Shown: piece by piece, positions 1-49,567 of the stretch
How positions within the stretch are numbered: position 1 is the stretch's first letter
Layout: each line of letters opens with the position of its first letter
DNA from: an uncultured Clostridia bacterium
Lineage (GTDB): Bacteria > Bacillota > DTU014
Direction: 5' to 3'
Length of the DNA stretch: 49,567 nt
Assembly: GCA_900016865.1 (NCBI GenBank)
Contig: FIZI01000003.1
Coordinates: 235 to 49,801, forward strand
The notes under the pieces: generated by a model
What the model was told of the DNA's origin: nothing
Databases searched by the model: none
What the model saw: the letters and a program-made list of their open reading frames with translations, nothing else
Made by a program: the position numbers and the translations under genes

Positions 1-1149
1 GGTGCGGTAACCAAGGTGCAGCCTGTGCTGGGCGTACCTGTGCGGGTTCCTGCAGCACTTACCACTTTCGAAGACGTAAGGACGGTCGCGGGCGACTTGC
101 TCGATGCCGGCGTCAAGAACTTGAAGATAAGATACAGCGGGTGGCTCAGCGGCGGATTGCTTCATGATTTCCCCGCCAAGGCTGCTAGTGAACAGGCACT
201 TGGAGCAGCTGATCAGTTTCGAGATCTGATCGAGTTTCTTGACAAGGAGAACATCGGCTTCTTTCCTGATGTCTGCTTCCTCAAGGTGACGACGAGGAGC
301 AGCAGGCTGGAAGGGTTTAGTGTCAGAAAAGACGCGGCGAGGTTTCTGAGCGGCCTAATAGCGACAGTCTCCGAATACGACCCGGTGACTCTGACTCAGA
401 ACGGAGTCAACGCCCGATATGTCCTGTCACCGGCTGCTTTGCCCGGCTTGGTGGACAGGTTTCTTGAGAGTTATGCCCGCTACGGCATTGATGGGCTGTC
501 TCTTGGCGATCTGGGTTCAGAGGTAAATGCAGACTATCACAGAGGGAGGTTTGTCGACCGTCAGCAGGCTCGGGAGATAATCGAAGAACAATGCAAAAAG
601 ATCGGCAAGACAGCAGGCCTCGATACCCTCTTCACTACAGGCAACGCTTATGTTTTTCCGTATGCCCGCTGCATTGTCGACGTTCCAACAGAGAGCACCA
701 ATCATGGCTTGGAAAACGAGGCGGTGCCGTTTTATCAGATCGTCGTCCATGGGCTTTTTGACTTCGCCGGCGCTCCACTCAACTCAGCGCCTGATATGAG
801 GAAGGCGAAACTCAGAGCGATTGAGACAGGCAGTGGCCTCTATTTCAAGTGGATCGTATGTGATTCATCGATAGTCAAGGGTACTGACTTCGATTACCTG
901 TTAAATGTCGAATACGGTAGGTGGAAAGACAAGGCCATCGCGATGTACCGCGAAGTCAGTGAAGCGCTCAGGCCCGCGCGGGGGCATTTCATAGACAACC
1001 ACGAGAAAATCGCTGATGGAGTGTATCGCACTACGTTTGACAACGGGTATACCGTAGTGGTCAATTACAACAACACTTCGGTCCAAGTGGACGGGCTGAC
1101 TATAGATGCGAATGGATACTTGCTCGGGATGGGAGGAGAGGTTCGTTGA
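1..1149 (+). CDS. DUF5696 domain protein, C-terminal part (5' end outside window)
   Basis: The reading frame is open from the first base, so the gene is cut by the window edge; the GTG at 16 is internal. The 380 or so visible residues align over their whole length with the last 360 residues of the complete DUF5696 protein at 21710-24511. Shared blocks include RYSGWLSGG (RYQGWLKGG there), DRQQA, VPFYQ and AGAPLN/AGRPLN. DUF5696 proteins are large exported proteins found in sugar-transport clusters and have no established activity; a glycosidase-like role is possible but unproven. The stop codon overlaps the TTG start of the first permease by 4 bases, so the two are translationally coupled. Family assignment is fairly sure and function is unknown. 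Confidence 0.8.
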   Translation, partial: GAVTKVQPVLGVPVRVPAALTTFEDVRTVAGDLLDAGVKNLKIRYSGWLSGGLLHDFPAKAASEQALGAADQFRDLIEFLDKENIGFFPDVCFLKVTTRSSRLEGFSVRKDAARFLSGLIATVSEYDPVTLTQNGVNARYVLSPAALPGLVDRFLESYARYGIDGLSLGDLGSEVNADYHRGRFVDRQQAREIIEEQCKKIGKTAGLDTLFTTGNAYVFPYARCIVDVPTESTNHGLENEAVPFYQIVVHGLFDFAGAPLNSAPDMRKAKLRAIETGSGLYFKWIVCDSSIVKGTDFDYLLNVEYGRWKDKAIAMYREVSEALRPARGHFIDNHEKIADGVYRTTFDNGYTVVVNYNNTSVQVDGLTIDANGYLLGMGGEVR

Positions 1150-2045
1150 AGGCCAGAAGGCTTCTTCCCCGGCTCTCACTGCACTCACAACGCGCACTCA
1201 TGGGATTCGCTTTTACTATCCCGTTTGCTGTTGGATTTGCCTTGTTTCTCCTGTACCCGTTTGTGCAGTCTGTAATGCTTAGCCTCAGCGAGTTGAGCCT
1301 GTCTCCGGATGGTTTTACAACGACCTATGTCGGCTTGAGGAACTACCACCATGCTCTGTTTGTCGACCCTCAGTTCCGCAGGGTGTTCGTAGAGACGCTG
1401 GGAGGCATGCTTATCGACATACCTGCGATATTGATGTTCAGCTTTTTCGCAGCTACGATCCTCAACCAGAAGTTCAGAGGTCGGCTGCTGGCCAGGGTCG
1501 TGTTTTTCCTGCCAGTGATTCTCGGTGCAGAGGTCTTTGTTCAGATTGACCAAACCCATTACATGAGCCAGGCTCTGGGAATGGCGTCCAAAGGCATAGT
1601 AGACATTGAGCACATGAAAGTGATATTTGGGAACACCACCGCTACGAAATCCGCGGTCGAGTTTCTTATGGACTCTATCAACCGCATCCCCCAGATCATT
1701 CAGGCGTCCGGCATTCAGATCCTGGTTTTCCTCGCCGCACTTCAGTCTATTCCTCCGTCTCTTTACGAAGCCGCGGACGTCGAGGGCGCCACAGGTTGGG
1801 AAAGCTTTTGGAAGATAACGTTTCCCCTTATGGTTCCGATGTTCATGGTCAACATTGTCTACACAATCATAGACACGTTTACCTCGCCCTCCAATCGGCT
1901 GATGATGTACATCAAATCTTCTGCCTGGGCTAGAGGGGGGTATGGGGTCAGTGTAGCGATGTCGTGGTTTTACTTCTTGGCCTTGCTGTTGATCCTCGGA
2001 GTTGCTGTGGCCCTAGTATCCAGAGGTGTTCATTATGAGAGCTAG
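1146..2045 (+). CDS. CUT1 sugar ABC transporter permease (MalF/UgpA type)
   Basis: This 299-residue inner-membrane protein starts at a TTG that overlaps the previous stop (TTGA), with GGGAGGAGAGG upstream. It has about six hydrophobic segments, and a motif near residue 210 (YEAADVEGATGWESFWKITF) corresponds to the cytoplasmic EAA loop that docks the ATPase in binding-protein-dependent permeases. It is clearly paralogous to the permease at 24554-25441, with shared DIPAIL.FSFF and LNQKFRGR blocks. It would form the channel with the next permease. The substrate is probably an oligosaccharide, inferred from family only. No ATPase gene lies nearby. Confidence 0.9.
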   Translation: MKARRLLPRLSLHSQRALMGFAFTIPFAVGFALFLLYPFVQSVMLSLSELSLSPDGFTTTYVGLRNYHHALFVDPQFRRVFVETLGGMLIDIPAILMFSFFAATILNQKFRGRLLARVVFFLPVILGAEVFVQIDQTHYMSQALGMASKGIVDIEHMKVIFGNTTATKSAVEFLMDSINRIPQIIQASGIQILVFLAALQSIPPSLYEAADVEGATGWESFWKITFPLMVPMFMVNIVYTIIDTFTSPSNRLMMYIKSSAWARGGYGVSVAMSWFYFLALLLILGVAVALVSRGVHYES

Positions 2046-3018
2046 TGTTGAGTTGCAGCCCCTTGCAAAGATTAGAGGGATGGGAATGCGCATAGCGAGA
2101 CATCGGCTTCACCCTGCGCGACTGGGTAGCCTTGCGTGGGCAACCTTTCGAGCAGTGCTCGTTATAGGTATTTCATTCGTCATTGTATTCCCTTTGCTCG
2201 TGCGGTCTTCTTTGGCCTTTAGAGCTGTTGAGGACATGATGGATATGACTGTGAACTGGGTGCCTCGCAACTTGACCCTAGTGAACTTCCAGATAGCTAT
2301 GAAGCATATGGACTATCTCAAGTCTGTTGCTATTACTACTCTGATCTGCTTGCTTCTTGCCGCTATCGAAGTTGCAATGTGCATGGTGATCGGCTATGGG
2401 TTTGGCCGTTTTAGCTATCCCGGCTCACAGTTGCTGTTTGGCCTGGTTATTCTCAGTTTGATGATTCCGCCATCTGTAGTAATGGTGCCTTTGTTTTTGA
2501 ACTTCAGATACTTCACTATCTTTGGCTTGCTAAAGGAGCCCGGGCTCAACTTGATTGGCACGAGCTGGCCCCTGATCCTCATGTCTTTGACCGGAACGGC
2601 TAAGAAGAACGGACTCTTCATCTACATAGTCAGGCAGTATTTCAAAGGTGTGGCAAACGAACTGGAGGAGGCTGCGTATGTCGACGGGGCTAGTCCATTG
2701 AGGGCCTTTGTAAGCGTGATGGTGCCTAATGCAGGCCCGATCTTGATGGTCGTCTTTTTGTTCTCGTTTGTATGGCATTGGAACGACTTGTTCTACAGCG
2801 ACCTCTTCCTGAAAGGTATGAAGGTGCTGCCGCTCGCCCTGCAGTCCCTAACCGAAAGATTCGCGTATTCCTGGGCTGATCCAAACATCGACGGATCGCA
2901 TATCACGCTAGTTAGCAGCGCGGCAATGCTGCTTTACATCGTGCCGCTGCTGATCCTTTATGCCGTGCTGCAGAGGCATTTCGTAGAGAGTATAGAGAAG
3001 ACCGGAATCGTTGGCTAA
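2035..3018 (+). CDS. CUT1 sugar ABC transporter permease (MalG/UgpE type)
   Basis: This 327-residue membrane protein is the second half of the permease pair. The ATG at 2035 is preferred because AGAGGTG lies 6 bases before it; the upstream in-frame GTG at 2026 is part of that ribosome site. It overlaps the previous gene by 11 bases. The EAA loop reads LEEAAYVDGASPLRAF (around residue 215), and the end, FVESIEKTGIVG, is typical of MalG-type subunits. It is paralogous to 25475-26446, including a near-identical C-terminus. It acts in the cytoplasmic membrane with the preceding permease and most likely the SBP encoded next. Confidence 0.92.
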   Translation: MRASVELQPLAKIRGMGMRIARHRLHPARLGSLAWATFRAVLVIGISFVIVFPLLVRSSLAFRAVEDMMDMTVNWVPRNLTLVNFQIAMKHMDYLKSVAITTLICLLLAAIEVAMCMVIGYGFGRFSYPGSQLLFGLVILSLMIPPSVVMVPLFLNFRYFTIFGLLKEPGLNLIGTSWPLILMSLTGTAKKNGLFIYIVRQYFKGVANELEEAAYVDGASPLRAFVSVMVPNAGPILMVVFLFSFVWHWNDLFYSDLFLKGMKVLPLALQSLTERFAYSWADPNIDGSHITLVSSAAMLLYIVPLLILYAVLQRHFVESIEKTGIVG

Positions 3019-3192
3019 GAGATGACATTCCACGGAGAAGAGAATAAGGCCACTGCAGGGATCCTCGGATAGATCTGAAGGACTTGCTCGGGGGTGATCG
3101 CTGTGTGATATTAGTGCCTTCACAAGGCAGTCAAAGCGACATAGCTGGTCGACTAAGACCAGTTAAACAAGACGGTGAAGGAGGTTTCGTTT

Positions 3193-4539
3193 ATGAAGAA
3201 CCGACTGAACTGGTTGATTGTCTGTGTTACTTTGGTCTCGCTTACACTGGCTGTGTCAGCTGTCGCGATGGCAGGAGAGTTCGATCTGGGCGGTAGGACA
3301 GTTAAGATAGCTGCAGTGCAGGTAAATGAAGGCATGCGGGAATACTTCGAATCCGGAGATGGCAGAGGGCGAATCCAGTTGGTCGAGCAGGAGTTCAACT
3401 GCAAGATCGAGCTTGTTCCATTCGCTTGGGACGGTGGTGAGAACACGATTATGACCACAATCCTTGCAGGCGATCCGATTGGCGATATCCTGTACATCAC
3501 GAACCGATGGATACCTGTTCTCGCACAGAACGGCGCGCTCTTGCCGCTCGATGAGTACCTGACAGAGGAGTACTACGAGAGCCTCCCAGGAATGCACAAG
3601 AACATGAGAGACATCTATTCAACCTACCAAGGCAGGGCTTATGCATTCTCAGTAAACGGCTACTATCCGAGGAACTCGGACATTGGTTCATCCCAGGGTT
3701 GGATCTACAACCGAGATATGTACAAGGAAATGGGCCTCGTAACTCCGAACGAGTTGCAGGATGCCGGCGAGTGGACCTTTGAGACCGCGAGGCAGGCTGC
3801 CATCAAGCTCACCAGAGACGTTGACGGTGACGGCCAGATCGACGTCTGGGGCGTGCATGCTCGTATTGACGAGTGGCCGATTGATCCAGAGATGGCGATG
3901 TACGCGAACAACGGCGGCATACTGGTACCCGACGAGGACGGCAAGATGGTTTTTGGCGGCAACAAGGAAGAGGCTTTGACTGCCATTCAGTGGATCAGAG
4001 ACATGGTGAAGGTAGACAACGTCGTTCAGATCGGTGACTATTACGATGGACGCGCGGAGTTCAATCGCAAGACCAACGCGCAGCTGAGGATTGACCTGTT
4101 TGCCTTGCCTGCTCACGCTCAAGAAGTCGATTTCGACTATGGATGGGTCTTCTTCCCGAAGGGACCTCATGCAGACGACTACATCAATCCGGTCTGGGGC
4201 GTGGACTGTCTGGTTCTGCCCATTACATGCAAGGAGCCGGAGGCGATGATTGCTCTGGGTAGCATGCTGTTTGAGACCACTTCCGAGTACAGAGACATTG
4301 ACAAGTACGACGAGGAGTTTCTCGAGTACTTCATGCCCTACGTCAAGGACCGCGCTTCTCTTGAGACGATCAGGCAGATGGTGTTCAAGGTCAGGTTGTG
4401 GGACAATATCCCAGGCCTGACAGACGACTTCAGATTTGCTCTCACAAAGGCTGTCCTCGGAGACGAGAGCCCGAAGTCCGTCATGGATGCCGTGGCGCCT
4501 GTTGTCCAGGGCCAGATAGACGAGGCGTACAACAAGTAG
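3193..4539 (+). CDS. Extracellular solute-binding protein (SBP)
   Basis: This is a 448-residue exported SBP of the sugar-binding family 1 type. The ATG at 3193 has AAGGAGG 8 bases upstream. A basic N-terminus and hydrophobic core end in an AMA-type signal peptidase I site, with no lipobox cysteine. The mature chain begins with the block GGRTVKI and contains a calcium-loop-like motif, DVDGDGQIDVWG, near residue 208. Both features recur in the SBP at 9964-11322. It follows its permease pair after a 174-base gap with a weak hairpin at 3143-3164. A strong hairpin follows the stop. It probably delivers an oligosaccharide; the substrate cannot be read from sequence. Confidence 0.9.
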   Translation: MKNRLNWLIVCVTLVSLTLAVSAVAMAGEFDLGGRTVKIAAVQVNEGMREYFESGDGRGRIQLVEQEFNCKIELVPFAWDGGENTIMTTILAGDPIGDILYITNRWIPVLAQNGALLPLDEYLTEEYYESLPGMHKNMRDIYSTYQGRAYAFSVNGYYPRNSDIGSSQGWIYNRDMYKEMGLVTPNELQDAGEWTFETARQAAIKLTRDVDGDGQIDVWGVHARIDEWPIDPEMAMYANNGGILVPDEDGKMVFGGNKEEALTAIQWIRDMVKVDNVVQIGDYYDGRAEFNRKTNAQLRIDLFALPAHAQEVDFDYGWVFFPKGPHADDYINPVWGVDCLVLPITCKEPEAMIALGSMLFETTSEYRDIDKYDEEFLEYFMPYVKDRASLETIRQMVFKVRLWDNIPGLTDDFRFALTKAVLGDESPKSVMDAVAPVVQGQIDEAYNK

Positions 4540-4575
4540 TGCAACTCTTGCCTCAAAGGTGCGCACTCCGAAGTT

Positions 4576-4605
4576 CCGGGTGCCGAGTGTTTGGTCGGCA
4601 CCCGG
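4576..4605 (+). terminator. Strong hairpin after SBP gene
   Basis: A perfect 11-bp stem (CCGGGTGCCGA and its complement) closes an 8-base loop, 36 bases after the SBP stop and before the ATPase gene. No clear U-run follows. It may be a partial terminator or a block to 3' exonucleases that keeps SBP mRNA more abundant than downstream message. Confidence 0.6.
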
Positions 4606-4683
4606 CTTTGGCGATCAAGTCTTCTGCGCCACTTGGGGGCTACCCGAAGTTGTGTATCACAAGTCTCGAGGTGGAGAATGCCA

Positions 4684-5637
4684 ATGACTGTGATCCGGAC
4701 TCGCAACCTCACCAAGCGGTATGGCGATCATCCGGCTGTCAACGGAGTCAACCTGGAGATAGACTCCGGCGAGATTTACGGCTTCCTGGGGCCAAACGGT
4801 GCGGGAAAGACGACCACAATCATGATGATTCTCGGGCTGTTGAAGCCGACTGCCGGTGAGGTCAGCCTGTTTGGCCGATCTTCAAGCAGGGAACGCGCGG
4901 ATCTGAGATCGAGGATTGGCGTGGTCACTGAGTCTCAGCACTTGTACAACGACATGACTGCCTATGAATACCTCATGTTTTTTGCGGATTTTTACAGGGT
5001 AGCGGATAAACAAGGAAAGGTAAACGAGGTATTGAGCAGGCTGGGGCTCTATCAGGTCAGGAACAGACTTGCAGGGGCTTTTTCAAAGGGTATGAGGCAG
5101 AAGCTGGCCTTGGCTCGCGCACTTGTGCACGACCCCGATCTTCTCATCCTCGATGAGCCTGTGTCAGGGCTTGACCCCCGCGGCGTGAAGGAGATTCGCG
5201 ACATAATCCTTGAGGAGAACTCTAAGGGGAAATCGCTGCTCATATCTTCCCATATCCTATCGGAGATCGAGAAGACGTGCCATAGAGTCGGAATAATCAA
5301 CAAGGGAGTCATGGTAGCAGAAGACACAATGGATGGGATCAAGCGGTCAATAGCATCCGAGATCCGCTTGGAGGTCGTCCTTGAGGCTATCCCGAATGGT
5401 TTGCTTGACAAGATAACGGACATGCCCTTTGTTGTTTCGAGCGAGATCCAGAACGACACCATCTGGGTGACCGTAAAGGCTGATCGGGACCACCGAGGTG
5501 AGATATCTAGAGCAATCATGGAGTTCGGCGGAGTGATATTGAAGTTCGTGGTGCACGAAGTGAGCCTTGAGGAGGCGTTTATCACAATCACCGAGTCAAA
5601 CTTGAGTAGGCTGATGAGGGGGGCGGGCGCGCCGTGA
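4684..5637 (+). CDS. ABC transporter ATP-binding protein (ABC-2/NatA-like)
   Basis: This cytoplasmic ATPase has 317 residues. Walker A is GPNGAGKTTT near residue 36, the ABC signature region SKGMRQKLALARA is near 134, and Walker B LLILDEPVSGLDP is near 153. The C-terminal 90 residues form an accessory domain usual in CcmA/NatA-type ATPases. The ATG at 4684 is chosen because GGAG ends 7 bases before it; the ATG at 4678 sits too close to the same site. The 4-base overlap with the next gene and the ABC-2 fold of that gene show that this pair is an export-type or membrane-remodelling ABC system, not the ATPase of the sugar importers. Substrate is unknown. Confidence 0.92.
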   Translation: MTVIRTRNLTKRYGDHPAVNGVNLEIDSGEIYGFLGPNGAGKTTTIMMILGLLKPTAGEVSLFGRSSSRERADLRSRIGVVTESQHLYNDMTAYEYLMFFADFYRVADKQGKVNEVLSRLGLYQVRNRLAGAFSKGMRQKLALARALVHDPDLLILDEPVSGLDPRGVKEIRDIILEENSKGKSLLISSHILSEIEKTCHRVGIINKGVMVAEDTMDGIKRSIASEIRLEVVLEAIPNGLLDKITDMPFVVSSEIQNDTIWVTVKADRDHRGEISRAIMEFGGVILKFVVHEVSLEEAFITITESNLSRLMRGAGAP

Positions 5638-6458
5638 GACAACGACTCCTAGCGAGTGCTGCAAGTGCGGTCGCTCGGCGAGAGCTAAGGCATTCGTTCT
5701 ATGGGCTTGGTCTCTACTCTGTCTTGACAGTGTGTTTTCTTATCTCTTTTTACATTGCAAAGAGCTATGTCGATAGCATGATTCAGGGTGGCGTCGCCAT
5801 CTCCAAGTGCCCTCTGGAATACCCGGCTTACCTGACAACCACCATTCTTGCGGTGTATATCGCTCTGTGCGCGTCCATGTCAATCTCACGTGAACGGGAC
5901 CGGGGGACTCTTGAGGTGTTGTTTTGCGGCCCGATAAACTCAGTCTCCTACCTAGTGGCGAGGTTTGTCGAACAGATCTTGTTGTTTTGCATTGCCCTCT
6001 GTGCGGTCGTAGCATACTTCCTGATGATCTCCCTAATATCAAGCCTTGAGCTTGGGCTGAGGTTTTGGTCAACAACTCTTGGTTCGGTTTTGCTAGTCTC
6101 CTACATGAGTGCATTTGGGTTACTTGTGTCTGCATTGTCCAAGAATCCTCGGACTTCTACTGTAGTGTTTCTGCTCGTGAACATGACCTTTTTGGGAGTC
6201 CGGGTGGGGTCATCGATTCTCAGCGGCACTTCGAACGAGGTTTTGCCTGCGTCTATTGTCTATGTAAAAACGGGCGTAGTGTTTGCCGACAGAGCGCTGC
6301 GTTGGATCTCTCCGTTTTCCTATTGCACGTGGCTCACTGATTCAGTCGAGTTGGGCGAGTTTGACATGGTGTTGAGCATAATTGGAGCCGGGGTCATCTA
6401 CACCGTTCTCTTTCTGGGCTTGGCAACAAGGGCCTTGGAGCAAAGGGGGGTCAGGTGA
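5634..6458 (+). CDS. ABC-2 type transporter permease
   Basis: This protein of 274 residues has six predicted membrane segments. It starts at a GTG overlapping the ATPase stop (GTGA). An N-terminal amphipathic stretch, the first membrane segment, a long extracytoplasmic part, then MSISRERDRGTLEVLF, a motif typical of ABC-2 permeases such as NatB and GldF, identify the family. It would form the membrane part of the transporter with the preceding ATPase. The next gene starts within its stop codon, so the secreted protein that follows is likely a dedicated partner. No substrate can be deduced. Confidence 0.88.
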   Translation: MRQRLLASAASAVARRELRHSFYGLGLYSVLTVCFLISFYIAKSYVDSMIQGGVAISKCPLEYPAYLTTTILAVYIALCASMSISRERDRGTLEVLFCGPINSVSYLVARFVEQILLFCIALCAVVAYFLMISLISSLELGLRFWSTTLGSVLLVSYMSAFGLLVSALSKNPRTSTVVFLLVNMTFLGVRVGSSILSGTSNEVLPASIVYVKTGVVFADRALRWISPFSYCTWLTDSVELGEFDMVLSIIGAGVIYTVLFLGLATRALEQRGVR

Positions 6459-7867
6459 TGGCGGCATTAGGCCTTGTGAGTTCGTCAAGGCGAGCGTATG
6501 TCTTGTGTCTCCTCGTCGCATGCACGCTCCTGGCCTCATATGATCTGTGTTGCGCGGCAGACCCATCTTCAGTCCCTGTAATGGAGGATCAGTTCGTCTA
6601 TGGAGTCACCGTCTGGGATGGTTTGTCGTACAGCAGTGGACTCGTCCCAGAGCAGATCGACGAAGTTCACGTGATAGCCGGATCAGATAACGTCTTTGCA
6701 CCGTTTGATACAAAGGTGTACTTCTGGCCGATCACAGGAGAATACATGGCAGACTGGGCGAGCAAGCAGTCGCTAGTTGAGGGCGTTCTCGAAGTGCTTC
6801 GCGATGGGCGGATCGCTCGCAGTATTCCCCTTGAGACGTATACCCTCATGTACCCGGAGGGGTTCAACAGTCCAAACGTAGAAGTCTTGGTCGGCGATGA
6901 AGCGATTTCTGCCTATGAGGAGTATAGAAGAGCAGTTAGTGATTTCAACGAATCCGCCGACCGTTACAAGCAAGCTTTGGCGGATTACAACGCCACAATA
7001 GCTGAGATGTTCAGACAACTGCGAGAGGAAGGCAGGACGTTTGCTAGAGAGGAGATTCCAACACCGCCTCCGGAGCCGGAACCTCCATCGTACTATGTGC
7101 AATCAGTCAGGAAAGCGTTCATAGTGAATCTCCCGCACGGGCAGTACACGATCCGTGTAAGGCAAGAAGATCAGATTGTGCCCGGAAGCACCAAGAAGCT
7201 GTTCGTGTTTGAACCAAGGCGATCGGGGCTCTCGTTCGTCGTTCGTCCGGAGGACACCTATACCGTGCCACTCAGAAGTGACTCAAGGGAGCATACGCTG
7301 TATCTTTCCGAAGCCAGCCCTATATACATCCAGTTGTTCGACGTCAAGGAATACAATGCTTACCACTACACACGAATGATGCACCCAGCGAGCCCTACTG
7401 CCGGGTTGGGTATGCAAAACGAATTCGTGTGGGTTATCAGCAGCCCTCAGAGAACAGATATGAGGATAAAGGTGTATGAAGGAGACCGAGTCGTCTCTGA
7501 GATCGATCAGAAGCAGTACTTCGTGGTTCAGACCGAGGGCACGGCTCTAGGATATAGGATCATTGAGTGGGACCCGGTGGCAACAGAGACGATAGGCACT
7601 CAGCCGACTTTCAGAGCGTTCGAGCTACGCCTCTCACCTGGCGAATATCGTTTGCAGGCTGTGTCAACCTCCGGAGAACCGATCAGCGGGGGTGAGCGCG
7701 TGCTTAAACAGGTCCGCGGAATAGGGCGCCTCTGGTGGACTGCGCTCATACCGCTGTTTGCAGGAATTTGCGTATATGCGGTGCGAAGATATAGGATTGG
7801 GGTAGCTCGATTTGACGCAGTGAGGCTACCTGAGGGAAGCGAAGGCAACATCACGCTCGAATCATGA
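6458..7867 (+). CDS. Secreted, C-terminally membrane-anchored protein of unknown function
   Basis: The family is not recognised. The protein has 469 residues from the ATG at 6458, which has AAAGGGGGG 7 bases upstream and overlaps the permease stop (TGATG). There is an N-terminal signal peptide with several cysteines (LVAC could be a lipobox, but its place in the core is doubtful) and a mainly beta extracytoplasmic region. A helical stretch around residues 150-190 leads into a proline-rich linker (PTPPPEPEPPS). One membrane segment (WTALIPLFAGICVYAV) lies near residue 430, with a short cytoplasmic tail. Tight coupling to the ABC-2 genes suggests an extracytoplasmic partner of that transporter. 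Confidence 0.75.
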   Translation: MAALGLVSSSRRAYVLCLLVACTLLASYDLCCAADPSSVPVMEDQFVYGVTVWDGLSYSSGLVPEQIDEVHVIAGSDNVFAPFDTKVYFWPITGEYMADWASKQSLVEGVLEVLRDGRIARSIPLETYTLMYPEGFNSPNVEVLVGDEAISAYEEYRRAVSDFNESADRYKQALADYNATIAEMFRQLREEGRTFAREEIPTPPPEPEPPSYYVQSVRKAFIVNLPHGQYTIRVRQEDQIVPGSTKKLFVFEPRRSGLSFVVRPEDTYTVPLRSDSREHTLYLSEASPIYIQLFDVKEYNAYHYTRMMHPASPTAGLGMQNEFVWVISSPQRTDMRIKVYEGDRVVSEIDQKQYFVVQTEGTALGYRIIEWDPVATETIGTQPTFRAFELRLSPGEYRLQAVSTSGEPISGGERVLKQVRGIGRLWWTALIPLFAGICVYAVRRYRIGVARFDAVRLPEGSEGNITLES

Positions 7868-7877
7868 GGTGGTAGTT

Positions 7878-8822
7878 ATGACCCAAGGCACAGCCGAGAT
7901 CTTGAGTTCGGCAGAGCTAATGGCAGAGTACCGCAGCAAGCGCTTGCCCATAGTGACACAGAAGCTCCAGTTTGAAGGAGTGGAAGGGCGTGATGTGTAC
8001 AACATAACCGCTCCATTCGAGGATGACGGCGAACTGGTCATTGCCGGGAGAGTCGAGAACCGGGATACGGAATACTCTGATGTCTTGTTTTTCACATGCC
8101 AAGACGGCACGTGGAGGCCTCGCACATCCGCTAGGGTTTTTCGCAACCTTCAGGATCCGTTCGTCACGCGTATACGTGGGCAGCTAGTGTTTGGCGGTGT
8201 CGAGGTATGGCCAAACCCTATTGATCCCAACAGGATCGAATATCGCACAGCGTTCTATCGAGGCGACAACGTCGAAGATCTGAGGCTGTTTGCAGTTGGC
8301 CCTCAGTACATGAAGGATATCAGGCTTATCGAGCTCCCCGACGGCAGGCTAGGGGTATTCACTCGCCCGAGCGGAAGCGGGTATGGATTTGGCAAGATCG
8401 GCTTTACTACTATTGGCGACTTTGACGACCTTACGCCGTGGGCAATTGCACATGCTCCTCTGATCCAAAATTGCTTTGTTGACGACGAGTGGGGTGGCCC
8501 CAACGAACTCCATCTCTTGTCCAATGGACTAATCGGGGTTTTGGGACACATCGCATGTTTTGACTCCCAAGGCAACAGGCACTATCGATCCATGGTGTTC
8601 TCATTTGACCCGGTCTCGAGGGCGACCTCGCAGATCAAGGTGATTGCAAGCAGGGATGACTTCGAACCCGGAGCAGCCAAGAGGCCGGATTTGGTGGACG
8701 TCCTCTTTAGTGGAGGATTGGTCAGAAGGCCCGACGGTATGGCCGAACTGTACGCAGGCGTGAGCGATGCTGAAGCCCATAAGGCAGTGATTGTTGACCC
8801 GTTTATTGAGTATGAACATTAG
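7878..8822 (+). CDS. DUF1861 family protein (GH130/GH43-like beta-propeller)
   Basis: This cytoplasmic protein (314 residues, no signal peptide) matches the DUF1861 pattern throughout: GVEGRDVYNIT, VIAGRVENRDTE, LQDPFVTRI, GPQYMKDIRLIEL, VFTRPSGS, EWGGPNELHLL, GVLGHIACF, KRPDLVDVLFSGGLVRR and YAGVSDAEAH. The family is predicted to fold as a five-bladed propeller related to glycoside phosphorylases and hydrolases, but I know of no proven reaction. The ATG at 7878 follows GAGGTGG by 5 bases, and the gene begins 10 bases after the preceding stop. It closes an operon with the ABC-2 genes and may act on a sugar linked to that system. Confidence 0.88.
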   Translation: MTQGTAEILSSAELMAEYRSKRLPIVTQKLQFEGVEGRDVYNITAPFEDDGELVIAGRVENRDTEYSDVLFFTCQDGTWRPRTSARVFRNLQDPFVTRIRGQLVFGGVEVWPNPIDPNRIEYRTAFYRGDNVEDLRLFAVGPQYMKDIRLIELPDGRLGVFTRPSGSGYGFGKIGFTTIGDFDDLTPWAIAHAPLIQNCFVDDEWGGPNELHLLSNGLIGVLGHIACFDSQGNRHYRSMVFSFDPVSRATSQIKVIASRDDFEPGAAKRPDLVDVLFSGGLVRRPDGMAELYAGVSDAEAHKAVIVDPFIEYEH

Positions 8823-8842
8823 TGAGTGCGGAGGTGCTGCTT

Positions 8843-9253
8843 GTGAGTGTGGACAAGATCAAGAAGGTAGACGATTTTCTAAAGGAAGCAGGCGTGTTCT
8901 TTTTGGCAACGGTTGATGGCGATCAGCCGAAATGCAGGCCTATGGGCCTTCATCTCGTGATCGATGGCCAGCTGTACTTCGGTGTAGGTGACTTCAAAGA
9001 AGTCTACAAGCAACTGTGCAAGAATCCGAAGACAGAGATCGTTGCTGCAAAAGGCAACGACTGGCTCCGCATCTACGGAAAGGCAATCTTTGAGAAGGAT
9101 GATACCATTGCAAATAGCGTTCTCAACGCATCTCCATTTCTAAGAGAGATTTACAACGAGCAGACGGGATATAAGCTCGCAATTTTCCACTTAGAAGAGG
9201 CTACCGCTGAGTTTCGGTCATTAATGGATGTAGTGGAGACCTATCAATTCTGA
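8843..9253 (+). CDS. Pyridoxamine 5'-phosphate oxidase (PPOX) family flavin-binding protein
   Basis: This is a small protein of 136 residues with the split-barrel pattern of PPOX/Nim-type proteins: FFLATVDGDQPKCRPMG near the start, then LYFGVGDFKEVYKQL, NPKTEIVAA and WLRIYGKA. Such proteins bind FMN or a related cofactor and reduce small molecules, but this one lacks features that fix a substrate. The GTG at 8843 is preferred over the GTG at 8822 because GCGGAGGTG lies 6 bases before it. It begins 20 bases after the DUF1861 stop and is the last gene of the operon. Confidence 0.82.
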   Translation: MSVDKIKKVDDFLKEAGVFFLATVDGDQPKCRPMGLHLVIDGQLYFGVGDFKEVYKQLCKNPKTEIVAAKGNDWLRIYGKAIFEKDDTIANSVLNASPFLREIYNEQTGYKLAIFHLEEATAEFRSLMDVVETYQF

Positions 9254-9963
9254 CCTGATATCAACCAATCTTTGGGCGCCTGCTACCCACGAGTTTCTGC
9301 AGACGAGTCTAGAGGAGGGGGAGGACCCAGTCTAGATGTTGTCGATGACCATCGATTGTCATCAGAACGGATGTCTTTCATAGACATAGTACCAGGTTAT
9401 CCAAAAGCATAGCCCTTTACCATCCCGCGATGAACTTGTAGAGAAAGTCGTCCTTCGAGCTTCCGACGCGAGGCAGGTTTCTCTCATTCAAAAAAAGCCC
9501 AAAATTCTGCGCAGTGGTTCGGAGGAAATATCAAGTCTATGTTGAATACATAAGGCGCGCATCTTGATAACGTTTTCACCTCGTTTGTTGTTCTTTGTCA
9601 TTGTGTGCGTATCCGACTTCGGATGAGGCCGGTGCAGTCGTTGGATTCGCCATCCTCCTTTGTGATCATCGTAGATGCAGGTACACATCGTTTGTTGAAC
9701 AACTCAGAGAGCGTGTTGCGAGGAGCACCGTGCTCTCCCGATCGATCTCTCACGTGCAATGCATTGCAAACGTTGCCGAAGGGATGAGTGTATATATCTC
9801 GTTTCCGCACAGGTTCTATACGAAGTGGCATTCGGTTCTCTCTATGATTGGTGCACCTGGTGCGAAGCCCTAGGAGGAGGTGCCCGCCTATGTGACTCTA
9901 GTAGCTGGGGTTCACAAACGAGCTGCGAAGTACGGTGGACACTAAAATGGAGGAGGGTTTCCA
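9254..9963 (+). other. Non-coding interval before the second SBP operon
   Basis: About 710 bases hold no convincing gene; short open frames here lack ribosome sites and family signals. Visible structure includes a 20-base near-palindrome at 9344-9363, a direct repeat of AGTCTAGA near 9307 and 9330, and a cre-like LacI-type operator at 9565-9578. A possible half-matching GCAAACGTTGC lies at 9766-9776. A promoter for the SBP gene must lie here, but I could not place it with confidence. Confidence 0.6.
9565..9578 (+). promoter_or_regulatory. cre-like LacI-family operator
   Basis: TGATAACGTTTTCA is palindromic apart from one base pair and matches 13 of 14 positions of the cre consensus TGWAANCGNTNWCA used by CcpA-type regulators. 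The LacI protein encoded downstream (12261) has a recognition helix, STVSRVVNG, very like that of CcpA (ATVSRVVNG). This makes self-operon control plausible, though the site lies about 390 bases before the SBP start. Binding is inferred. Confidence 0.45.
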
Positions 9964-11322
9964 ATGCGAAATAGGCTAGTTGCAGTCTTCGTAGCAGTTG
10001 CAGTTCTGCTTTTCTGTTGTTTGGCTGCTCAGGCCAGTGAGTATGACTTCGGCGGAAGAACTGTACGGATTGTGACGCACGAGCAGACCAAGGAAGGCTT
10101 GTGGGGAACGCCGTTTGCCCAGGCTCACTTCGAAGCGATTGAGAAGAAGTTCAACGCCAAGATAGAGATAGTAGCAATGCACTATGACAATAATAAGCAG
10201 ATAATAAACGATCTTCAGCAGGGTCTATTGGCAGGCACTGCCGACGGCATTTACTACGTCAAGGTGGGCGATGCGTACCAATACGCGAACGAGGGATTCT
10301 TCTTCCCACTCACAGAGATCGATATCGAGCCATGCCTTTTTGATGAAATCGTCGGTCTCGATGTGCTGAGCTTCAAGGGCGAGAGGTACTTCTTTTGCCC
10401 GACAGCCGGGAATGTCACACAATTGGCTATTGGTTCATTCGCTCAGCAACCGGACATCGAAGGCATAGTCTGGAACAAGACCAAGTTCGAACAGATGGGT
10501 CTTCCGAATCTATATGAGTTGGTGGAGAGTGGCGAGTGGACCTGGGAGAAGTTTAAGGAGATAGCGATCGCGGCGACGAGAGACCTTGACGGCGACGGAG
10601 TTACCGATATTTGGGGATACTCGCCTTACGCCTATCCTTGGGGATTCCCTGAGGTTCAGAACTGGCTCGTGAGCAACGGTGCTGACGTTACTACAGTAGA
10701 TGAGAACGGACGAGTGGTGTTCGCACTTGACTCCCCAGCCGCACTGGAGGCGCTCAACTTTTATCAGGAGCTTCATCAATTGGGAGTAGCCTATACTGAT
10801 TTGCCTGGATATCAAGCTATGGAGAATGACCTTGTCGTTATGGCGATCTGCAGGCCGTGGACATTCTTCATAATCAAGAACCACGAGGACGATCTCGGAT
10901 ATGTTCCGCTTCCCAAGGGCCCGAGGATGGATAGCTATGTGGCTCCGATAGTTGCCAGCGGGCTGTATGCTATGGCGATTCCTGCCACCACTAAGGAAAA
11001 CCCTGCTGCACTCGTGGCACTGGCCAAGGAGCTGCACTACGATAGCCCACAGTACCTCGACTTTGATAGAATAGCCGAGTTGTACGAGGAATCCTGGAGC
11101 ATGACCGTTAGGGACTATGAGTCGCTTCAGTACATGATCCAAAGCATACTCGATACTCAGGTTGTTAAGTATGACAGCGGAACCTTCCTTGGCACGAACT
11201 TCTTCAACACCTGGAACGAGTACAATCAGAAGATTTTGAGCGGCGAGAGTCCGGCTAGTGTTATAGCTTCATTTAAGGACGCAGCACAGGCGCAGTTAGA
11301 CTCTATATTACTTCTTCAGTAA
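9964..11322 (+). CDS. Extracellular solute-binding protein
   Basis: This exported SBP has 452 residues. The ATG follows GGAGGG by 6 bases. The signal peptide ends near AQA with no convincing lipobox. It is paralogous to the SBP at 3193: GGRTVRI opens the mature chain and DLDGDGVTDIWG occupies the same place (near residue 207). The next genes are a GH16 enzyme, a LacI regulator and a GH43 enzyme, not permeases. It may therefore work with the permease pair at 24554-26446, whose paralogues at 1146-3018 are paired with the related SBP; that pairing is inference. A strong hairpin follows the stop. Confidence 0.9.
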   Translation: MRNRLVAVFVAVAVLLFCCLAAQASEYDFGGRTVRIVTHEQTKEGLWGTPFAQAHFEAIEKKFNAKIEIVAMHYDNNKQIINDLQQGLLAGTADGIYYVKVGDAYQYANEGFFFPLTEIDIEPCLFDEIVGLDVLSFKGERYFFCPTAGNVTQLAIGSFAQQPDIEGIVWNKTKFEQMGLPNLYELVESGEWTWEKFKEIAIAATRDLDGDGVTDIWGYSPYAYPWGFPEVQNWLVSNGADVTTVDENGRVVFALDSPAALEALNFYQELHQLGVAYTDLPGYQAMENDLVVMAICRPWTFFIIKNHEDDLGYVPLPKGPRMDSYVAPIVASGLYAMAIPATTKENPAALVALAKELHYDSPQYLDFDRIAELYEESWSMTVRDYESLQYMIQSILDTQVVKYDSGTFLGTNFFNTWNEYNQKILSGESPASVIASFKDAAQAQLDSILLLQ

Positions 11323-11337
11323 TAGGTATCGGCTTGA

Positions 11338-11366
11338 CCAGAGTGCCGAGCACCTCGGCACTCTGG
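11338..11366 (+). terminator. Strong hairpin after SBP gene
   Basis: A perfect 13-bp stem (CCAGAGTGCCGAG with its complement) encloses a 3-base loop, 15 bases after the SBP stop and just before the ribosome site of the GH16 gene. No U-run follows. It probably limits read-through into the enzyme genes or protects the SBP message. Confidence 0.65.
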
Positions 11367-11386
11367 TTCCAGAGAGGTGGAGGCCT

Positions 11387-12232
11387 ATGGGCAAGCGACC
11401 TTTGGCTATCGGTATGTTGCTTCTCGCAATGGCCTTTCTGTCTGTATTAGTATATGCCGAGGAAGTGGCGACTGTGGACAAGCCGCTTGCATTGAGAAAC
11501 GAAGCTGGTTGGGAAGTAGTCTTTTTTGACGACTTCGAAGGCGATACTCTGGACCTTACCAAGTGGAGCTGTGGCTATCCATGGGGAGCCACTCACAACC
11601 ACAGAGCGTATATGTCTCCTGACAACGTACTTGTTGAGGATGGCCTCTTGAGAATCAAGGCTGAGAACAAGCGGCATCCTGATGCGCCAAAGACGATCGT
11701 CCATGGAGGAGAGACTTTTAGCCTTGATTACACCTCGGGTGTGGTGACAACCAAGGACAAGTTTGAGTTTACCTATGGTTATGTAGAAGCCCGTATAAAG
11801 GTGCCGAAAACAAAGGGCTTCTGGCCTGCTTTTTGGACACTAAACAGCGATGGATCTTGGCCGCCTGAGATCGACATTATGGAAATATTGACTAAGGAAC
11901 CTGACGTGTTGCACACTAATTACCACTACGGTGAGTCGTGGGCCAACAAGGGTTCGTTCTACCAGAAGACAAGGCTGCGAGACTTCTCAGAGGATTTTCA
12001 TACATTCGCTGTTAAGTGGACCGCATCAGAGATGGCCTGGTACGTAAACGGGATCATGATCGGACAGAAATACTACGATCGCCGTTGGATCGCGCAATCC
12101 AAGGACAACTACATCTTGATCAATTTGGCGGTTGGTGGCTGGGGCGGAGATCCCGACGATACGACTGAGTGGCCGGCTTATTATGAGATAGACTGGGTTC
12201 GTGTGTGGCAGAGAAACGTGAATGACAACTAG
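11387..12232 (+). CDS. Secreted GH16 family glycoside hydrolase (beta-glucanase/galactanase type)
   Basis: This 281-residue exported enzyme has the ATG at 11387, GAGGTGG upstream, and a signal peptide ending near residue 24. The catalytic motif EIDIMEIL sits at residues 161-168, with E161 as probable nucleophile, D163 and E166 as acid/base; the ExDxxE layout is diagnostic of GH16. Flanking blocks GYVEARIKVP, GFWPAFWTL, DFHTFAVKW and NLAVGGWGG are family hallmarks. It cleaves an extracellular beta-glycan, most likely beta-1,3-glucan; agar-type or galactan substrates cannot be excluded. It lies between an SBP and a LacI gene, so its products probably feed the importer. Confidence 0.92.
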   Translation: MGKRPLAIGMLLLAMAFLSVLVYAEEVATVDKPLALRNEAGWEVVFFDDFEGDTLDLTKWSCGYPWGATHNHRAYMSPDNVLVEDGLLRIKAENKRHPDAPKTIVHGGETFSLDYTSGVVTTKDKFEFTYGYVEARIKVPKTKGFWPAFWTLNSDGSWPPEIDIMEILTKEPDVLHTNYHYGESWANKGSFYQKTRLRDFSEDFHTFAVKWTASEMAWYVNGIMIGQKYYDRRWIAQSKDNYILINLAVGGWGGDPDDTTEWPAYYEIDWVRVWQRNVNDN

Positions 12233-12260
12233 AATCACAACATAGATAGAGGTGAATCGA

Positions 12261-13304
12261 TTGGCTACTTTACGGGAAATAGCGCAGGAGGCAGGCGTTT
12301 CAGTTTCTACTGTATCGCGAGTTGTAAACGGGTATGAGCACGTATCAGATGAGGTGCGGTTGAGGGTAGAGCGCGCAATCAAGAAGCTCAACTACCAGCC
12401 AAACCAGCTTGCGAGAGCTCTCGTGAGTGGTAGAAACACCAAGCAATTGGGCCTCCTGGTATACGATGTTGCAAATCCTTACTTCGCGGAAATCGCAACC
12501 GCTGTGGAGAATGTTGCGTATCAGAATGGATACTCCGTCATTCTCTGCAACTCGTCAGGGGGACGCAACACGGCGGTGAATCTTCAAACGCTGATCCGTC
12601 ATCAAGTCGACGGGGTAGCGATAACCAGCGGTGAGATAGAAGCCGAAGAGGTCAAGTATCTGGAACGGCTGCTTGATAGGGGGATACCAGTCGTGGTCAC
12701 CCGCGAACGTTTTTGGGTTTCGAACCCGGCTATAGACCATCTAAGCAATAGGATCGGGACGATTGAACTGGATTATTATACAGGTGCGAGGATGGCTACG
12801 GAATACTTGGTTTCGCTGGGCCACGAACGCATAGCGTTCTTGTTCAGTCTTCCTAAGTCCAACCTGGAGATGGATCCGCGAGTTCTAGGCTACAGGGAGG
12901 TACTGGCAGAACACAATCTGCCTTTTTGTGAGGATCTCGTCGTTTGCAACCTGGGTTTCAGGCAGTCCTCCGGAGCTCGAGGCATGCTGGAGCTGCTGTC
13001 GCGAACTCGGGATTTCACTGCAGTCATAGCGTACAACGATCTGCTCGCCATCAGCGCACTTGCAGTTTGCAGGGATGAGGGCATAAGGGTTCCTGAAGAC
13101 GTGTCAGTGATGGGTTTCGACAACATAGCTGCAAGTCAGTACACTTACCCCGCATTGACCACGGTGCATGTCCCAAAGAGTGAGCAAGGCGAGTTTATGG
13201 CGAGATACCTGATATCATACATTAGAGAAGAGTGCCAGCCGGTCCTGAGGAGATTCCCCAGCGAACTGGTGGTCCGTCATAGTACGGCAGCACGGAGAGC
13301 GTAG
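12261..13304 (+). CDS. LacI family transcriptional regulator (first copy)
   Basis: This protein of 347 residues has an N-terminal helix-turn-helix, ATLREIAQEAGVSVSTVSRV, and a periplasmic-binding-protein-like sugar-sensing domain (blocks QLGLLVYDVANPYFAEI and SVMGFDNIAASQYTYPALTT). The TTG at 12261 is chosen because AGAGGTG ends 6 bases before it and LacI proteins usually start just before the first helix; the in-frame GTG at 12252 belongs to the ribosome site. It is co-directional with the GH16 and GH43 genes and probably controls this locus in response to an imported sugar. Its recognition helix resembles CcpA, fitting the cre-like site at 9565. Confidence 0.93.
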   Translation: MATLREIAQEAGVSVSTVSRVVNGYEHVSDEVRLRVERAIKKLNYQPNQLARALVSGRNTKQLGLLVYDVANPYFAEIATAVENVAYQNGYSVILCNSSGGRNTAVNLQTLIRHQVDGVAITSGEIEAEEVKYLERLLDRGIPVVVTRERFWVSNPAIDHLSNRIGTIELDYYTGARMATEYLVSLGHERIAFLFSLPKSNLEMDPRVLGYREVLAEHNLPFCEDLVVCNLGFRQSSGARGMLELLSRTRDFTAVIAYNDLLAISALAVCRDEGIRVPEDVSVMGFDNIAASQYTYPALTTVHVPKSEQGEFMARYLISYIREECQPVLRRFPSELVVRHSTAARRA

Positions 13305-13313
13305 GTGGTAGTG

Positions 13314-14675
13314 ATGCCCGTCAACAGAGTCCTGAACGGGACCATATGGAAAGATACTGACGGCAATCCCATACATGCCCATGGAGGCGGTTTTCTCAAG
13401 AAGGACGGCTATTTCTACTGGTTTGGTGAGAATCGGACTGAAGGTAAACTGGTTTCGTGCTACCGTTCCAAAGACTTGGTGTCATGGGAGTTCTGCAATC
13501 ACGTCGTCACTAGGAATACTCATCCTGAATTGAGCCGGGCGAACGCTGAGAGGCCGAAGGTCACCTACAACGAAAAGACGGGCAGGTATGTCATGTGGCT
13601 ACACTGGGAAAACGGTATCGACTACAGCGAAGCCCGCTGTGCAGTGCTGGTATGTGACACGGTGGACGGGGATTACTCGTACCTGAGGAGCTTCCGGCCA
13701 AAAGGGCACATGTCTCGAGATTGCACTCTGTTCAAGGATGACGATGGCACGGCTTACTTCGTGTCTGCTGCTCGTGAGAACGCAGACCTTCATGTCTATA
13801 GGTTGTCAGATGACTATCTGGACATAGCAAGCCTGGAGAAGGTATTGTGGCCCGGACAGAAACGCGAGGCCCCTGCGATTGTCAAACGCGGCGACTACTA
13901 CTTCCTCATCACTTCAGGCTGCACTGGTTGGGAGCCAAACCAGGGCAAGTACGCGTACTCAGCGAGTATTACGGGTGAATGGTCAGACTTGTTTGACATC
14001 GGATCTCCTACTACCTTCGATACCCAGCCGACTTATATCCTTACGATACAGGGTTCGGAAACCACTTCTTATATCTACGTCGGAGATCGCTGGGATCCAA
14101 GCAACTACTTCAACTCTTCGTATGTCTTTCTTCCTCTGAGCTTCGACACAGAAACATCTATGAGTTTGGACTGGGCCAGCTCGATCACAATCGACGTTCA
14201 GACTGGACTGATGGAGGCCGAGAGCGAGAAGAGCGGATTGTGGCGTCTTCGCATGGGCTTGCGGTACCTGTCCGCCAAAGGCGTCGAGTCTGCAGGCGCA
14301 ACCTACGTTTATGGTGCCAGGCTCTCCTGCGCAGACCAGGATCAGTTGTGGGTCGTAGAACGAGTGTCAGGCGATATAATCCGCATTCGCCACCACGTGA
14401 GCGGCAAGTACATCGAGCCGGAGGACAGCAGCAGTCAGGAGGGCACCAGGATCATTCTGTCCGGCAAGCTGGATCACGCGAGACAGGAATGGAGAGTGAT
14501 ACCTGCAGCAGAGGGTCATGTGAAGCTGCAGAACGTCCATACTGGACTTGCCCTGAAGCTGGAGCGGGCGCGAGAGAGAGGTCAGGCAGATTTGCTAATA
14601 CAAGCTCCGTTGAGCAGTAGTCCGGGCGGTCCGTGGGATGTTAACTCCGTCTTGTTGGCAGAAGTCTATCGATAG
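13314..14675 (+). CDS. GH43 family enzyme with C-terminal ricin-type domain (exo-beta-1,3-galactanase-like)
   Basis: This protein has 453 residues and no signal peptide, so it is probably cytoplasmic. The five-bladed propeller region (1 to about 310) carries GNPIHAHGGGF, YYWFGE-like YFYWFGENR, NAERPKVTYN and REAPAIVKRGDYYFLITSG. These are characteristic of the GH43 branch that includes exo-beta-1,3-galactanases; the E of REAP is the likely acid. A ricin-like beta-trefoil follows (about 315-450), with QEWRV and KLQNVHTGLAL. The ATG at 13314 lies 5 bases after AGGTGG. Together with the secreted GH16 it suggests stepwise breakdown of a beta-1,3-linked glycan. Subfamily assignment is by motif memory. 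Confidence 0.82.
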   Translation: MPVNRVLNGTIWKDTDGNPIHAHGGGFLKKDGYFYWFGENRTEGKLVSCYRSKDLVSWEFCNHVVTRNTHPELSRANAERPKVTYNEKTGRYVMWLHWENGIDYSEARCAVLVCDTVDGDYSYLRSFRPKGHMSRDCTLFKDDDGTAYFVSAARENADLHVYRLSDDYLDIASLEKVLWPGQKREAPAIVKRGDYYFLITSGCTGWEPNQGKYAYSASITGEWSDLFDIGSPTTFDTQPTYILTIQGSETTSYIYVGDRWDPSNYFNSSYVFLPLSFDTETSMSLDWASSITIDVQTGLMEAESEKSGLWRLRMGLRYLSAKGVESAGATYVYGARLSCADQDQLWVVERVSGDIIRIRHHVSGKYIEPEDSSSQEGTRIILSGKLDHARQEWRVIPAAEGHVKLQNVHTGLALKLERARERGQADLLIQAPLSSSPGGPWDVNSVLLAEVYR

Positions 14676-14712
14676 ATTTTGATCGATCCCTTAGGCCGAG
14701 AGGTGACTTCAC

Positions 14713-17673
14713 TTGAGGCTCTTCTTTAGGCTGTTCCTTATTGTTGTCTTGGTGTTTCTAGCCTGTGGTGTGACACCTGCCGTAGGCGCTGACGGCCTTC
14801 AGAGCGGAGGCATCGGGTATCATCAGTATATTAGCCGATTTCTAGACTGCGATGAGCCCGATGTCGAGTATGTGATCAACGGCGGAGACTATGTTCGCGG
14901 CGAAAACGTAGAGACTGTGACGGAGTACGCTGGCCGTAAGGGCTCGTTCGCGGTCACTGATGAAATCGGCTTCGTGGAGTGGGAAGTCGAAATCGAGCAG
15001 GCAGGGCTGTACAGTATAGAAGTGCAATATCATCCCTTGCCTGGCAAGAGCATCGCTGCAGAACGAGAGCTTATGATCAACGGTGCTCGACCGTTCGACG
15101 AAGCTGAGTATCTGACATTCTCAAGGGTCTTTGCGGATGCAGGCCCGGTCTTGGTTGATAGGAACGGAAATCAGATCCGACCAAAGCAGGTCGAAGCACC
15201 CAAGTGGCAGACGGTCATGCTGCACGATCCTACAGGTTATGTCGCTCAACCCTTTCAGTTCTACTTCGACGAGGGTACAAACCGAATCCGCCTGATTTCG
15301 CAAGCGGAACCGCTGTTGATCAGCCAGATCAGAATATGCCAGCCGGAACGGCCCAAGAGCTATCAGGAGGTTCGAGAGGAGTATGACTCCCTCGGATACC
15401 GGGCAACCTCCGGGGTATTCGTCAAGGTTCAGGGAGAGGATGCCACAAGTAAATCGGATCCAACTCTGTTCGGAGTGTTTGATCAGGGAGATCCGACGAT
15501 GGAACCGTACCACCCGGTTCAGATCCGCATCAACTCTATCGGAGGCTACCACTGGGCGCAGGCAAACCAGTGGATTACCTGGGATTTTACAGTTCCCGAG
15601 TCAGGCCTCTACAAGATAGCGATCAAAGCCAAGCAGAATCAATTGCGAGGATTCTACGCCAACCGCAGAGTCTTGATTGATGGCAAAGTGCCATTTCGTG
15701 AAGTGGATTCGGTCGCCTTCCCATACTCTACTCACTACCAGATGAAGGTTCTTGGAGACGAAGAAACCGGCGAAGAGTATCTCTTTTACCTTGAGAAGGG
15801 CCAGCATGAGCTCAAGCTGCAGGTCGTAATCGGTGATCTCGTAGACCAAATCCAGAAGGCCAAGGACAATCTGTACAAACTCACCTCGGTCTACAGGCAG
15901 ATCATCATGATTACCTCGAGAAACCCGGACCCTCTCCGCAGCTATCAGCTGGACAAAAAGATACCGACTTTGGTGTCCGACTTGGAGGAGCTGGCAGAGA
16001 GCTTCAGAGACATCGAGGCTCATTTCAGGGAGTATACCGGGCAGCTCGGAGGACACGGCTTAATACTCAATACTATCATCTTCATGCTGGATCGCATGGC
16101 GGACAGACCCGACCGGATACCGGGCCTCTTGGGCGAGTTTAGAGACAATATCGGTTCGCTGGGTGCTTGGATAATCAGCACGGAATCCCAACCGCTTCAG
16201 ATTGATTATATCATCGTAGCTTCGCCCGATGCGGAGTTGCCTCGCGCCACCCCCACTTTTTGGCAGGGAGTAATGCATGAGCTGAGAGCTTATATCGGAT
16301 CGTACACACACGATTACACCGAGATAGGGGACATCATGACAGAAGGAGAGGATTACAAGGAAAAGGACGCGCTCCACGTTTGGATCGGCATGGGGAGAGA
16401 CCAGGCACAATCGCTCAAACGGATGATACAGAACTCGTTTACACCCGCTACCGGCATCCCTGTAAAGCTGCAGCTGGTCAACGATATGGGAGGGCTGCTC
16501 GTGCCCGCAATCCTGGCAGGGACTGCTCCTGATGTGGCTATCGGGGCCGCAAACATGGACCTTGCATTCAGGGGCGCACTGGTTGACCTATCCGAGTTCG
16601 AAGATTTCGAAGAGGTAGCTCAGCGGTTCTACAAGAGTGCCTTCGTACCTTACAGGTTTAGAGATAGTGTCTACGGGTTGCCGGAGACACAAAGCTTCCC
16701 AGTGCTGTTTTACCGCGAAGATGTGCTGAATGATCTGGGCATTTCGATACCTCAGACGTGGGACGACGTCTTGGAGATCATCCCCGTGCTGCAGCGGCAC
16801 CACATGGAGTTTGGCCTTACAGGGCTCAGCGGCGGCTCTATGCCCAACCTAAACACCCTCTTGATGCTCCTTTATCAAAAGGGAGTTGCAGTCTACAAGG
16901 AGGACAGTGTTGCGACGAACCTGGACTCGAGGGCGGTTGCATTCACATTCAAGCAGTTGACCGACTTCTTTACACTGTACAACGTCCCCTTGGAGTACAA
17001 CATTGCAGATCGGTTCCGCTTGGGCGAAATGCCTTTGGTTGTCACAGACTACAGCCTCTACAACACGCTTCAGGTGTTTGCTCCTGAGTTGAGGGGCAAG
17101 TGGGGCTTTACTGTGGTTCCCGGGACCAGACAGCCCGATGGTTCGATCAATAGGTGTGTCCCAGCGTGGTCTACAGGCGCAGTGATCTTGAGCAAGTCGG
17201 ACAAGAAAGAGCAGGCTTGGGAGTTTTTGAAGTGGTGGACTAGCAAGGAAACGCAGGTCGAATTCGGCAGAGAACTGGAGAGCCTGATGGGAAGTGCAGC
17301 ACGTTATGCCAGCGCCAATGTCGCGGCAGTCAAGGAGCTGCCTTGGCGCCCGCATGAGATCAGGACACTGCTCGATCAGTGGGAGTGGGTAGAAGGAATC
17401 CCGCCGGTGCTCGGAGGGTACTATGTGACTCGGCAGTTTGACTGGCTGTTCAGAGCTGTAGTGCTTGATCACGAACTGCTGTGGGAGTCTATACAGGACT
17501 ACGACGAAGCAGCCAACAAAGAGATAGAGAGAAAACGCAGAGAGTTCGGGTACGAGACAGACTTGGATGATATAGACGAGACATGGAAGCAGTTGTACTG
17601 GGATCAGTACACGCACGTTTACAGGTTGGAGTTGAGTGACGAAGAGCTACGCTTCTATGGATTGATTCCGTAG
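14713..17673 (+). CDS. Very large solute-binding protein with N-terminal carbohydrate-binding-like domains
   Basis: At 986 residues it is about twice the usual SBP length. It starts at a TTG, 6 bases after GAGAGGTGA. A signal peptide (1 to about 26) is followed by two beta-rich, jelly-roll-like segments (about 40-210 and 235-375). The repeated pattern includes VEWEVEIEQAGLYSIEVQY and WDFTVPESGLYKIAIKAK, each with a GARPFDE/GKVPFRE turn. A helical stretch (about 380-480) precedes the SBP domain from about 550 on, with NDMGGLLVPAILAGTAPDVA and GLPETQSFPVLFYR. The N-terminal domains may bind polysaccharide and hand it to the SBP. It is directly upstream of a permease pair. Confidence 0.88.
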   Translation: MRLFFRLFLIVVLVFLACGVTPAVGADGLQSGGIGYHQYISRFLDCDEPDVEYVINGGDYVRGENVETVTEYAGRKGSFAVTDEIGFVEWEVEIEQAGLYSIEVQYHPLPGKSIAAERELMINGARPFDEAEYLTFSRVFADAGPVLVDRNGNQIRPKQVEAPKWQTVMLHDPTGYVAQPFQFYFDEGTNRIRLISQAEPLLISQIRICQPERPKSYQEVREEYDSLGYRATSGVFVKVQGEDATSKSDPTLFGVFDQGDPTMEPYHPVQIRINSIGGYHWAQANQWITWDFTVPESGLYKIAIKAKQNQLRGFYANRRVLIDGKVPFREVDSVAFPYSTHYQMKVLGDEETGEEYLFYLEKGQHELKLQVVIGDLVDQIQKAKDNLYKLTSVYRQIIMITSRNPDPLRSYQLDKKIPTLVSDLEELAESFRDIEAHFREYTGQLGGHGLILNTIIFMLDRMADRPDRIPGLLGEFRDNIGSLGAWIISTESQPLQIDYIIVASPDAELPRATPTFWQGVMHELRAYIGSYTHDYTEIGDIMTEGEDYKEKDALHVWIGMGRDQAQSLKRMIQNSFTPATGIPVKLQLVNDMGGLLVPAILAGTAPDVAIGAANMDLAFRGALVDLSEFEDFEEVAQRFYKSAFVPYRFRDSVYGLPETQSFPVLFYREDVLNDLGISIPQTWDDVLEIIPVLQRHHMEFGLTGLSGGSMPNLNTLLMLLYQKGVAVYKEDSVATNLDSRAVAFTFKQLTDFFTLYNVPLEYNIADRFRLGEMPLVVTDYSLYNTLQVFAPELRGKWGFTVVPGTRQPDGSINRCVPAWSTGAVILSKSDKKEQAWEFLKWWTSKETQVEFGRELESLMGSAARYASANVAAVKELPWRPHEIRTLLDQWEWVEGIPPVLGGYYVTRQFDWLFRAVVLDHELLWESIQDYDEAANKEIERKRREFGYETDLDDIDETWKQLYWDQYTHVYRLELSDEELRFYGLIP

Positions 17674-17707
17674 ATCAATGCCATCCCAGTTCGAAGGAGG
17701 CAAAGCC

Positions 17708-18655
17708 GTGAGAGCAGAAGCGATCATGACTCGCGACAAGCCCGGGTTTTGGCAAAGGGTAGCAAATCGATTTGCAGCGGAGTGGAGAAGGTCCAAGACC
17801 TCCTATGCATTCATCGCTCCGTTCATGATTCTATTCACTGTCTTCTCCGTTGTCCCTGTGCTCGTATCGATAGCTTTGAGTTTTACGTATTTCAACACAC
17901 TTCAGCCGCCGCAGTGGGTTGGGATCGACAACTATATTAGGCTGTTCCTTGATGACGATATCTTTCTCATCGCGGTCAAGAACACGTTCATTTTTGCTGC
18001 TGTGACAGGTCCGCTGAGCTACTTCCTTTGCTTCATAATGGCGTGGTTGATCAATGAACTGCAACCAAAGGTGAGAGCTGTTCTTACTCTGCTGCTCTAT
18101 GCGCCATCAATCTCTGGCAATGCCTACATGATTTGGCTGTACATGTTTAGCGGCGACATGTATGGTTACCTCAACGGGCTTCTGCTCAACTGGGGCATAA
18201 TCGACAAGCCGATTCAATGGTTGATCGACCCTGAGTATATGATGCCCATAGTCATTATCGTGACGCTGTGGATGAGCCTTGGGACCAGTTTCCTCGCGTT
18301 TATCGCAGGCCTGCAAGGGATGGACCACACTCTGTTTGAGGCCGGAGCCATAGACGGAGTGAAAAATCGCTGGCAGGAGCTTTGGTACATCACTCTGCCG
18401 AGTATGAGAGAGTACCTGATGTTTGGAGCCATTGTGACGATCACGAACTCATTTGCTGCCGCCGGGCAGATCACGGCTCTTGTCGGATACCCCAGCACGG
18501 ACTATGCAGTCCATACTGTCATGCAGCATCTCCAGGACTATGGCGGCATTCGATACGAAATGGGGTACGCGTCGACTATTGCAGTAGTGCTGTTTTTCTC
18601 AATGGTAGGTGCGCAGCAAATCGTGCAAAAGCTCTTGGCCAAACTGGGTAACTAG
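17708..18655 (+). CDS. CUT1 sugar ABC transporter permease (MalF type)
   Basis: This membrane protein has 315 residues with six predicted segments. The GTG at 17708 has AAGGAGG exactly 7 bases upstream; the ATG at 17678 lies before that site and is rejected. The EAA loop appears as LFEAGAIDGVKNRWQELWYI near residue 220, where the second alanine of EAA is replaced by glycine. It belongs with the preceding 986-residue SBP (34 bases upstream) and the next permease. The N-terminal 30 residues are polar and cytoplasmic. Confidence 0.92.
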   Translation: MRAEAIMTRDKPGFWQRVANRFAAEWRRSKTSYAFIAPFMILFTVFSVVPVLVSIALSFTYFNTLQPPQWVGIDNYIRLFLDDDIFLIAVKNTFIFAAVTGPLSYFLCFIMAWLINELQPKVRAVLTLLLYAPSISGNAYMIWLYMFSGDMYGYLNGLLLNWGIIDKPIQWLIDPEYMMPIVIIVTLWMSLGTSFLAFIAGLQGMDHTLFEAGAIDGVKNRWQELWYITLPSMREYLMFGAIVTITNSFAAAGQITALVGYPSTDYAVHTVMQHLQDYGGIRYEMGYASTIAVVLFFSMVGAQQIVQKLLAKLGN

Positions 18656-18679
18656 AGCTTTGAGTAGGGGGGCTGTGGA

Positions 18680-19540
18680 GTGAAGCAGACGCTCTATAAG
18701 AAGCGGATAAACCGAAGCCTCGTCGGTGACCTGGGCATCTTTGTGTTCTTGGGTGCCGGTGCAGCATTTACTGCTCTGCCTCTGGTATTCGCTGTCAGCA
18801 ACGCGTTCAAGCCGCTCAATGAGTTGTTTTTGTTCCCGCCGCAGTTTTTTGTGAGGAACCCTACTCTGCAGAACTTCGCAGACTTGTTTACGCTCATGGG
18901 GCAGTCGTGGATCCCAATGACGCGCTACATCTCAAACTCGCTCCTGATCATCATCTTGGGGATGGCCGGGAACTTGTTCTTTGGATCTCTTGCTGCCTAT
19001 GCCTTGTCAAAGCACGATTTTTTCGGCAAACAGACGATCAACGCCCTGATCGTCTTGTCGCTGATGTTTGCACCTGCAGTCCTTAGAATACCGAACTACC
19101 TGACAATCGCGTTCCTAGGTTGGATCGATACATACTGGGCGGTTATTGTTCCCGCTTGGTCCAGCACGCTCGGCTTGTATCTTTTGAGGAATTTCATGAA
19201 CGCCATGGTGCCGATTGACCTACTGGAATCTGCTCGGCTCGATGGTGCGAGCGAATTCTGCATTTACTGGAACATAGTAATGCCGATCGTCAAGCCTGCC
19301 TGGCTGACTTTGATAATCCTGACATTTCAGCAGCTCTGGGGACTTACGGGCGGGGAGTACATCTACTCTGAGTCCCTCAAACCCCTCCCCTATGCTCTCG
19401 ATCAGATCGTCAAAGGTGGAGTTGCTCGCCAAGGAGTTGGTTCAGCAGCTGCGTTGATAATGATGATAGTGCCAATCATTGTGTTCATTATCAATCAGAG
19501 CAAGATCGTAGAGACGATGAGCACTTCGGGGATCAAGTAG
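18680..19540 (+). CDS. CUT1 sugar ABC transporter permease (MalG type)
   Basis: This membrane protein has 286 residues. The GTG at 18680 follows AGGGGGG by 7 bases. The EAA loop, LLESARLDGASEFCIYWNIV, lies near residue 175 and departs from the usual EAA (ESA). Segments FGSLAAYALSKHDFFGKQ and the C-terminal KIVETMSTSGIK are typical of this subunit. It completes the importer served by the large SBP, and ends 10 bases before the NHL/Yip1 gene. Confidence 0.92.
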   Translation: MKQTLYKKRINRSLVGDLGIFVFLGAGAAFTALPLVFAVSNAFKPLNELFLFPPQFFVRNPTLQNFADLFTLMGQSWIPMTRYISNSLLIIILGMAGNLFFGSLAAYALSKHDFFGKQTINALIVLSLMFAPAVLRIPNYLTIAFLGWIDTYWAVIVPAWSSTLGLYLLRNFMNAMVPIDLLESARLDGASEFCIYWNIVMPIVKPAWLTLIILTFQQLWGLTGGEYIYSESLKPLPYALDQIVKGGVARQGVGSAAALIMMIVPIIVFIINQSKIVETMSTSGIK

Positions 19541-19550
19541 GAGGGGACTG

Positions 19551-21662
19551 ATGTCTGTGAGAAGATGCACCGCTACAGCAATGGCGAGAATGGTTGGCGT
19601 TCGTGTATCTGTCTCTGTGGCGCTCTTGATTGTGCTGTTTGTGCAGCCTGCATCTGCTAGCGATCAGCCATATCAGAGCTACATCTTTGATCAGTGGGGC
19701 AACCCGGTCCCGACTCCTGCTCCCTATGTACCTGTTGATGTAATCAGGGGTGAGGAACTGGGCGCAGGTAAGTTCAACGGCCCGCAGGACTTGTTTATCG
19801 CTGATGATGGCTCGATATACATAGCTGATTCGAAGAACAACCGGATTGTGCATATCTCCAAGGACTTGTCCCTGCTTCGAGAGATAACCGGATTTGAATC
19901 AGAGGATGGGCCGCAGAGACTTACGAACCCCGCCTGCATCTTTGTTGACAGCGACGGATCAATGTTCATTGGAGATATGGGCAACCAACGAGTTGTCAAA
20001 CTGGATCACGAGGAGAATCTGAAGCAGATTATCACCTACACAAAACCGGAAGGAATAGATGTACAGATCGTTGAGTTTCTCCCTGCTCGAATCGTAGTCG
20101 ACCCGGTTGGCAGAATCTTCGTCGCAGCTCGCAACGTCTTTGAAGGTTTGATGGAGTTCAACAGCGACGGTGAATTCGTAGGGTTCGTAGGCGCTCCGTT
20201 GGTTCGGCCGAGTCTCTATGATCTCTTTTGGTACAGGTTTGCCACAAAGGAACAGCGTGAGCGTAGGGCACTGTTCCTGCCTATCGAGTATACAAGCGTC
20301 ACTCTTGATCGCGCCGGGTTTATATACGCTGTAGCCAAGGATGAAGTAAGGCGGCTGAATCCTACAGGGCTGGACGTGCTAAACCGTCAAGGACTCTGGC
20401 CCATAGAAGGAGACGTCAACCTGCCTGCAGGTACAAATGCCTCTTTCTTGACTGACATTACCGTTGATGACTACGGAATTTACCACGTGCTGGATTCTGA
20501 AAGAGGCCGGGTGTTTGCCTATGACGACAGTGGCAATCTCCTCTACACATTTGGCACAGTAGGGCCCTATGCCGGCGCATTTAGCAGGCCGCGAGCGATC
20601 GACGGCGATGGTGAACGTCTGTTTGTGCTTGACGAGCAGAGAGCCGAGATCACAGTATTTGCCCCTACGGAGTATGGGCAACTGATCCACTTGGCAAACA
20701 AGCACTATGTGCTCGGTGACTTCGAGGCATCGACAGAGGTGTGGTACCAAGTTCTCAAGTACAACAACCATCTGCCACTCGCCTACAATGGGCTCGGGAT
20801 GTCGCATCTGCGCCAACGTGATTACTCTACCGCTATGCACTATCTCCGTCTCGGCAATAACAGGACTCAGTATTCAAAGGCGTTTGCCAAGTATCGAAAA
20901 GAGGTAGTAGAGCAGAACTTCCTTTGGATCATGATTGCTGTCGTCTTGCTCGTGGTGGCGATTATAGTCTGGTACAAGCGTCGCAGCATTGAGCCTGAGA
21001 TACGAAAGGTCTACGATGCTTCGTCCGTTCGAGGCTGGCGAAGAATAGCGAGCGGGTTGCAATATGCACTGCATGTGATCGTAAATCCCGTTGACGGATT
21101 TTGGGATCTCAGATACGAGGACAGGGGCAATATGCCGGCAGCCATGATCATATTGCTCTTGGCCAGCCTCAGTTTGGTTTTCATGAAGCAATATACAGGG
21201 TATTTGTTTAACCCGCGTGATGTTAGTCAGATCAACGTATTTGGAGAGGTAGGAACCACTGTTGCTACATTTTTCTTGTGGTGTGCGATTAACTGGGCTT
21301 TGACTACGCTCATGGAGGGCAAGGGGAGCTTCTCTGACATAGTGATGGCTACGGCATACGCTTTGACACCGTTGATATTGATCAACGTACCGATTACAAT
21401 ACTTAGCAATTTCATGACTCTCGAGGAAGGCTCCTACTACTACTTCTTCCGTGGTTTGAGCGTGCTGTGGACCGGCATCTTGATTTTCTTCGCTACGATG
21501 ATCACCCATCACTACACTCCAGGAAAGACCGCAGGGACCTGTGTGCTCAACATTGTTGGAATGGGTGTTGTAGTATTCCTCGGACTGTTGTTCTTTAACA
21601 TGGTGAGCATGCTTACTGAGTACACCGTCACGGTCTACCGCGAAATCGTGTTTAGGCTCTAG
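19551..21662 (+). CDS. NHL-propeller/TPR/Yip1 membrane protein
   Basis: This 703-residue fusion starts at an ATG with AGGAGGGG upstream. A signal peptide (1 to about 37) leads into an NHL-repeat beta-propeller (about 60-370). Blades include FNGPQDLFIADDGSIYIADS and FVDSDGSMFIGDMGNQRVV. A TPR-like pair follows (about 375-445; DFEASTEVWYQVLKYN, LAYNGLGMSHLRQRDY), then a membrane segment near 458-475 and a Yip1-type domain of about five segments (about 515-700). The propeller and TPR should be outside the cytoplasmic membrane. It may be a scaffold for the neighbouring SBP, permeases and DUF5696 protein. Function is not known. A broken second copy lies at 48657. Confidence 0.85.
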   Translation: MSVRRCTATAMARMVGVRVSVSVALLIVLFVQPASASDQPYQSYIFDQWGNPVPTPAPYVPVDVIRGEELGAGKFNGPQDLFIADDGSIYIADSKNNRIVHISKDLSLLREITGFESEDGPQRLTNPACIFVDSDGSMFIGDMGNQRVVKLDHEENLKQIITYTKPEGIDVQIVEFLPARIVVDPVGRIFVAARNVFEGLMEFNSDGEFVGFVGAPLVRPSLYDLFWYRFATKEQRERRALFLPIEYTSVTLDRAGFIYAVAKDEVRRLNPTGLDVLNRQGLWPIEGDVNLPAGTNASFLTDITVDDYGIYHVLDSERGRVFAYDDSGNLLYTFGTVGPYAGAFSRPRAIDGDGERLFVLDEQRAEITVFAPTEYGQLIHLANKHYVLGDFEASTEVWYQVLKYNNHLPLAYNGLGMSHLRQRDYSTAMHYLRLGNNRTQYSKAFAKYRKEVVEQNFLWIMIAVVLLVVAIIVWYKRRSIEPEIRKVYDASSVRGWRRIASGLQYALHVIVNPVDGFWDLRYEDRGNMPAAMIILLLASLSLVFMKQYTGYLFNPRDVSQINVFGEVGTTVATFFLWCAINWALTTLMEGKGSFSDIVMATAYALTPLILINVPITILSNFMTLEEGSYYYFFRGLSVLWTGILIFFATMITHHYTPGKTAGTCVLNIVGMGVVVFLGLLFFNMVSMLTEYTVTVYREIVFRL

Positions 21663-21709
21663 GAGCGGGAGTCAGGCTTGTGTATCCACACGAAAACGGG
21701 GGGACTCAT

Positions 21710-24511
21710 GTGAAGAGACAGGGTGTGGTGCTATCCATAGTGCTATCGCTGACACTGATGTTCACCTCGGTCTGCCGTGCTGACAGTGGTGCCCATGAAG
21801 TACCCGGCAACATGGAGTTGGTTGCGCAGAACGAGTTCCTGTCGCTCTACATAGACCGTGCCACTACTGAGATAGCTGTCTTAGAGCACTCTTCAGGACG
21901 CGTCTGGTATTCCAACCCTCAGGATTGGAATAAGCTTGAGACCCAGGCTCGCGGCACTGCCAAGGAGCAGCTCGGTGCGCAGCTCTTGATCACTTATGAC
22001 AGATCTGACAGGCGCAATCGTGAGATGAACAACTACTCGGACAGTATCATGCACGGGCTGTTTGAAATCAGAGAAATAGAGAACGGAGTGAGGGTAGACT
22101 ACACTCTAGGCAGAAGATGGAAAGATGAGGACTACCTCCCCGTTGTTATTGAGAAGACGAGGCTCGAAGAGAGAATTCTCAGCAGTGTCTCGGAAAAAGA
22201 GGCCAGGGAGTTCACTCAACGCTACCACCTTGTCTACTTGAGGCAGCCAACCGGCATAGCTCCGCTTGAGTTGCAAGGCATGGACATGAAGGCATTGCTC
22301 GGCGGCTATGAGTTTGTCGTAGTGACTGATCAAGCAGAGGCCTTGACTGCTCAGATTTTGGACTTGCGAGCTAAGCTAAATACAGCTACCGAGCCCGAAA
22401 AGGAGGAGCTGACAAGCCAGATTGTACGGCTGGAGAGCCAGCTAAACAGCATCAAGTCCAAGGTTGCATGGGAGATCCTAGAGGTGATCTATAGCAACAG
22501 GGCAGACCTTGAGAGCATGAGCGAAGTGCGGTTTGAACACCTCGAGCACTTGATTGACACACCGACCTACTACATGGGCAGAGTCCCGGTGTTTGCTCGG
22601 ACCAATCTGATCGACGCGGTCAAAACGACTGATTACAGTCCCGATGATGCTAGCGATGACCGGGTTGCGTGCAATCTCGATCCGTTGCAGCCAAACCTCG
22701 AGACCTTCTTTATTCCTATCGAGTACAGGCTGGATAAAGACTCGCTGGTAGTCCGGGTTCCTATGAGCGAGGTCATCTATCCTCTAGAAGTACTGGATAA
22801 TCAGGGCGCTAAACACACGTATCCGCTTCACACCATAGCCCTGCTTCCGTACTTCGGAGCTGCTCATCGAGACAAAAATGGCTACATATTCATGCCCGAC
22901 GGCTCGGGCGCTCTCATACGTTTTGGCAGTCCGAAGTACACTTTGACCTACTTGAGCACTCCAGTGTACGGGAGGGATCTCACAGAGGACAATAGAGCGC
23001 AACAGCTTGTTTTGACCGAGCAGGTTTGTATGCCTGTCTATGGTATGAAGACTGAAGATACTGCGTTTATAGCAATTATCGAAAAAGGAGAGCCGTTGGC
23101 GAGAATCAGCGCAGTCAAGGCAGGGTTTTCGAATTCGTTCAACAGTGTCTGCCCGCAGTTTAACGTGATACCGCGAGCAGATCTGTCTCTTGGGCCGATA
23201 GGTTCGGTAGTCGTGTATCAGAAACGGATCTATCAGGGGGATATCCAGGTTAGGTTTAAGTTCCTTGTGGGTGAAGACGCGGACTACGTCGGTATGGCTC
23301 GGTCATACCAAGAGTACTTGGTAAGCCAAGGTCATTTAAGGAGGCTTGAACCGGATCGGGATTTGCCTTTTTACCTGAGTGTAGTCGGCAGTATTGCGAG
23401 AGATGAGCCGGTGTTGGGAGTGCCTAGAGAGGTCATCCGTTCGCTGACAACATTTGAGCAAGCATCTGAGATTGTGGAGAGGCTGCTGCAGTCAGGTGTG
23501 CGCAACATCAAAGTGAGGTATCAGGGTTGGCTCAAAGGAGGCCCTGAGCACATCTTTCCTGATCGGGTAGAGATAGAGCGCGCAGTGGGGAGCAAGGAAG
23601 GCTTAGTTAACCTTGCAACCATGCTCGAGGGCAACGGAGTTGAGTTTTATCCTGAGGTCAACTTCCTTGCAGTGTTTCGCAACAGTATGTTTGATGGGTT
23701 CAACACCAGGCGTGATGCTGCTCAGTACTTTGACAACAGGCCCAAACGGATCACAGAGTATGACATCGCATTTGGGATTTCTTCGAGTTCCGAGAAGTAC
23801 CTATTGTCCCCGAGGAGCCTGTCTAGAGTAGTCAGCTCGTTCTTTGAGGACTATTCGGAGTATGGCATTGGCGGAATTGGGCTGCAATGCCTAGGGAGCA
23901 TGGTCAACTCAGATTTCCGCAACAAGCCTGAGACAGTAATAGATAGACAGCAGTCGGCTGATATCATTCGAGAGCAGTTGGCGCAGATCAATGCGGCAGG
24001 CTATGACGTCTTGGTCGTGGGCGGAAACGCACTGTCTTACCCATTTGCCAAGAGCATAGTTGGAGCGCCTTTTAGGAGCTCTTATCACGATATATTCGAT
24101 GAGACGGTTCCTTTCTACCAGTTGGTCCTAAGCGGCCATATGGAGTATGCCGGGAGACCGTTGAACATGGTTTCCGACTACCGAAAAACACTGCTGCAGA
24201 GCATCTCTTTTGGGGCCGGGCTTCACTTTGAGTGGGCTTATGGGAACACTGACCTCTTGATCAATACGGATTTCGATCACTTGTACGCGATTAGCTTTGA
24301 GGATTGGTTTGAACAGGCTGTTGCCGACTATCAAAAAGCCAGCGCGATCTTTGCAATGATACGCGATGCACAGATCCTAGATTACATCGAGCTCGGCGAC
24401 GGGGAGTATGTGACGAAATACGATAACGGGTGCAGCATTTCAGTGAACTACAGGCAGGGCACTGTAACTGTTCATCGCGAGTCGAGTGAGTCGGTAGTCT
24501 ACGAGTTCTAG
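21710..24511 (+). CDS. DUF5696 domain protein, full length
   Basis: This exported protein has 933 residues. The GTG at 21710 follows GGGGGG by 5 bases and puts a clean signal peptide first; the GTG at 21680 would add ten polar residues. After the signal, a beta-rich region (about 25-200) is followed by a charged coiled coil (about 215-260) and a second beta region. A segment from about 560 on resembles an alpha/beta barrel, with NIKVRYQGWLKGG, NGVEFYPEVNFL, DRQQSADII and VPFYQLVLSG. The family is uncharacterised; a glycoside-hydrolase-like fold is suspected. It lies between the NHL/Yip1 gene and a permease pair, the same position relative to permeases as the copy at 1-1149. Confidence 0.85.
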   Translation: MKRQGVVLSIVLSLTLMFTSVCRADSGAHEVPGNMELVAQNEFLSLYIDRATTEIAVLEHSSGRVWYSNPQDWNKLETQARGTAKEQLGAQLLITYDRSDRRNREMNNYSDSIMHGLFEIREIENGVRVDYTLGRRWKDEDYLPVVIEKTRLEERILSSVSEKEAREFTQRYHLVYLRQPTGIAPLELQGMDMKALLGGYEFVVVTDQAEALTAQILDLRAKLNTATEPEKEELTSQIVRLESQLNSIKSKVAWEILEVIYSNRADLESMSEVRFEHLEHLIDTPTYYMGRVPVFARTNLIDAVKTTDYSPDDASDDRVACNLDPLQPNLETFFIPIEYRLDKDSLVVRVPMSEVIYPLEVLDNQGAKHTYPLHTIALLPYFGAAHRDKNGYIFMPDGSGALIRFGSPKYTLTYLSTPVYGRDLTEDNRAQQLVLTEQVCMPVYGMKTEDTAFIAIIEKGEPLARISAVKAGFSNSFNSVCPQFNVIPRADLSLGPIGSVVVYQKRIYQGDIQVRFKFLVGEDADYVGMARSYQEYLVSQGHLRRLEPDRDLPFYLSVVGSIARDEPVLGVPREVIRSLTTFEQASEIVERLLQSGVRNIKVRYQGWLKGGPEHIFPDRVEIERAVGSKEGLVNLATMLEGNGVEFYPEVNFLAVFRNSMFDGFNTRRDAAQYFDNRPKRITEYDIAFGISSSSEKYLLSPRSLSRVVSSFFEDYSEYGIGGIGLQCLGSMVNSDFRNKPETVIDRQQSADIIREQLAQINAAGYDVLVVGGNALSYPFAKSIVGAPFRSSYHDIFDETVPFYQLVLSGHMEYAGRPLNMVSDYRKTLLQSISFGAGLHFEWAYGNTDLLINTDFDHLYAISFEDWFEQAVADYQKASAIFAMIRDAQILDYIELGDGEYVTKYDNGCSISVNYRQGTVTVHRESSESVVYEF

Positions 24512-24553
24512 TTTTTGCGTGCGAGGTTCCTTGATGGAGGGAGTGCTAGAGCA

Positions 24554-25441
24554 ATGAAGCTGCCGAAATTGGGGTTGACCACAAAAAAGAGCCTTAAGGG
24601 GTACTTGTATGTGTCTCCGTTTCTCATCGGGTTCTTCGCGTTCTTTCTGATACCGTTGATCCAAACAGTGGTGTTCAGCTTGAGTGAGCTCAAGATAGTG
24701 ACCACAGGGTACACGATAACCCCTGTAGGTTTGGACAACTACAATACTGCGCTTTTTGTGGATCCGGATTTCGTCCCGACGCTGACAAACACTGTGATCA
24801 ACACGCTGATAGACATACCTGCCATACTGATTTTTAGCTTTTTCATTGCTGTTGTCTTGAATCAGAAGTTCCGAGGGAGGACCCTGGCTCGATTGATATT
24901 CTTTCTCCCCGTTATATTGACATCCGGAGTAGTTGCACAGATGGAGATCAACGATGTGATGAACCAGGCCTTGGTACAGGATGCGGAGTTCATGTTGGGC
25001 GGCCAGCATTTTGTCAGCTTTCTGCTTGGGCTAAACCTTCCGCCTGCTTTCGTACAATACATAGTCACTGTGGTAGATCGGATTGGACCTGTGATAGAAG
25101 CGAGTGCAATACCTATACTGATTTTCTTGGCAGGCCTGCAATCAATCCCGCCAGATCTCTATGAAGTCGCCGACGTCGAAGGCATCACCGGCTGGGAGAA
25201 GTTCTGGATGATCACCTTTCCACTCGTAAGTCCTATGATCTTGACCAACGCAATCTTTATCATTATCAACTCGTTTACCTCACCTCGAAACGAGATGGTT
25301 CGTTTCATCGGAGAGAATACCTGGAGCCGAGGAGGTTACGGGGTGAGCGCTGCGATGGCGCTGCTCTACTTCCTGTCTATAGGTGCGATTTTGGCGTTGG
25401 TTGTGTTGGTGACCAGTAGACGAGTTGTGTATCTGGAGTAG
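24554..25441 (+). CDS. CUT1 sugar ABC transporter permease (MalF type)
   Basis: This membrane protein has 295 residues. The ATG at 24554 is preceded by GGAGGGAG at 24536-24543. The blocks DIPAILIFSFFIAVVLNQKF and FFLPVIL are nearly the same as in the permease at 1146, and the EAA loop reads LYEVADVEGITGWEKFWMIT, with valine for the middle residue. It follows DUF5696, as its paralogue does, but no SBP gene follows the pair here. It probably uses an SBP encoded elsewhere, for example 9964. Confidence 0.92.
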   Translation: MKLPKLGLTTKKSLKGYLYVSPFLIGFFAFFLIPLIQTVVFSLSELKIVTTGYTITPVGLDNYNTALFVDPDFVPTLTNTVINTLIDIPAILIFSFFIAVVLNQKFRGRTLARLIFFLPVILTSGVVAQMEINDVMNQALVQDAEFMLGGQHFVSFLLGLNLPPAFVQYIVTVVDRIGPVIEASAIPILIFLAGLQSIPPDLYEVADVEGITGWEKFWMITFPLVSPMILTNAIFIIINSFTSPRNEMVRFIGENTWSRGGYGVSAAMALLYFLSIGAILALVVLVTSRRVVYLE

Positions 25442-25474
25442 AGCATTAGGATTGCGCGAAAGGGAGGCTGTGAA

Positions 25475-26446
25475 ATGTCAGTCGCATACAAGTACCGTGT
25501 CCGCCGGATCGAAAACATCAAGCTGGCAGCGTTCATAACCAAGTGCAGCGGATGGATTTGGACTGTAGTTCGCGCAGTGCTGCTGATAGGCCTCTGTTTC
25601 ATGATACTTTACCCGCTGATCGTCAAGTTCACGTCTTCAATTATGCACGTTGACGATATGTATGATGCCAGTGTGCGATTTGTCCCGCGCCGCACGACGT
25701 TGCAGCAGTATCGAATCGCTTGGGAATGGATGAACTACCCCAGGGTGCTACTGAACACAACTACTCTGACACTGGTTGTAAGTCTCCTGCAGTTGGCCTC
25801 TTGCACTATTGTGGGTTACGGACTCGGGAGGTTCGACTTCAAGGGCCGAAATATCGTGTTTGGCCTTGTCCTGCTGACGCTTGTGGTCCCGCCGGAGATG
25901 GTCATGATCCCACTGTTTCTTAACTTCAGGTTTTTTGACCTCTTTGGCCTTATACCCGAACCCGGAATCAACCTGCTTGGGTCGTACTGGCCGTTTGTCT
26001 TAACCTCGTGTACGTCTATGGGATTGAAAAATGGTCTATTCATCTACATCATGACACACTTCTTCCGCGGCATGCCTCACAGCCTTGAGGAGGCGGCAGA
26101 AATCGACGGAGCTAGCTCATTTCAGACGTTCTACAAGATAATGCTTCCGGGGGCGAAGCCTGCGATGATCATTGTGTTCCTTTTCTCCTTCGTTTGGCAG
26201 TGGAATGATAGGTTTTACACTGATCTGTTCTTGCGAAACAGTGAGAGCTACTTATCCTATGCTTTGCAGACTTTCGCTGCAAGATTTTCCAGCAACAGTC
26301 CAATACGTCGTCAGTTCCCGTATCACTATGGGTCACTTCTCAACAACGCAGGGATGATGATGTTCATGGCCCCGCTTCTCGTCTTGTACTTGTTCATGCA
26401 GAGGCACTTCGTTGAGAGCATTGAAAGGACGGGATTGGTCGGCTGA
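25475..26446 (+). CDS. CUT1 sugar ABC transporter permease (MalG type)
   Basis: This membrane protein has 323 residues; its ATG has GGGAGGC about 8 bases upstream. The EAA loop is SLEEAAEIDGASSFQTFYKI near residue 207. It is paralogous to the permease at 2035: TIVGYGLGRFDF, VPPEMVMIPLFLNFRFF and the ending RHFVESIERTGLVG match closely. It is the last gene of the 14713-26446 run. No terminator with a U-run was seen after it. Confidence 0.92.
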   Translation: MSVAYKYRVRRIENIKLAAFITKCSGWIWTVVRAVLLIGLCFMILYPLIVKFTSSIMHVDDMYDASVRFVPRRTTLQQYRIAWEWMNYPRVLLNTTTLTLVVSLLQLASCTIVGYGLGRFDFKGRNIVFGLVLLTLVVPPEMVMIPLFLNFRFFDLFGLIPEPGINLLGSYWPFVLTSCTSMGLKNGLFIYIMTHFFRGMPHSLEEAAEIDGASSFQTFYKIMLPGAKPAMIIVFLFSFVWQWNDRFYTDLFLRNSESYLSYALQTFAARFSSNSPIRRQFPYHYGSLLNNAGMMMFMAPLLVLYLFMQRHFVESIERTGLVG

Positions 26447-26820
26447 TCACCCACACGAGCCTTTCTTCTACTGCGTCGTCGATACCTGACTCGAGATCAC
26501 CCAGATATGGCCGAACACGTGCGTCCACACGCTGTACCTCCATTGATTGGACTTATGATCTGGTGTTCCCGGATCAAGGGCGGATAGATCGTTTTGGCCT
26601 GTTTCCTAAACGGATTGAGTAGTTCCTCGAGTCCTAACCCTCAGTGTCCTTCATGTTCGCGAGCTCACCGCTGTCATAAGTAAAGTGATTCTGAGTTATG
26701 GCTAACGTGAGAAACATGTGGTATTCTTCACCATGTAGAGTTGTTTGCAGCAAATGAAGCCGAGGCGGCCTCTTTTGGCCAAGCATACGGCAGGCTTTGA
26801 TGCTAGAGGATGTCGAGTGA
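26447..26820 (+). other. Non-coding interval upstream of trkA
   Basis: These 374 bases hold no gene. An imperfect inverted repeat (ACATGTGGT and ACCATGT) lies around 26713-26735 and short GGCC/GAGG repeats near 26760-26790. I looked for a c-di-AMP riboswitch, common before Trk/Ktr genes, and did not find its conserved blocks. A promoter could not be assigned. Confidence 0.5.
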
Positions 26821-28188
26821 ATGAAGATCATAGTCGTTGGCGCAGGAAAAGTCGGCTACAATATCTCTCGCGTCTTGTCTGAAGACCATGACATAGTGGT
26901 CGTGGACAAGGACCCTGTTGCGCTCCAATCGGTGTACGATAACCTGGACGTCATGGGTGTCGAAGGCAACGGTGCCAGTGCTCGAGTGCTCGAGCAGGTG
27001 GGTGTCCATGACGCAGATATGGTCATCGCAGTCACTGACAACGATGAATTGAACATGATTGCCTGCATGACTGCCAAACAGTGCGGAGTCCGCACTACAG
27101 TGGCAAGGGTGAGGAATCCAGACTACACATCATCTCAGCCTTTTGGCCTTTCGTATACTCGCTTTGGGATAGATGTGATGATAAGCCCGGAAGACCTGGC
27201 AGCGCAGGAGATATTCCGCCTCATCGAGGTTCCCATGGCCAGTGACGTAGAGTACTTCGCACAGGGGCGCTTAGGCCTGATTGGCATAAAGGTGAGCGAG
27301 TGGTTTCATATAGCCGGAAAGCGGATCCGCGATCTGGGCCTTGACAGGTTTACTGTTGTATCAGTTGTAAGAGAAGGAAGAACTCTCATTCCGGATGGAG
27401 ATACAACGATACTGCCCGAAGACCGTGTGTTTGTTTTGGGCCAGACTTCTGGTTTTCATAGCCTGGAGGAGTTGACCAGTCGCCACATACATGTGGTCAA
27501 CAGAATTGTGATTGCAGGCGGAGGGATGATCGAGGAACCGCTCGTTGAGCTTCTTGATTCCCGGCGCACAGGCCCGAGGGTCCACATCATCGACAAGGAT
27601 CCGGAGAGATGCTCGAGGCTCGCGTCCAAGTACAGCAGTTGCTCGGTCGCATGTGTGGACCCGACCAGAATGGATCTCCTAGATGAGGAGTCTGTAGGTG
27701 CCGGAGACGTCTTCGTTGCTGTCACGGGGTCTGACAACTCCAATCTGGTGAGCTGTATTGCTGCAAAGAGCTTGGGTGTTGATCAGATCATCTGTGAGGT
27801 GAGCCGAGAGGACTACATAAAGCTGGCTGAAGCTGTAGGAGTCAGTGCTACCATCACTCCCCGGCTTCTTGCAGCTAACACTGTGCTCAAGCTGCTCAGG
27901 AGCACGAGTGTGCTGTCAGTGAATCTCCTCAGTTCGGGAGATGCAGAGATAATGGAGTTAATTGCAGCAGAGAATTCGCCCATAACCCGAGGCCCTATCA
28001 AGGATCTTAACATACCAAAAGGCGTGGTCATTGGGTCGGTAATACACGAGGGACAGATAGTTGTGCCTCGCGGAGACACTGAGATCAAACCGGGCGACCA
28101 CGCAATAGTCTTTGCTCTGCATTCCCTAGCCGGACATGCAGAAGCGCTATTTAGTTCTGAGGATGAAGGCAGTTCGCATGAATCCTAG
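26821..28188 (+). CDS. trkA: Trk potassium uptake regulatory protein TrkA
   Basis: This cytoplasmic peripheral protein has 455 residues with two RCK modules. The first (1 to about 225) has the dinucleotide motif VGAGKVG at residues 5-11, VVVDKDP at the end of the second strand, and a TrkA_C part (LGLIGIKVSEWFHIAGKRIR). The second begins near 229 with VIAGGGMIEEP and ends with another TrkA_C part. Two tandem NAD-binding modules are normal length for TrkA. The ATG at 26821 is the only start that keeps the first strand, although its ribosome site is weak. It gates the TrkH channel encoded next, whose start lies inside this gene. Confidence 0.95.
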   Translation: MKIIVVGAGKVGYNISRVLSEDHDIVVVDKDPVALQSVYDNLDVMGVEGNGASARVLEQVGVHDADMVIAVTDNDELNMIACMTAKQCGVRTTVARVRNPDYTSSQPFGLSYTRFGIDVMISPEDLAAQEIFRLIEVPMASDVEYFAQGRLGLIGIKVSEWFHIAGKRIRDLGLDRFTVVSVVREGRTLIPDGDTTILPEDRVFVLGQTSGFHSLEELTSRHIHVVNRIVIAGGGMIEEPLVELLDSRRTGPRVHIIDKDPERCSRLASKYSSCSVACVDPTRMDLLDEESVGAGDVFVAVTGSDNSNLVSCIAAKSLGVDQIICEVSREDYIKLAEAVGVSATITPRLLAANTVLKLLRSTSVLSVNLLSSGDAEIMELIAAENSPITRGPIKDLNIPKGVVIGSVIHEGQIVVPRGDTEIKPGDHAIVFALHSLAGHAEALFSSEDEGSSHES

Positions 28189-29617
28189 ACTAGTCGCTCA
28201 CACACTCGGTGCTATAACCCTGTTGGTTGGCTCTACTATGATAACTGCGGCTGCCTGGGCCGCAGTGGACGGGTCACCTGATCTCATGCCCTTGATATAC
28301 TCGTGCTTGGCGACGTGCCTCGTTGGCGGGGCACTGCTTCTTGTAAGGCCTCACGGCAGCTTCCGGGTAAGAGACGGATTTGCTATCGTAGGTATCGGCT
28401 GGCTCGTGATCGCAGCTTTGGGTGCGCTGCCCTACTACCTGTCAGACTACTGCCAGAGCTACGTCGATGCGTTTTTTGAGAGTGTCTCCGGTTTTACAAC
28501 AACAGGGGCGACAGTCCTCGCCGACGTAGAGGCGCTTCCTCGAGGGTTGCTGTTTTGGCGCAGCCTGACTCAATGGTTGGGTGGAATGGGGATCATCGTC
28601 CTCTCCTTGGCGGTCTTTTCGGTCCTAAACACCGGCATGCCGCTTTATCGAGCAGAAGTCCCGGGATTTACGCATGATAGGCTCCTGCCTAGGCTGAGGC
28701 AGACGGCACTGACGCTCTGGATGATCTACATCGGTTTCACGTTAGTGGTGACAATCCTCCTGGTTGTAGCGGGACTGCCGTTTTTCGACGGTCTGACCCA
28801 TGCGCTTGCGACCGTGGCTACCGGGGGATTCTCCACTAGGGCTTTGAGCGTCGAGGCGTTCGACAACCTTGCAGCCGAGATCGTCATCATCGTGTTTATG
28901 CTGCTGTCAGGGTTGAATTTCGCGCTGTATTTCCGAGTGATTCAGAGGAAGGGGATTCGCACTATCCTTGCTGACGCAGAGGCAAGGCTGTATCTTTGGA
29001 TTCTGGCTATAGCTAGTGCAATAGTGGCAATATCCCTTGTTACTGCCATGGACCTTCCGCTTCTTGTAGCAATCAGGCAGTCGGTTTTTCAGGTAGTGTC
29101 GATTAACACGACCACAGGTTTCTCGACCACCAACTTCGACGCTTGGCCGAGTCTGGCCAAAGGGGTCCTGCTTGCATTGATGCTTATCGGAGGCTGTACT
29201 GGATCGACTGCCGGAGGCATAAAGGTAGGCAGGTTTCTTCTGCTCTTCAGCCAAGCCAGGAGGCACCTCCTGCAGTCTGCTAGGCCTCATCTTGTCGCCA
29301 AGGCGAGAGTAGGCGATTCTGTAGTGCAGGATTCGATAGTGAATGATGTGCTCACATTTTTCTTCATGTATATTATGCTCTACTGCGTTGGAGTCTTCAC
29401 TGTACTGGCGGACGGCCAAGATCTGGTAACTTCACTGTCTGCCTCAGCTACCATGATCGGCAATGTCGGGCCTGGGTTTGGGGCAGTGGGTCCCTACCTC
29501 AACTTCGGAGGGCTGAGCAGCCTTACGAAGCTCATTTTGAGTGGCCTGATGGTAGCGGGAAGGCTAGAGATCGTGACTGTTTTGTTGATGTTCACTAGGG
29601 CTTTTTGGAGGAGGTAG
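28178..29617 (+). CDS. trkH: Trk-type potassium uptake membrane protein TrkH
   Basis: This integral membrane protein has 479 residues. The ATG at 28178 is preferred (GAAGG 8 bases upstream) over ATGs at 28136 and 28163; it overlaps trkA by 11 bases. The four selectivity-filter loops are visible: TTTGAT near residue 106, ATGGFST near 212, NTTTGFST near 309 and GNVGPGFG near 427, as in TrkH/KtrB. Its C-terminus is complete, with basic residues. With TrkA it forms a potassium (possibly sodium-coupled) uptake system in the cytoplasmic membrane, unrelated in function to the sugar genes. Confidence 0.95.
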   Translation: MNPRLVAHTLGAITLLVGSTMITAAAWAAVDGSPDLMPLIYSCLATCLVGGALLLVRPHGSFRVRDGFAIVGIGWLVIAALGALPYYLSDYCQSYVDAFFESVSGFTTTGATVLADVEALPRGLLFWRSLTQWLGGMGIIVLSLAVFSVLNTGMPLYRAEVPGFTHDRLLPRLRQTALTLWMIYIGFTLVVTILLVVAGLPFFDGLTHALATVATGGFSTRALSVEAFDNLAAEIVIIVFMLLSGLNFALYFRVIQRKGIRTILADAEARLYLWILAIASAIVAISLVTAMDLPLLVAIRQSVFQVVSINTTTGFSTTNFDAWPSLAKGVLLALMLIGGCTGSTAGGIKVGRFLLLFSQARRHLLQSARPHLVAKARVGDSVVQDSIVNDVLTFFFMYIMLYCVGVFTVLADGQDLVTSLSASATMIGNVGPGFGAVGPYLNFGGLSSLTKLILSGLMVAGRLEIVTVLLMFTRAFWRR

Positions 29618-29946
29618 GTACGCCCCGCGTCTGTGCCTATTGCCTTGAATGCCAGGTGAAGTGTGTGCTCAACGTACCCCTAATGATCTTGTCAGACGCC
29701 AGTGTTGCTGAATCCAGTTGTTTCCCAGCCTCAGCTAGATCGCGAACATACTCTTTAGGAAGCTTTAGTTTAGACGCTGTAAGAGCCCTGTCTACCACTA
29801 TCCCCCTGCCCTCCTACTGTAGAGTATAGCTGGTATTTCCTAAGATTTCCGTATAGATGTAGGGCATTTTTGCAGGTGAGCTTGTCAACCGCGGCGAATT
29901 CCCGGGCTATGAGTTCACTCCGAGCACGTTACAGGAGGACTGATTG
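29618..29946 (+). other. Non-coding interval after trkH
   Basis: About 330 bases without a supportable gene; a short open frame from 29605 overlaps trkH and has no family signal. I see no clear terminator, promoter or repeat here. Confidence 0.5.
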
Positions 29947-31062
29947 GTGGTAGAGATCAGACAGGTTAGAGGCTCTCGAGATCTGAGACGGTTTGTCGGA
30001 TTTCCGCTTTGGCTTTATAGAGACAATCCGTACTATGTACCCCAGCTCCTATCGGATGAGATCAACACACTAAGCCCTGATCGAAATCCCGCGTTTGAGC
30101 ATTGCGAGGCCCGGTACTGGCTTGCTATAAGGGATGGCCGTGTTGTGGGGAGAATTGCAGGCATTGTGAACCACAAGTTCCCTCTGGTATGGGGTAAGAA
30201 ATGGGCCAGATTTGGCTGGATAGACTTCGTAGACGACTACGAGGTATCAGCAGCCTTGCTTGGAGCTGTCGAGGATTGGGCAAGGTCTTTGGGCATGGAG
30301 GCAGTGCATGGCCCAATGGGCTTTTGCGGTTTGGACAGAGAGGGCATGCTTATAAAGGGGTTTGATGAGCTGGGCACTATGGCGACGATCTACAACTACC
30401 CTTACTACCCTGTCCATCTTGAGAAACTTGGATATACCAAAGACACTGACATGGTTGAGTACGAACTCGACGCTGACAGCGTGCCAGAACGCGTCCACAG
30501 AATCGCTAGAATGGTTATGAACAGAGGCAGTTATAGGCTTCTCGACGCGAAAAGGCCTAAGGACCTGCTCCCATATGCAGACGAAGTCCTGTCACTCTTG
30601 GATGAGGCATACGCGCATCTATACGGTGCGGTTCCTCTGTCTGATCGCCAGAAGCAGGCACTGATCAAGCAGTATTTCTCGTACGTGAACCCGGACTACT
30701 GTAAGGTCGTGCTGGACGCTGAAGGCAGAATCGCCGCATTTGGGTTGGCTATGCCGTCGCTCTCCAGATCCCTCCAGAAGGCTAGGGGTAGGCTTGTTCC
30801 TTTTGGCTTTTTTCACATTCTGCGGGCATTGAAAAGAAACGACACGCTCGACCTTTATCTCATAGCTGTTAGGCCTGAGCTCCAAGGCAAAGGGATCAAC
30901 GCAGTCATAATGTCTGAGATCGCAAGAGCGGCAAAAAAGCACGGCATAAGGAAGGCAGAGACTAATCCCGAATGGGAAGAGAACAACAAGGTGCAGTCTC
31001 AGTGGAAGGACTTCGCCGTGCGTCAGCATAAACTGCGTAGGATATATGTTAAGCATCTATAG
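29947..31062 (+). CDS. GNAT-like N-acetyltransferase domain protein
   Basis: This cytoplasmic protein has 371 residues. AGGAGG at 29933-29938 lies about 8 bases before the GTG at 29947; the adjoining TTG at 29944 is the alternative. The N-terminal half has FVGFPLWLYRDNPYYVPQL and AIRDGRVVGRIAGIVNHK; the C-terminal half has AFGLAMPSLSR and LYLIAVRPELQGKGINAVI, an acetyl-CoA-binding-loop-like R/QxxGxG region. This layout matches a family of YghO-like proteins with GNAT folds but unknown substrate. The gene stands alone and converges on the next one. Confidence 0.75.
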   Translation: MVEIRQVRGSRDLRRFVGFPLWLYRDNPYYVPQLLSDEINTLSPDRNPAFEHCEARYWLAIRDGRVVGRIAGIVNHKFPLVWGKKWARFGWIDFVDDYEVSAALLGAVEDWARSLGMEAVHGPMGFCGLDREGMLIKGFDELGTMATIYNYPYYPVHLEKLGYTKDTDMVEYELDADSVPERVHRIARMVMNRGSYRLLDAKRPKDLLPYADEVLSLLDEAYAHLYGAVPLSDRQKQALIKQYFSYVNPDYCKVVLDAEGRIAAFGLAMPSLSRSLQKARGRLVPFGFFHILRALKRNDTLDLYLIAVRPELQGKGINAVIMSEIARAAKKHGIRKAETNPEWEENNKVQSQWKDFAVRQHKLRRIYVKHL

Positions 31063-31080
31063 CAGAAGGTGCGAGAAAGA

Positions 31081-31099
31081 CGCCCCTGTAGCAGGGGCG
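31081..31099. terminator. Hairpin between convergent genes
   Basis: A perfect 8-bp GC-rich stem, CGCCCCTG and its complement, encloses a 3-base loop. It lies 18 bases after the acetyltransferase stop and 15 bases beyond the end of the metallo-hydrolase gene. Read on the minus strand it is followed by TCTTTCT, so it most likely ends minus-strand transcription and perhaps both. Confidence 0.65.
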
Positions 31100-31114
31100 A
31101 ATGCTTAAGTCTTG

Positions 31115-31948
31115 TTAGTGGACCAAACGCCGTCGTTTCGATGCCTGGCTCTGAAACTCATCTACCAGTGATGCCAATTGCTCAGCCAGTTTGTCTCCAC
31201 CCATTGGCAGGCCGTGACTTGAGATGATCATCTGCGGTCTGAGGTCTCGTAGGATCTCTAGAGACCGCTTGGCCAGGTCCCAGTCGGTGGTGAAATAGGC
31301 AGGCGGGCCACTGAGGACCCTCTCTCTAGACAGGATAGACTCTGCCGAATCTTGATCCAGCGTAGAAAGCACGTCCCCGGCTATGAGCAAGCCGTCGCTC
31401 TCTCTAAACAAGGAAACATGCCCTGGAGAGTGGCCGGGAGTGTGTATCCAACGCCATCCTGGCATCCAGGGCACGCTTCCATCACTGGGCAAAGCATGCA
31501 CGCGTGCACCAAGATCAATGCCCCTGTTGGAAAACAGTGGCGATACCTGCGCGATCAGTCCTTCTCCAGCGAACGGGTTTGGTGGGGGGTAGTCCATCTG
31601 ACCCGTCAGGTACGGGAGTTCGAGTTCGTGGACGTACACTTCTGTATTCCACTTATCTAGGAGCTCTAGGATCGCTCCTACATGGTCAAAGTGACCGTGG
31701 GTTAGCACGATCGCCCTCGGCACAGTCCCTAGGCCAAATCTCGCTTCAGCAGCCCGCGTTATGTCTCTGCCCATGTGGGCAGTGCCCGCATCTATTAGGA
31801 CCCAGTCTCTTGTGACACTGTTTGGATTACCCACCATGCACACATTGACAAGCGGCAACTCAACGACGAATACATCAGGCGTGACTTCATCAAACGACAA
31901 CGGCCTTGCTGTTATCTTTTGAAGCAGTTCTACTTCTTGCGCTTCCAT
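31115..31948 (-). CDS. MBL-fold metallo-hydrolase
   Basis: This cytoplasmic enzyme has 277 residues with the metallo-beta-lactamase zinc motif THGHFDHVG near residue 83, a second histidine in HTPGHSPGHVSL, the aspartate in IAGDVL, and the final histidine in SSHGLPMGG. Such proteins hydrolyse thioesters, lactones or phosphodiesters; HTPGHSPGH is common in the glyoxalase II-like branch. The ATG at 31948 is chosen since GGAGG ends 5 bases before it; the GTG two codons earlier overlaps that site. It is divergent from the LacI gene at 32187. Confidence 0.88.
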   Translation of the reverse strand: MEAQEVELLQKITARPLSFDEVTPDVFVVELPLVNVCMVGNPNSVTRDWVLIDAGTAHMGRDITRAAEARFGLGTVPRAIVLTHGHFDHVGAILELLDKWNTEVYVHELELPYLTGQMDYPPPNPFAGEGLIAQVSPLFSNRGIDLGARVHALPSDGSVPWMPGWRWIHTPGHSPGHVSLFRESDGLLIAGDVLSTLDQDSAESILSRERVLSGPPAYFTTDWDLAKRSLEILRDLRPQMIISSHGLPMGGDKLAEQLASLVDEFQSQASKRRRLVH

Positions 31949-32150
31949 AGGCACCTCCGTCTAGGTGTGTGAATCCGCGGTTTCTGTCTGCGGTTGTTAG
32001 TATGACCGAAAGAGCGTCGTCTATTGCCGACTCATGGATGCTAGTGCCAAGAGGCCTGGATGACCCAAGCTATTGGCAGGGTTGACTGAGCGTCTGTTTT
32101 CTTTTTGTCAAAAAGAAGGATATCAGAACTTGATGGAGTAATAAGAATAT

Positions 32151-32164
32151 CACAATCGTTTGTG
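32151..32164 (+). promoter_or_regulatory. LacI-family operator in front of its own regulator gene
   Basis: CACAATCGTTTGTG is a 14-base inverted repeat with one mismatched pair. It is the same as the perfect palindrome at 33296-33309 except for one base. It ends 22 bases before the regulator start and 9 bases before its ribosome site, well placed for autorepression. Binding is inferred from the matched pair. Confidence 0.7.
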
Positions 32165-32186
32165 AAACAAACTAGGGTTGATTGGT

Positions 32187-33215
32187 TTGCCGACAATAAA
32201 GGACATAGCCCGCAAGGTTGGAGTGTCACCGAGTGTGGTGTCGCGGGCTTTGAACAACAAATACGGAGTCAAAGAAAGCACCAGACAGGCTGTTCTTCGG
32301 GCTGCAAAGGAATTGGGGTATCACCCCAACGTAGCTGCGCGCAGTCTCGTGACAAAGCGCACTGAGATGATTGGTGTCATCATACCGGACATCTCTGAGC
32401 CGTTCTACTCGCGCATGATCAAAGGTATGGAGTATGTTGCAAGCAAGACTGGCTATACCCTGCTGTTTTCAAATTCATATGAGAGCCTCGAGCAGAGCAA
32501 AGCCGTTGTGAAGATGGTTGAGGCTCAGCGGGTCGAAGGGCTCATAATAGTCGGCAGCAGTCTGAAGGAAAGGGACTACATATACAGTCTCATAGACAAA
32601 GGCACGCCATTTGTTGTGATCGAGCGGCACTACTCGGATCCTCGAATGAACTGCATATGGGTTGACAACGTAGTTGGCGGGTATGTCGCAACCAAACACT
32701 TGATTCAATGCGGTCACACTCGAGTTGCCCACATTTCAGGCGATCTTGATGTCGAAGTGGCCGCCGAGAGGCTTAAGGGTTACAAGAAGGCCTTAGACGA
32801 AGCCGGGATACCTTTTTCACCAGACTTAGTTGTCTCAGGCGCGTTTGTCTGGCAGGATGGGTACCATGGGATGAAGGCATTGCTGAGCAGGACTCCACGC
32901 TGCACAGCGGTTTTCGCGGGCAATGACTCTATGGCATACGGCGCACTTCAAGCCATCGCCGAGGCAGGCTTATCTGTTCCGCAAGACATCTCCGTCATAG
33001 GCTTCGACGATCTTGAGTTCTCTTCACTGACCAACCCACCTCTGACGACAGTTAGGCAGCCACGGTATGAGATGGGCAGAGACGCGGCCAGGCTCCTGGT
33101 AACGTGCCTAGAGCAGTCCACCCAAGACAAAGGCATGAAGATCTGCTATCCTCCTGAGATAGTCATTCGACGTTCGACATCGGTTTACGACAGCACAGAT
33201 AGGACACACGCTTGA
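32187..33215 (+). CDS. LacI family transcriptional regulator (second copy)
   Basis: This protein has 342 residues. The helix-turn-helix PTIKDIARKVGVSPSVVSRA is at the very N-terminus from the TTG at 32187, which has AGGG 9 bases upstream; the TTG at 32178 would leave almost no spacing. The sugar-sensing domain shows MIGVIIPDISEPFYSRMIKG, VFAGNDSMAYGALQA and SVIGFDDLEFSSLTNPPLTT. It lies just upstream of an SBP-permease-permease operon, and identical-type operators precede both, so it almost certainly controls that importer and itself. Confidence 0.94.
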   Translation: MPTIKDIARKVGVSPSVVSRALNNKYGVKESTRQAVLRAAKELGYHPNVAARSLVTKRTEMIGVIIPDISEPFYSRMIKGMEYVASKTGYTLLFSNSYESLEQSKAVVKMVEAQRVEGLIIVGSSLKERDYIYSLIDKGTPFVVIERHYSDPRMNCIWVDNVVGGYVATKHLIQCGHTRVAHISGDLDVEVAAERLKGYKKALDEAGIPFSPDLVVSGAFVWQDGYHGMKALLSRTPRCTAVFAGNDSMAYGALQAIAEAGLSVPQDISVIGFDDLEFSSLTNPPLTTVRQPRYEMGRDAARLLVTCLEQSTQDKGMKICYPPEIVIRRSTSVYDSTDRTHA

Positions 33216-33255
33216 GTTGATCACACAGTTGCATGGGCTCGTTTGAGGTTCGTTG

Positions 33256-33284
33256 TTGCTTGACCTCTATAACGGGCGTTTAAT
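33256..33284 (+). promoter_or_regulatory. Probable promoter of the SBP-permease operon
   Basis: TTGCTT (33256-33261), a 17-base spacer and TTTAAT (33279-33284) form a fair sigma-A-type promoter. Its expected start point lies near 33291, directly before the operator at 33296, which fits repression by occlusion. The -35 box is weak. Confidence 0.45.
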
Positions 33285-33295
33285 CAACGGTAGAT

Positions 33296-33309
33296 CACAA
33301 ACGTTTGTG
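33296..33309 (+). promoter_or_regulatory. LacI-family operator of the importer operon
   Basis: CACAAACGTTTGTG is a perfect 14-base palindrome with the central CG typical of LacI-family operators. It lies in the leader of the SBP gene and matches the site in front of the adjacent regulator gene at 32151-32164. The leader that follows is about 180 bases long before the SBP start. Confidence 0.75.
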
Positions 33310-33491
33310 TCTTACACAGTCTCTTCCTATGCGAGTCACCAGGTAACCGGGCGTTGTGCCGGAGAGTTGGAGAAACGTTGATCCGGCATGTCTTCGTCCG
33401 AAGGAGGTGAGTGATAGGACAGGGTAGTGTCTAGTAGCCTGTAGTTGTCAATAACCGACCGTCTCTGACAAATGACTAAGGAGGTATCCCA

Positions 33492-34757
33492 ATGTTGAGG
33501 ACAAGATCGATAGTCTTGGTTCTTGTTGTCATGGCAGCCGTTCTGATTGCCGGGATGGTACCTGCGTTGGCTCAGGACAGAGTCAAGCTGACAGTTTGGG
33601 GTAGAGACCTTCCTGACGATGATCCTGCTCACCAGTACATAAAGGCCCTAGTTGAGGGATTCCAGGCAGCAAACCCGGATATTGAGCTCGAGTACGTCGC
33701 ATTGGGTGACCCTGGCCTTACTGACAAGGTCAAGGTCGTCATGGCCAGCAATTCAGGTCTACCGGATATCTTCCAGAGCTGGGGCGGCTCAGTCATGGGT
33801 GGATATGCAGATGCCGGCAGACTGCTCGACCTCACTGAGGAGCTTGCAGACATCGAGTGCAGCGAGGCCGCGAAGGCTGCGATGTCCTGGAAAGGCAGGA
33901 CCTACGGCGTTGCACCGTTCTTCGCAGTCGCAGGTATATTCCTCAACGAGGCCATCTTTGAGAAGTATGGCCTTTCAGTTCCTACCACAATCGAAGAGCT
34001 CGAGGAAGTAGCAGACACTCTTCTCGCCAATGGTGTGCAGCCGTTCGCTTGCGGCGCCCGTGACGGATGGCCGGTTCTCGCACTCTACATGTATCTCACT
34101 GACCGCTACGGTGGGATCAATGCGTTCGCCGAGGCCCAGGCCAGACAGAGGCGTTTTGACAGCGAGCCGTTCGTTCAGGCCGCTTTGAAGTACCAAGAGT
34201 GGGTCAAGAAGGGCTACTTCGGTCCGACACCTCTCAGCGAGGCGTACGGTGACGCTCAGCAGTTGATGGCGACAGGCCAGGCCGCCATGCACGTCACAGG
34301 CTCCTGGATGTGCGCACAGTACGGTGATCCTACATTTACCGACCAGCCTCTCGGCTTCTATCCATTCCCGGAGATGCCGGGTGGACTTGGCAAGATCACT
34401 GACATTATGGGCCAGACTGACATCGGTTTTGCAGCCACTCACGTAGCTGTCGACAAGAAGGACGCGGTTGTAAGGTTTATGAAGTATGCGATGAGTGTAG
34501 AGGCGTGCTCCGCTGAGCTCGGGCGGATTTGCTCCGTGCCCGGCGTCCAGGCGCAAAACCGCCTGACTCAGATGGCGTCCGAAGTGTTCGGCAGTGCAGA
34601 GGCGATTCAGTTCTGGTGGGATCAGGATCTACCTCCGACCATCACAGCTCCGCTGAACGAAACGATCCAGAGCTTCTTCTTGCCAACCACAGACGTCAAA
34701 ATGGCTCTTACTGCGTATGAGGAGCTCGTAGCTGATGAGGTGGGACCGGTCCGCTAA
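33492..34757 (+). CDS. Extracellular sugar-binding protein
   Basis: This exported SBP has 421 residues, of usual family 1 length. The ATG follows AAGGAGG by 7 bases. The signal peptide ends at ALA before QDRVKLTVWG; there is no lipobox. Blocks GFQAANPDIELEYVALGDPG, ASNSGLPDIFQSWGG and GQAAMHVTGSW are typical of MalE/YcjN-type proteins. It lacks the GGRTV start and calcium-like loop of the SBPs at 3193 and 9964, so it belongs to another branch. Two permeases follow, and its expression is probably controlled by the LacI protein upstream. Confidence 0.93.
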   Translation: MLRTRSIVLVLVVMAAVLIAGMVPALAQDRVKLTVWGRDLPDDDPAHQYIKALVEGFQAANPDIELEYVALGDPGLTDKVKVVMASNSGLPDIFQSWGGSVMGGYADAGRLLDLTEELADIECSEAAKAAMSWKGRTYGVAPFFAVAGIFLNEAIFEKYGLSVPTTIEELEEVADTLLANGVQPFACGARDGWPVLALYMYLTDRYGGINAFAEAQARQRRFDSEPFVQAALKYQEWVKKGYFGPTPLSEAYGDAQQLMATGQAAMHVTGSWMCAQYGDPTFTDQPLGFYPFPEMPGGLGKITDIMGQTDIGFAATHVAVDKKDAVVRFMKYAMSVEACSAELGRICSVPGVQAQNRLTQMASEVFGSAEAIQFWWDQDLPPTITAPLNETIQSFFLPTTDVKMALTAYEELVADEVGPVR

Positions 34758-34780
34758 GACGCAGCTCTAGCGCCTAAGAC

Positions 34781-34812
34781 TGGTTGGGGCGCAGCTCAAT
34801 GCGCCCCAACCA
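34781..34812 (+). terminator. Strong hairpin after SBP gene
   Basis: A perfect 12-bp stem (TGGTTGGGGCGC with its complement) closes an 8-base loop, 23 bases after the SBP stop and before the first permease. There is no U-run. As with the hairpins at 4576 and 11338, it may keep SBP message in excess. Confidence 0.65.
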
Positions 34813-34867
34813 CGGCCGATTGTGATCTGGAAGCCTCCTGTGATCCCTTGCAAGGAGTTGGTTGAGG

Positions 34868-35818
34868 ATGAAAAGCAGCGTCGATGCAGCCCCTATGACC
34901 CTGGCCGCAACGCACGACGGCAGACGCAAGAAGAGGCTTGACTACCGAAGACTGCTGTTTCAGATCGTCTTCCTCTTGCCAGCTGTAGGTTTCCTGGTGG
35001 TGTTTATGTTCTATCCGATCGAAGAGACGTTCCGGACGTCTATGATGCAGACATCGGCGTTGAGCCCGCCCACCTTCATTGGCTTTGAAAACTATCAAAG
35101 GTTGTTTGCGTCAGCCGAGTTTCGCAAGGGCCTTGCCAATGTATTGGCGTGGGCGTTTTGGAGCGTCGTCATCCAGATTCCGCTTGCCTTTTTCATCGCA
35201 TTCTCACTTGTCGCCTACAGCAACAGGCTTACAAGCAAGCTTCGAGTGATCTACTACATGGCGAGCATAATGCCCTCTGCGATTGTAGCAATGCTCGGAC
35301 GGTTCATCTTTGCTCCTAGGTTTGGTGTCATATCTACGATCGCTCAGAGGTTTGGCTGGGCCTGGCTGCAGAACGTCGATTTCCTGGGAGATCCAAACAA
35401 AGTCTTTTGGTCGTTGTTTGCGATTGCTACATGGGCCTACATAGGATTTGGCATTGTGTACTTGATGGCCAATATCGAACAGATACCCATGGAGATCCGC
35501 GAGGCGGCTGAGCTCGATGGCGCCAATCGTTTGCAGTATGCTCTTTATGTCGTTCTTCCGATGGTGTCATACCCGATCCGAATACTGGCGATAATCAGCA
35601 CTGTTGGCAGCCTCAAGCTCTTCGATGTCCCGTATCTCATGACGGGGGGCGGGCCTGTCTACTACTCAACGACACTCGCCATAATTCTCTACAAACAGGG
35701 CTTTGTCAACTGGAGATACGGCAGGGCGGCTGCTGTCGGCGTGATCATTTTTCTGCTCTCTTTGGCCTTCTCTATCGCCCAGTTCTCGATGCAGCGGAAG
35801 GGGGGCGAGTTGGATTGA
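34868..35818 (+). CDS. CUT1 sugar ABC transporter permease (MalF type)
   Basis: This membrane protein has 316 residues. AAGGAG at 34852-34857 lies 10 bases before the ATG at 34868; the TTG at 34862 is the alternative and would add two residues. A basic N-terminal tail precedes six segments, and the EAA loop EIREAAELDGANRLQYALYV is near residue 215. It pairs with the next gene, which it overlaps by 4 bases. Confidence 0.93.
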   Translation: MKSSVDAAPMTLAATHDGRRKKRLDYRRLLFQIVFLLPAVGFLVVFMFYPIEETFRTSMMQTSALSPPTFIGFENYQRLFASAEFRKGLANVLAWAFWSVVIQIPLAFFIAFSLVAYSNRLTSKLRVIYYMASIMPSAIVAMLGRFIFAPRFGVISTIAQRFGWAWLQNVDFLGDPNKVFWSLFAIATWAYIGFGIVYLMANIEQIPMEIREAAELDGANRLQYALYVVLPMVSYPIRILAIISTVGSLKLFDVPYLMTGGGPVYYSTTLAIILYKQGFVNWRYGRAAAVGVIIFLLSLAFSIAQFSMQRKGGELD

Positions 35819-36702
35819 GAAACATCGACTTGATAGCAGAGGAGTCCGCGATAAGGCATTTTGGGGGGCGCCGTGGGCGGCTCACAGTGTCTGAGCTGCT
35901 GATAATGGTAGTACTCATCATCTTGGCGCTGGCTGTGGTTCTTCCTCTCCTTCTGCCTTGGTTTTTCGTGTTCAAGACCCGTCTGGAGTTTTCATACAAC
36001 CCGTGGAGTTTGCCAAAGCAGATCTCGTGGACGAACTTCAGAGAAGCGTGGATTGCCATACAAATTGGACAAGGTCTGCTCAACACACTCAAAGTATGCG
36101 TGGGTGCAGTCCTGTGCACGGTACCGTCTGCAGCTATGGCCGGGTACATATTCGCGAAGTACCGCAGCAGATGGACTGAGGTCGCGTTTTACGTTGTCCT
36201 TATGGGCTATTTCGTGCCGGTGCACATGGTACTGATCCCTCTTTATCAGTTGAACACGAAGTTCGGCTTGGTGGATTCGATGGCCGGGGTATTTCTGCCT
36301 ATGACGGCTTTCGGGATTCCGTTTTGGACCATCATCTATAGATCGTTCTTTAGGAGTTTGCCTGACGACTTGGCTGAGGCTGCGAAAATAGACGGTGCGG
36401 GACACTTTGATGTGTTTTTGCGTGTGATGTTTCCACTTGCCAAACCAGCAACTGTGCTTGCTGTTTTGCTGGTCTTTATAGGGGCCTGGAGCGACTACCT
36501 GTTGAGCTTAATCATGATCAACAACCAGAGGCTCTTTACCATGCAACTGCGAATAGCACAGTTTATGAATGCTTACGGAGTAGACCACATGCCTAGGTAT
36601 GCTGCAGCTGCTGTCATAGCGGCAGCACCCACGTTGATCTTGTATATCGTAGGACACCGCTGGATTCTCAGGGGGACCCTGGCCGGAGCATTGAAGGGAT
36701 AA
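35815..36702 (+). CDS. CUT1 sugar ABC transporter permease (MalG type)
   Basis: This membrane protein has 295 residues. It starts at a TTG overlapping the preceding stop (TTGA), with a GGGGGGCGAG ribosome site. The EAA loop is DLAEAAKIDGAGHFDVFLRV near residue 190. It is the last gene of the LacI-controlled importer operon and is followed by a strong hairpin. Confidence 0.93.
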   Translation: MRNIDLIAEESAIRHFGGRRGRLTVSELLIMVVLIILALAVVLPLLLPWFFVFKTRLEFSYNPWSLPKQISWTNFREAWIAIQIGQGLLNTLKVCVGAVLCTVPSAAMAGYIFAKYRSRWTEVAFYVVLMGYFVPVHMVLIPLYQLNTKFGLVDSMAGVFLPMTAFGIPFWTIIYRSFFRSLPDDLAEAAKIDGAGHFDVFLRVMFPLAKPATVLAVLLVFIGAWSDYLLSLIMINNQRLFTMQLRIAQFMNAYGVDHMPRYAAAAVIAAAPTLILYIVGHRWILRGTLAGALKG

Positions 36703-36737
36703 TCACGAGGCAGGCTCGACGCAGCAACATCTCCAAG

Positions 36738-36782
36738 CCAAGAGCCACGGCTTGCGCTGAGCGACAAAGCCGTGGCTCTTGG
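36738..36782. terminator. Bidirectional terminator-like hairpin
   Basis: A perfect 16-bp stem (CCAAGAGCCACGGCTT with its complement) encloses a 13-base loop between the plus-strand importer operon and the minus-strand transglutaminase gene. It lies 35 bases after the first stop and 43 bases past the second. U-runs are poor, but the position between convergent genes supports a terminator role. Confidence 0.75.
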
Positions 36783-36825
36783 GTATCTTAGGCGTCTAGT
36801 AGACAGTGACTTTACTGCATTATCC

Positions 36826-38796
36826 TTATCGCCACGAGATGAAACTGTCTTTGATCTGGTCGAAGTCTGCAGCAAACGAGTCCCACATAGCCTCCAGTGC
36901 AGAAAGAGTCACCACGTAGACTATATCTTCAGATACCGCCACAATCGCGTCCTGAAGGACGCTGTTGCCGTCGGCGTCGATTCTCAGTCTCGCGGTTGAC
37001 CCAGTCAGGTTACCCAGAGGTATTGAGCCGCTCGATATCACCTCAACCGGCATTGTAGCCGCAGCCTGTTGAATGGAAGCGAGGAGAACGTCGTCCGCCT
37101 TCATGCCAATAGGAGCTTCCAAGGTCATCAGAATCGCTGACGCTCCTCCTGCCTGGTGCTGCATCACCAGCATCCACTCACCTGCCTGCGTGACCTCAAA
37201 CATCGCCCAGTTCTCGGGTACAGATATCTGGCAGGCGTACTCGAGGCTGGTATACTGGTTTTCATAGATGCCGGATTGAGCAGGGACACCCTCAGGCGCC
37301 TCGATCTCTTTTAGGGTGACACTGTCTATGTAGAAACGATGCCCGGTGAACACAGTTGTTGTTAGACTCTCGTCTCCGGTAAGGCTGGATGCATGAGCGA
37401 CTTTGACAACAAGCGCGTCTGGAGCCATTTGGCCTTGAGTCGCATCTACCGCCACCCACTCGCCAATGTAGACCTCGTTCCACATGTGTCCGACCCAGGT
37501 CGTCCCATCGTAGCGGAAGCCGAGCGCCAAGCGGGAGGGAATACCTACAGCCCTAGTGAGAGAAGCAAACAGAATGGAAAACTCTGTACAGCGTCCCTGC
37601 CTAAGTTCGAAGATGTCCGGTGCAGAGAAAATCTCGAGCGTGATGTTGTAGTCAAGGTAATTGTGTGTGAAAGCGAGAAGTTTCTCTACTGCCCTGTAGA
37701 CGTCAGTTTCATCGCCTATGACCTCTAGAGCTGCCTCCTTGATCGGCTCGTAGTCCGGAGTTATGTGCCTGGTAGTGCCGAGATACTCCTCTAGACCCTC
37801 ATCAGTCACAGGTAGAGAAGCCCAGCCCGTGCGGTCAGTCGTGTCTACTGAGATCTCAACGACGACTTCGGAAACACCGTCCTCATTGATGGACTCGGAC
37901 ACAACACGTTGGCGGTTGTCTGTGAAGCTCGCCGCGCCAATCGGAAGCCCGTCAAAGCTGATCGTGATCCTGCTGTTGACCGAACGGAGCGGATGAGAGA
38001 CCACAATATTGCCCCTCCCGCCCACCATGTCTAGGATCATGGGAGAAAACTTGCCGATCTTCTCGTCAGGATCTGTCAGCCTGCTCTGTACACCGATCAA
38101 TGGAATCTCGTACTTGTAGGGAGTGCCATCTGGCGAAACCACCAGCTGAAGCGGCACTCCTTGTTCTGAAATGGATACCAGATAAGCGGGCATTTCCTGG
38201 CCTTGGTAATCGAACGTGGTCTCTCCAAGAACCTCTATGTGTGTGAGATCGAATATCCCTTGTTCGGCAGACCAGGTATAGATCTCGTCCTTGTACCCGG
38301 GTTTTAGGAGTCCAGACTCAGCCAAGTAGTCGAGGAGTGCCTCAGATGGGCAAAAGGCCCTTGCAGACACTTCAGCCTCTTGGGTGTACTCCCTGCCGGA
38401 GACTGTAGTCGTAGCGATTGCCTTGATCCCTTCTTCGTGCTGCTCAAACTGGGTCTCTACTGTAGTGACTACCCCAGACGACTCCGATATCTGAATCTGC
38501 GACTTTGGGTTGTATTCCTTGTCAACATAAACCTCATAGGCGTATGTAGTCTTGTCCTGAGATCCATCGAGAAGTGTTACGTAAACCATTGCCTCATTTG
38601 TATAAAGATAACCCTCAGGCGTTTCATACTTAAGGTACCGCTCATAACCGATGGGCGTGCCCTGTTGTTCTACGACGTACTCGGTCTCCCTGATAAGTAC
38701 CTGTTCAGAACTAGCTACCGCAGCGACCGTTGCCAAGACCAAGAGAGTCACTGCAATAGACAGTATGCGTCGGCTCATCCGACAATACTTAGTCAC
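36826..38796 (-). CDS. Exported transglutaminase-like protein
   Basis: This protein has 656 residues. The GTG at 38796 has GAGGTGA 8 bases upstream; the GTG at 38808 overlaps that site. A signal peptide (1 to about 32, VAAVASSE) shows export. The N-terminal 300 residues are beta-rich. A transglutaminase-like core carries the cysteine in GRCTEFSILFAS (near 400), the histidine in GHMWNEVYI and the aspartate in VAVDATQG, a complete papain-like triad. A C-terminal domain (about 540-656) resembles a stand-alone beta domain. It may process or cross-link cell-surface protein or peptidoglycan peptides; the substrate is unknown. It has its own promoter. Confidence 0.88.
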   Translation of the reverse strand: MTKYCRMSRRILSIAVTLLVLATVAAVASSEQVLIRETEYVVEQQGTPIGYERYLKYETPEGYLYTNEAMVYVTLLDGSQDKTTYAYEVYVDKEYNPKSQIQISESSGVVTTVETQFEQHEEGIKAIATTTVSGREYTQEAEVSARAFCPSEALLDYLAESGLLKPGYKDEIYTWSAEQGIFDLTHIEVLGETTFDYQGQEMPAYLVSISEQGVPLQLVVSPDGTPYKYEIPLIGVQSRLTDPDEKIGKFSPMILDMVGGRGNIVVSHPLRSVNSRITISFDGLPIGAASFTDNRQRVVSESINEDGVSEVVVEISVDTTDRTGWASLPVTDEGLEEYLGTTRHITPDYEPIKEAALEVIGDETDVYRAVEKLLAFTHNYLDYNITLEIFSAPDIFELRQGRCTEFSILFASLTRAVGIPSRLALGFRYDGTTWVGHMWNEVYIGEWVAVDATQGQMAPDALVVKVAHASSLTGDESLTTTVFTGHRFYIDSVTLKEIEAPEGVPAQSGIYENQYTSLEYACQISVPENWAMFEVTQAGEWMLVMQHQAGGASAILMTLEAPIGMKADDVLLASIQQAAATMPVEVISSGSIPLGNLTGSTARLRIDADGNSVLQDAIVAVSEDIVYVVTLSALEAMWDSFAADFDQIKDSFISWR

Positions 38797-38857
38797 GTCT
38801 ACACTCACCTCGCAGCTTGTTGGTTGACAGCCAACCGTTTATTTACGCCATTGCATG

Positions 38858-38886
38858 ATTATAACACTGCGGAAGCTGTGGGTCAA
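38858..38886 (-). promoter_or_regulatory. Strong sigma-A-type promoter of the transglutaminase gene
   Basis: Read on the minus strand: TTGACC, a 17-base spacer, then a perfect TATAAT. The start point would be near 38851, giving a leader of about 55 bases before the GTG at 38796. This is among the best promoter matches seen. Confidence 0.82.
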
Positions 38887-38958
38887 CTCCTGCTGCAGCA
38901 GGCTGTCCGTCTGTTGCAGGTGCGCTGTACCAGCACTAACTCTGTCACGTATGAACTG

Positions 38959-40851
38959 CTAGACTGTAAACTGGTTCACGAGCGACTTGAGTTCAGCCGC
39001 TGTGCGGGACAACTCTTCTGCAGAGGAGGCCATTTCCTCTGTGGTTGCGCTCTGCTCTTCAGCAGCCGCTGCGATCTCCTGTGCATTGGCTGCGTTCTGC
39101 TCGGTCACTGTTGTCATAGAATCGATAACCCTGACTACCTCATCAGCGCTGGACGCCATCTCTTCTGCAGATGCACTCGATTCCTCTGTGATGACGGCTA
39201 AGTTCCTCATGGCCTCACCCGCATTTTGTCCTAACTGATTGAGCTCCTCTATCAGACTGAGCAGCTCGGCTATACTGTTATTGATAGTATGAGCGTCCGA
39301 CTCGATCTCACGCAATATCTGGCCGGCGTCATCAGCAAGATGTGCACCTTTGTCTATCTCGTTGTTGTTTCTCTGAACGAACTCCACGGTCCGTTCTATA
39401 GCCGACATAAGCTGGGTGACAATCTGCGATATCTCATTCGTTGATTGGGATGAGCGTTCTGCGAGGCGCCTGACCTCATCTGCTACGACAGCGAACCCAC
39501 GGCCTGCCTCGCCTGCTCTAGCAGCCTCTATGGCTGCGTTCAGAGCAAGGAGGTTCGTCTGGTCAGCTATTTCGTTGATAACTTCGACGATTTCGCCGAT
39601 CTGCTTTGATCCCCTCTCGAGCTCCGCTACGCAGGCAAGGGTTTCCGCTGAGGCCTCTTTGATATGCCTCATCCCTTCGGTGACACTAGTGACAGAGTTG
39701 TTCCCCAAGGCAGCCCTCTCTTGGCTGTGTTCTGCCTCTTCGCGAACCTTTTCGAGAAGTTCGACAGCTCTAGCTAGCTTGTGAATCACGTCTTCTACTG
39801 TTGAGCTTGTCTTTTCGACTTCAACCGCAGACTCCTCGGCTCCCTTGGCGACCTGTTCTATGGCAGCTAGCAGCTGATGCATCCGGTCTCTGGCTTGCAC
39901 ACTGTCTTGGCTCTGCTGTTGGGCTCCTTGAGCTACTTGAGATATCATCGATGCCATCTGATCTGCTGAAGAAGCCTGTTGCTCTGTAGCTGAAGCCAAC
40001 TGCTCTGCGTTCTCTTCAACATGAGCGCTCGACTTCATCACCTGTTTGATGATATCAGTGAGTCTCTCGACGAACGTATTGAACCACATCGCAAGCTGGC
40101 CGACCTCGTCCCTGGACGATACCTCGACGCGTTTTGTCAGGTCGCCTCTTCCTTCAGCCATGTCTCTAAGCATGTCCAGAGCAGCCCTGAGCGAGTGAGT
40201 AATGCTTCTGGTCAGCATGAGGCCTACGATTATTGATGCTAGCACGGCTAAGATCGAAGCTGCGAGTACGGTGGACCTTGCCCTGGCAGCCCGGTTCTCC
40301 GTAGCAGCTGATACTGAGCCGACATAGTCGACTTCCCAGGCAATGAGCTTCTCTATTGACTCGGACAGCTGTTCCATGTGCTGTTCGATGCTCTCAAGCA
40401 TGAAGAGTGACATGTTTCTATCAATAAAGGCGGCAGTACTCAGAACCGGCGAGACGGCAGTTTGGTATGCCCGCATCTTGACCTCGACGTCGTCGAGCAA
40501 AACTCTGGCTTCTTCGTTCTCAACCAGCGTTTTGAGGGTTTCCAATACTTCATTGGCCTCGGCTCGGTTTTCCTCGAAATTCTGCCTGTATACATCGCTT
40601 TGGGTAGTCATAAATCCGAGGACAGCTGCTTCCTGGCCCAGAGCCTTGGCCTCGAGATGCCTTAGCTCTATCATCGCGACGTCTATCCTATTGCTGAGAT
40701 CTTGATATTCTGCGACTACTGCAGTCAACGAAGTATAGCTTACGATTGTCACTATTCCCAGCAGTATTAGTACCAATGCGAAGCATAGCCCGAGCTTCTT
40801 CCCGATCGTGAGATTCGTACCAATGGCGAGTTTGCGCAGTGAGAGATTCAT
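38959..40851 (-). CDS. Methyl-accepting chemotaxis protein
   Basis: This membrane receptor has 630 residues. The ATG at 40851 follows CAGGAGTG by 7 bases. A membrane segment near 20-42 and another near 195-217 flank a mainly helical sensor domain of about 150 residues, of four-helix-bundle type. A HAMP linker and a long coiled-coil signalling domain follow. The conserved hairpin tip ([20 protein letters not shown], then [18 protein letters not shown]) is intact near 420-460, so it should bind CheA and CheW. Glutamine/glutamate-rich methylation stretches are present. No other chemotaxis gene is in the window. The ligand is unknown; neighbours suggest a sugar. Confidence 0.95.
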
Positions 40852-41091
40852 GATGTCACACTCCTGATCGATGAGATAACCGTACGTATAACTGCGGCTT
40901 GCAGCCACATCGCATAAGGTAAAGGGCAGCGTGATACACACCGCCCAAACCCTCGAGATGATCGGCGGTGTGCAGATCTGTCATCCATGCACCTTGTGCC
41001 CGGTGAACCGTGCTTGCTTGCAATGGGTCCCAGGTATGATGTGCAATGAGAGAAGAGGAGCAGTAACTGTACGACTGATCTTGCGCCCAAT
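40852..41091 (-). other. Long leader of the chemotaxis receptor gene
   Basis: The promoter at 41098-41126 implies a leader of about 240 bases. It contains an inverted repeat with 9-bp arms (CACACCGCC at 40937-40945 and GGCGGTGTG at 40964-40972) and further GC-rich repeats near 40985-41020. I compared it by eye with the c-di-GMP riboswitch pattern that often precedes such genes and did not find a match. Confidence 0.5.
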
Positions 41092-41097
41092 ATATAA

Positions 41098-41126
41098 AGT
41101 ATAAGAAACCAAACTTTGTAGATCAA
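41098..41126 (-). promoter_or_regulatory. Sigma-A-type promoter of the chemotaxis receptor
   Basis: On the minus strand: TTGATC, a 17-base spacer, then TATACT, giving a start near 41091. The spacing is ideal and each box differs from consensus in one or two positions. It is not a motility-sigma (FliA) promoter. Confidence 0.75.
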
Positions 41127-41184
41127 GTTGAACGAAGACTCGATTGCTCCGCCGAGAGCAGGCTGTGCAACGGCCTCGCAGGGC

Positions 41185-42540
41185 TTAGCCGATTTCTTGC
41201 CAAGCCCGGTTGATCAGATTCACTGTCTGCTGAGCCAATCCGGAGATCTTCACTCGATGGTATCCGGCGACTCCTGTCTGCAATGTGTCGTTGAGCGGTG
41301 CTATCCATTTCTTTGGGAGATTGCTTGCGCCAAGCATCATTCCAAGGATTGAACCGACTGTGGCGCCGTTGCAGTCTGTGTCAAAGCATGCTTGGACTGC
41401 CGTGCAGATTCCTTTTTCAAAGTCAAGGTCACTCCACAGGAGGCCCATTGCTACGATTTGAGCGTTGCTTATCACGTGACACCAGTGATGGGGTATGAAC
41501 TGGTTCCACCTCTTGTGAATGCGAGAAACAGCCTCATCGGGCGAAATCCCTTCTTCGTGCCAGCTCATCACGTCGTTGATTGCCTCTGCGAGTCGGGATC
41601 GGGCAGGGATCTCGGACAGCCCGGCCTGTATGACAGATTTGGGGTCTTGCTCGTGTGCAGCTGCAGCGAGCATTGCTGCCACCCACATTTCGCCATAGAT
41701 TCCGTTCTTGATATGACTGATGCGAGCGTCTCTCCAGGCCAGCTCAGCTGCGAGTTCTGGATTCATCAGAGACACATAGCCGTAGAAATCGGCTCTTATC
41801 TGTGCACCGATCCATTCTCTATAAGGGTTTCGGAATGTTGCAGATTTGGGCGGCATGATAAGCGTTGAAAGATTGCGATACGCCACCCTCTCTGCTGTGC
41901 AAGTCTTGAGTAGCGGGATGTTGGTTAGCCAGAATTCCCCGACATTTTCTGAAGTGAAACCTATCCCGAACTCTTTGATGACACCAAGGCCTACTACAGT
42001 GTAGTTGGTGTCGTCGTCTTCAGGCATGTTTTGTACCTGATCGATGAACCCCCATCTTTTTGAGACTTCGTATTTATCGTCTATATCAGGTGGGACCTGT
42101 GAGATGAAGTAGTCGGATAGGGGATAGCGATCGAGGTCCTTCAGGTAACCCCACATCCTCTCAGTGTGCCAGCCTTCTATCGGCTTGCCAAGCAAACATC
42201 CTGCGCATCTGCCTAACCAGGCTCCGAGGATTTTGTCATAGGTCGTCTCATCAATTGGCGGCTTGTCAGAGTAGCGCCTAGGCCCGTCCGGCCTTTCCGC
42301 CCGGATCTCTTCGAGATCGTTGGGCTCAACGTACCTGTATCCCGCTACTTCAGGGAGTTCTTGGGCTTTGTCTAGGAGGGCTTGGGCCATTGACTGAAGA
42401 CCTAGATCTGTATCAAGGTTGGAAGCGGAGATGCGTTCGAACTCATGTTCAAGCTCAGATATGTTTCGCCCTTCATCGATCAACTGCAAGCGTTCTGTGA
42501 CAATATCGCTTCGTTTTACCCGCAACCAGTCGTCTTTCAT
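41185..42540 (-). CDS. ADP-ribosylglycohydrolase family protein
   Basis: This cytoplasmic protein has 451 residues. The ATG at 42540 has GGAGG 9 bases upstream. The ARH core begins near residue 100 with KILGAWLGRCAGCLLGKPIE. Metal-binding acidic sites are in EDDDTNYTVVG (near 180) and DTDCNGATVGSILGMMLG (near 390), as in ARH1/3 and DraG. About 100 extra N-terminal residues, mostly helical, exceed the usual 300-residue core. The family removes ADP-ribose from proteins or acts on related nucleoside sugars. Its setting among sugar genes may mean a metabolic role, but this is inference. Confidence 0.88.
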   Translation of the reverse strand: MKDDWLRVKRSDIVTERLQLIDEGRNISELEHEFERISASNLDTDLGLQSMAQALLDKAQELPEVAGYRYVEPNDLEEIRAERPDGPRRYSDKPPIDETTYDKILGAWLGRCAGCLLGKPIEGWHTERMWGYLKDLDRYPLSDYFISQVPPDIDDKYEVSKRWGFIDQVQNMPEDDDTNYTVVGLGVIKEFGIGFTSENVGEFWLTNIPLLKTCTAERVAYRNLSTLIMPPKSATFRNPYREWIGAQIRADFYGYVSLMNPELAAELAWRDARISHIKNGIYGEMWVAAMLAAAAHEQDPKSVIQAGLSEIPARSRLAEAINDVMSWHEEGISPDEAVSRIHKRWNQFIPHHWCHVISNAQIVAMGLLWSDLDFEKGICTAVQACFDTDCNGATVGSILGMMLGASNLPKKWIAPLNDTLQTGVAGYHRVKISGLAQQTVNLINRAWQEIG

Positions 42541-42724
42541 AAGGAGATACCTCCACAAGTTAATGCTGAGTGATTTCGGCGGCCTCCGGTTCATACCTGC
42601 CCGTTAACGCCTGCATGTATCGAGTGCGCCGGACTTAGAGCCAAGAAACCATAGAAGCCAAGCACCCTTGTAAGCAGACCTTTGATATACTTAGAATCAA
42701 GAACCCTAGTGGGAGAGACGCTGA

Positions 42725-42910
42725 ATGAGACGAGAGGTAAAGCAATCGCTCAGAAAAGCCCTTTCAATCCTACTCATATTTGCAGGCATTTTCTTGTTGG
42801 CCCAGCGGAAATGGCTCTTTGCTATCGGCGTACTCCTAGTCGCATATCTCGTGCTTGGTGATGGAGAGCCGCCTGTGACCCGTCCGCCGACTGATATGCA
42901 AGGCTTTTGA
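42725..42910 (+). CDS. Small membrane protein
   Basis: This open frame of 61 residues has an ATG preceded by GGGAGAG at a suitable distance. A basic N-terminus (MRREVKQSLRKA) is followed by two short hydrophobic stretches separated by QRKW (SILLIFAGIFLLA and LFAIGVLLVAYLVL) and a polar, proline-rich tail. No family is recognised. A TATACT sequence at 42686 could be a -10 box, without a good -35. Confidence 0.55.
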   Translation: MRREVKQSLRKALSILLIFAGIFLLAQRKWLFAIGVLLVAYLVLGDGEPPVTRPPTDMQGF

Positions 42911-42929
42911 CGGCAACCGTAGGGAGCGG

Positions 42930-43346
42930 GTCGTTGGTCACCTGGACAGCCCTGGCTTTGATCACGTACGAGCACTGAAAGAGCACAGGAAGCTCCTTGT
43001 CAAAAAGAGAGAACGCCTGGATCAACTGGTCAAGACCGTAGACAGGACCATGTCGAAGTACACTGAAGGTGATTGGGCTAGGATAACCAAGAGACAGAAA
43101 GAGATCTTCGATAAGTTTATCAGCCTCATGGATCGAGATCCTGCTGACCCGGACGTGCAGAGCGCAGTAGAGGAATGGCGTCAACACATAACCGACAACT
43201 TCTATGACTGCACTCCTGAGATACTGAGGGGGCTGGGGGAGATGTATGTATCCGATAGCCGCTTCACTGAGAGCATCGACAATGCCAAGCCTGGGCTGGC
43301 AGATTTCATGAGCAGGGCAATCCGTGCCTATTGTGACAAGCACTAG
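42930..43346 (+). pseudogene. Remnant of a MerR/TipA-type regulator (TipAS drug-binding domain)
   Basis: The frame is open from 42879, but the only usual start codon is the ATG at 43050. Residues before that ATG still match the dimerisation helix of MerR regulators (HLDSPGFDHVRALKEHRKLL), while the DNA-binding domain that should precede it is missing. From 43053 on the TipAS domain is well kept: YTEGDWARI, FYDC, LGEMYVSDSRFTESID and AKPGLADFM. The usual segment of about 45 residues between the helix and YTxxDW is absent, so there are two losses. It is most likely a decayed regulator; a short stand-alone TipAS protein from 43050 is possible. Confidence 0.7.
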
Positions 43347-43398
43347 AGGCCGTCTCAACAGTCGTCTTGGATGCGTCGCCGCATGCGTCCGCAGTGGA

Positions 43399-43427
43399 TT
43401 GACATCCTCCCCGCAGTGGTAGACAAT
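43399..43427 (+). promoter_or_regulatory. Probable promoter of the URO-D family gene
   Basis: A perfect TTGACA at 43399, a 17-base spacer and GACAAT at 43422 form a sigma-A-like promoter, with a start near 43434 and a leader of about 47 bases. Confidence 0.6.
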
Positions 43428-43480
43428 CGGGTTGAGCCTGTGCCAGATTAGGCGCGCTATTGACACCTGGAGGCGGCATC

Positions 43481-44437
43481 ATGAACAGCAGAGAGATTGT
43501 CCAGCGAGCTATAGAGATGAAGGGCCCGGAAAGGGTACCTATCTTGTTCTTTAACAAGGATTTGGAAAAGTCAGACATAGCGATGGTCGAGTATGCACCT
43601 GCAGCAGGTTTTGTGCCCAGCGAGGTCGGCGAGACCGAGTGGGGGTTTGTCTGGGAACGGCTGGACGACACTATGGGGCAACCTCGCAAGCCGCCCATTT
43701 TGTCTTGGGACGATTTTAGAAGCTATGAACCACCAGATCCCAATGCCAAGGGGAGATTCGACCATATTGAGGACTTCATCCGGTGCAAATCGGGCAAGTA
43801 CCTGTTGGGGACGATGGGGATAACCGGTTTCAACCTCGTCACGTTTATGCGAGGTTTTGAGAGTGCACTAGTAGATCTCTATGTCAACCGAGACAGCATA
43901 GAGACGCTCATAGACATGGTGTTTTCCTTTGAGAAAGAGATCATAAGAAACTACGGCAGGTACGGCTTGGACGCAGTGGCGTTCTTCGACGACTGGGGAA
44001 CTCAGGATAGGCTCATGATTTCTCCGACTCTGTGGAGAGAGGTCTTCAAGAGCAGATACAAGGAGCAGTTTGACCTAGTTCATGAGTTCGGCATGCATGT
44101 GTACTTCCACAGCTGCGGGTTCATCTATGACATCATCCCCGACCTCATCGAGATCGGTGTAGATGTCCTGAATCTCAACCAGCCTGATCTGTTTGGGATT
44201 GAGAGACTGGGTGAGGAGTTTGGCGGAAGAGTGTGTTTCAACTGTCCCGTGGATCACCAGACAGTAGCTATCAACGGGACTAGAGGCGAGATCTTTGAAT
44301 ACGTCGAAAGGCTCAATAGGCACCTTGGAAGCTACAATGGGGGCTTCATAGGTTATGTCGAGGAGTATCACAGTATCGGAATGAGCGACGAGAACTACAG
44401 GAATATCGTCGACGCGTTTGAGCGGTTGAACCGGTGA
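43481..44437 (+). CDS. Uroporphyrinogen decarboxylase (URO-D) superfamily protein, probable methyltransferase type
   Basis: This cytoplasmic protein has 318 residues, of family length. The ATG at 43481 follows GGAGGC by 5 bases. The N-terminus (NSREIVQRAIEMKGPERVPI) is typical of the URO-D fold. HSCG near residue 210 and the cysteine in FNCPVD near 253 recall the H-x-C...C zinc site of corrinoid methyltransferases such as MtaA and CmuA, and the true decarboxylase signature was not seen. It may act in methyl transfer, or in sugar metabolism as many orphan members of this family may. No corrinoid protein gene is nearby. Confidence 0.8.
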   Translation: MNSREIVQRAIEMKGPERVPILFFNKDLEKSDIAMVEYAPAAGFVPSEVGETEWGFVWERLDDTMGQPRKPPILSWDDFRSYEPPDPNAKGRFDHIEDFIRCKSGKYLLGTMGITGFNLVTFMRGFESALVDLYVNRDSIETLIDMVFSFEKEIIRNYGRYGLDAVAFFDDWGTQDRLMISPTLWREVFKSRYKEQFDLVHEFGMHVYFHSCGFIYDIIPDLIEIGVDVLNLNQPDLFGIERLGEEFGGRVCFNCPVDHQTVAINGTRGEIFEYVERLNRHLGSYNGGFIGYVEEYHSIGMSDENYRNIVDAFERLNR

Positions 44438-44438
44438 G

Positions 44439-44535
44439 TCGAACCCGCAAAACGCACATCTGACTGCGGACCTTCCCTTCCAGGTCTATGACATTGACGG
44501 AGACGGCCAAGACCTGATCTTGCTGAACGGGAATG
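44439..44535 (+). pseudogene. Possible fragment of an FG-GAP/VCBS-type exported protein gene
   Basis: Just after the URO-D stop, a short frame reads NPQNAHLTADLPFQVYDIDG followed by DGQDLIL. FQVYDIDGDG is a hallmark of calcium-binding FG-GAP propeller repeats of polysaccharide lyases and relatives. There is no start codon or ribosome site, and the similarity fades after about 30 codons. It looks like a gene fragment, but it is too short to be sure. Confidence 0.35.
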
Positions 44536-44580
44536 TTGCAAGGCGAATGCGGGCGTGGCTGAGCGGTCGGACCAGTTTAC

Positions 44581-46410
44581 TTATACCGCTGTTTCCGCCC
44601 TGTCGGTCTCCGGGTTGAACTGCTCGTCATAGAGCTTGCGGTACAGGCCTTCTTTTGCCAGGAGTTCTTGGTGCGTGCCGCACTCGACAATCCGACCGTC
44701 CTCTACGACTAGGATCTTGTCTGCGGCTAACACAGTTGAGAGCCTGTGAGCTATGACAAGGCTAGTTCTATTGGACAACAGCGGTGCCAAGGCGGCCTTG
44801 ATCAGAGCCTCTGAGTGCGAGTCGAGCGACGAGGTCGCCTCGTCGAGTATGATGATTCTCGGATTTCTGAGGATAGCCCTCGCGATTGCAACCCTCTGTT
44901 TCTCACCGCCTGACAGCTTAATGCCCCGCTCACCGACTATGGTATCGTATCCGTTCTCCAGCGAGGAAATGAAGTCGTGGATTTGTGCCGCCTTGCAGGC
45001 CTCGATCATATCTTCCTCAGTCGCGTCTTTTCTGCCAAACATGATGTTCTCACGCAAGCTCGCGTTGAACAGAAACGTGTCCTGGGTGACAATGCCGATC
45101 TGCTCGCGCAGAGATCTCAGCGAAATCTGCTTGGCGTCTATTCCGTCGATCCTGACCACGCCTAAGTCAGGGTCGTATAGCCTTGGAACTAGATAAGTGA
45201 TGGTGGTTTTGCCGGCTCCACTAGGCCCGACGAGAGCAACCATTTGCCCGGGCTCAACGCTGAAGCTTACATTCTTCAACACGGGGATTCCCGGCTTGTA
45301 CGAGAAGCTCACGTCTTCAAATTCGATTCGGCCTTCTAGCTCTTTGACAGCCACTGATCCTGGCTCATCCAGAACTTCAGGTTCAAGGTCCAGGTATTCA
45401 AAGACCCGCTCAAAGAGTGCGAGTGACCGCGTAACGTCAACATGCATGGTGAACAGGCTCGTCACAGGGCCGAAGAGCCTTGTAAGGAGGCTGATAAACG
45501 CTACAATGGTCCCTACTGTAAGTTCTCCTCTGATCACAAGGTAACCGCCGTAAAAATAGATCAAGGCAGGGCCGATCGCGGAGAAGGTCCTGACAATCAT
45601 GAAAAACCATCTCCCGACCAACGCCTCTCTTATCTGAAGTTTGACTACGTCTTCGCTAGCTGAGTAGAACCTTTCTTTCTGATCGTCTTCTCGTGTGAAG
45701 ATCTTGACCAGGACTGCACCGGCTATCCCGAGCGTCTCCTGGATGATCTGATTGAGCTCAGCCAGTTTTTCCTGAGTTGTTCTTGCGATGTCCCAGCGAG
45801 CTTTGCCTACTCTCTTCGTAGGCAGTATAAAGGTCGGAATCATACACAGGCCTAGAAGCGAGAGGCGCCAGTCCATCGCGAATATCGTCACGAGCGTAAA
45901 GATGATAACGAGTACGTTTTGAACTGTACTGACAACGGTTCTCTGGAATACACCTTCAACTCCGGAGACGTCATTGTTGATCCTGGAGATGATGTCTCCG
46001 GTTTGGGTGTTAGCGAAAAACTTGAGGGGCATTCGTTGCAGCACGCCGTACATAGAGTTTCTGATGTCAAGGACGATCCTCTTTGAAATGAGTGTGTTGA
46101 GATAGCTTTCTCCAACCCCTATCAGGTGTATCAGAAACGAGATCCCGACATATCCGACTGTGTAGAGAGTGAGCAATCGGAAACTCCGCTTGATGAGAGC
46201 TTCGTCAATGATGGATCGAGTCAAGAGAGGAGGCAACAATCCAAGTACTGAGGTAACTCCAACGCATAGGAATACCAACACCATGAGTTTCCAGTGGGGC
46301 AAGAAGTACTTGAGGATGCGAAGAAGCATCTCTTTGGAGACGTTTGGCTTTTCCTTGATATCGTCGCCGAATCCTCTTCTCAGCCCTCTATGCCATCCGT
46401 GCATTCCCAT
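44581..46410 (-). CDS. ABC exporter, fused membrane and ATPase domains (MsbA/LmrA-like)
   Basis: This half-transporter has 609 residues. The ATG at 46410 follows GAGAGGA by 8 bases. Six membrane segments fill residues about 35-320. The ATPase half has Walker A GPSGAGKTT near 394, the signature LSGGEKQRVAIARA near 497, Walker B IIILDEATSSLD near 518 and the H-loop IAHRLST near 552. A glycine/basic N-terminal tail is unusual but dispensable-looking. It works as a homodimer, exporting lipids, drugs or peptides. It follows the PadR gene by 70 bases in one operon, so it is probably a stress- or drug-inducible exporter. Confidence 0.93.
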   Translation of the reverse strand: MGMHGWHRGLRRGFGDDIKEKPNVSKEMLLRILKYFLPHWKLMVLVFLCVGVTSVLGLLPPLLTRSIIDEALIKRSFRLLTLYTVGYVGISFLIHLIGVGESYLNTLISKRIVLDIRNSMYGVLQRMPLKFFANTQTGDIISRINNDVSGVEGVFQRTVVSTVQNVLVIIFTLVTIFAMDWRLSLLGLCMIPTFILPTKRVGKARWDIARTTQEKLAELNQIIQETLGIAGAVLVKIFTREDDQKERFYSASEDVVKLQIREALVGRWFFMIVRTFSAIGPALIYFYGGYLVIRGELTVGTIVAFISLLTRLFGPVTSLFTMHVDVTRSLALFERVFEYLDLEPEVLDEPGSVAVKELEGRIEFEDVSFSYKPGIPVLKNVSFSVEPGQMVALVGPSGAGKTTITYLVPRLYDPDLGVVRIDGIDAKQISLRSLREQIGIVTQDTFLFNASLRENIMFGRKDATEEDMIEACKAAQIHDFISSLENGYDTIVGERGIKLSGGEKQRVAIARAILRNPRIIILDEATSSLDSHSEALIKAALAPLLSNRTSLVIAHRLSTVLAADKILVVEDGRIVECGTHQELLAKEGLYRKLYDEQFNPETDRAETAV

Positions 46411-46480
46411 GATCCAGTCCTCTCCATGATGTACAGTGCTGCGTTTATACCTTAGTGCTCCTTGTTTGTCTCGGTTGCCT

Positions 46481-46978
46481 CTAGGCTTCCAGGAGTTCGA
46501 TGACTCGATCTAGCAAAGAGACAACCTCTTGCCAAACACGCTCGTCGAGCTCCTTAGCGTTGTGCAGAGTGCGGTGAAGCTTGCCAAAGCGCTTGCGGAC
46601 GTCTCGGGGAACATGCTCTCCCAAACCGTGGTGACCGCGAAGGCCTTGCAGTGCATCCGTGCCGAACACCTTCTCAAACACCTGAGATGAGCGCTCGATG
46701 CTTCGACGCATTTGCTCTCTGGCTTCGGCAACTTCATTCAGCGCGTGCCTGCCCTTGTCTGTGAGGCGGTAGACTTTTCTTCTGTCTTCTGTCCTAAAGT
46801 CAATGAGCTTTAGCTCTTCTAGCGATTGTAGAAGCGGATACATAGACCCGGCTGAGGGTTTCCAAAAACCCGTCTCTTTGCTTATGGTCTGGATGAGATC
46901 ATACCCGCTCTTTTCTCCTTCACTCAGGAGTTTGAGTATGTAAGCCTTTAGAAACCCTCGTTTTGCTCTGCCTCTCAT
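46481..46978 (-). CDS. PadR family transcriptional regulator
   Basis: This protein has 165 residues. The ATG at 46978 follows AGAGG by 8 bases. The winged helix (about 8-85) has GFLKAYILKLLSEGEKSGYD, the PadR hallmark, then FWKPSAGSMYPLLQSLEELK and the wing EDRRKVYRLTDKG. A longer C-terminal helical region serves dimerisation. PadR proteins repress adjacent transporter genes and release DNA on binding drugs or phenolics. Its own promoter is overlapped by a tandem palindrome. The operon includes the ABC exporter. Confidence 0.93.
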   Translation of the reverse strand: MRGRAKRGFLKAYILKLLSEGEKSGYDLIQTISKETGFWKPSAGSMYPLLQSLEELKLIDFRTEDRRKVYRLTDKGRHALNEVAEAREQMRRSIERSSQVFEKVFGTDALQGLRGHHGLGEHVPRDVRKRFGKLHRTLHNAKELDERVWQEVVSLLDRVIELLEA

Positions 46979-46994
46979 GACTCGTACCTCTCAT

Positions 46995-47024
46995 ATATCG
47001 GTATCGATATATCGGCAACGATAT
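46995..47024 (-). promoter_or_regulatory. Tandem PadR operator
   Basis: Two copies of ATATCG-4 bases-CGATAT lie at 46995-47010 and 47009-47024, sharing two bases, with centres 14 bp apart. They cover the -10 box and start point of the padR promoter. The ATATCG arms and overlap argue for cooperative binding by the adjacent PadR protein; binding is inferred. Confidence 0.68.
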
Positions 47025-47051
47025 AATGACACATCCACTAACTGTTGTCAA
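47023..47051 (-). promoter_or_regulatory. Promoter of the padR-ABC exporter operon
   Basis: On the minus strand a perfect TTGACA is followed by a 17-base spacer and CATTAT. The start would be near 47016, inside the tandem operator, which gives a direct means of repression. The leader is about 38 bases. Confidence 0.72.
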
Positions 47052-47076
47052 GAGATTGAGAGCGTGAAAAGCGCGT

Positions 47077-47183
47077 TGAACTAGTTCAGTAGACTTAAGG
47101 AATCAGCCTCGCTTGCACTTACCCTCGAACCATCGGCCTGAACACGCATTGAACATGTTGAACTGCAGGAACGTTGCTTGAAC
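47077..47183 (+). repeat. Cluster of TTGAAC motifs
   Basis: TTGAAC or TGAAC occurs at 47076, 47139, 47149, 47158 and 47178, the first within a perfect 12-base palindrome TGAACTAGTTCA (47077-47088). No gene covers them. They may be half-sites for a regulator, or chance in a low-complexity stretch. Confidence 0.35.
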
Positions 47184-47250
47184 GCTCCTTGAGACAGAGC
47201 CTAGCGGACTCGCGGCGCTTTTCGATAGCGGCGTGTTGGTAGCTGTACCT

Positions 47251-47277
47251 GCGCTTGAGCTGTATCAGCTCAAGCGC
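47251..47277 (+). terminator. Orphan strong hairpin
   Basis: A perfect 12-bp stem (GCGCTTGAGCTG with its complement) closes a 3-base loop, followed on the plus strand by GGATTTTGG. No annotated gene reads into it from either side, so it may end an unseen small RNA, or it may be a structure in the leader of the LacI gene at 47518. Confidence 0.5.
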
Positions 47278-47350
47278 GGATTTTGGGTGATGAAAAACCC
47301 GCAGACTTAGGAAGGAGATTCCGCACTCATCTCGAAATAGACCAAGTAAA

Positions 47351-47380
47351 TGAACACGTTACATAACCCGTAGTTATAAT
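47351..47380 (+). promoter_or_regulatory. Possible promoter of the third LacI gene
   Basis: A perfect TATAAT lies at 47375-47380 with TGAACA 18 bases upstream as a weak -35. The leader would be about 130 bases. No matching LacI operator was found here. Confidence 0.35.
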
Positions 47381-47517
47381 AGATCGTCTCTGTTCCCTTG
47401 CCAAACTGCACTATCCTCTTCGTCGGCAGCGGAGGTTGGCGGGCGCCGGCCTGTTTAACAGTGATACGTTCGACGGTCCGGCGGGTTTCGCTAAGCTACT
47501 GTGATGGAGGTGGTTGT

Positions 47518-48570
47518 ATGGCTATTTCGATGCGGCAATTGGCGAAGATTGCGGGCGTTTCAGTTGCTACAGTCTCGTATGCGTTGAGAGATGACCCTAG
47601 GATTAGCGCAGCCACTCGGCAACGGATCCAGAGCTTAGCGCGCAAGCACAACTGCAGAGTGAATGTGCAGGCTCGAGGCTTTTTCGAGGGAAGGTCCTTC
47701 TCGATAGCCGTGATCGTGCCAGATATTCGGTGCGGGTTCTACCCTCCCATTCTTCAAGGTATTGAGAGAGTCGCTGCAGACAGAGGCTATACGGTCTGCT
47801 TTGCAAACTCGTATAACGACCCTCAAACTGAGGCCAAAGTTATCCACACGTACATGCAGCACAGAATCGACGGGCTCATTGTCGCCCCTATTAGCGAAAG
47901 TGCTGACAACAGCCACTTTCTCGAACTGCAGCGTGAGGGTGTTCCTATAGTCGTGATCGATAGGCGGCTTGATTTTGTTGAGACGGACTTTGTCGGCTGT
48001 GATGACTACGCGGGAGCATTCGCTGCGACCGAATATTTGATATCGATGGGGCACAGGTATATCGCACATATCACCGGCTCTAGAGATGCGTGGACGACGA
48101 TTCGCAGAAAGTCTGGGTACAGTGATGCACTAAAGAGGTCAGGAATCGAACTGCCTGAAGGATACAGCGTTGAGGTGGATTACCTAACCAACGCACTGCA
48201 CGGATTTTCCGGTGCTGTCAGTGAGTCAGTTAAAGCCTTGTTTCAGATGGAACCAAGGCCGACTGCCCTGTTTGTCTCTAACGACCTGCTAGCGATCGAG
48301 GCGTACGGCGCGATCCGGAGGCTGGGCTATCGTATTCCGGATGATGTATCTGTTGTTGGATTTGCGGATCTTGACATCTCGCAGTACATTGATCCGCCAC
48401 TCACAACCGTTCATCAGCCTGCAGAGAAGATGGGAGAAGTTGCAGCCAACATCCTCATAGACAAGATCGAGGCAAAAGGCTCTTCAGATACTGAATACAG
48501 GGGATGCATATCCAAGACCCTAGAGGTCGAGCTGAAGATCAGGAAATCTGTGGCTCGGGTGAGCCGATGA
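47518..48570 (+). CDS. LacI family transcriptional regulator (third copy)
   Basis: This protein has 350 residues. The ATG at 47518 has GGAGG 7 bases upstream and places the helix-turn-helix (MRQLAKIAGVSVATVSYALR) at the N-terminus; an upstream open extension from 47398 is not supported. The sensing domain carries SIAVIVPDIRCGFYPPILQG, TALFVSNDLLAIEAYGAIRR and SVVGFADLDISQYIDPPLTT. Its recognition helix (VATVSYALRDDP) differs from the other two LacI proteins, so it should read another operator. It precedes the broken NHL gene and GH2 fragment and probably controls that locus. Confidence 0.93.
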   Translation: MAISMRQLAKIAGVSVATVSYALRDDPRISAATRQRIQSLARKHNCRVNVQARGFFEGRSFSIAVIVPDIRCGFYPPILQGIERVAADRGYTVCFANSYNDPQTEAKVIHTYMQHRIDGLIVAPISESADNSHFLELQREGVPIVVIDRRLDFVETDFVGCDDYAGAFAATEYLISMGHRYIAHITGSRDAWTTIRRKSGYSDALKRSGIELPEGYSVEVDYLTNALHGFSGAVSESVKALFQMEPRPTALFVSNDLLAIEAYGAIRRLGYRIPDDVSVVGFADLDISQYIDPPLTTVHQPAEKMGEVAANILIDKIEAKGSSDTEYRGCISKTLEVELKIRKSVARVSR

Positions 48571-48656
48571 TCAACTGGCCAATGCACTTTGCGCCACCCT
48601 TGCGTCGTGGACTGTTAGAGTCATCAACTTAGTTTCCTCGGAGAGGGGAGTAAACA

Positions 48657-49106
48657 GTGGACGGTATCCGAGAAAGAGCGGTTCTTGTAGTTGTGGTGGT
48701 GTTCGTCTGTATCATTTCCCTTTTCCATGTCGGCTTCGCCGCACCTTATCCTAGTTATGTGTACGACTTCTGGCACCAACCTGTCCCTGCGCCAGACGCT
48801 TACTTGCCTGTAAGAGCGGTGTCTGGAAGGGACCTCGGTATCGGGGATTTCAGTGACGCCCAAGACCTGGCTGTAGGCCGGGACGGCACTATCTATATAG
48901 CTGACACGGGTAATAACCGCCTGGTGCTTCTGGATGCTTCGTTCAGTCTGGTCCGCGTCATATCAGAGTTTGACAGGGATGGAGCCCCAGATAGGTTGTC
49001 TGCACCCTCCGGCATATTCGTGACGGGTGACGGAGAGGTCTATATTGGAAGGTGCAGGTGGGTTACGACATATCTCGGATCCCTACAGAGGGCTGGAAGA
49101 CTGTGA
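48657..49106 (+). pseudogene. Truncated NHL-repeat protein gene (second NHL/Yip1 copy)
   Basis: The GTG at 48657 has GAGAGGGGAG upstream, and a signal peptide precedes the same mature start as the protein at 19551: YVYDFWHQPVPAPDAYLPV here, YIFDQWGNPVPTPAPYVPV there. NHL blades then follow (FSDAQDLAVGRDGTIYIADT, GIFVTGDGEVYIG). The similarity ends abruptly at about 49050, where the next blade should begin with DTGNNRVV; 19 unrelated codons and a stop follow. The rest of the propeller, TPR and Yip1 domain is missing. This is a deletion fusion or an assembly junction; see the next entry. Confidence 0.8.
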
Positions 49107-49567
49107 GGCTGCCGTACAAACAGCAACATGTGGATCACAACAGCCTCTGGTTTCAGACGCAGATCAGTATACCTGATGAACAGTGCAGGTATTATCTGAA
49201 GATTTCCGGACTGCAGTGCGATGCGATAGTGTTTGTAGATGATCAGCGGGTAGGCGAGATGAAGGGCCCGGAGGCACGCATAGATATTACGTCTGCAGTT
49301 GCACCCGGCAACGATGCCACAGTGAGCCTTTGGGTAACTCGTTGGTGGGAGGGTACTACCCTGACCTTTGAAACGGACTACATGAGGCGCGCCACTCTTA
49401 CCTCCTCGGAGCTGGCAAGGCTGGTCTCTAGTGACCCAGAAGAGATTCGAAGGAGAGTAGTACTTGGCATTTCTGAAGGAGTGTGGCTGGAGGCGAGGCC
49501 TCTCTTAGCCGAGATAGAGAATGTTTTCGTTGCTACCAGCTATAGGAATTCAGAATTGACACTCTTT
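49046..49567 (+). CDS. GH2-type glycoside hydrolase, N-terminal sugar-binding domain (both ends incomplete)
   Basis: In the frame one base off the NHL frame, an open stretch from 49031 to the window end encodes a GH2-like jelly roll. It begins WKVQVGYDIS, then SLWFQTQISIP, AIVFVDDQRVGEMKGPEARI, DITSAVAPGNDATVSLWV and, near the end, GVWLEARPLLAEIENVFVAT. The last block corresponds to the GIWRPVWLEA segment that closes the first domain in beta-galactosidases and beta-mannosidases. The start codon and signal peptide are lost at the junction, and the rest lies beyond the window. The catalytic domain is not visible, so activity cannot be named. Confidence 0.7.

Follow-up and report, generated by a model that had tools for sequence, protein, structure and literature searches.

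The DUF5696 cassette is a real, strongly conserved gene set of many Bacillota, and it appears to serve the uptake of plant-type sugar chains. It comprises what seem to be two ordinary sugar importers and two conserved outside proteins, DUF5696 and an NHL-TPR-Yip1 protein, whose roles seem to be undescribed. We analysed one such locus in a stretch of 49,567 nucleotides (the window) from an uncultured Clostridia bacterium. As an explanation of the whole, we lean towards a conserved glycan-uptake cassette in which DUF5696 would handle glycan fragments and the NHL-TPR-Yip1 protein would hold DUF5696 and a giant solute-binding protein (gSBP) at the permeases. Literature searches found no paper describing the DUF5696/NHL-Yip1 cassette and nothing relevant on DUF5696 or on Yip1 combined with transporters; the terms NHL, permease and solute-binding were absent from the Paenibacillus JDR-2 transcriptome paper.

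Layout of the locus

The open reading frame positions previously given for 14713-26446 were confirmed. The first-pass annotation had counted six genes in a row there, but the count is seven, and DUF5696 has 943 residues from its first GTG rather than 933. The gaps are short throughout, as claimed (4, 24, 10, 17, 3 and 33 nt in gene order). That gene set stands, but an SBP (9964-11322) and a GH43 gene (13305-14675) had been overlooked. Because the orthologous locus L076 keeps its own SBP and GH43 with the cassette, the unit in the window is judged to span 9964-26446:

9964-11322, +: cassette SBP, probably the partner of permease pair 2 (SBP_bac_8; 76% identity to the L076 SBP)
11387-12232, +: GH16 endo-glycanase, laminarinase-like (Pfam GH16; nearest solved structures are beta-1,3-glucanases)
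12252-13304, +: LacI-family regulator (Pfam LacI and Peripla_BP_3)
13305-14675, +: GH43 carrying a ricin-B/CBM13-type lectin domain, probably an exo-beta-1,3-galactanase (Pfam; PDB matches; L076 orthologue)
14713-17673, +: gSBP, 986 aa (Pfam SBP_bac_1/8; AF2 model; Foldseek)
17678-18655, +: permease pA1, MalF/UgpA type, EAA loop (Pfam BPD_transp_1; motif)
18680-19540, +: permease pB1, MalG/UgpE type, EAA loop (Pfam BPD_transp_1; motif)
19551-21662, +: NHL propeller and TPR (predicted outside), TM and C-terminal Yip1, 703 aa (Pfam; PDB profile)
21680-24511, +: DUF5696, secreted, GH129/ZgGH129-like fold, 943 aa (Pfam; model; Foldseek)
24515-25441, +: permease pA2, EAA-like loop (Pfam BPD_transp_1; motif)
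25475-26446, +: permease pB2, EAA loop (Pfam BPD_transp_1; motif)

Promoter scans gave matches at chance level, and terminator scans were slightly above chance. Parts of the set had been said to recur in the window. The DUF5696 and permease remnant at 1-3018 is real, and the NHL 5' end at 48657 is present, in a copy broken at about 49052, near the contig end:

1-1149, +: second DUF5696, 3' part, the second cassette being cut near the contig start (Pfam)
1146-2045, +: pA2 of the second cassette (Pfam)
2026-3018, +: pB2 of the second cassette (Pfam)
3175-4539, +: SBP of the second cassette (Pfam)
48657-49106, +: third NHL gene, 5' fragment, broken near the contig end

Conservation and distribution of the cassette

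DUF5696 was present in 19 of the 250 Bacillota genomes sampled, and all 19 also encode an NHL-Yip1 protein (Fisher p about 1e-27, a statistic that ignores relatedness). In each of the 114 loci with DUF5696 away from a contig edge, NHL and/or Yip1 is encoded immediately upstream of it. This neighbourhood survey is the opposite of the rare adjacency by which the proposal was to be refuted, and the modular glycan-uptake system of the first-pass annotation is well supported by the co-occurrence, the fixed order, two separable submodules and nearby glycosidases. Median gaps between adjacent cassette genes, from gSBP to pB2, are −11 to 15 nt. About 8% of the sampled Bacillota species bear the cassette, some in more than 10 copies, and a widespread element of glycan uptake in anaerobic digesters and in soil Paenibacillus may have gone unnoticed. 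The cassette offers a concrete, testable role for DUF5696, a Pfam family with no assigned function so far, and for bacterial Yip1-domain proteins, as well as a new marker for locating gram-positive polysaccharide-utilisation loci (PULs).

Copy numbers of 11 to about 20 were counted, with about 11 in the window's genome and about 17 or more in a genome of the same family. Those in the genome's contigs were recovered by an alignment query with DUF5696; a single-sequence scan of the contigs for NHL-Yip1 gave no match. The gSBP-pA1-pB1 submodule also stands alone, adjoining GH32 on contig C8, and about half of the cassettes have no such submodule within six genes upstream; the parts therefore do not form one obligate complex. 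Within-genome co-evolution correlations gave no uniform picture (weak between DUF5696 and NHL, strong between NHL and pA2) and were dropped as proof.

Glycosidase neighbours and likely cargo

Most copies adjoin different glycosidases (GH2, 5, 16, 38, 43, 106, 130 and 140-like); catabolic glycosidases beside copies are also listed as GH5, GH9, GH26-SLH, GH36, GH38, GH43 and GH106. LacI-type regulators lie near many copies. The GH43 protein of the window matches 3vsf (E=2e-113) and 7bys (E=2e-55) in the PDB, and its orthologue in L076 is 64% identical; the L076 SBP follows directly after pB2. From these neighbour genes, the cargo is likely to be galactan or arabinogalactan fragments. We consider it highly improbable that the cassette instead acts on envelope polysaccharide made by the cell itself. 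The large size and secretion of DUF5696 and gSBP and their lack of an assigned substrate would allow such a role, but the many copies with different catabolic glycosidases and LacI regulators argue against it, as do orthologous cassettes that are intact between genera (comparison with L076).

Two putative importers

The cassette appears to encode CUT1-type glycan importers, with oligosaccharide binding and transport as their predicted function. Both permease pairs are MalF/MalG-like with EAA coupling loops, as in CUT1 systems, and an EAA-type motif is present in the consensus of 60-96 homologues for each of the four permeases. The cassette SBPs carry SBP_bac_1/8 domains, and their best solved relatives are oligosaccharide SBPs. 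We infer that the SBP pairs with pA2/pB2 and gSBP with pA1/pB1. No ATPase gene lies within the cassette; the genome has one OB_MalK protein (C16:49038), and this single MalK/MsmX-type ATPase is a candidate to be shared by both pairs. An SBP with two MalF/MalG-type permeases, a single ATPase encoded elsewhere, and adjacent glycosidases and LacI regulators are all features of gram-positive PULs with CUT1-type importers and a shared MsmX/MalK ATPase. Unlike those, the cassette has two permease pairs per locus, a 986-residue SBP extended by two beta-sandwich domains, and the conserved NHL-TPR-Yip1 and DUF5696 proteins.

In the AF2 model of gSBP (pLDDT 83), an N-terminal hydrophobic segment is followed by beta-sandwiches at about 50-240 and 273-503, the second CBM35-like with a helical insert (376-491), and by the SBP domain at about 550-950. 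The best Foldseek match was 5yse. The C-terminal half resembles the beta-1,2-glucooligosaccharide-binding protein Lin1841 (5ysb/5yse) in fold and sequence, whereas about 500 extra residues form beta-sandwich and helical domains.

DUF5696 and the GH129-like enzymes

The Pfam match to DUF5696 (E=2e-178) was the only one returned by hmmscan for this protein. Its fold is closest to those of ZgGH129 and NagBb (Foldseek E=1e-30, TM 0.50/0.69), and local sequence similarity to GH129-like enzymes (NagBb, ZgGH129/DagB) was also detected. Going by the model, the fold can be assigned confidently, and DUF5696 would resemble GH129/ZgGH129, with no conserved catalytic pair evident. It differs from GH129 enzymes in an extra N-terminal region and in giving no match to Glyco_hydro_129 (PF11308); that profile had no match in the window's genome or 249 other Bacillota, nor in the control genomes. 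The Asp of the NagBb LHLDGW motif aligns with Thr, Ser, Leu or Gln in DUF5696 sequences, and the acids expected at the ends of barrel strands beta4 and beta5 are not conserved: position 737 is acidic in 58 of 104 homologues, 780 in 38, and both in 22. D745, in contrast, is Asp in 93/104 homologues, and D407 and D433 are each Asp in at least 101/104, so catalysis is still possible.

A firm label of dead enzyme was rejected, because ZgGH129 also lacks an equivalent of NagBb Asp330, one of the two catalytic residues, yet is active; one essential Asp of ZgGH129 is donated by the partner subunit (PMC5698469). These precedents, the fold match and the three conserved Asp residues favour an account of ordinary uptake by two importers that work independently, in which DUF5696 belongs to a new GH129-related family and is active as a glycosidase outside the cell, and NHL-Yip1 plays a minor part, as an accessory or an assembly factor. 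We nevertheless regard this account as rather unlikely, given the poorly conserved acid pair, the single activity that would need to fit cassettes with very different glycosidases, and the invariant pairing of NHL-Yip1 with DUF5696. DUF5696 diverges fast among paralogues and is also the fastest-changing cassette part between orthologues (L076 comparison); the shared rate pattern weakens fast divergence as a sign of substrate contact.

Possible membrane anchoring by the NHL-TPR-Yip1 protein

Pfam detected NHL and Yip1 (PF04893, E=7e-17) in the 703-residue protein, and profile searches against PDB sequences confirmed TPR and NHL. The Yip1 part has about five hydrophobic segments, as befits a multi-spanning domain. 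Some lineages encode NHL and Yip1 in a single gene and others in two neighbouring genes, and the arrangement has switched several times. In Bacillales a lipobox was found in 25/27 SBPs, 0/29 gSBPs and 4/28 DUF5696 proteins. Since the SBP is lipidated there and gSBP and DUF5696 mostly have no lipobox, NHL-TPR-Yip1 is the clearest membrane anchor of the outside proteins in these monoderms. If the hydrophobic N-terminal segments of gSBP and DUF5696 stay uncleaved, a case that the simple rule used does not distinguish, they could themselves act as anchors and a tether would be unnecessary. The scaffold that the first-pass annotation proposed has indirect support from the topology, the missing lipid anchors of gSBP and DUF5696 in monoderms and the repeated NHL/Yip1 fusion or splitting, and we keep it as a conditional reading.

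The architecture of propeller, TPR and membrane domain would also fit a sensor that reads ligand-loaded DUF5696 or SBP from outside and signals via Yip1 without holding anything. This seems improbable: the Pfam scan found no cytoplasmic kinase or output domain in the NHL-Yip1 protein, which is fixed beside DUF5696 and not beside a regulator, while LacI-type regulators are already near many copies.

In the uptake reading that we favour, the exo-beta-1,3-galactanase-like GH43 would act outside with GH16 to trim galactan, probably type II arabinogalactan. We infer that the secreted DUF5696 then binds or handles the fragments and that NHL-TPR-Yip1, held in the membrane by Yip1 and exposing its propeller and TPR on the outside, keeps DUF5696 and gSBP by the permeases. 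The SBP would hand fragments to pA2/pB2 and gSBP would serve pA1/pB1, both pairs drawing on the one MalK/MsmX-type ATPase. A more ambitious version, which we hold only tentatively and think doubtful, makes NHL-TPR-Yip1 a membrane platform that joins two importers, gSBP and a catalytically silent GH129-derived glycan holder into one surface machine, the Bacillota equivalent of Sus-like uptake, with binding proteins and glycosidases exchanged from copy to copy. In working principle only, the cassettes resemble Bacteroidota Sus-like PULs, with paralogous uptake loci that each have their own glycosidases and a surface apparatus that is conserved while its binding proteins have diverged; the scan of the cassette proteins, however, revealed no SusC/SusD-type protein, and uptake would be by ABC importers.

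Extent of the cassette

The first-pass annotation described, at 14713-26446, a cassette of a giant solute-binding protein (gSBP, 986 aa), a permease pair (pA1/pB1), an NHL-TPR-Yip1 protein, a DUF5696 protein and a second permease pair (pA2/pB2). Its ORF coordinates were borne out, with intergenic gaps of 3-33 nt, but the genes, counted as six, are seven ORFs. The domain calls also stood (Pfam SBP, four BPD_transp_1-type permeases, NHL plus Yip1, and DUF5696); one permease scores under the Pfam cut-off, and a profile search against PDB sequences supported the NHL propeller and TPR. An orthologous locus in another MAG (L076) has the order GH43, gSBP, pA1, pB1, NHL-Yip1, DUF5696, pA2, pB2, SBP. 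Identities to the window are 64% (GH43), 71% (gSBP), 82% (pA1), 80% (pB1), 66% (NHL-Yip1), 57% (DUF5696), 72% (pA2) and 73% (pB2), and the SBP is 76% identical to the ordinary window SBP at 9964-11322. Because L076 carries GH43 and SBP orthologues with the cassette, the window's unit spans 9964-26446.

Two partial recurrences had been reported, and both are real. The genes at 1-3018 (DUF5696, pA2 and pB2, with an SBP next at 3175-4539) are a second cassette cut close to the contig start. The NHL 5' end at 48657-49106 comes from a third such gene, which breaks off near 49052:

48657-49567, third NHL gene fragment; interrupted after about 130 codons, then joined to an ORF weakly similar to the GH2 N-terminal domain

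This gene lies close to the contig end (49951) and is either a pseudogene or a chimeric assembly. Between the two cassettes (4591-9253) are an ABC-2 type exporter (ATPase and membrane protein), a 470-aa unknown and a DUF1861 protein. An ordinary LacI-SBP-permease-permease locus, lacking NHL and DUF5696, occupies 32178-36702.

Copies in related genomes

The window's own genome, G000 (2.19 Mb, 59 contigs), has 11 DUF5696 matches and about as many NHL-Yip1 genes. Wherever a contig shows both, NHL(-Yip1) immediately precedes DUF5696; pA2-pB2 and, in most cases, an SBP come next. Several copies have the gSBP-pA1-pB1 submodule upstream. The same order was found in G001, a same-family genome whose 22 DUF5696 matches include fragments. 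Copy numbers are approximate in both genomes, since contig ends cut several cassettes; in G000, contigs C3, C4, C12 and C33 break inside or near DUF5696 genes. Cassette repeats may have fragmented this assembly. On C8 (L042, contig coordinates 59625-66772), gSBP-pA1-pB1 stands alone adjoining GH32, which suggests that neither NHL-Yip1 nor DUF5696 is required for the submodule to act. An N run of at least 10,000 after a DUF5696 start (C5:94001-104000) produces a spurious open frame of 24,576 aa. The gSBP match at C14:35104-37995 has two in-frame TGA codons and is possibly damaged or mis-assembled.

Co-occurrence across Bacillota

Across about 85,000 species genomes, 493 DUF5696 loci carrying the conserved motif were detected. 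The top 80 of these 493 all come from Bacillota, including MAGs, Halanaerobiales, Caldicoprobacter, Mahella, Paenibacillus, Lederbergia, Cohnella and others; the usual Paenibacillus order is SBP-gSBP-pA1-pB1-NHL-Yip1-DUF5696-pA2-pB2. Because these 80 were best matches, we used an independent, evenly drawn sample of 250 Bacillota genomes. Of these, 19 carry DUF5696, and those 19 plus one carry NHL-Yip1 (Fisher p about 1e-27, ignoring phylogeny); the additional match comes from a chimeric ORF where a contig ends. All 17 further loci that were read, from 16 genomes, had the same gene order. Yip1 was called upstream in 109 of 117 loci, six-frame reading recovered NHL and/or Yip1 in five more, and the remaining three start at a contig edge. 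Given this co-occurrence and constant order, the modular set proposed in the first-pass annotation stands up to this survey: the families are not just rarely adjacent, with NHL and/or Yip1 upstream of DUF5696 in 114 of the 117 loci. At another contig edge (L174, G243:C103, 7682-8536), an NHL N-terminus runs into unrelated sequence resembling an electron-transfer flavoprotein alpha end, another probable chimera involving an NHL gene, as with the window's broken copy.

Among the open-access journal papers searched, none named DUF5696, and Yip1 or NHL joined with transporter terms gave nothing relevant. DUF5696 has no counterpart family in NCBIfam, whose hits on the NHL-Yip1 protein score far under cut-off. 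The importer parts belong to a known kind, whereas the two outside proteins, and the conserved grouping as a whole, seem not to have been described.

Topology and possible membrane anchoring

The NHL-TPR-Yip1 protein comprises an N-terminal signal-like segment, the propeller and TPR, a hydrophobic helix, excess positive charge and the Yip1 domain. Positive charge after the helix places the propeller and TPR outside the cell, as predicted by the positive-inside rule. In 75 cassettes one gene encodes both NHL and Yip1, and in 34 they are called separate. The Yip1 tree implies about nine changes of state. Some of these are artefacts that stem from ORF truncation, but two cases look real: a clade of fused genes within Paenibacillus, and the split pair that G000 and G001 have in common. 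In monoderm Bacillales, a simple rule detected a lipobox in 25/27 SBPs, 0/29 gSBPs and 4/28 DUF5696 proteins, counts compatible with uncleaved N-terminal anchors in the latter two. This difference is the strongest indirect indication that gSBP and DUF5696 may be kept at the membrane by another component, for which NHL-TPR-Yip1 is the simplest candidate.

Binding proteins and DUF5696

Median identity among G000 paralogues was lowest for SBP (24%), followed by DUF5696 (37%), NHL (43%), pA2/pB2 (46-48%), gSBP (49%) and pA1/pB1 (60-65%), whereas two orthologous SBP pairs are 76-84% identical. This pattern fits the SBP as the part most tuned to substrate. In the gSBP model (pLDDT 83), two beta-sandwich domains and a helical insert accompany a C-terminal SBP domain, which is nearest 5yse, a beta-1,2-glucooligosaccharide binder. 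By profile, the second sandwich weakly resembles (E=6e-5) residues 432-518 of 5x7g, a CBM35 region.

The DUF5696 model was good (pLDDT 90, pTM 0.86). Its best Foldseek matches were the GH129-like ZgGH129 (5opq, E=1e-30) and NagBb, both also matched by sequence profile. ZgGH129 keeps only Asp435 (as Asp486) of the two NagBb catalytic residues and also needs Glu517, Glu531 and Asp202 of the partner subunit (Ficko-Blean et al., PMC5698469). In alignments, DUF5696 has Thr, Ser, Leu or Gln where NagBb has the Asp of its LHLDGW motif (probably Asp330). Strand-end positions where such barrels keep acids, assigned from the model's secondary structure rather than superposition, are acidic in 58/104 (737), 38/104 (780) and 22/104 (both) sequences. 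D745 is Asp in 93/104, and D407 and D433 of the N-terminal sandwich in at least 101/104. On this evidence, DUF5696 probably binds, with catalysis only putative.

Transport and possible substrate

The EAA-type coupling loop is kept in all four permeases. The cassette itself lacks an ATPase gene, and an OB_MalK domain occurs in exactly one G000 protein. One ATPase common to several importers is established for MsmX-type systems. The same arrangement has been proposed for glycan loci of Paenibacillus (PMC6484121).

The window's GH16 is laminarinase-like. Its GH43 plus ricin-B protein is closest to 3vsf (E=2e-113), the C. thermocellum exo-beta-1,3-galactanase (GH43_24 with CBM13), and then to the galactan 1,3-beta-galactosidase 7bys. 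From the neighboring GH43 and GH16 alone, our guess for the cargo is beta-1,3-galactan or type II arabinogalactan. Some cassette copies have no recognizable adjoining glycosidase. Judged by their neighbors, other copies probably serve other substrates. Neighbors elsewhere in G000 include an apiosidase-like GH140, WbsX and GH43 (C29), GH106 (C4), GH38 (C12), GH2 (C14), GH5 (C33) and GH130 (C44), and those in other organisms include GH9, GH26-CBM35(-SLH), GH5-CBM46, GH38, GH36, GH43, GH3 and GH2.
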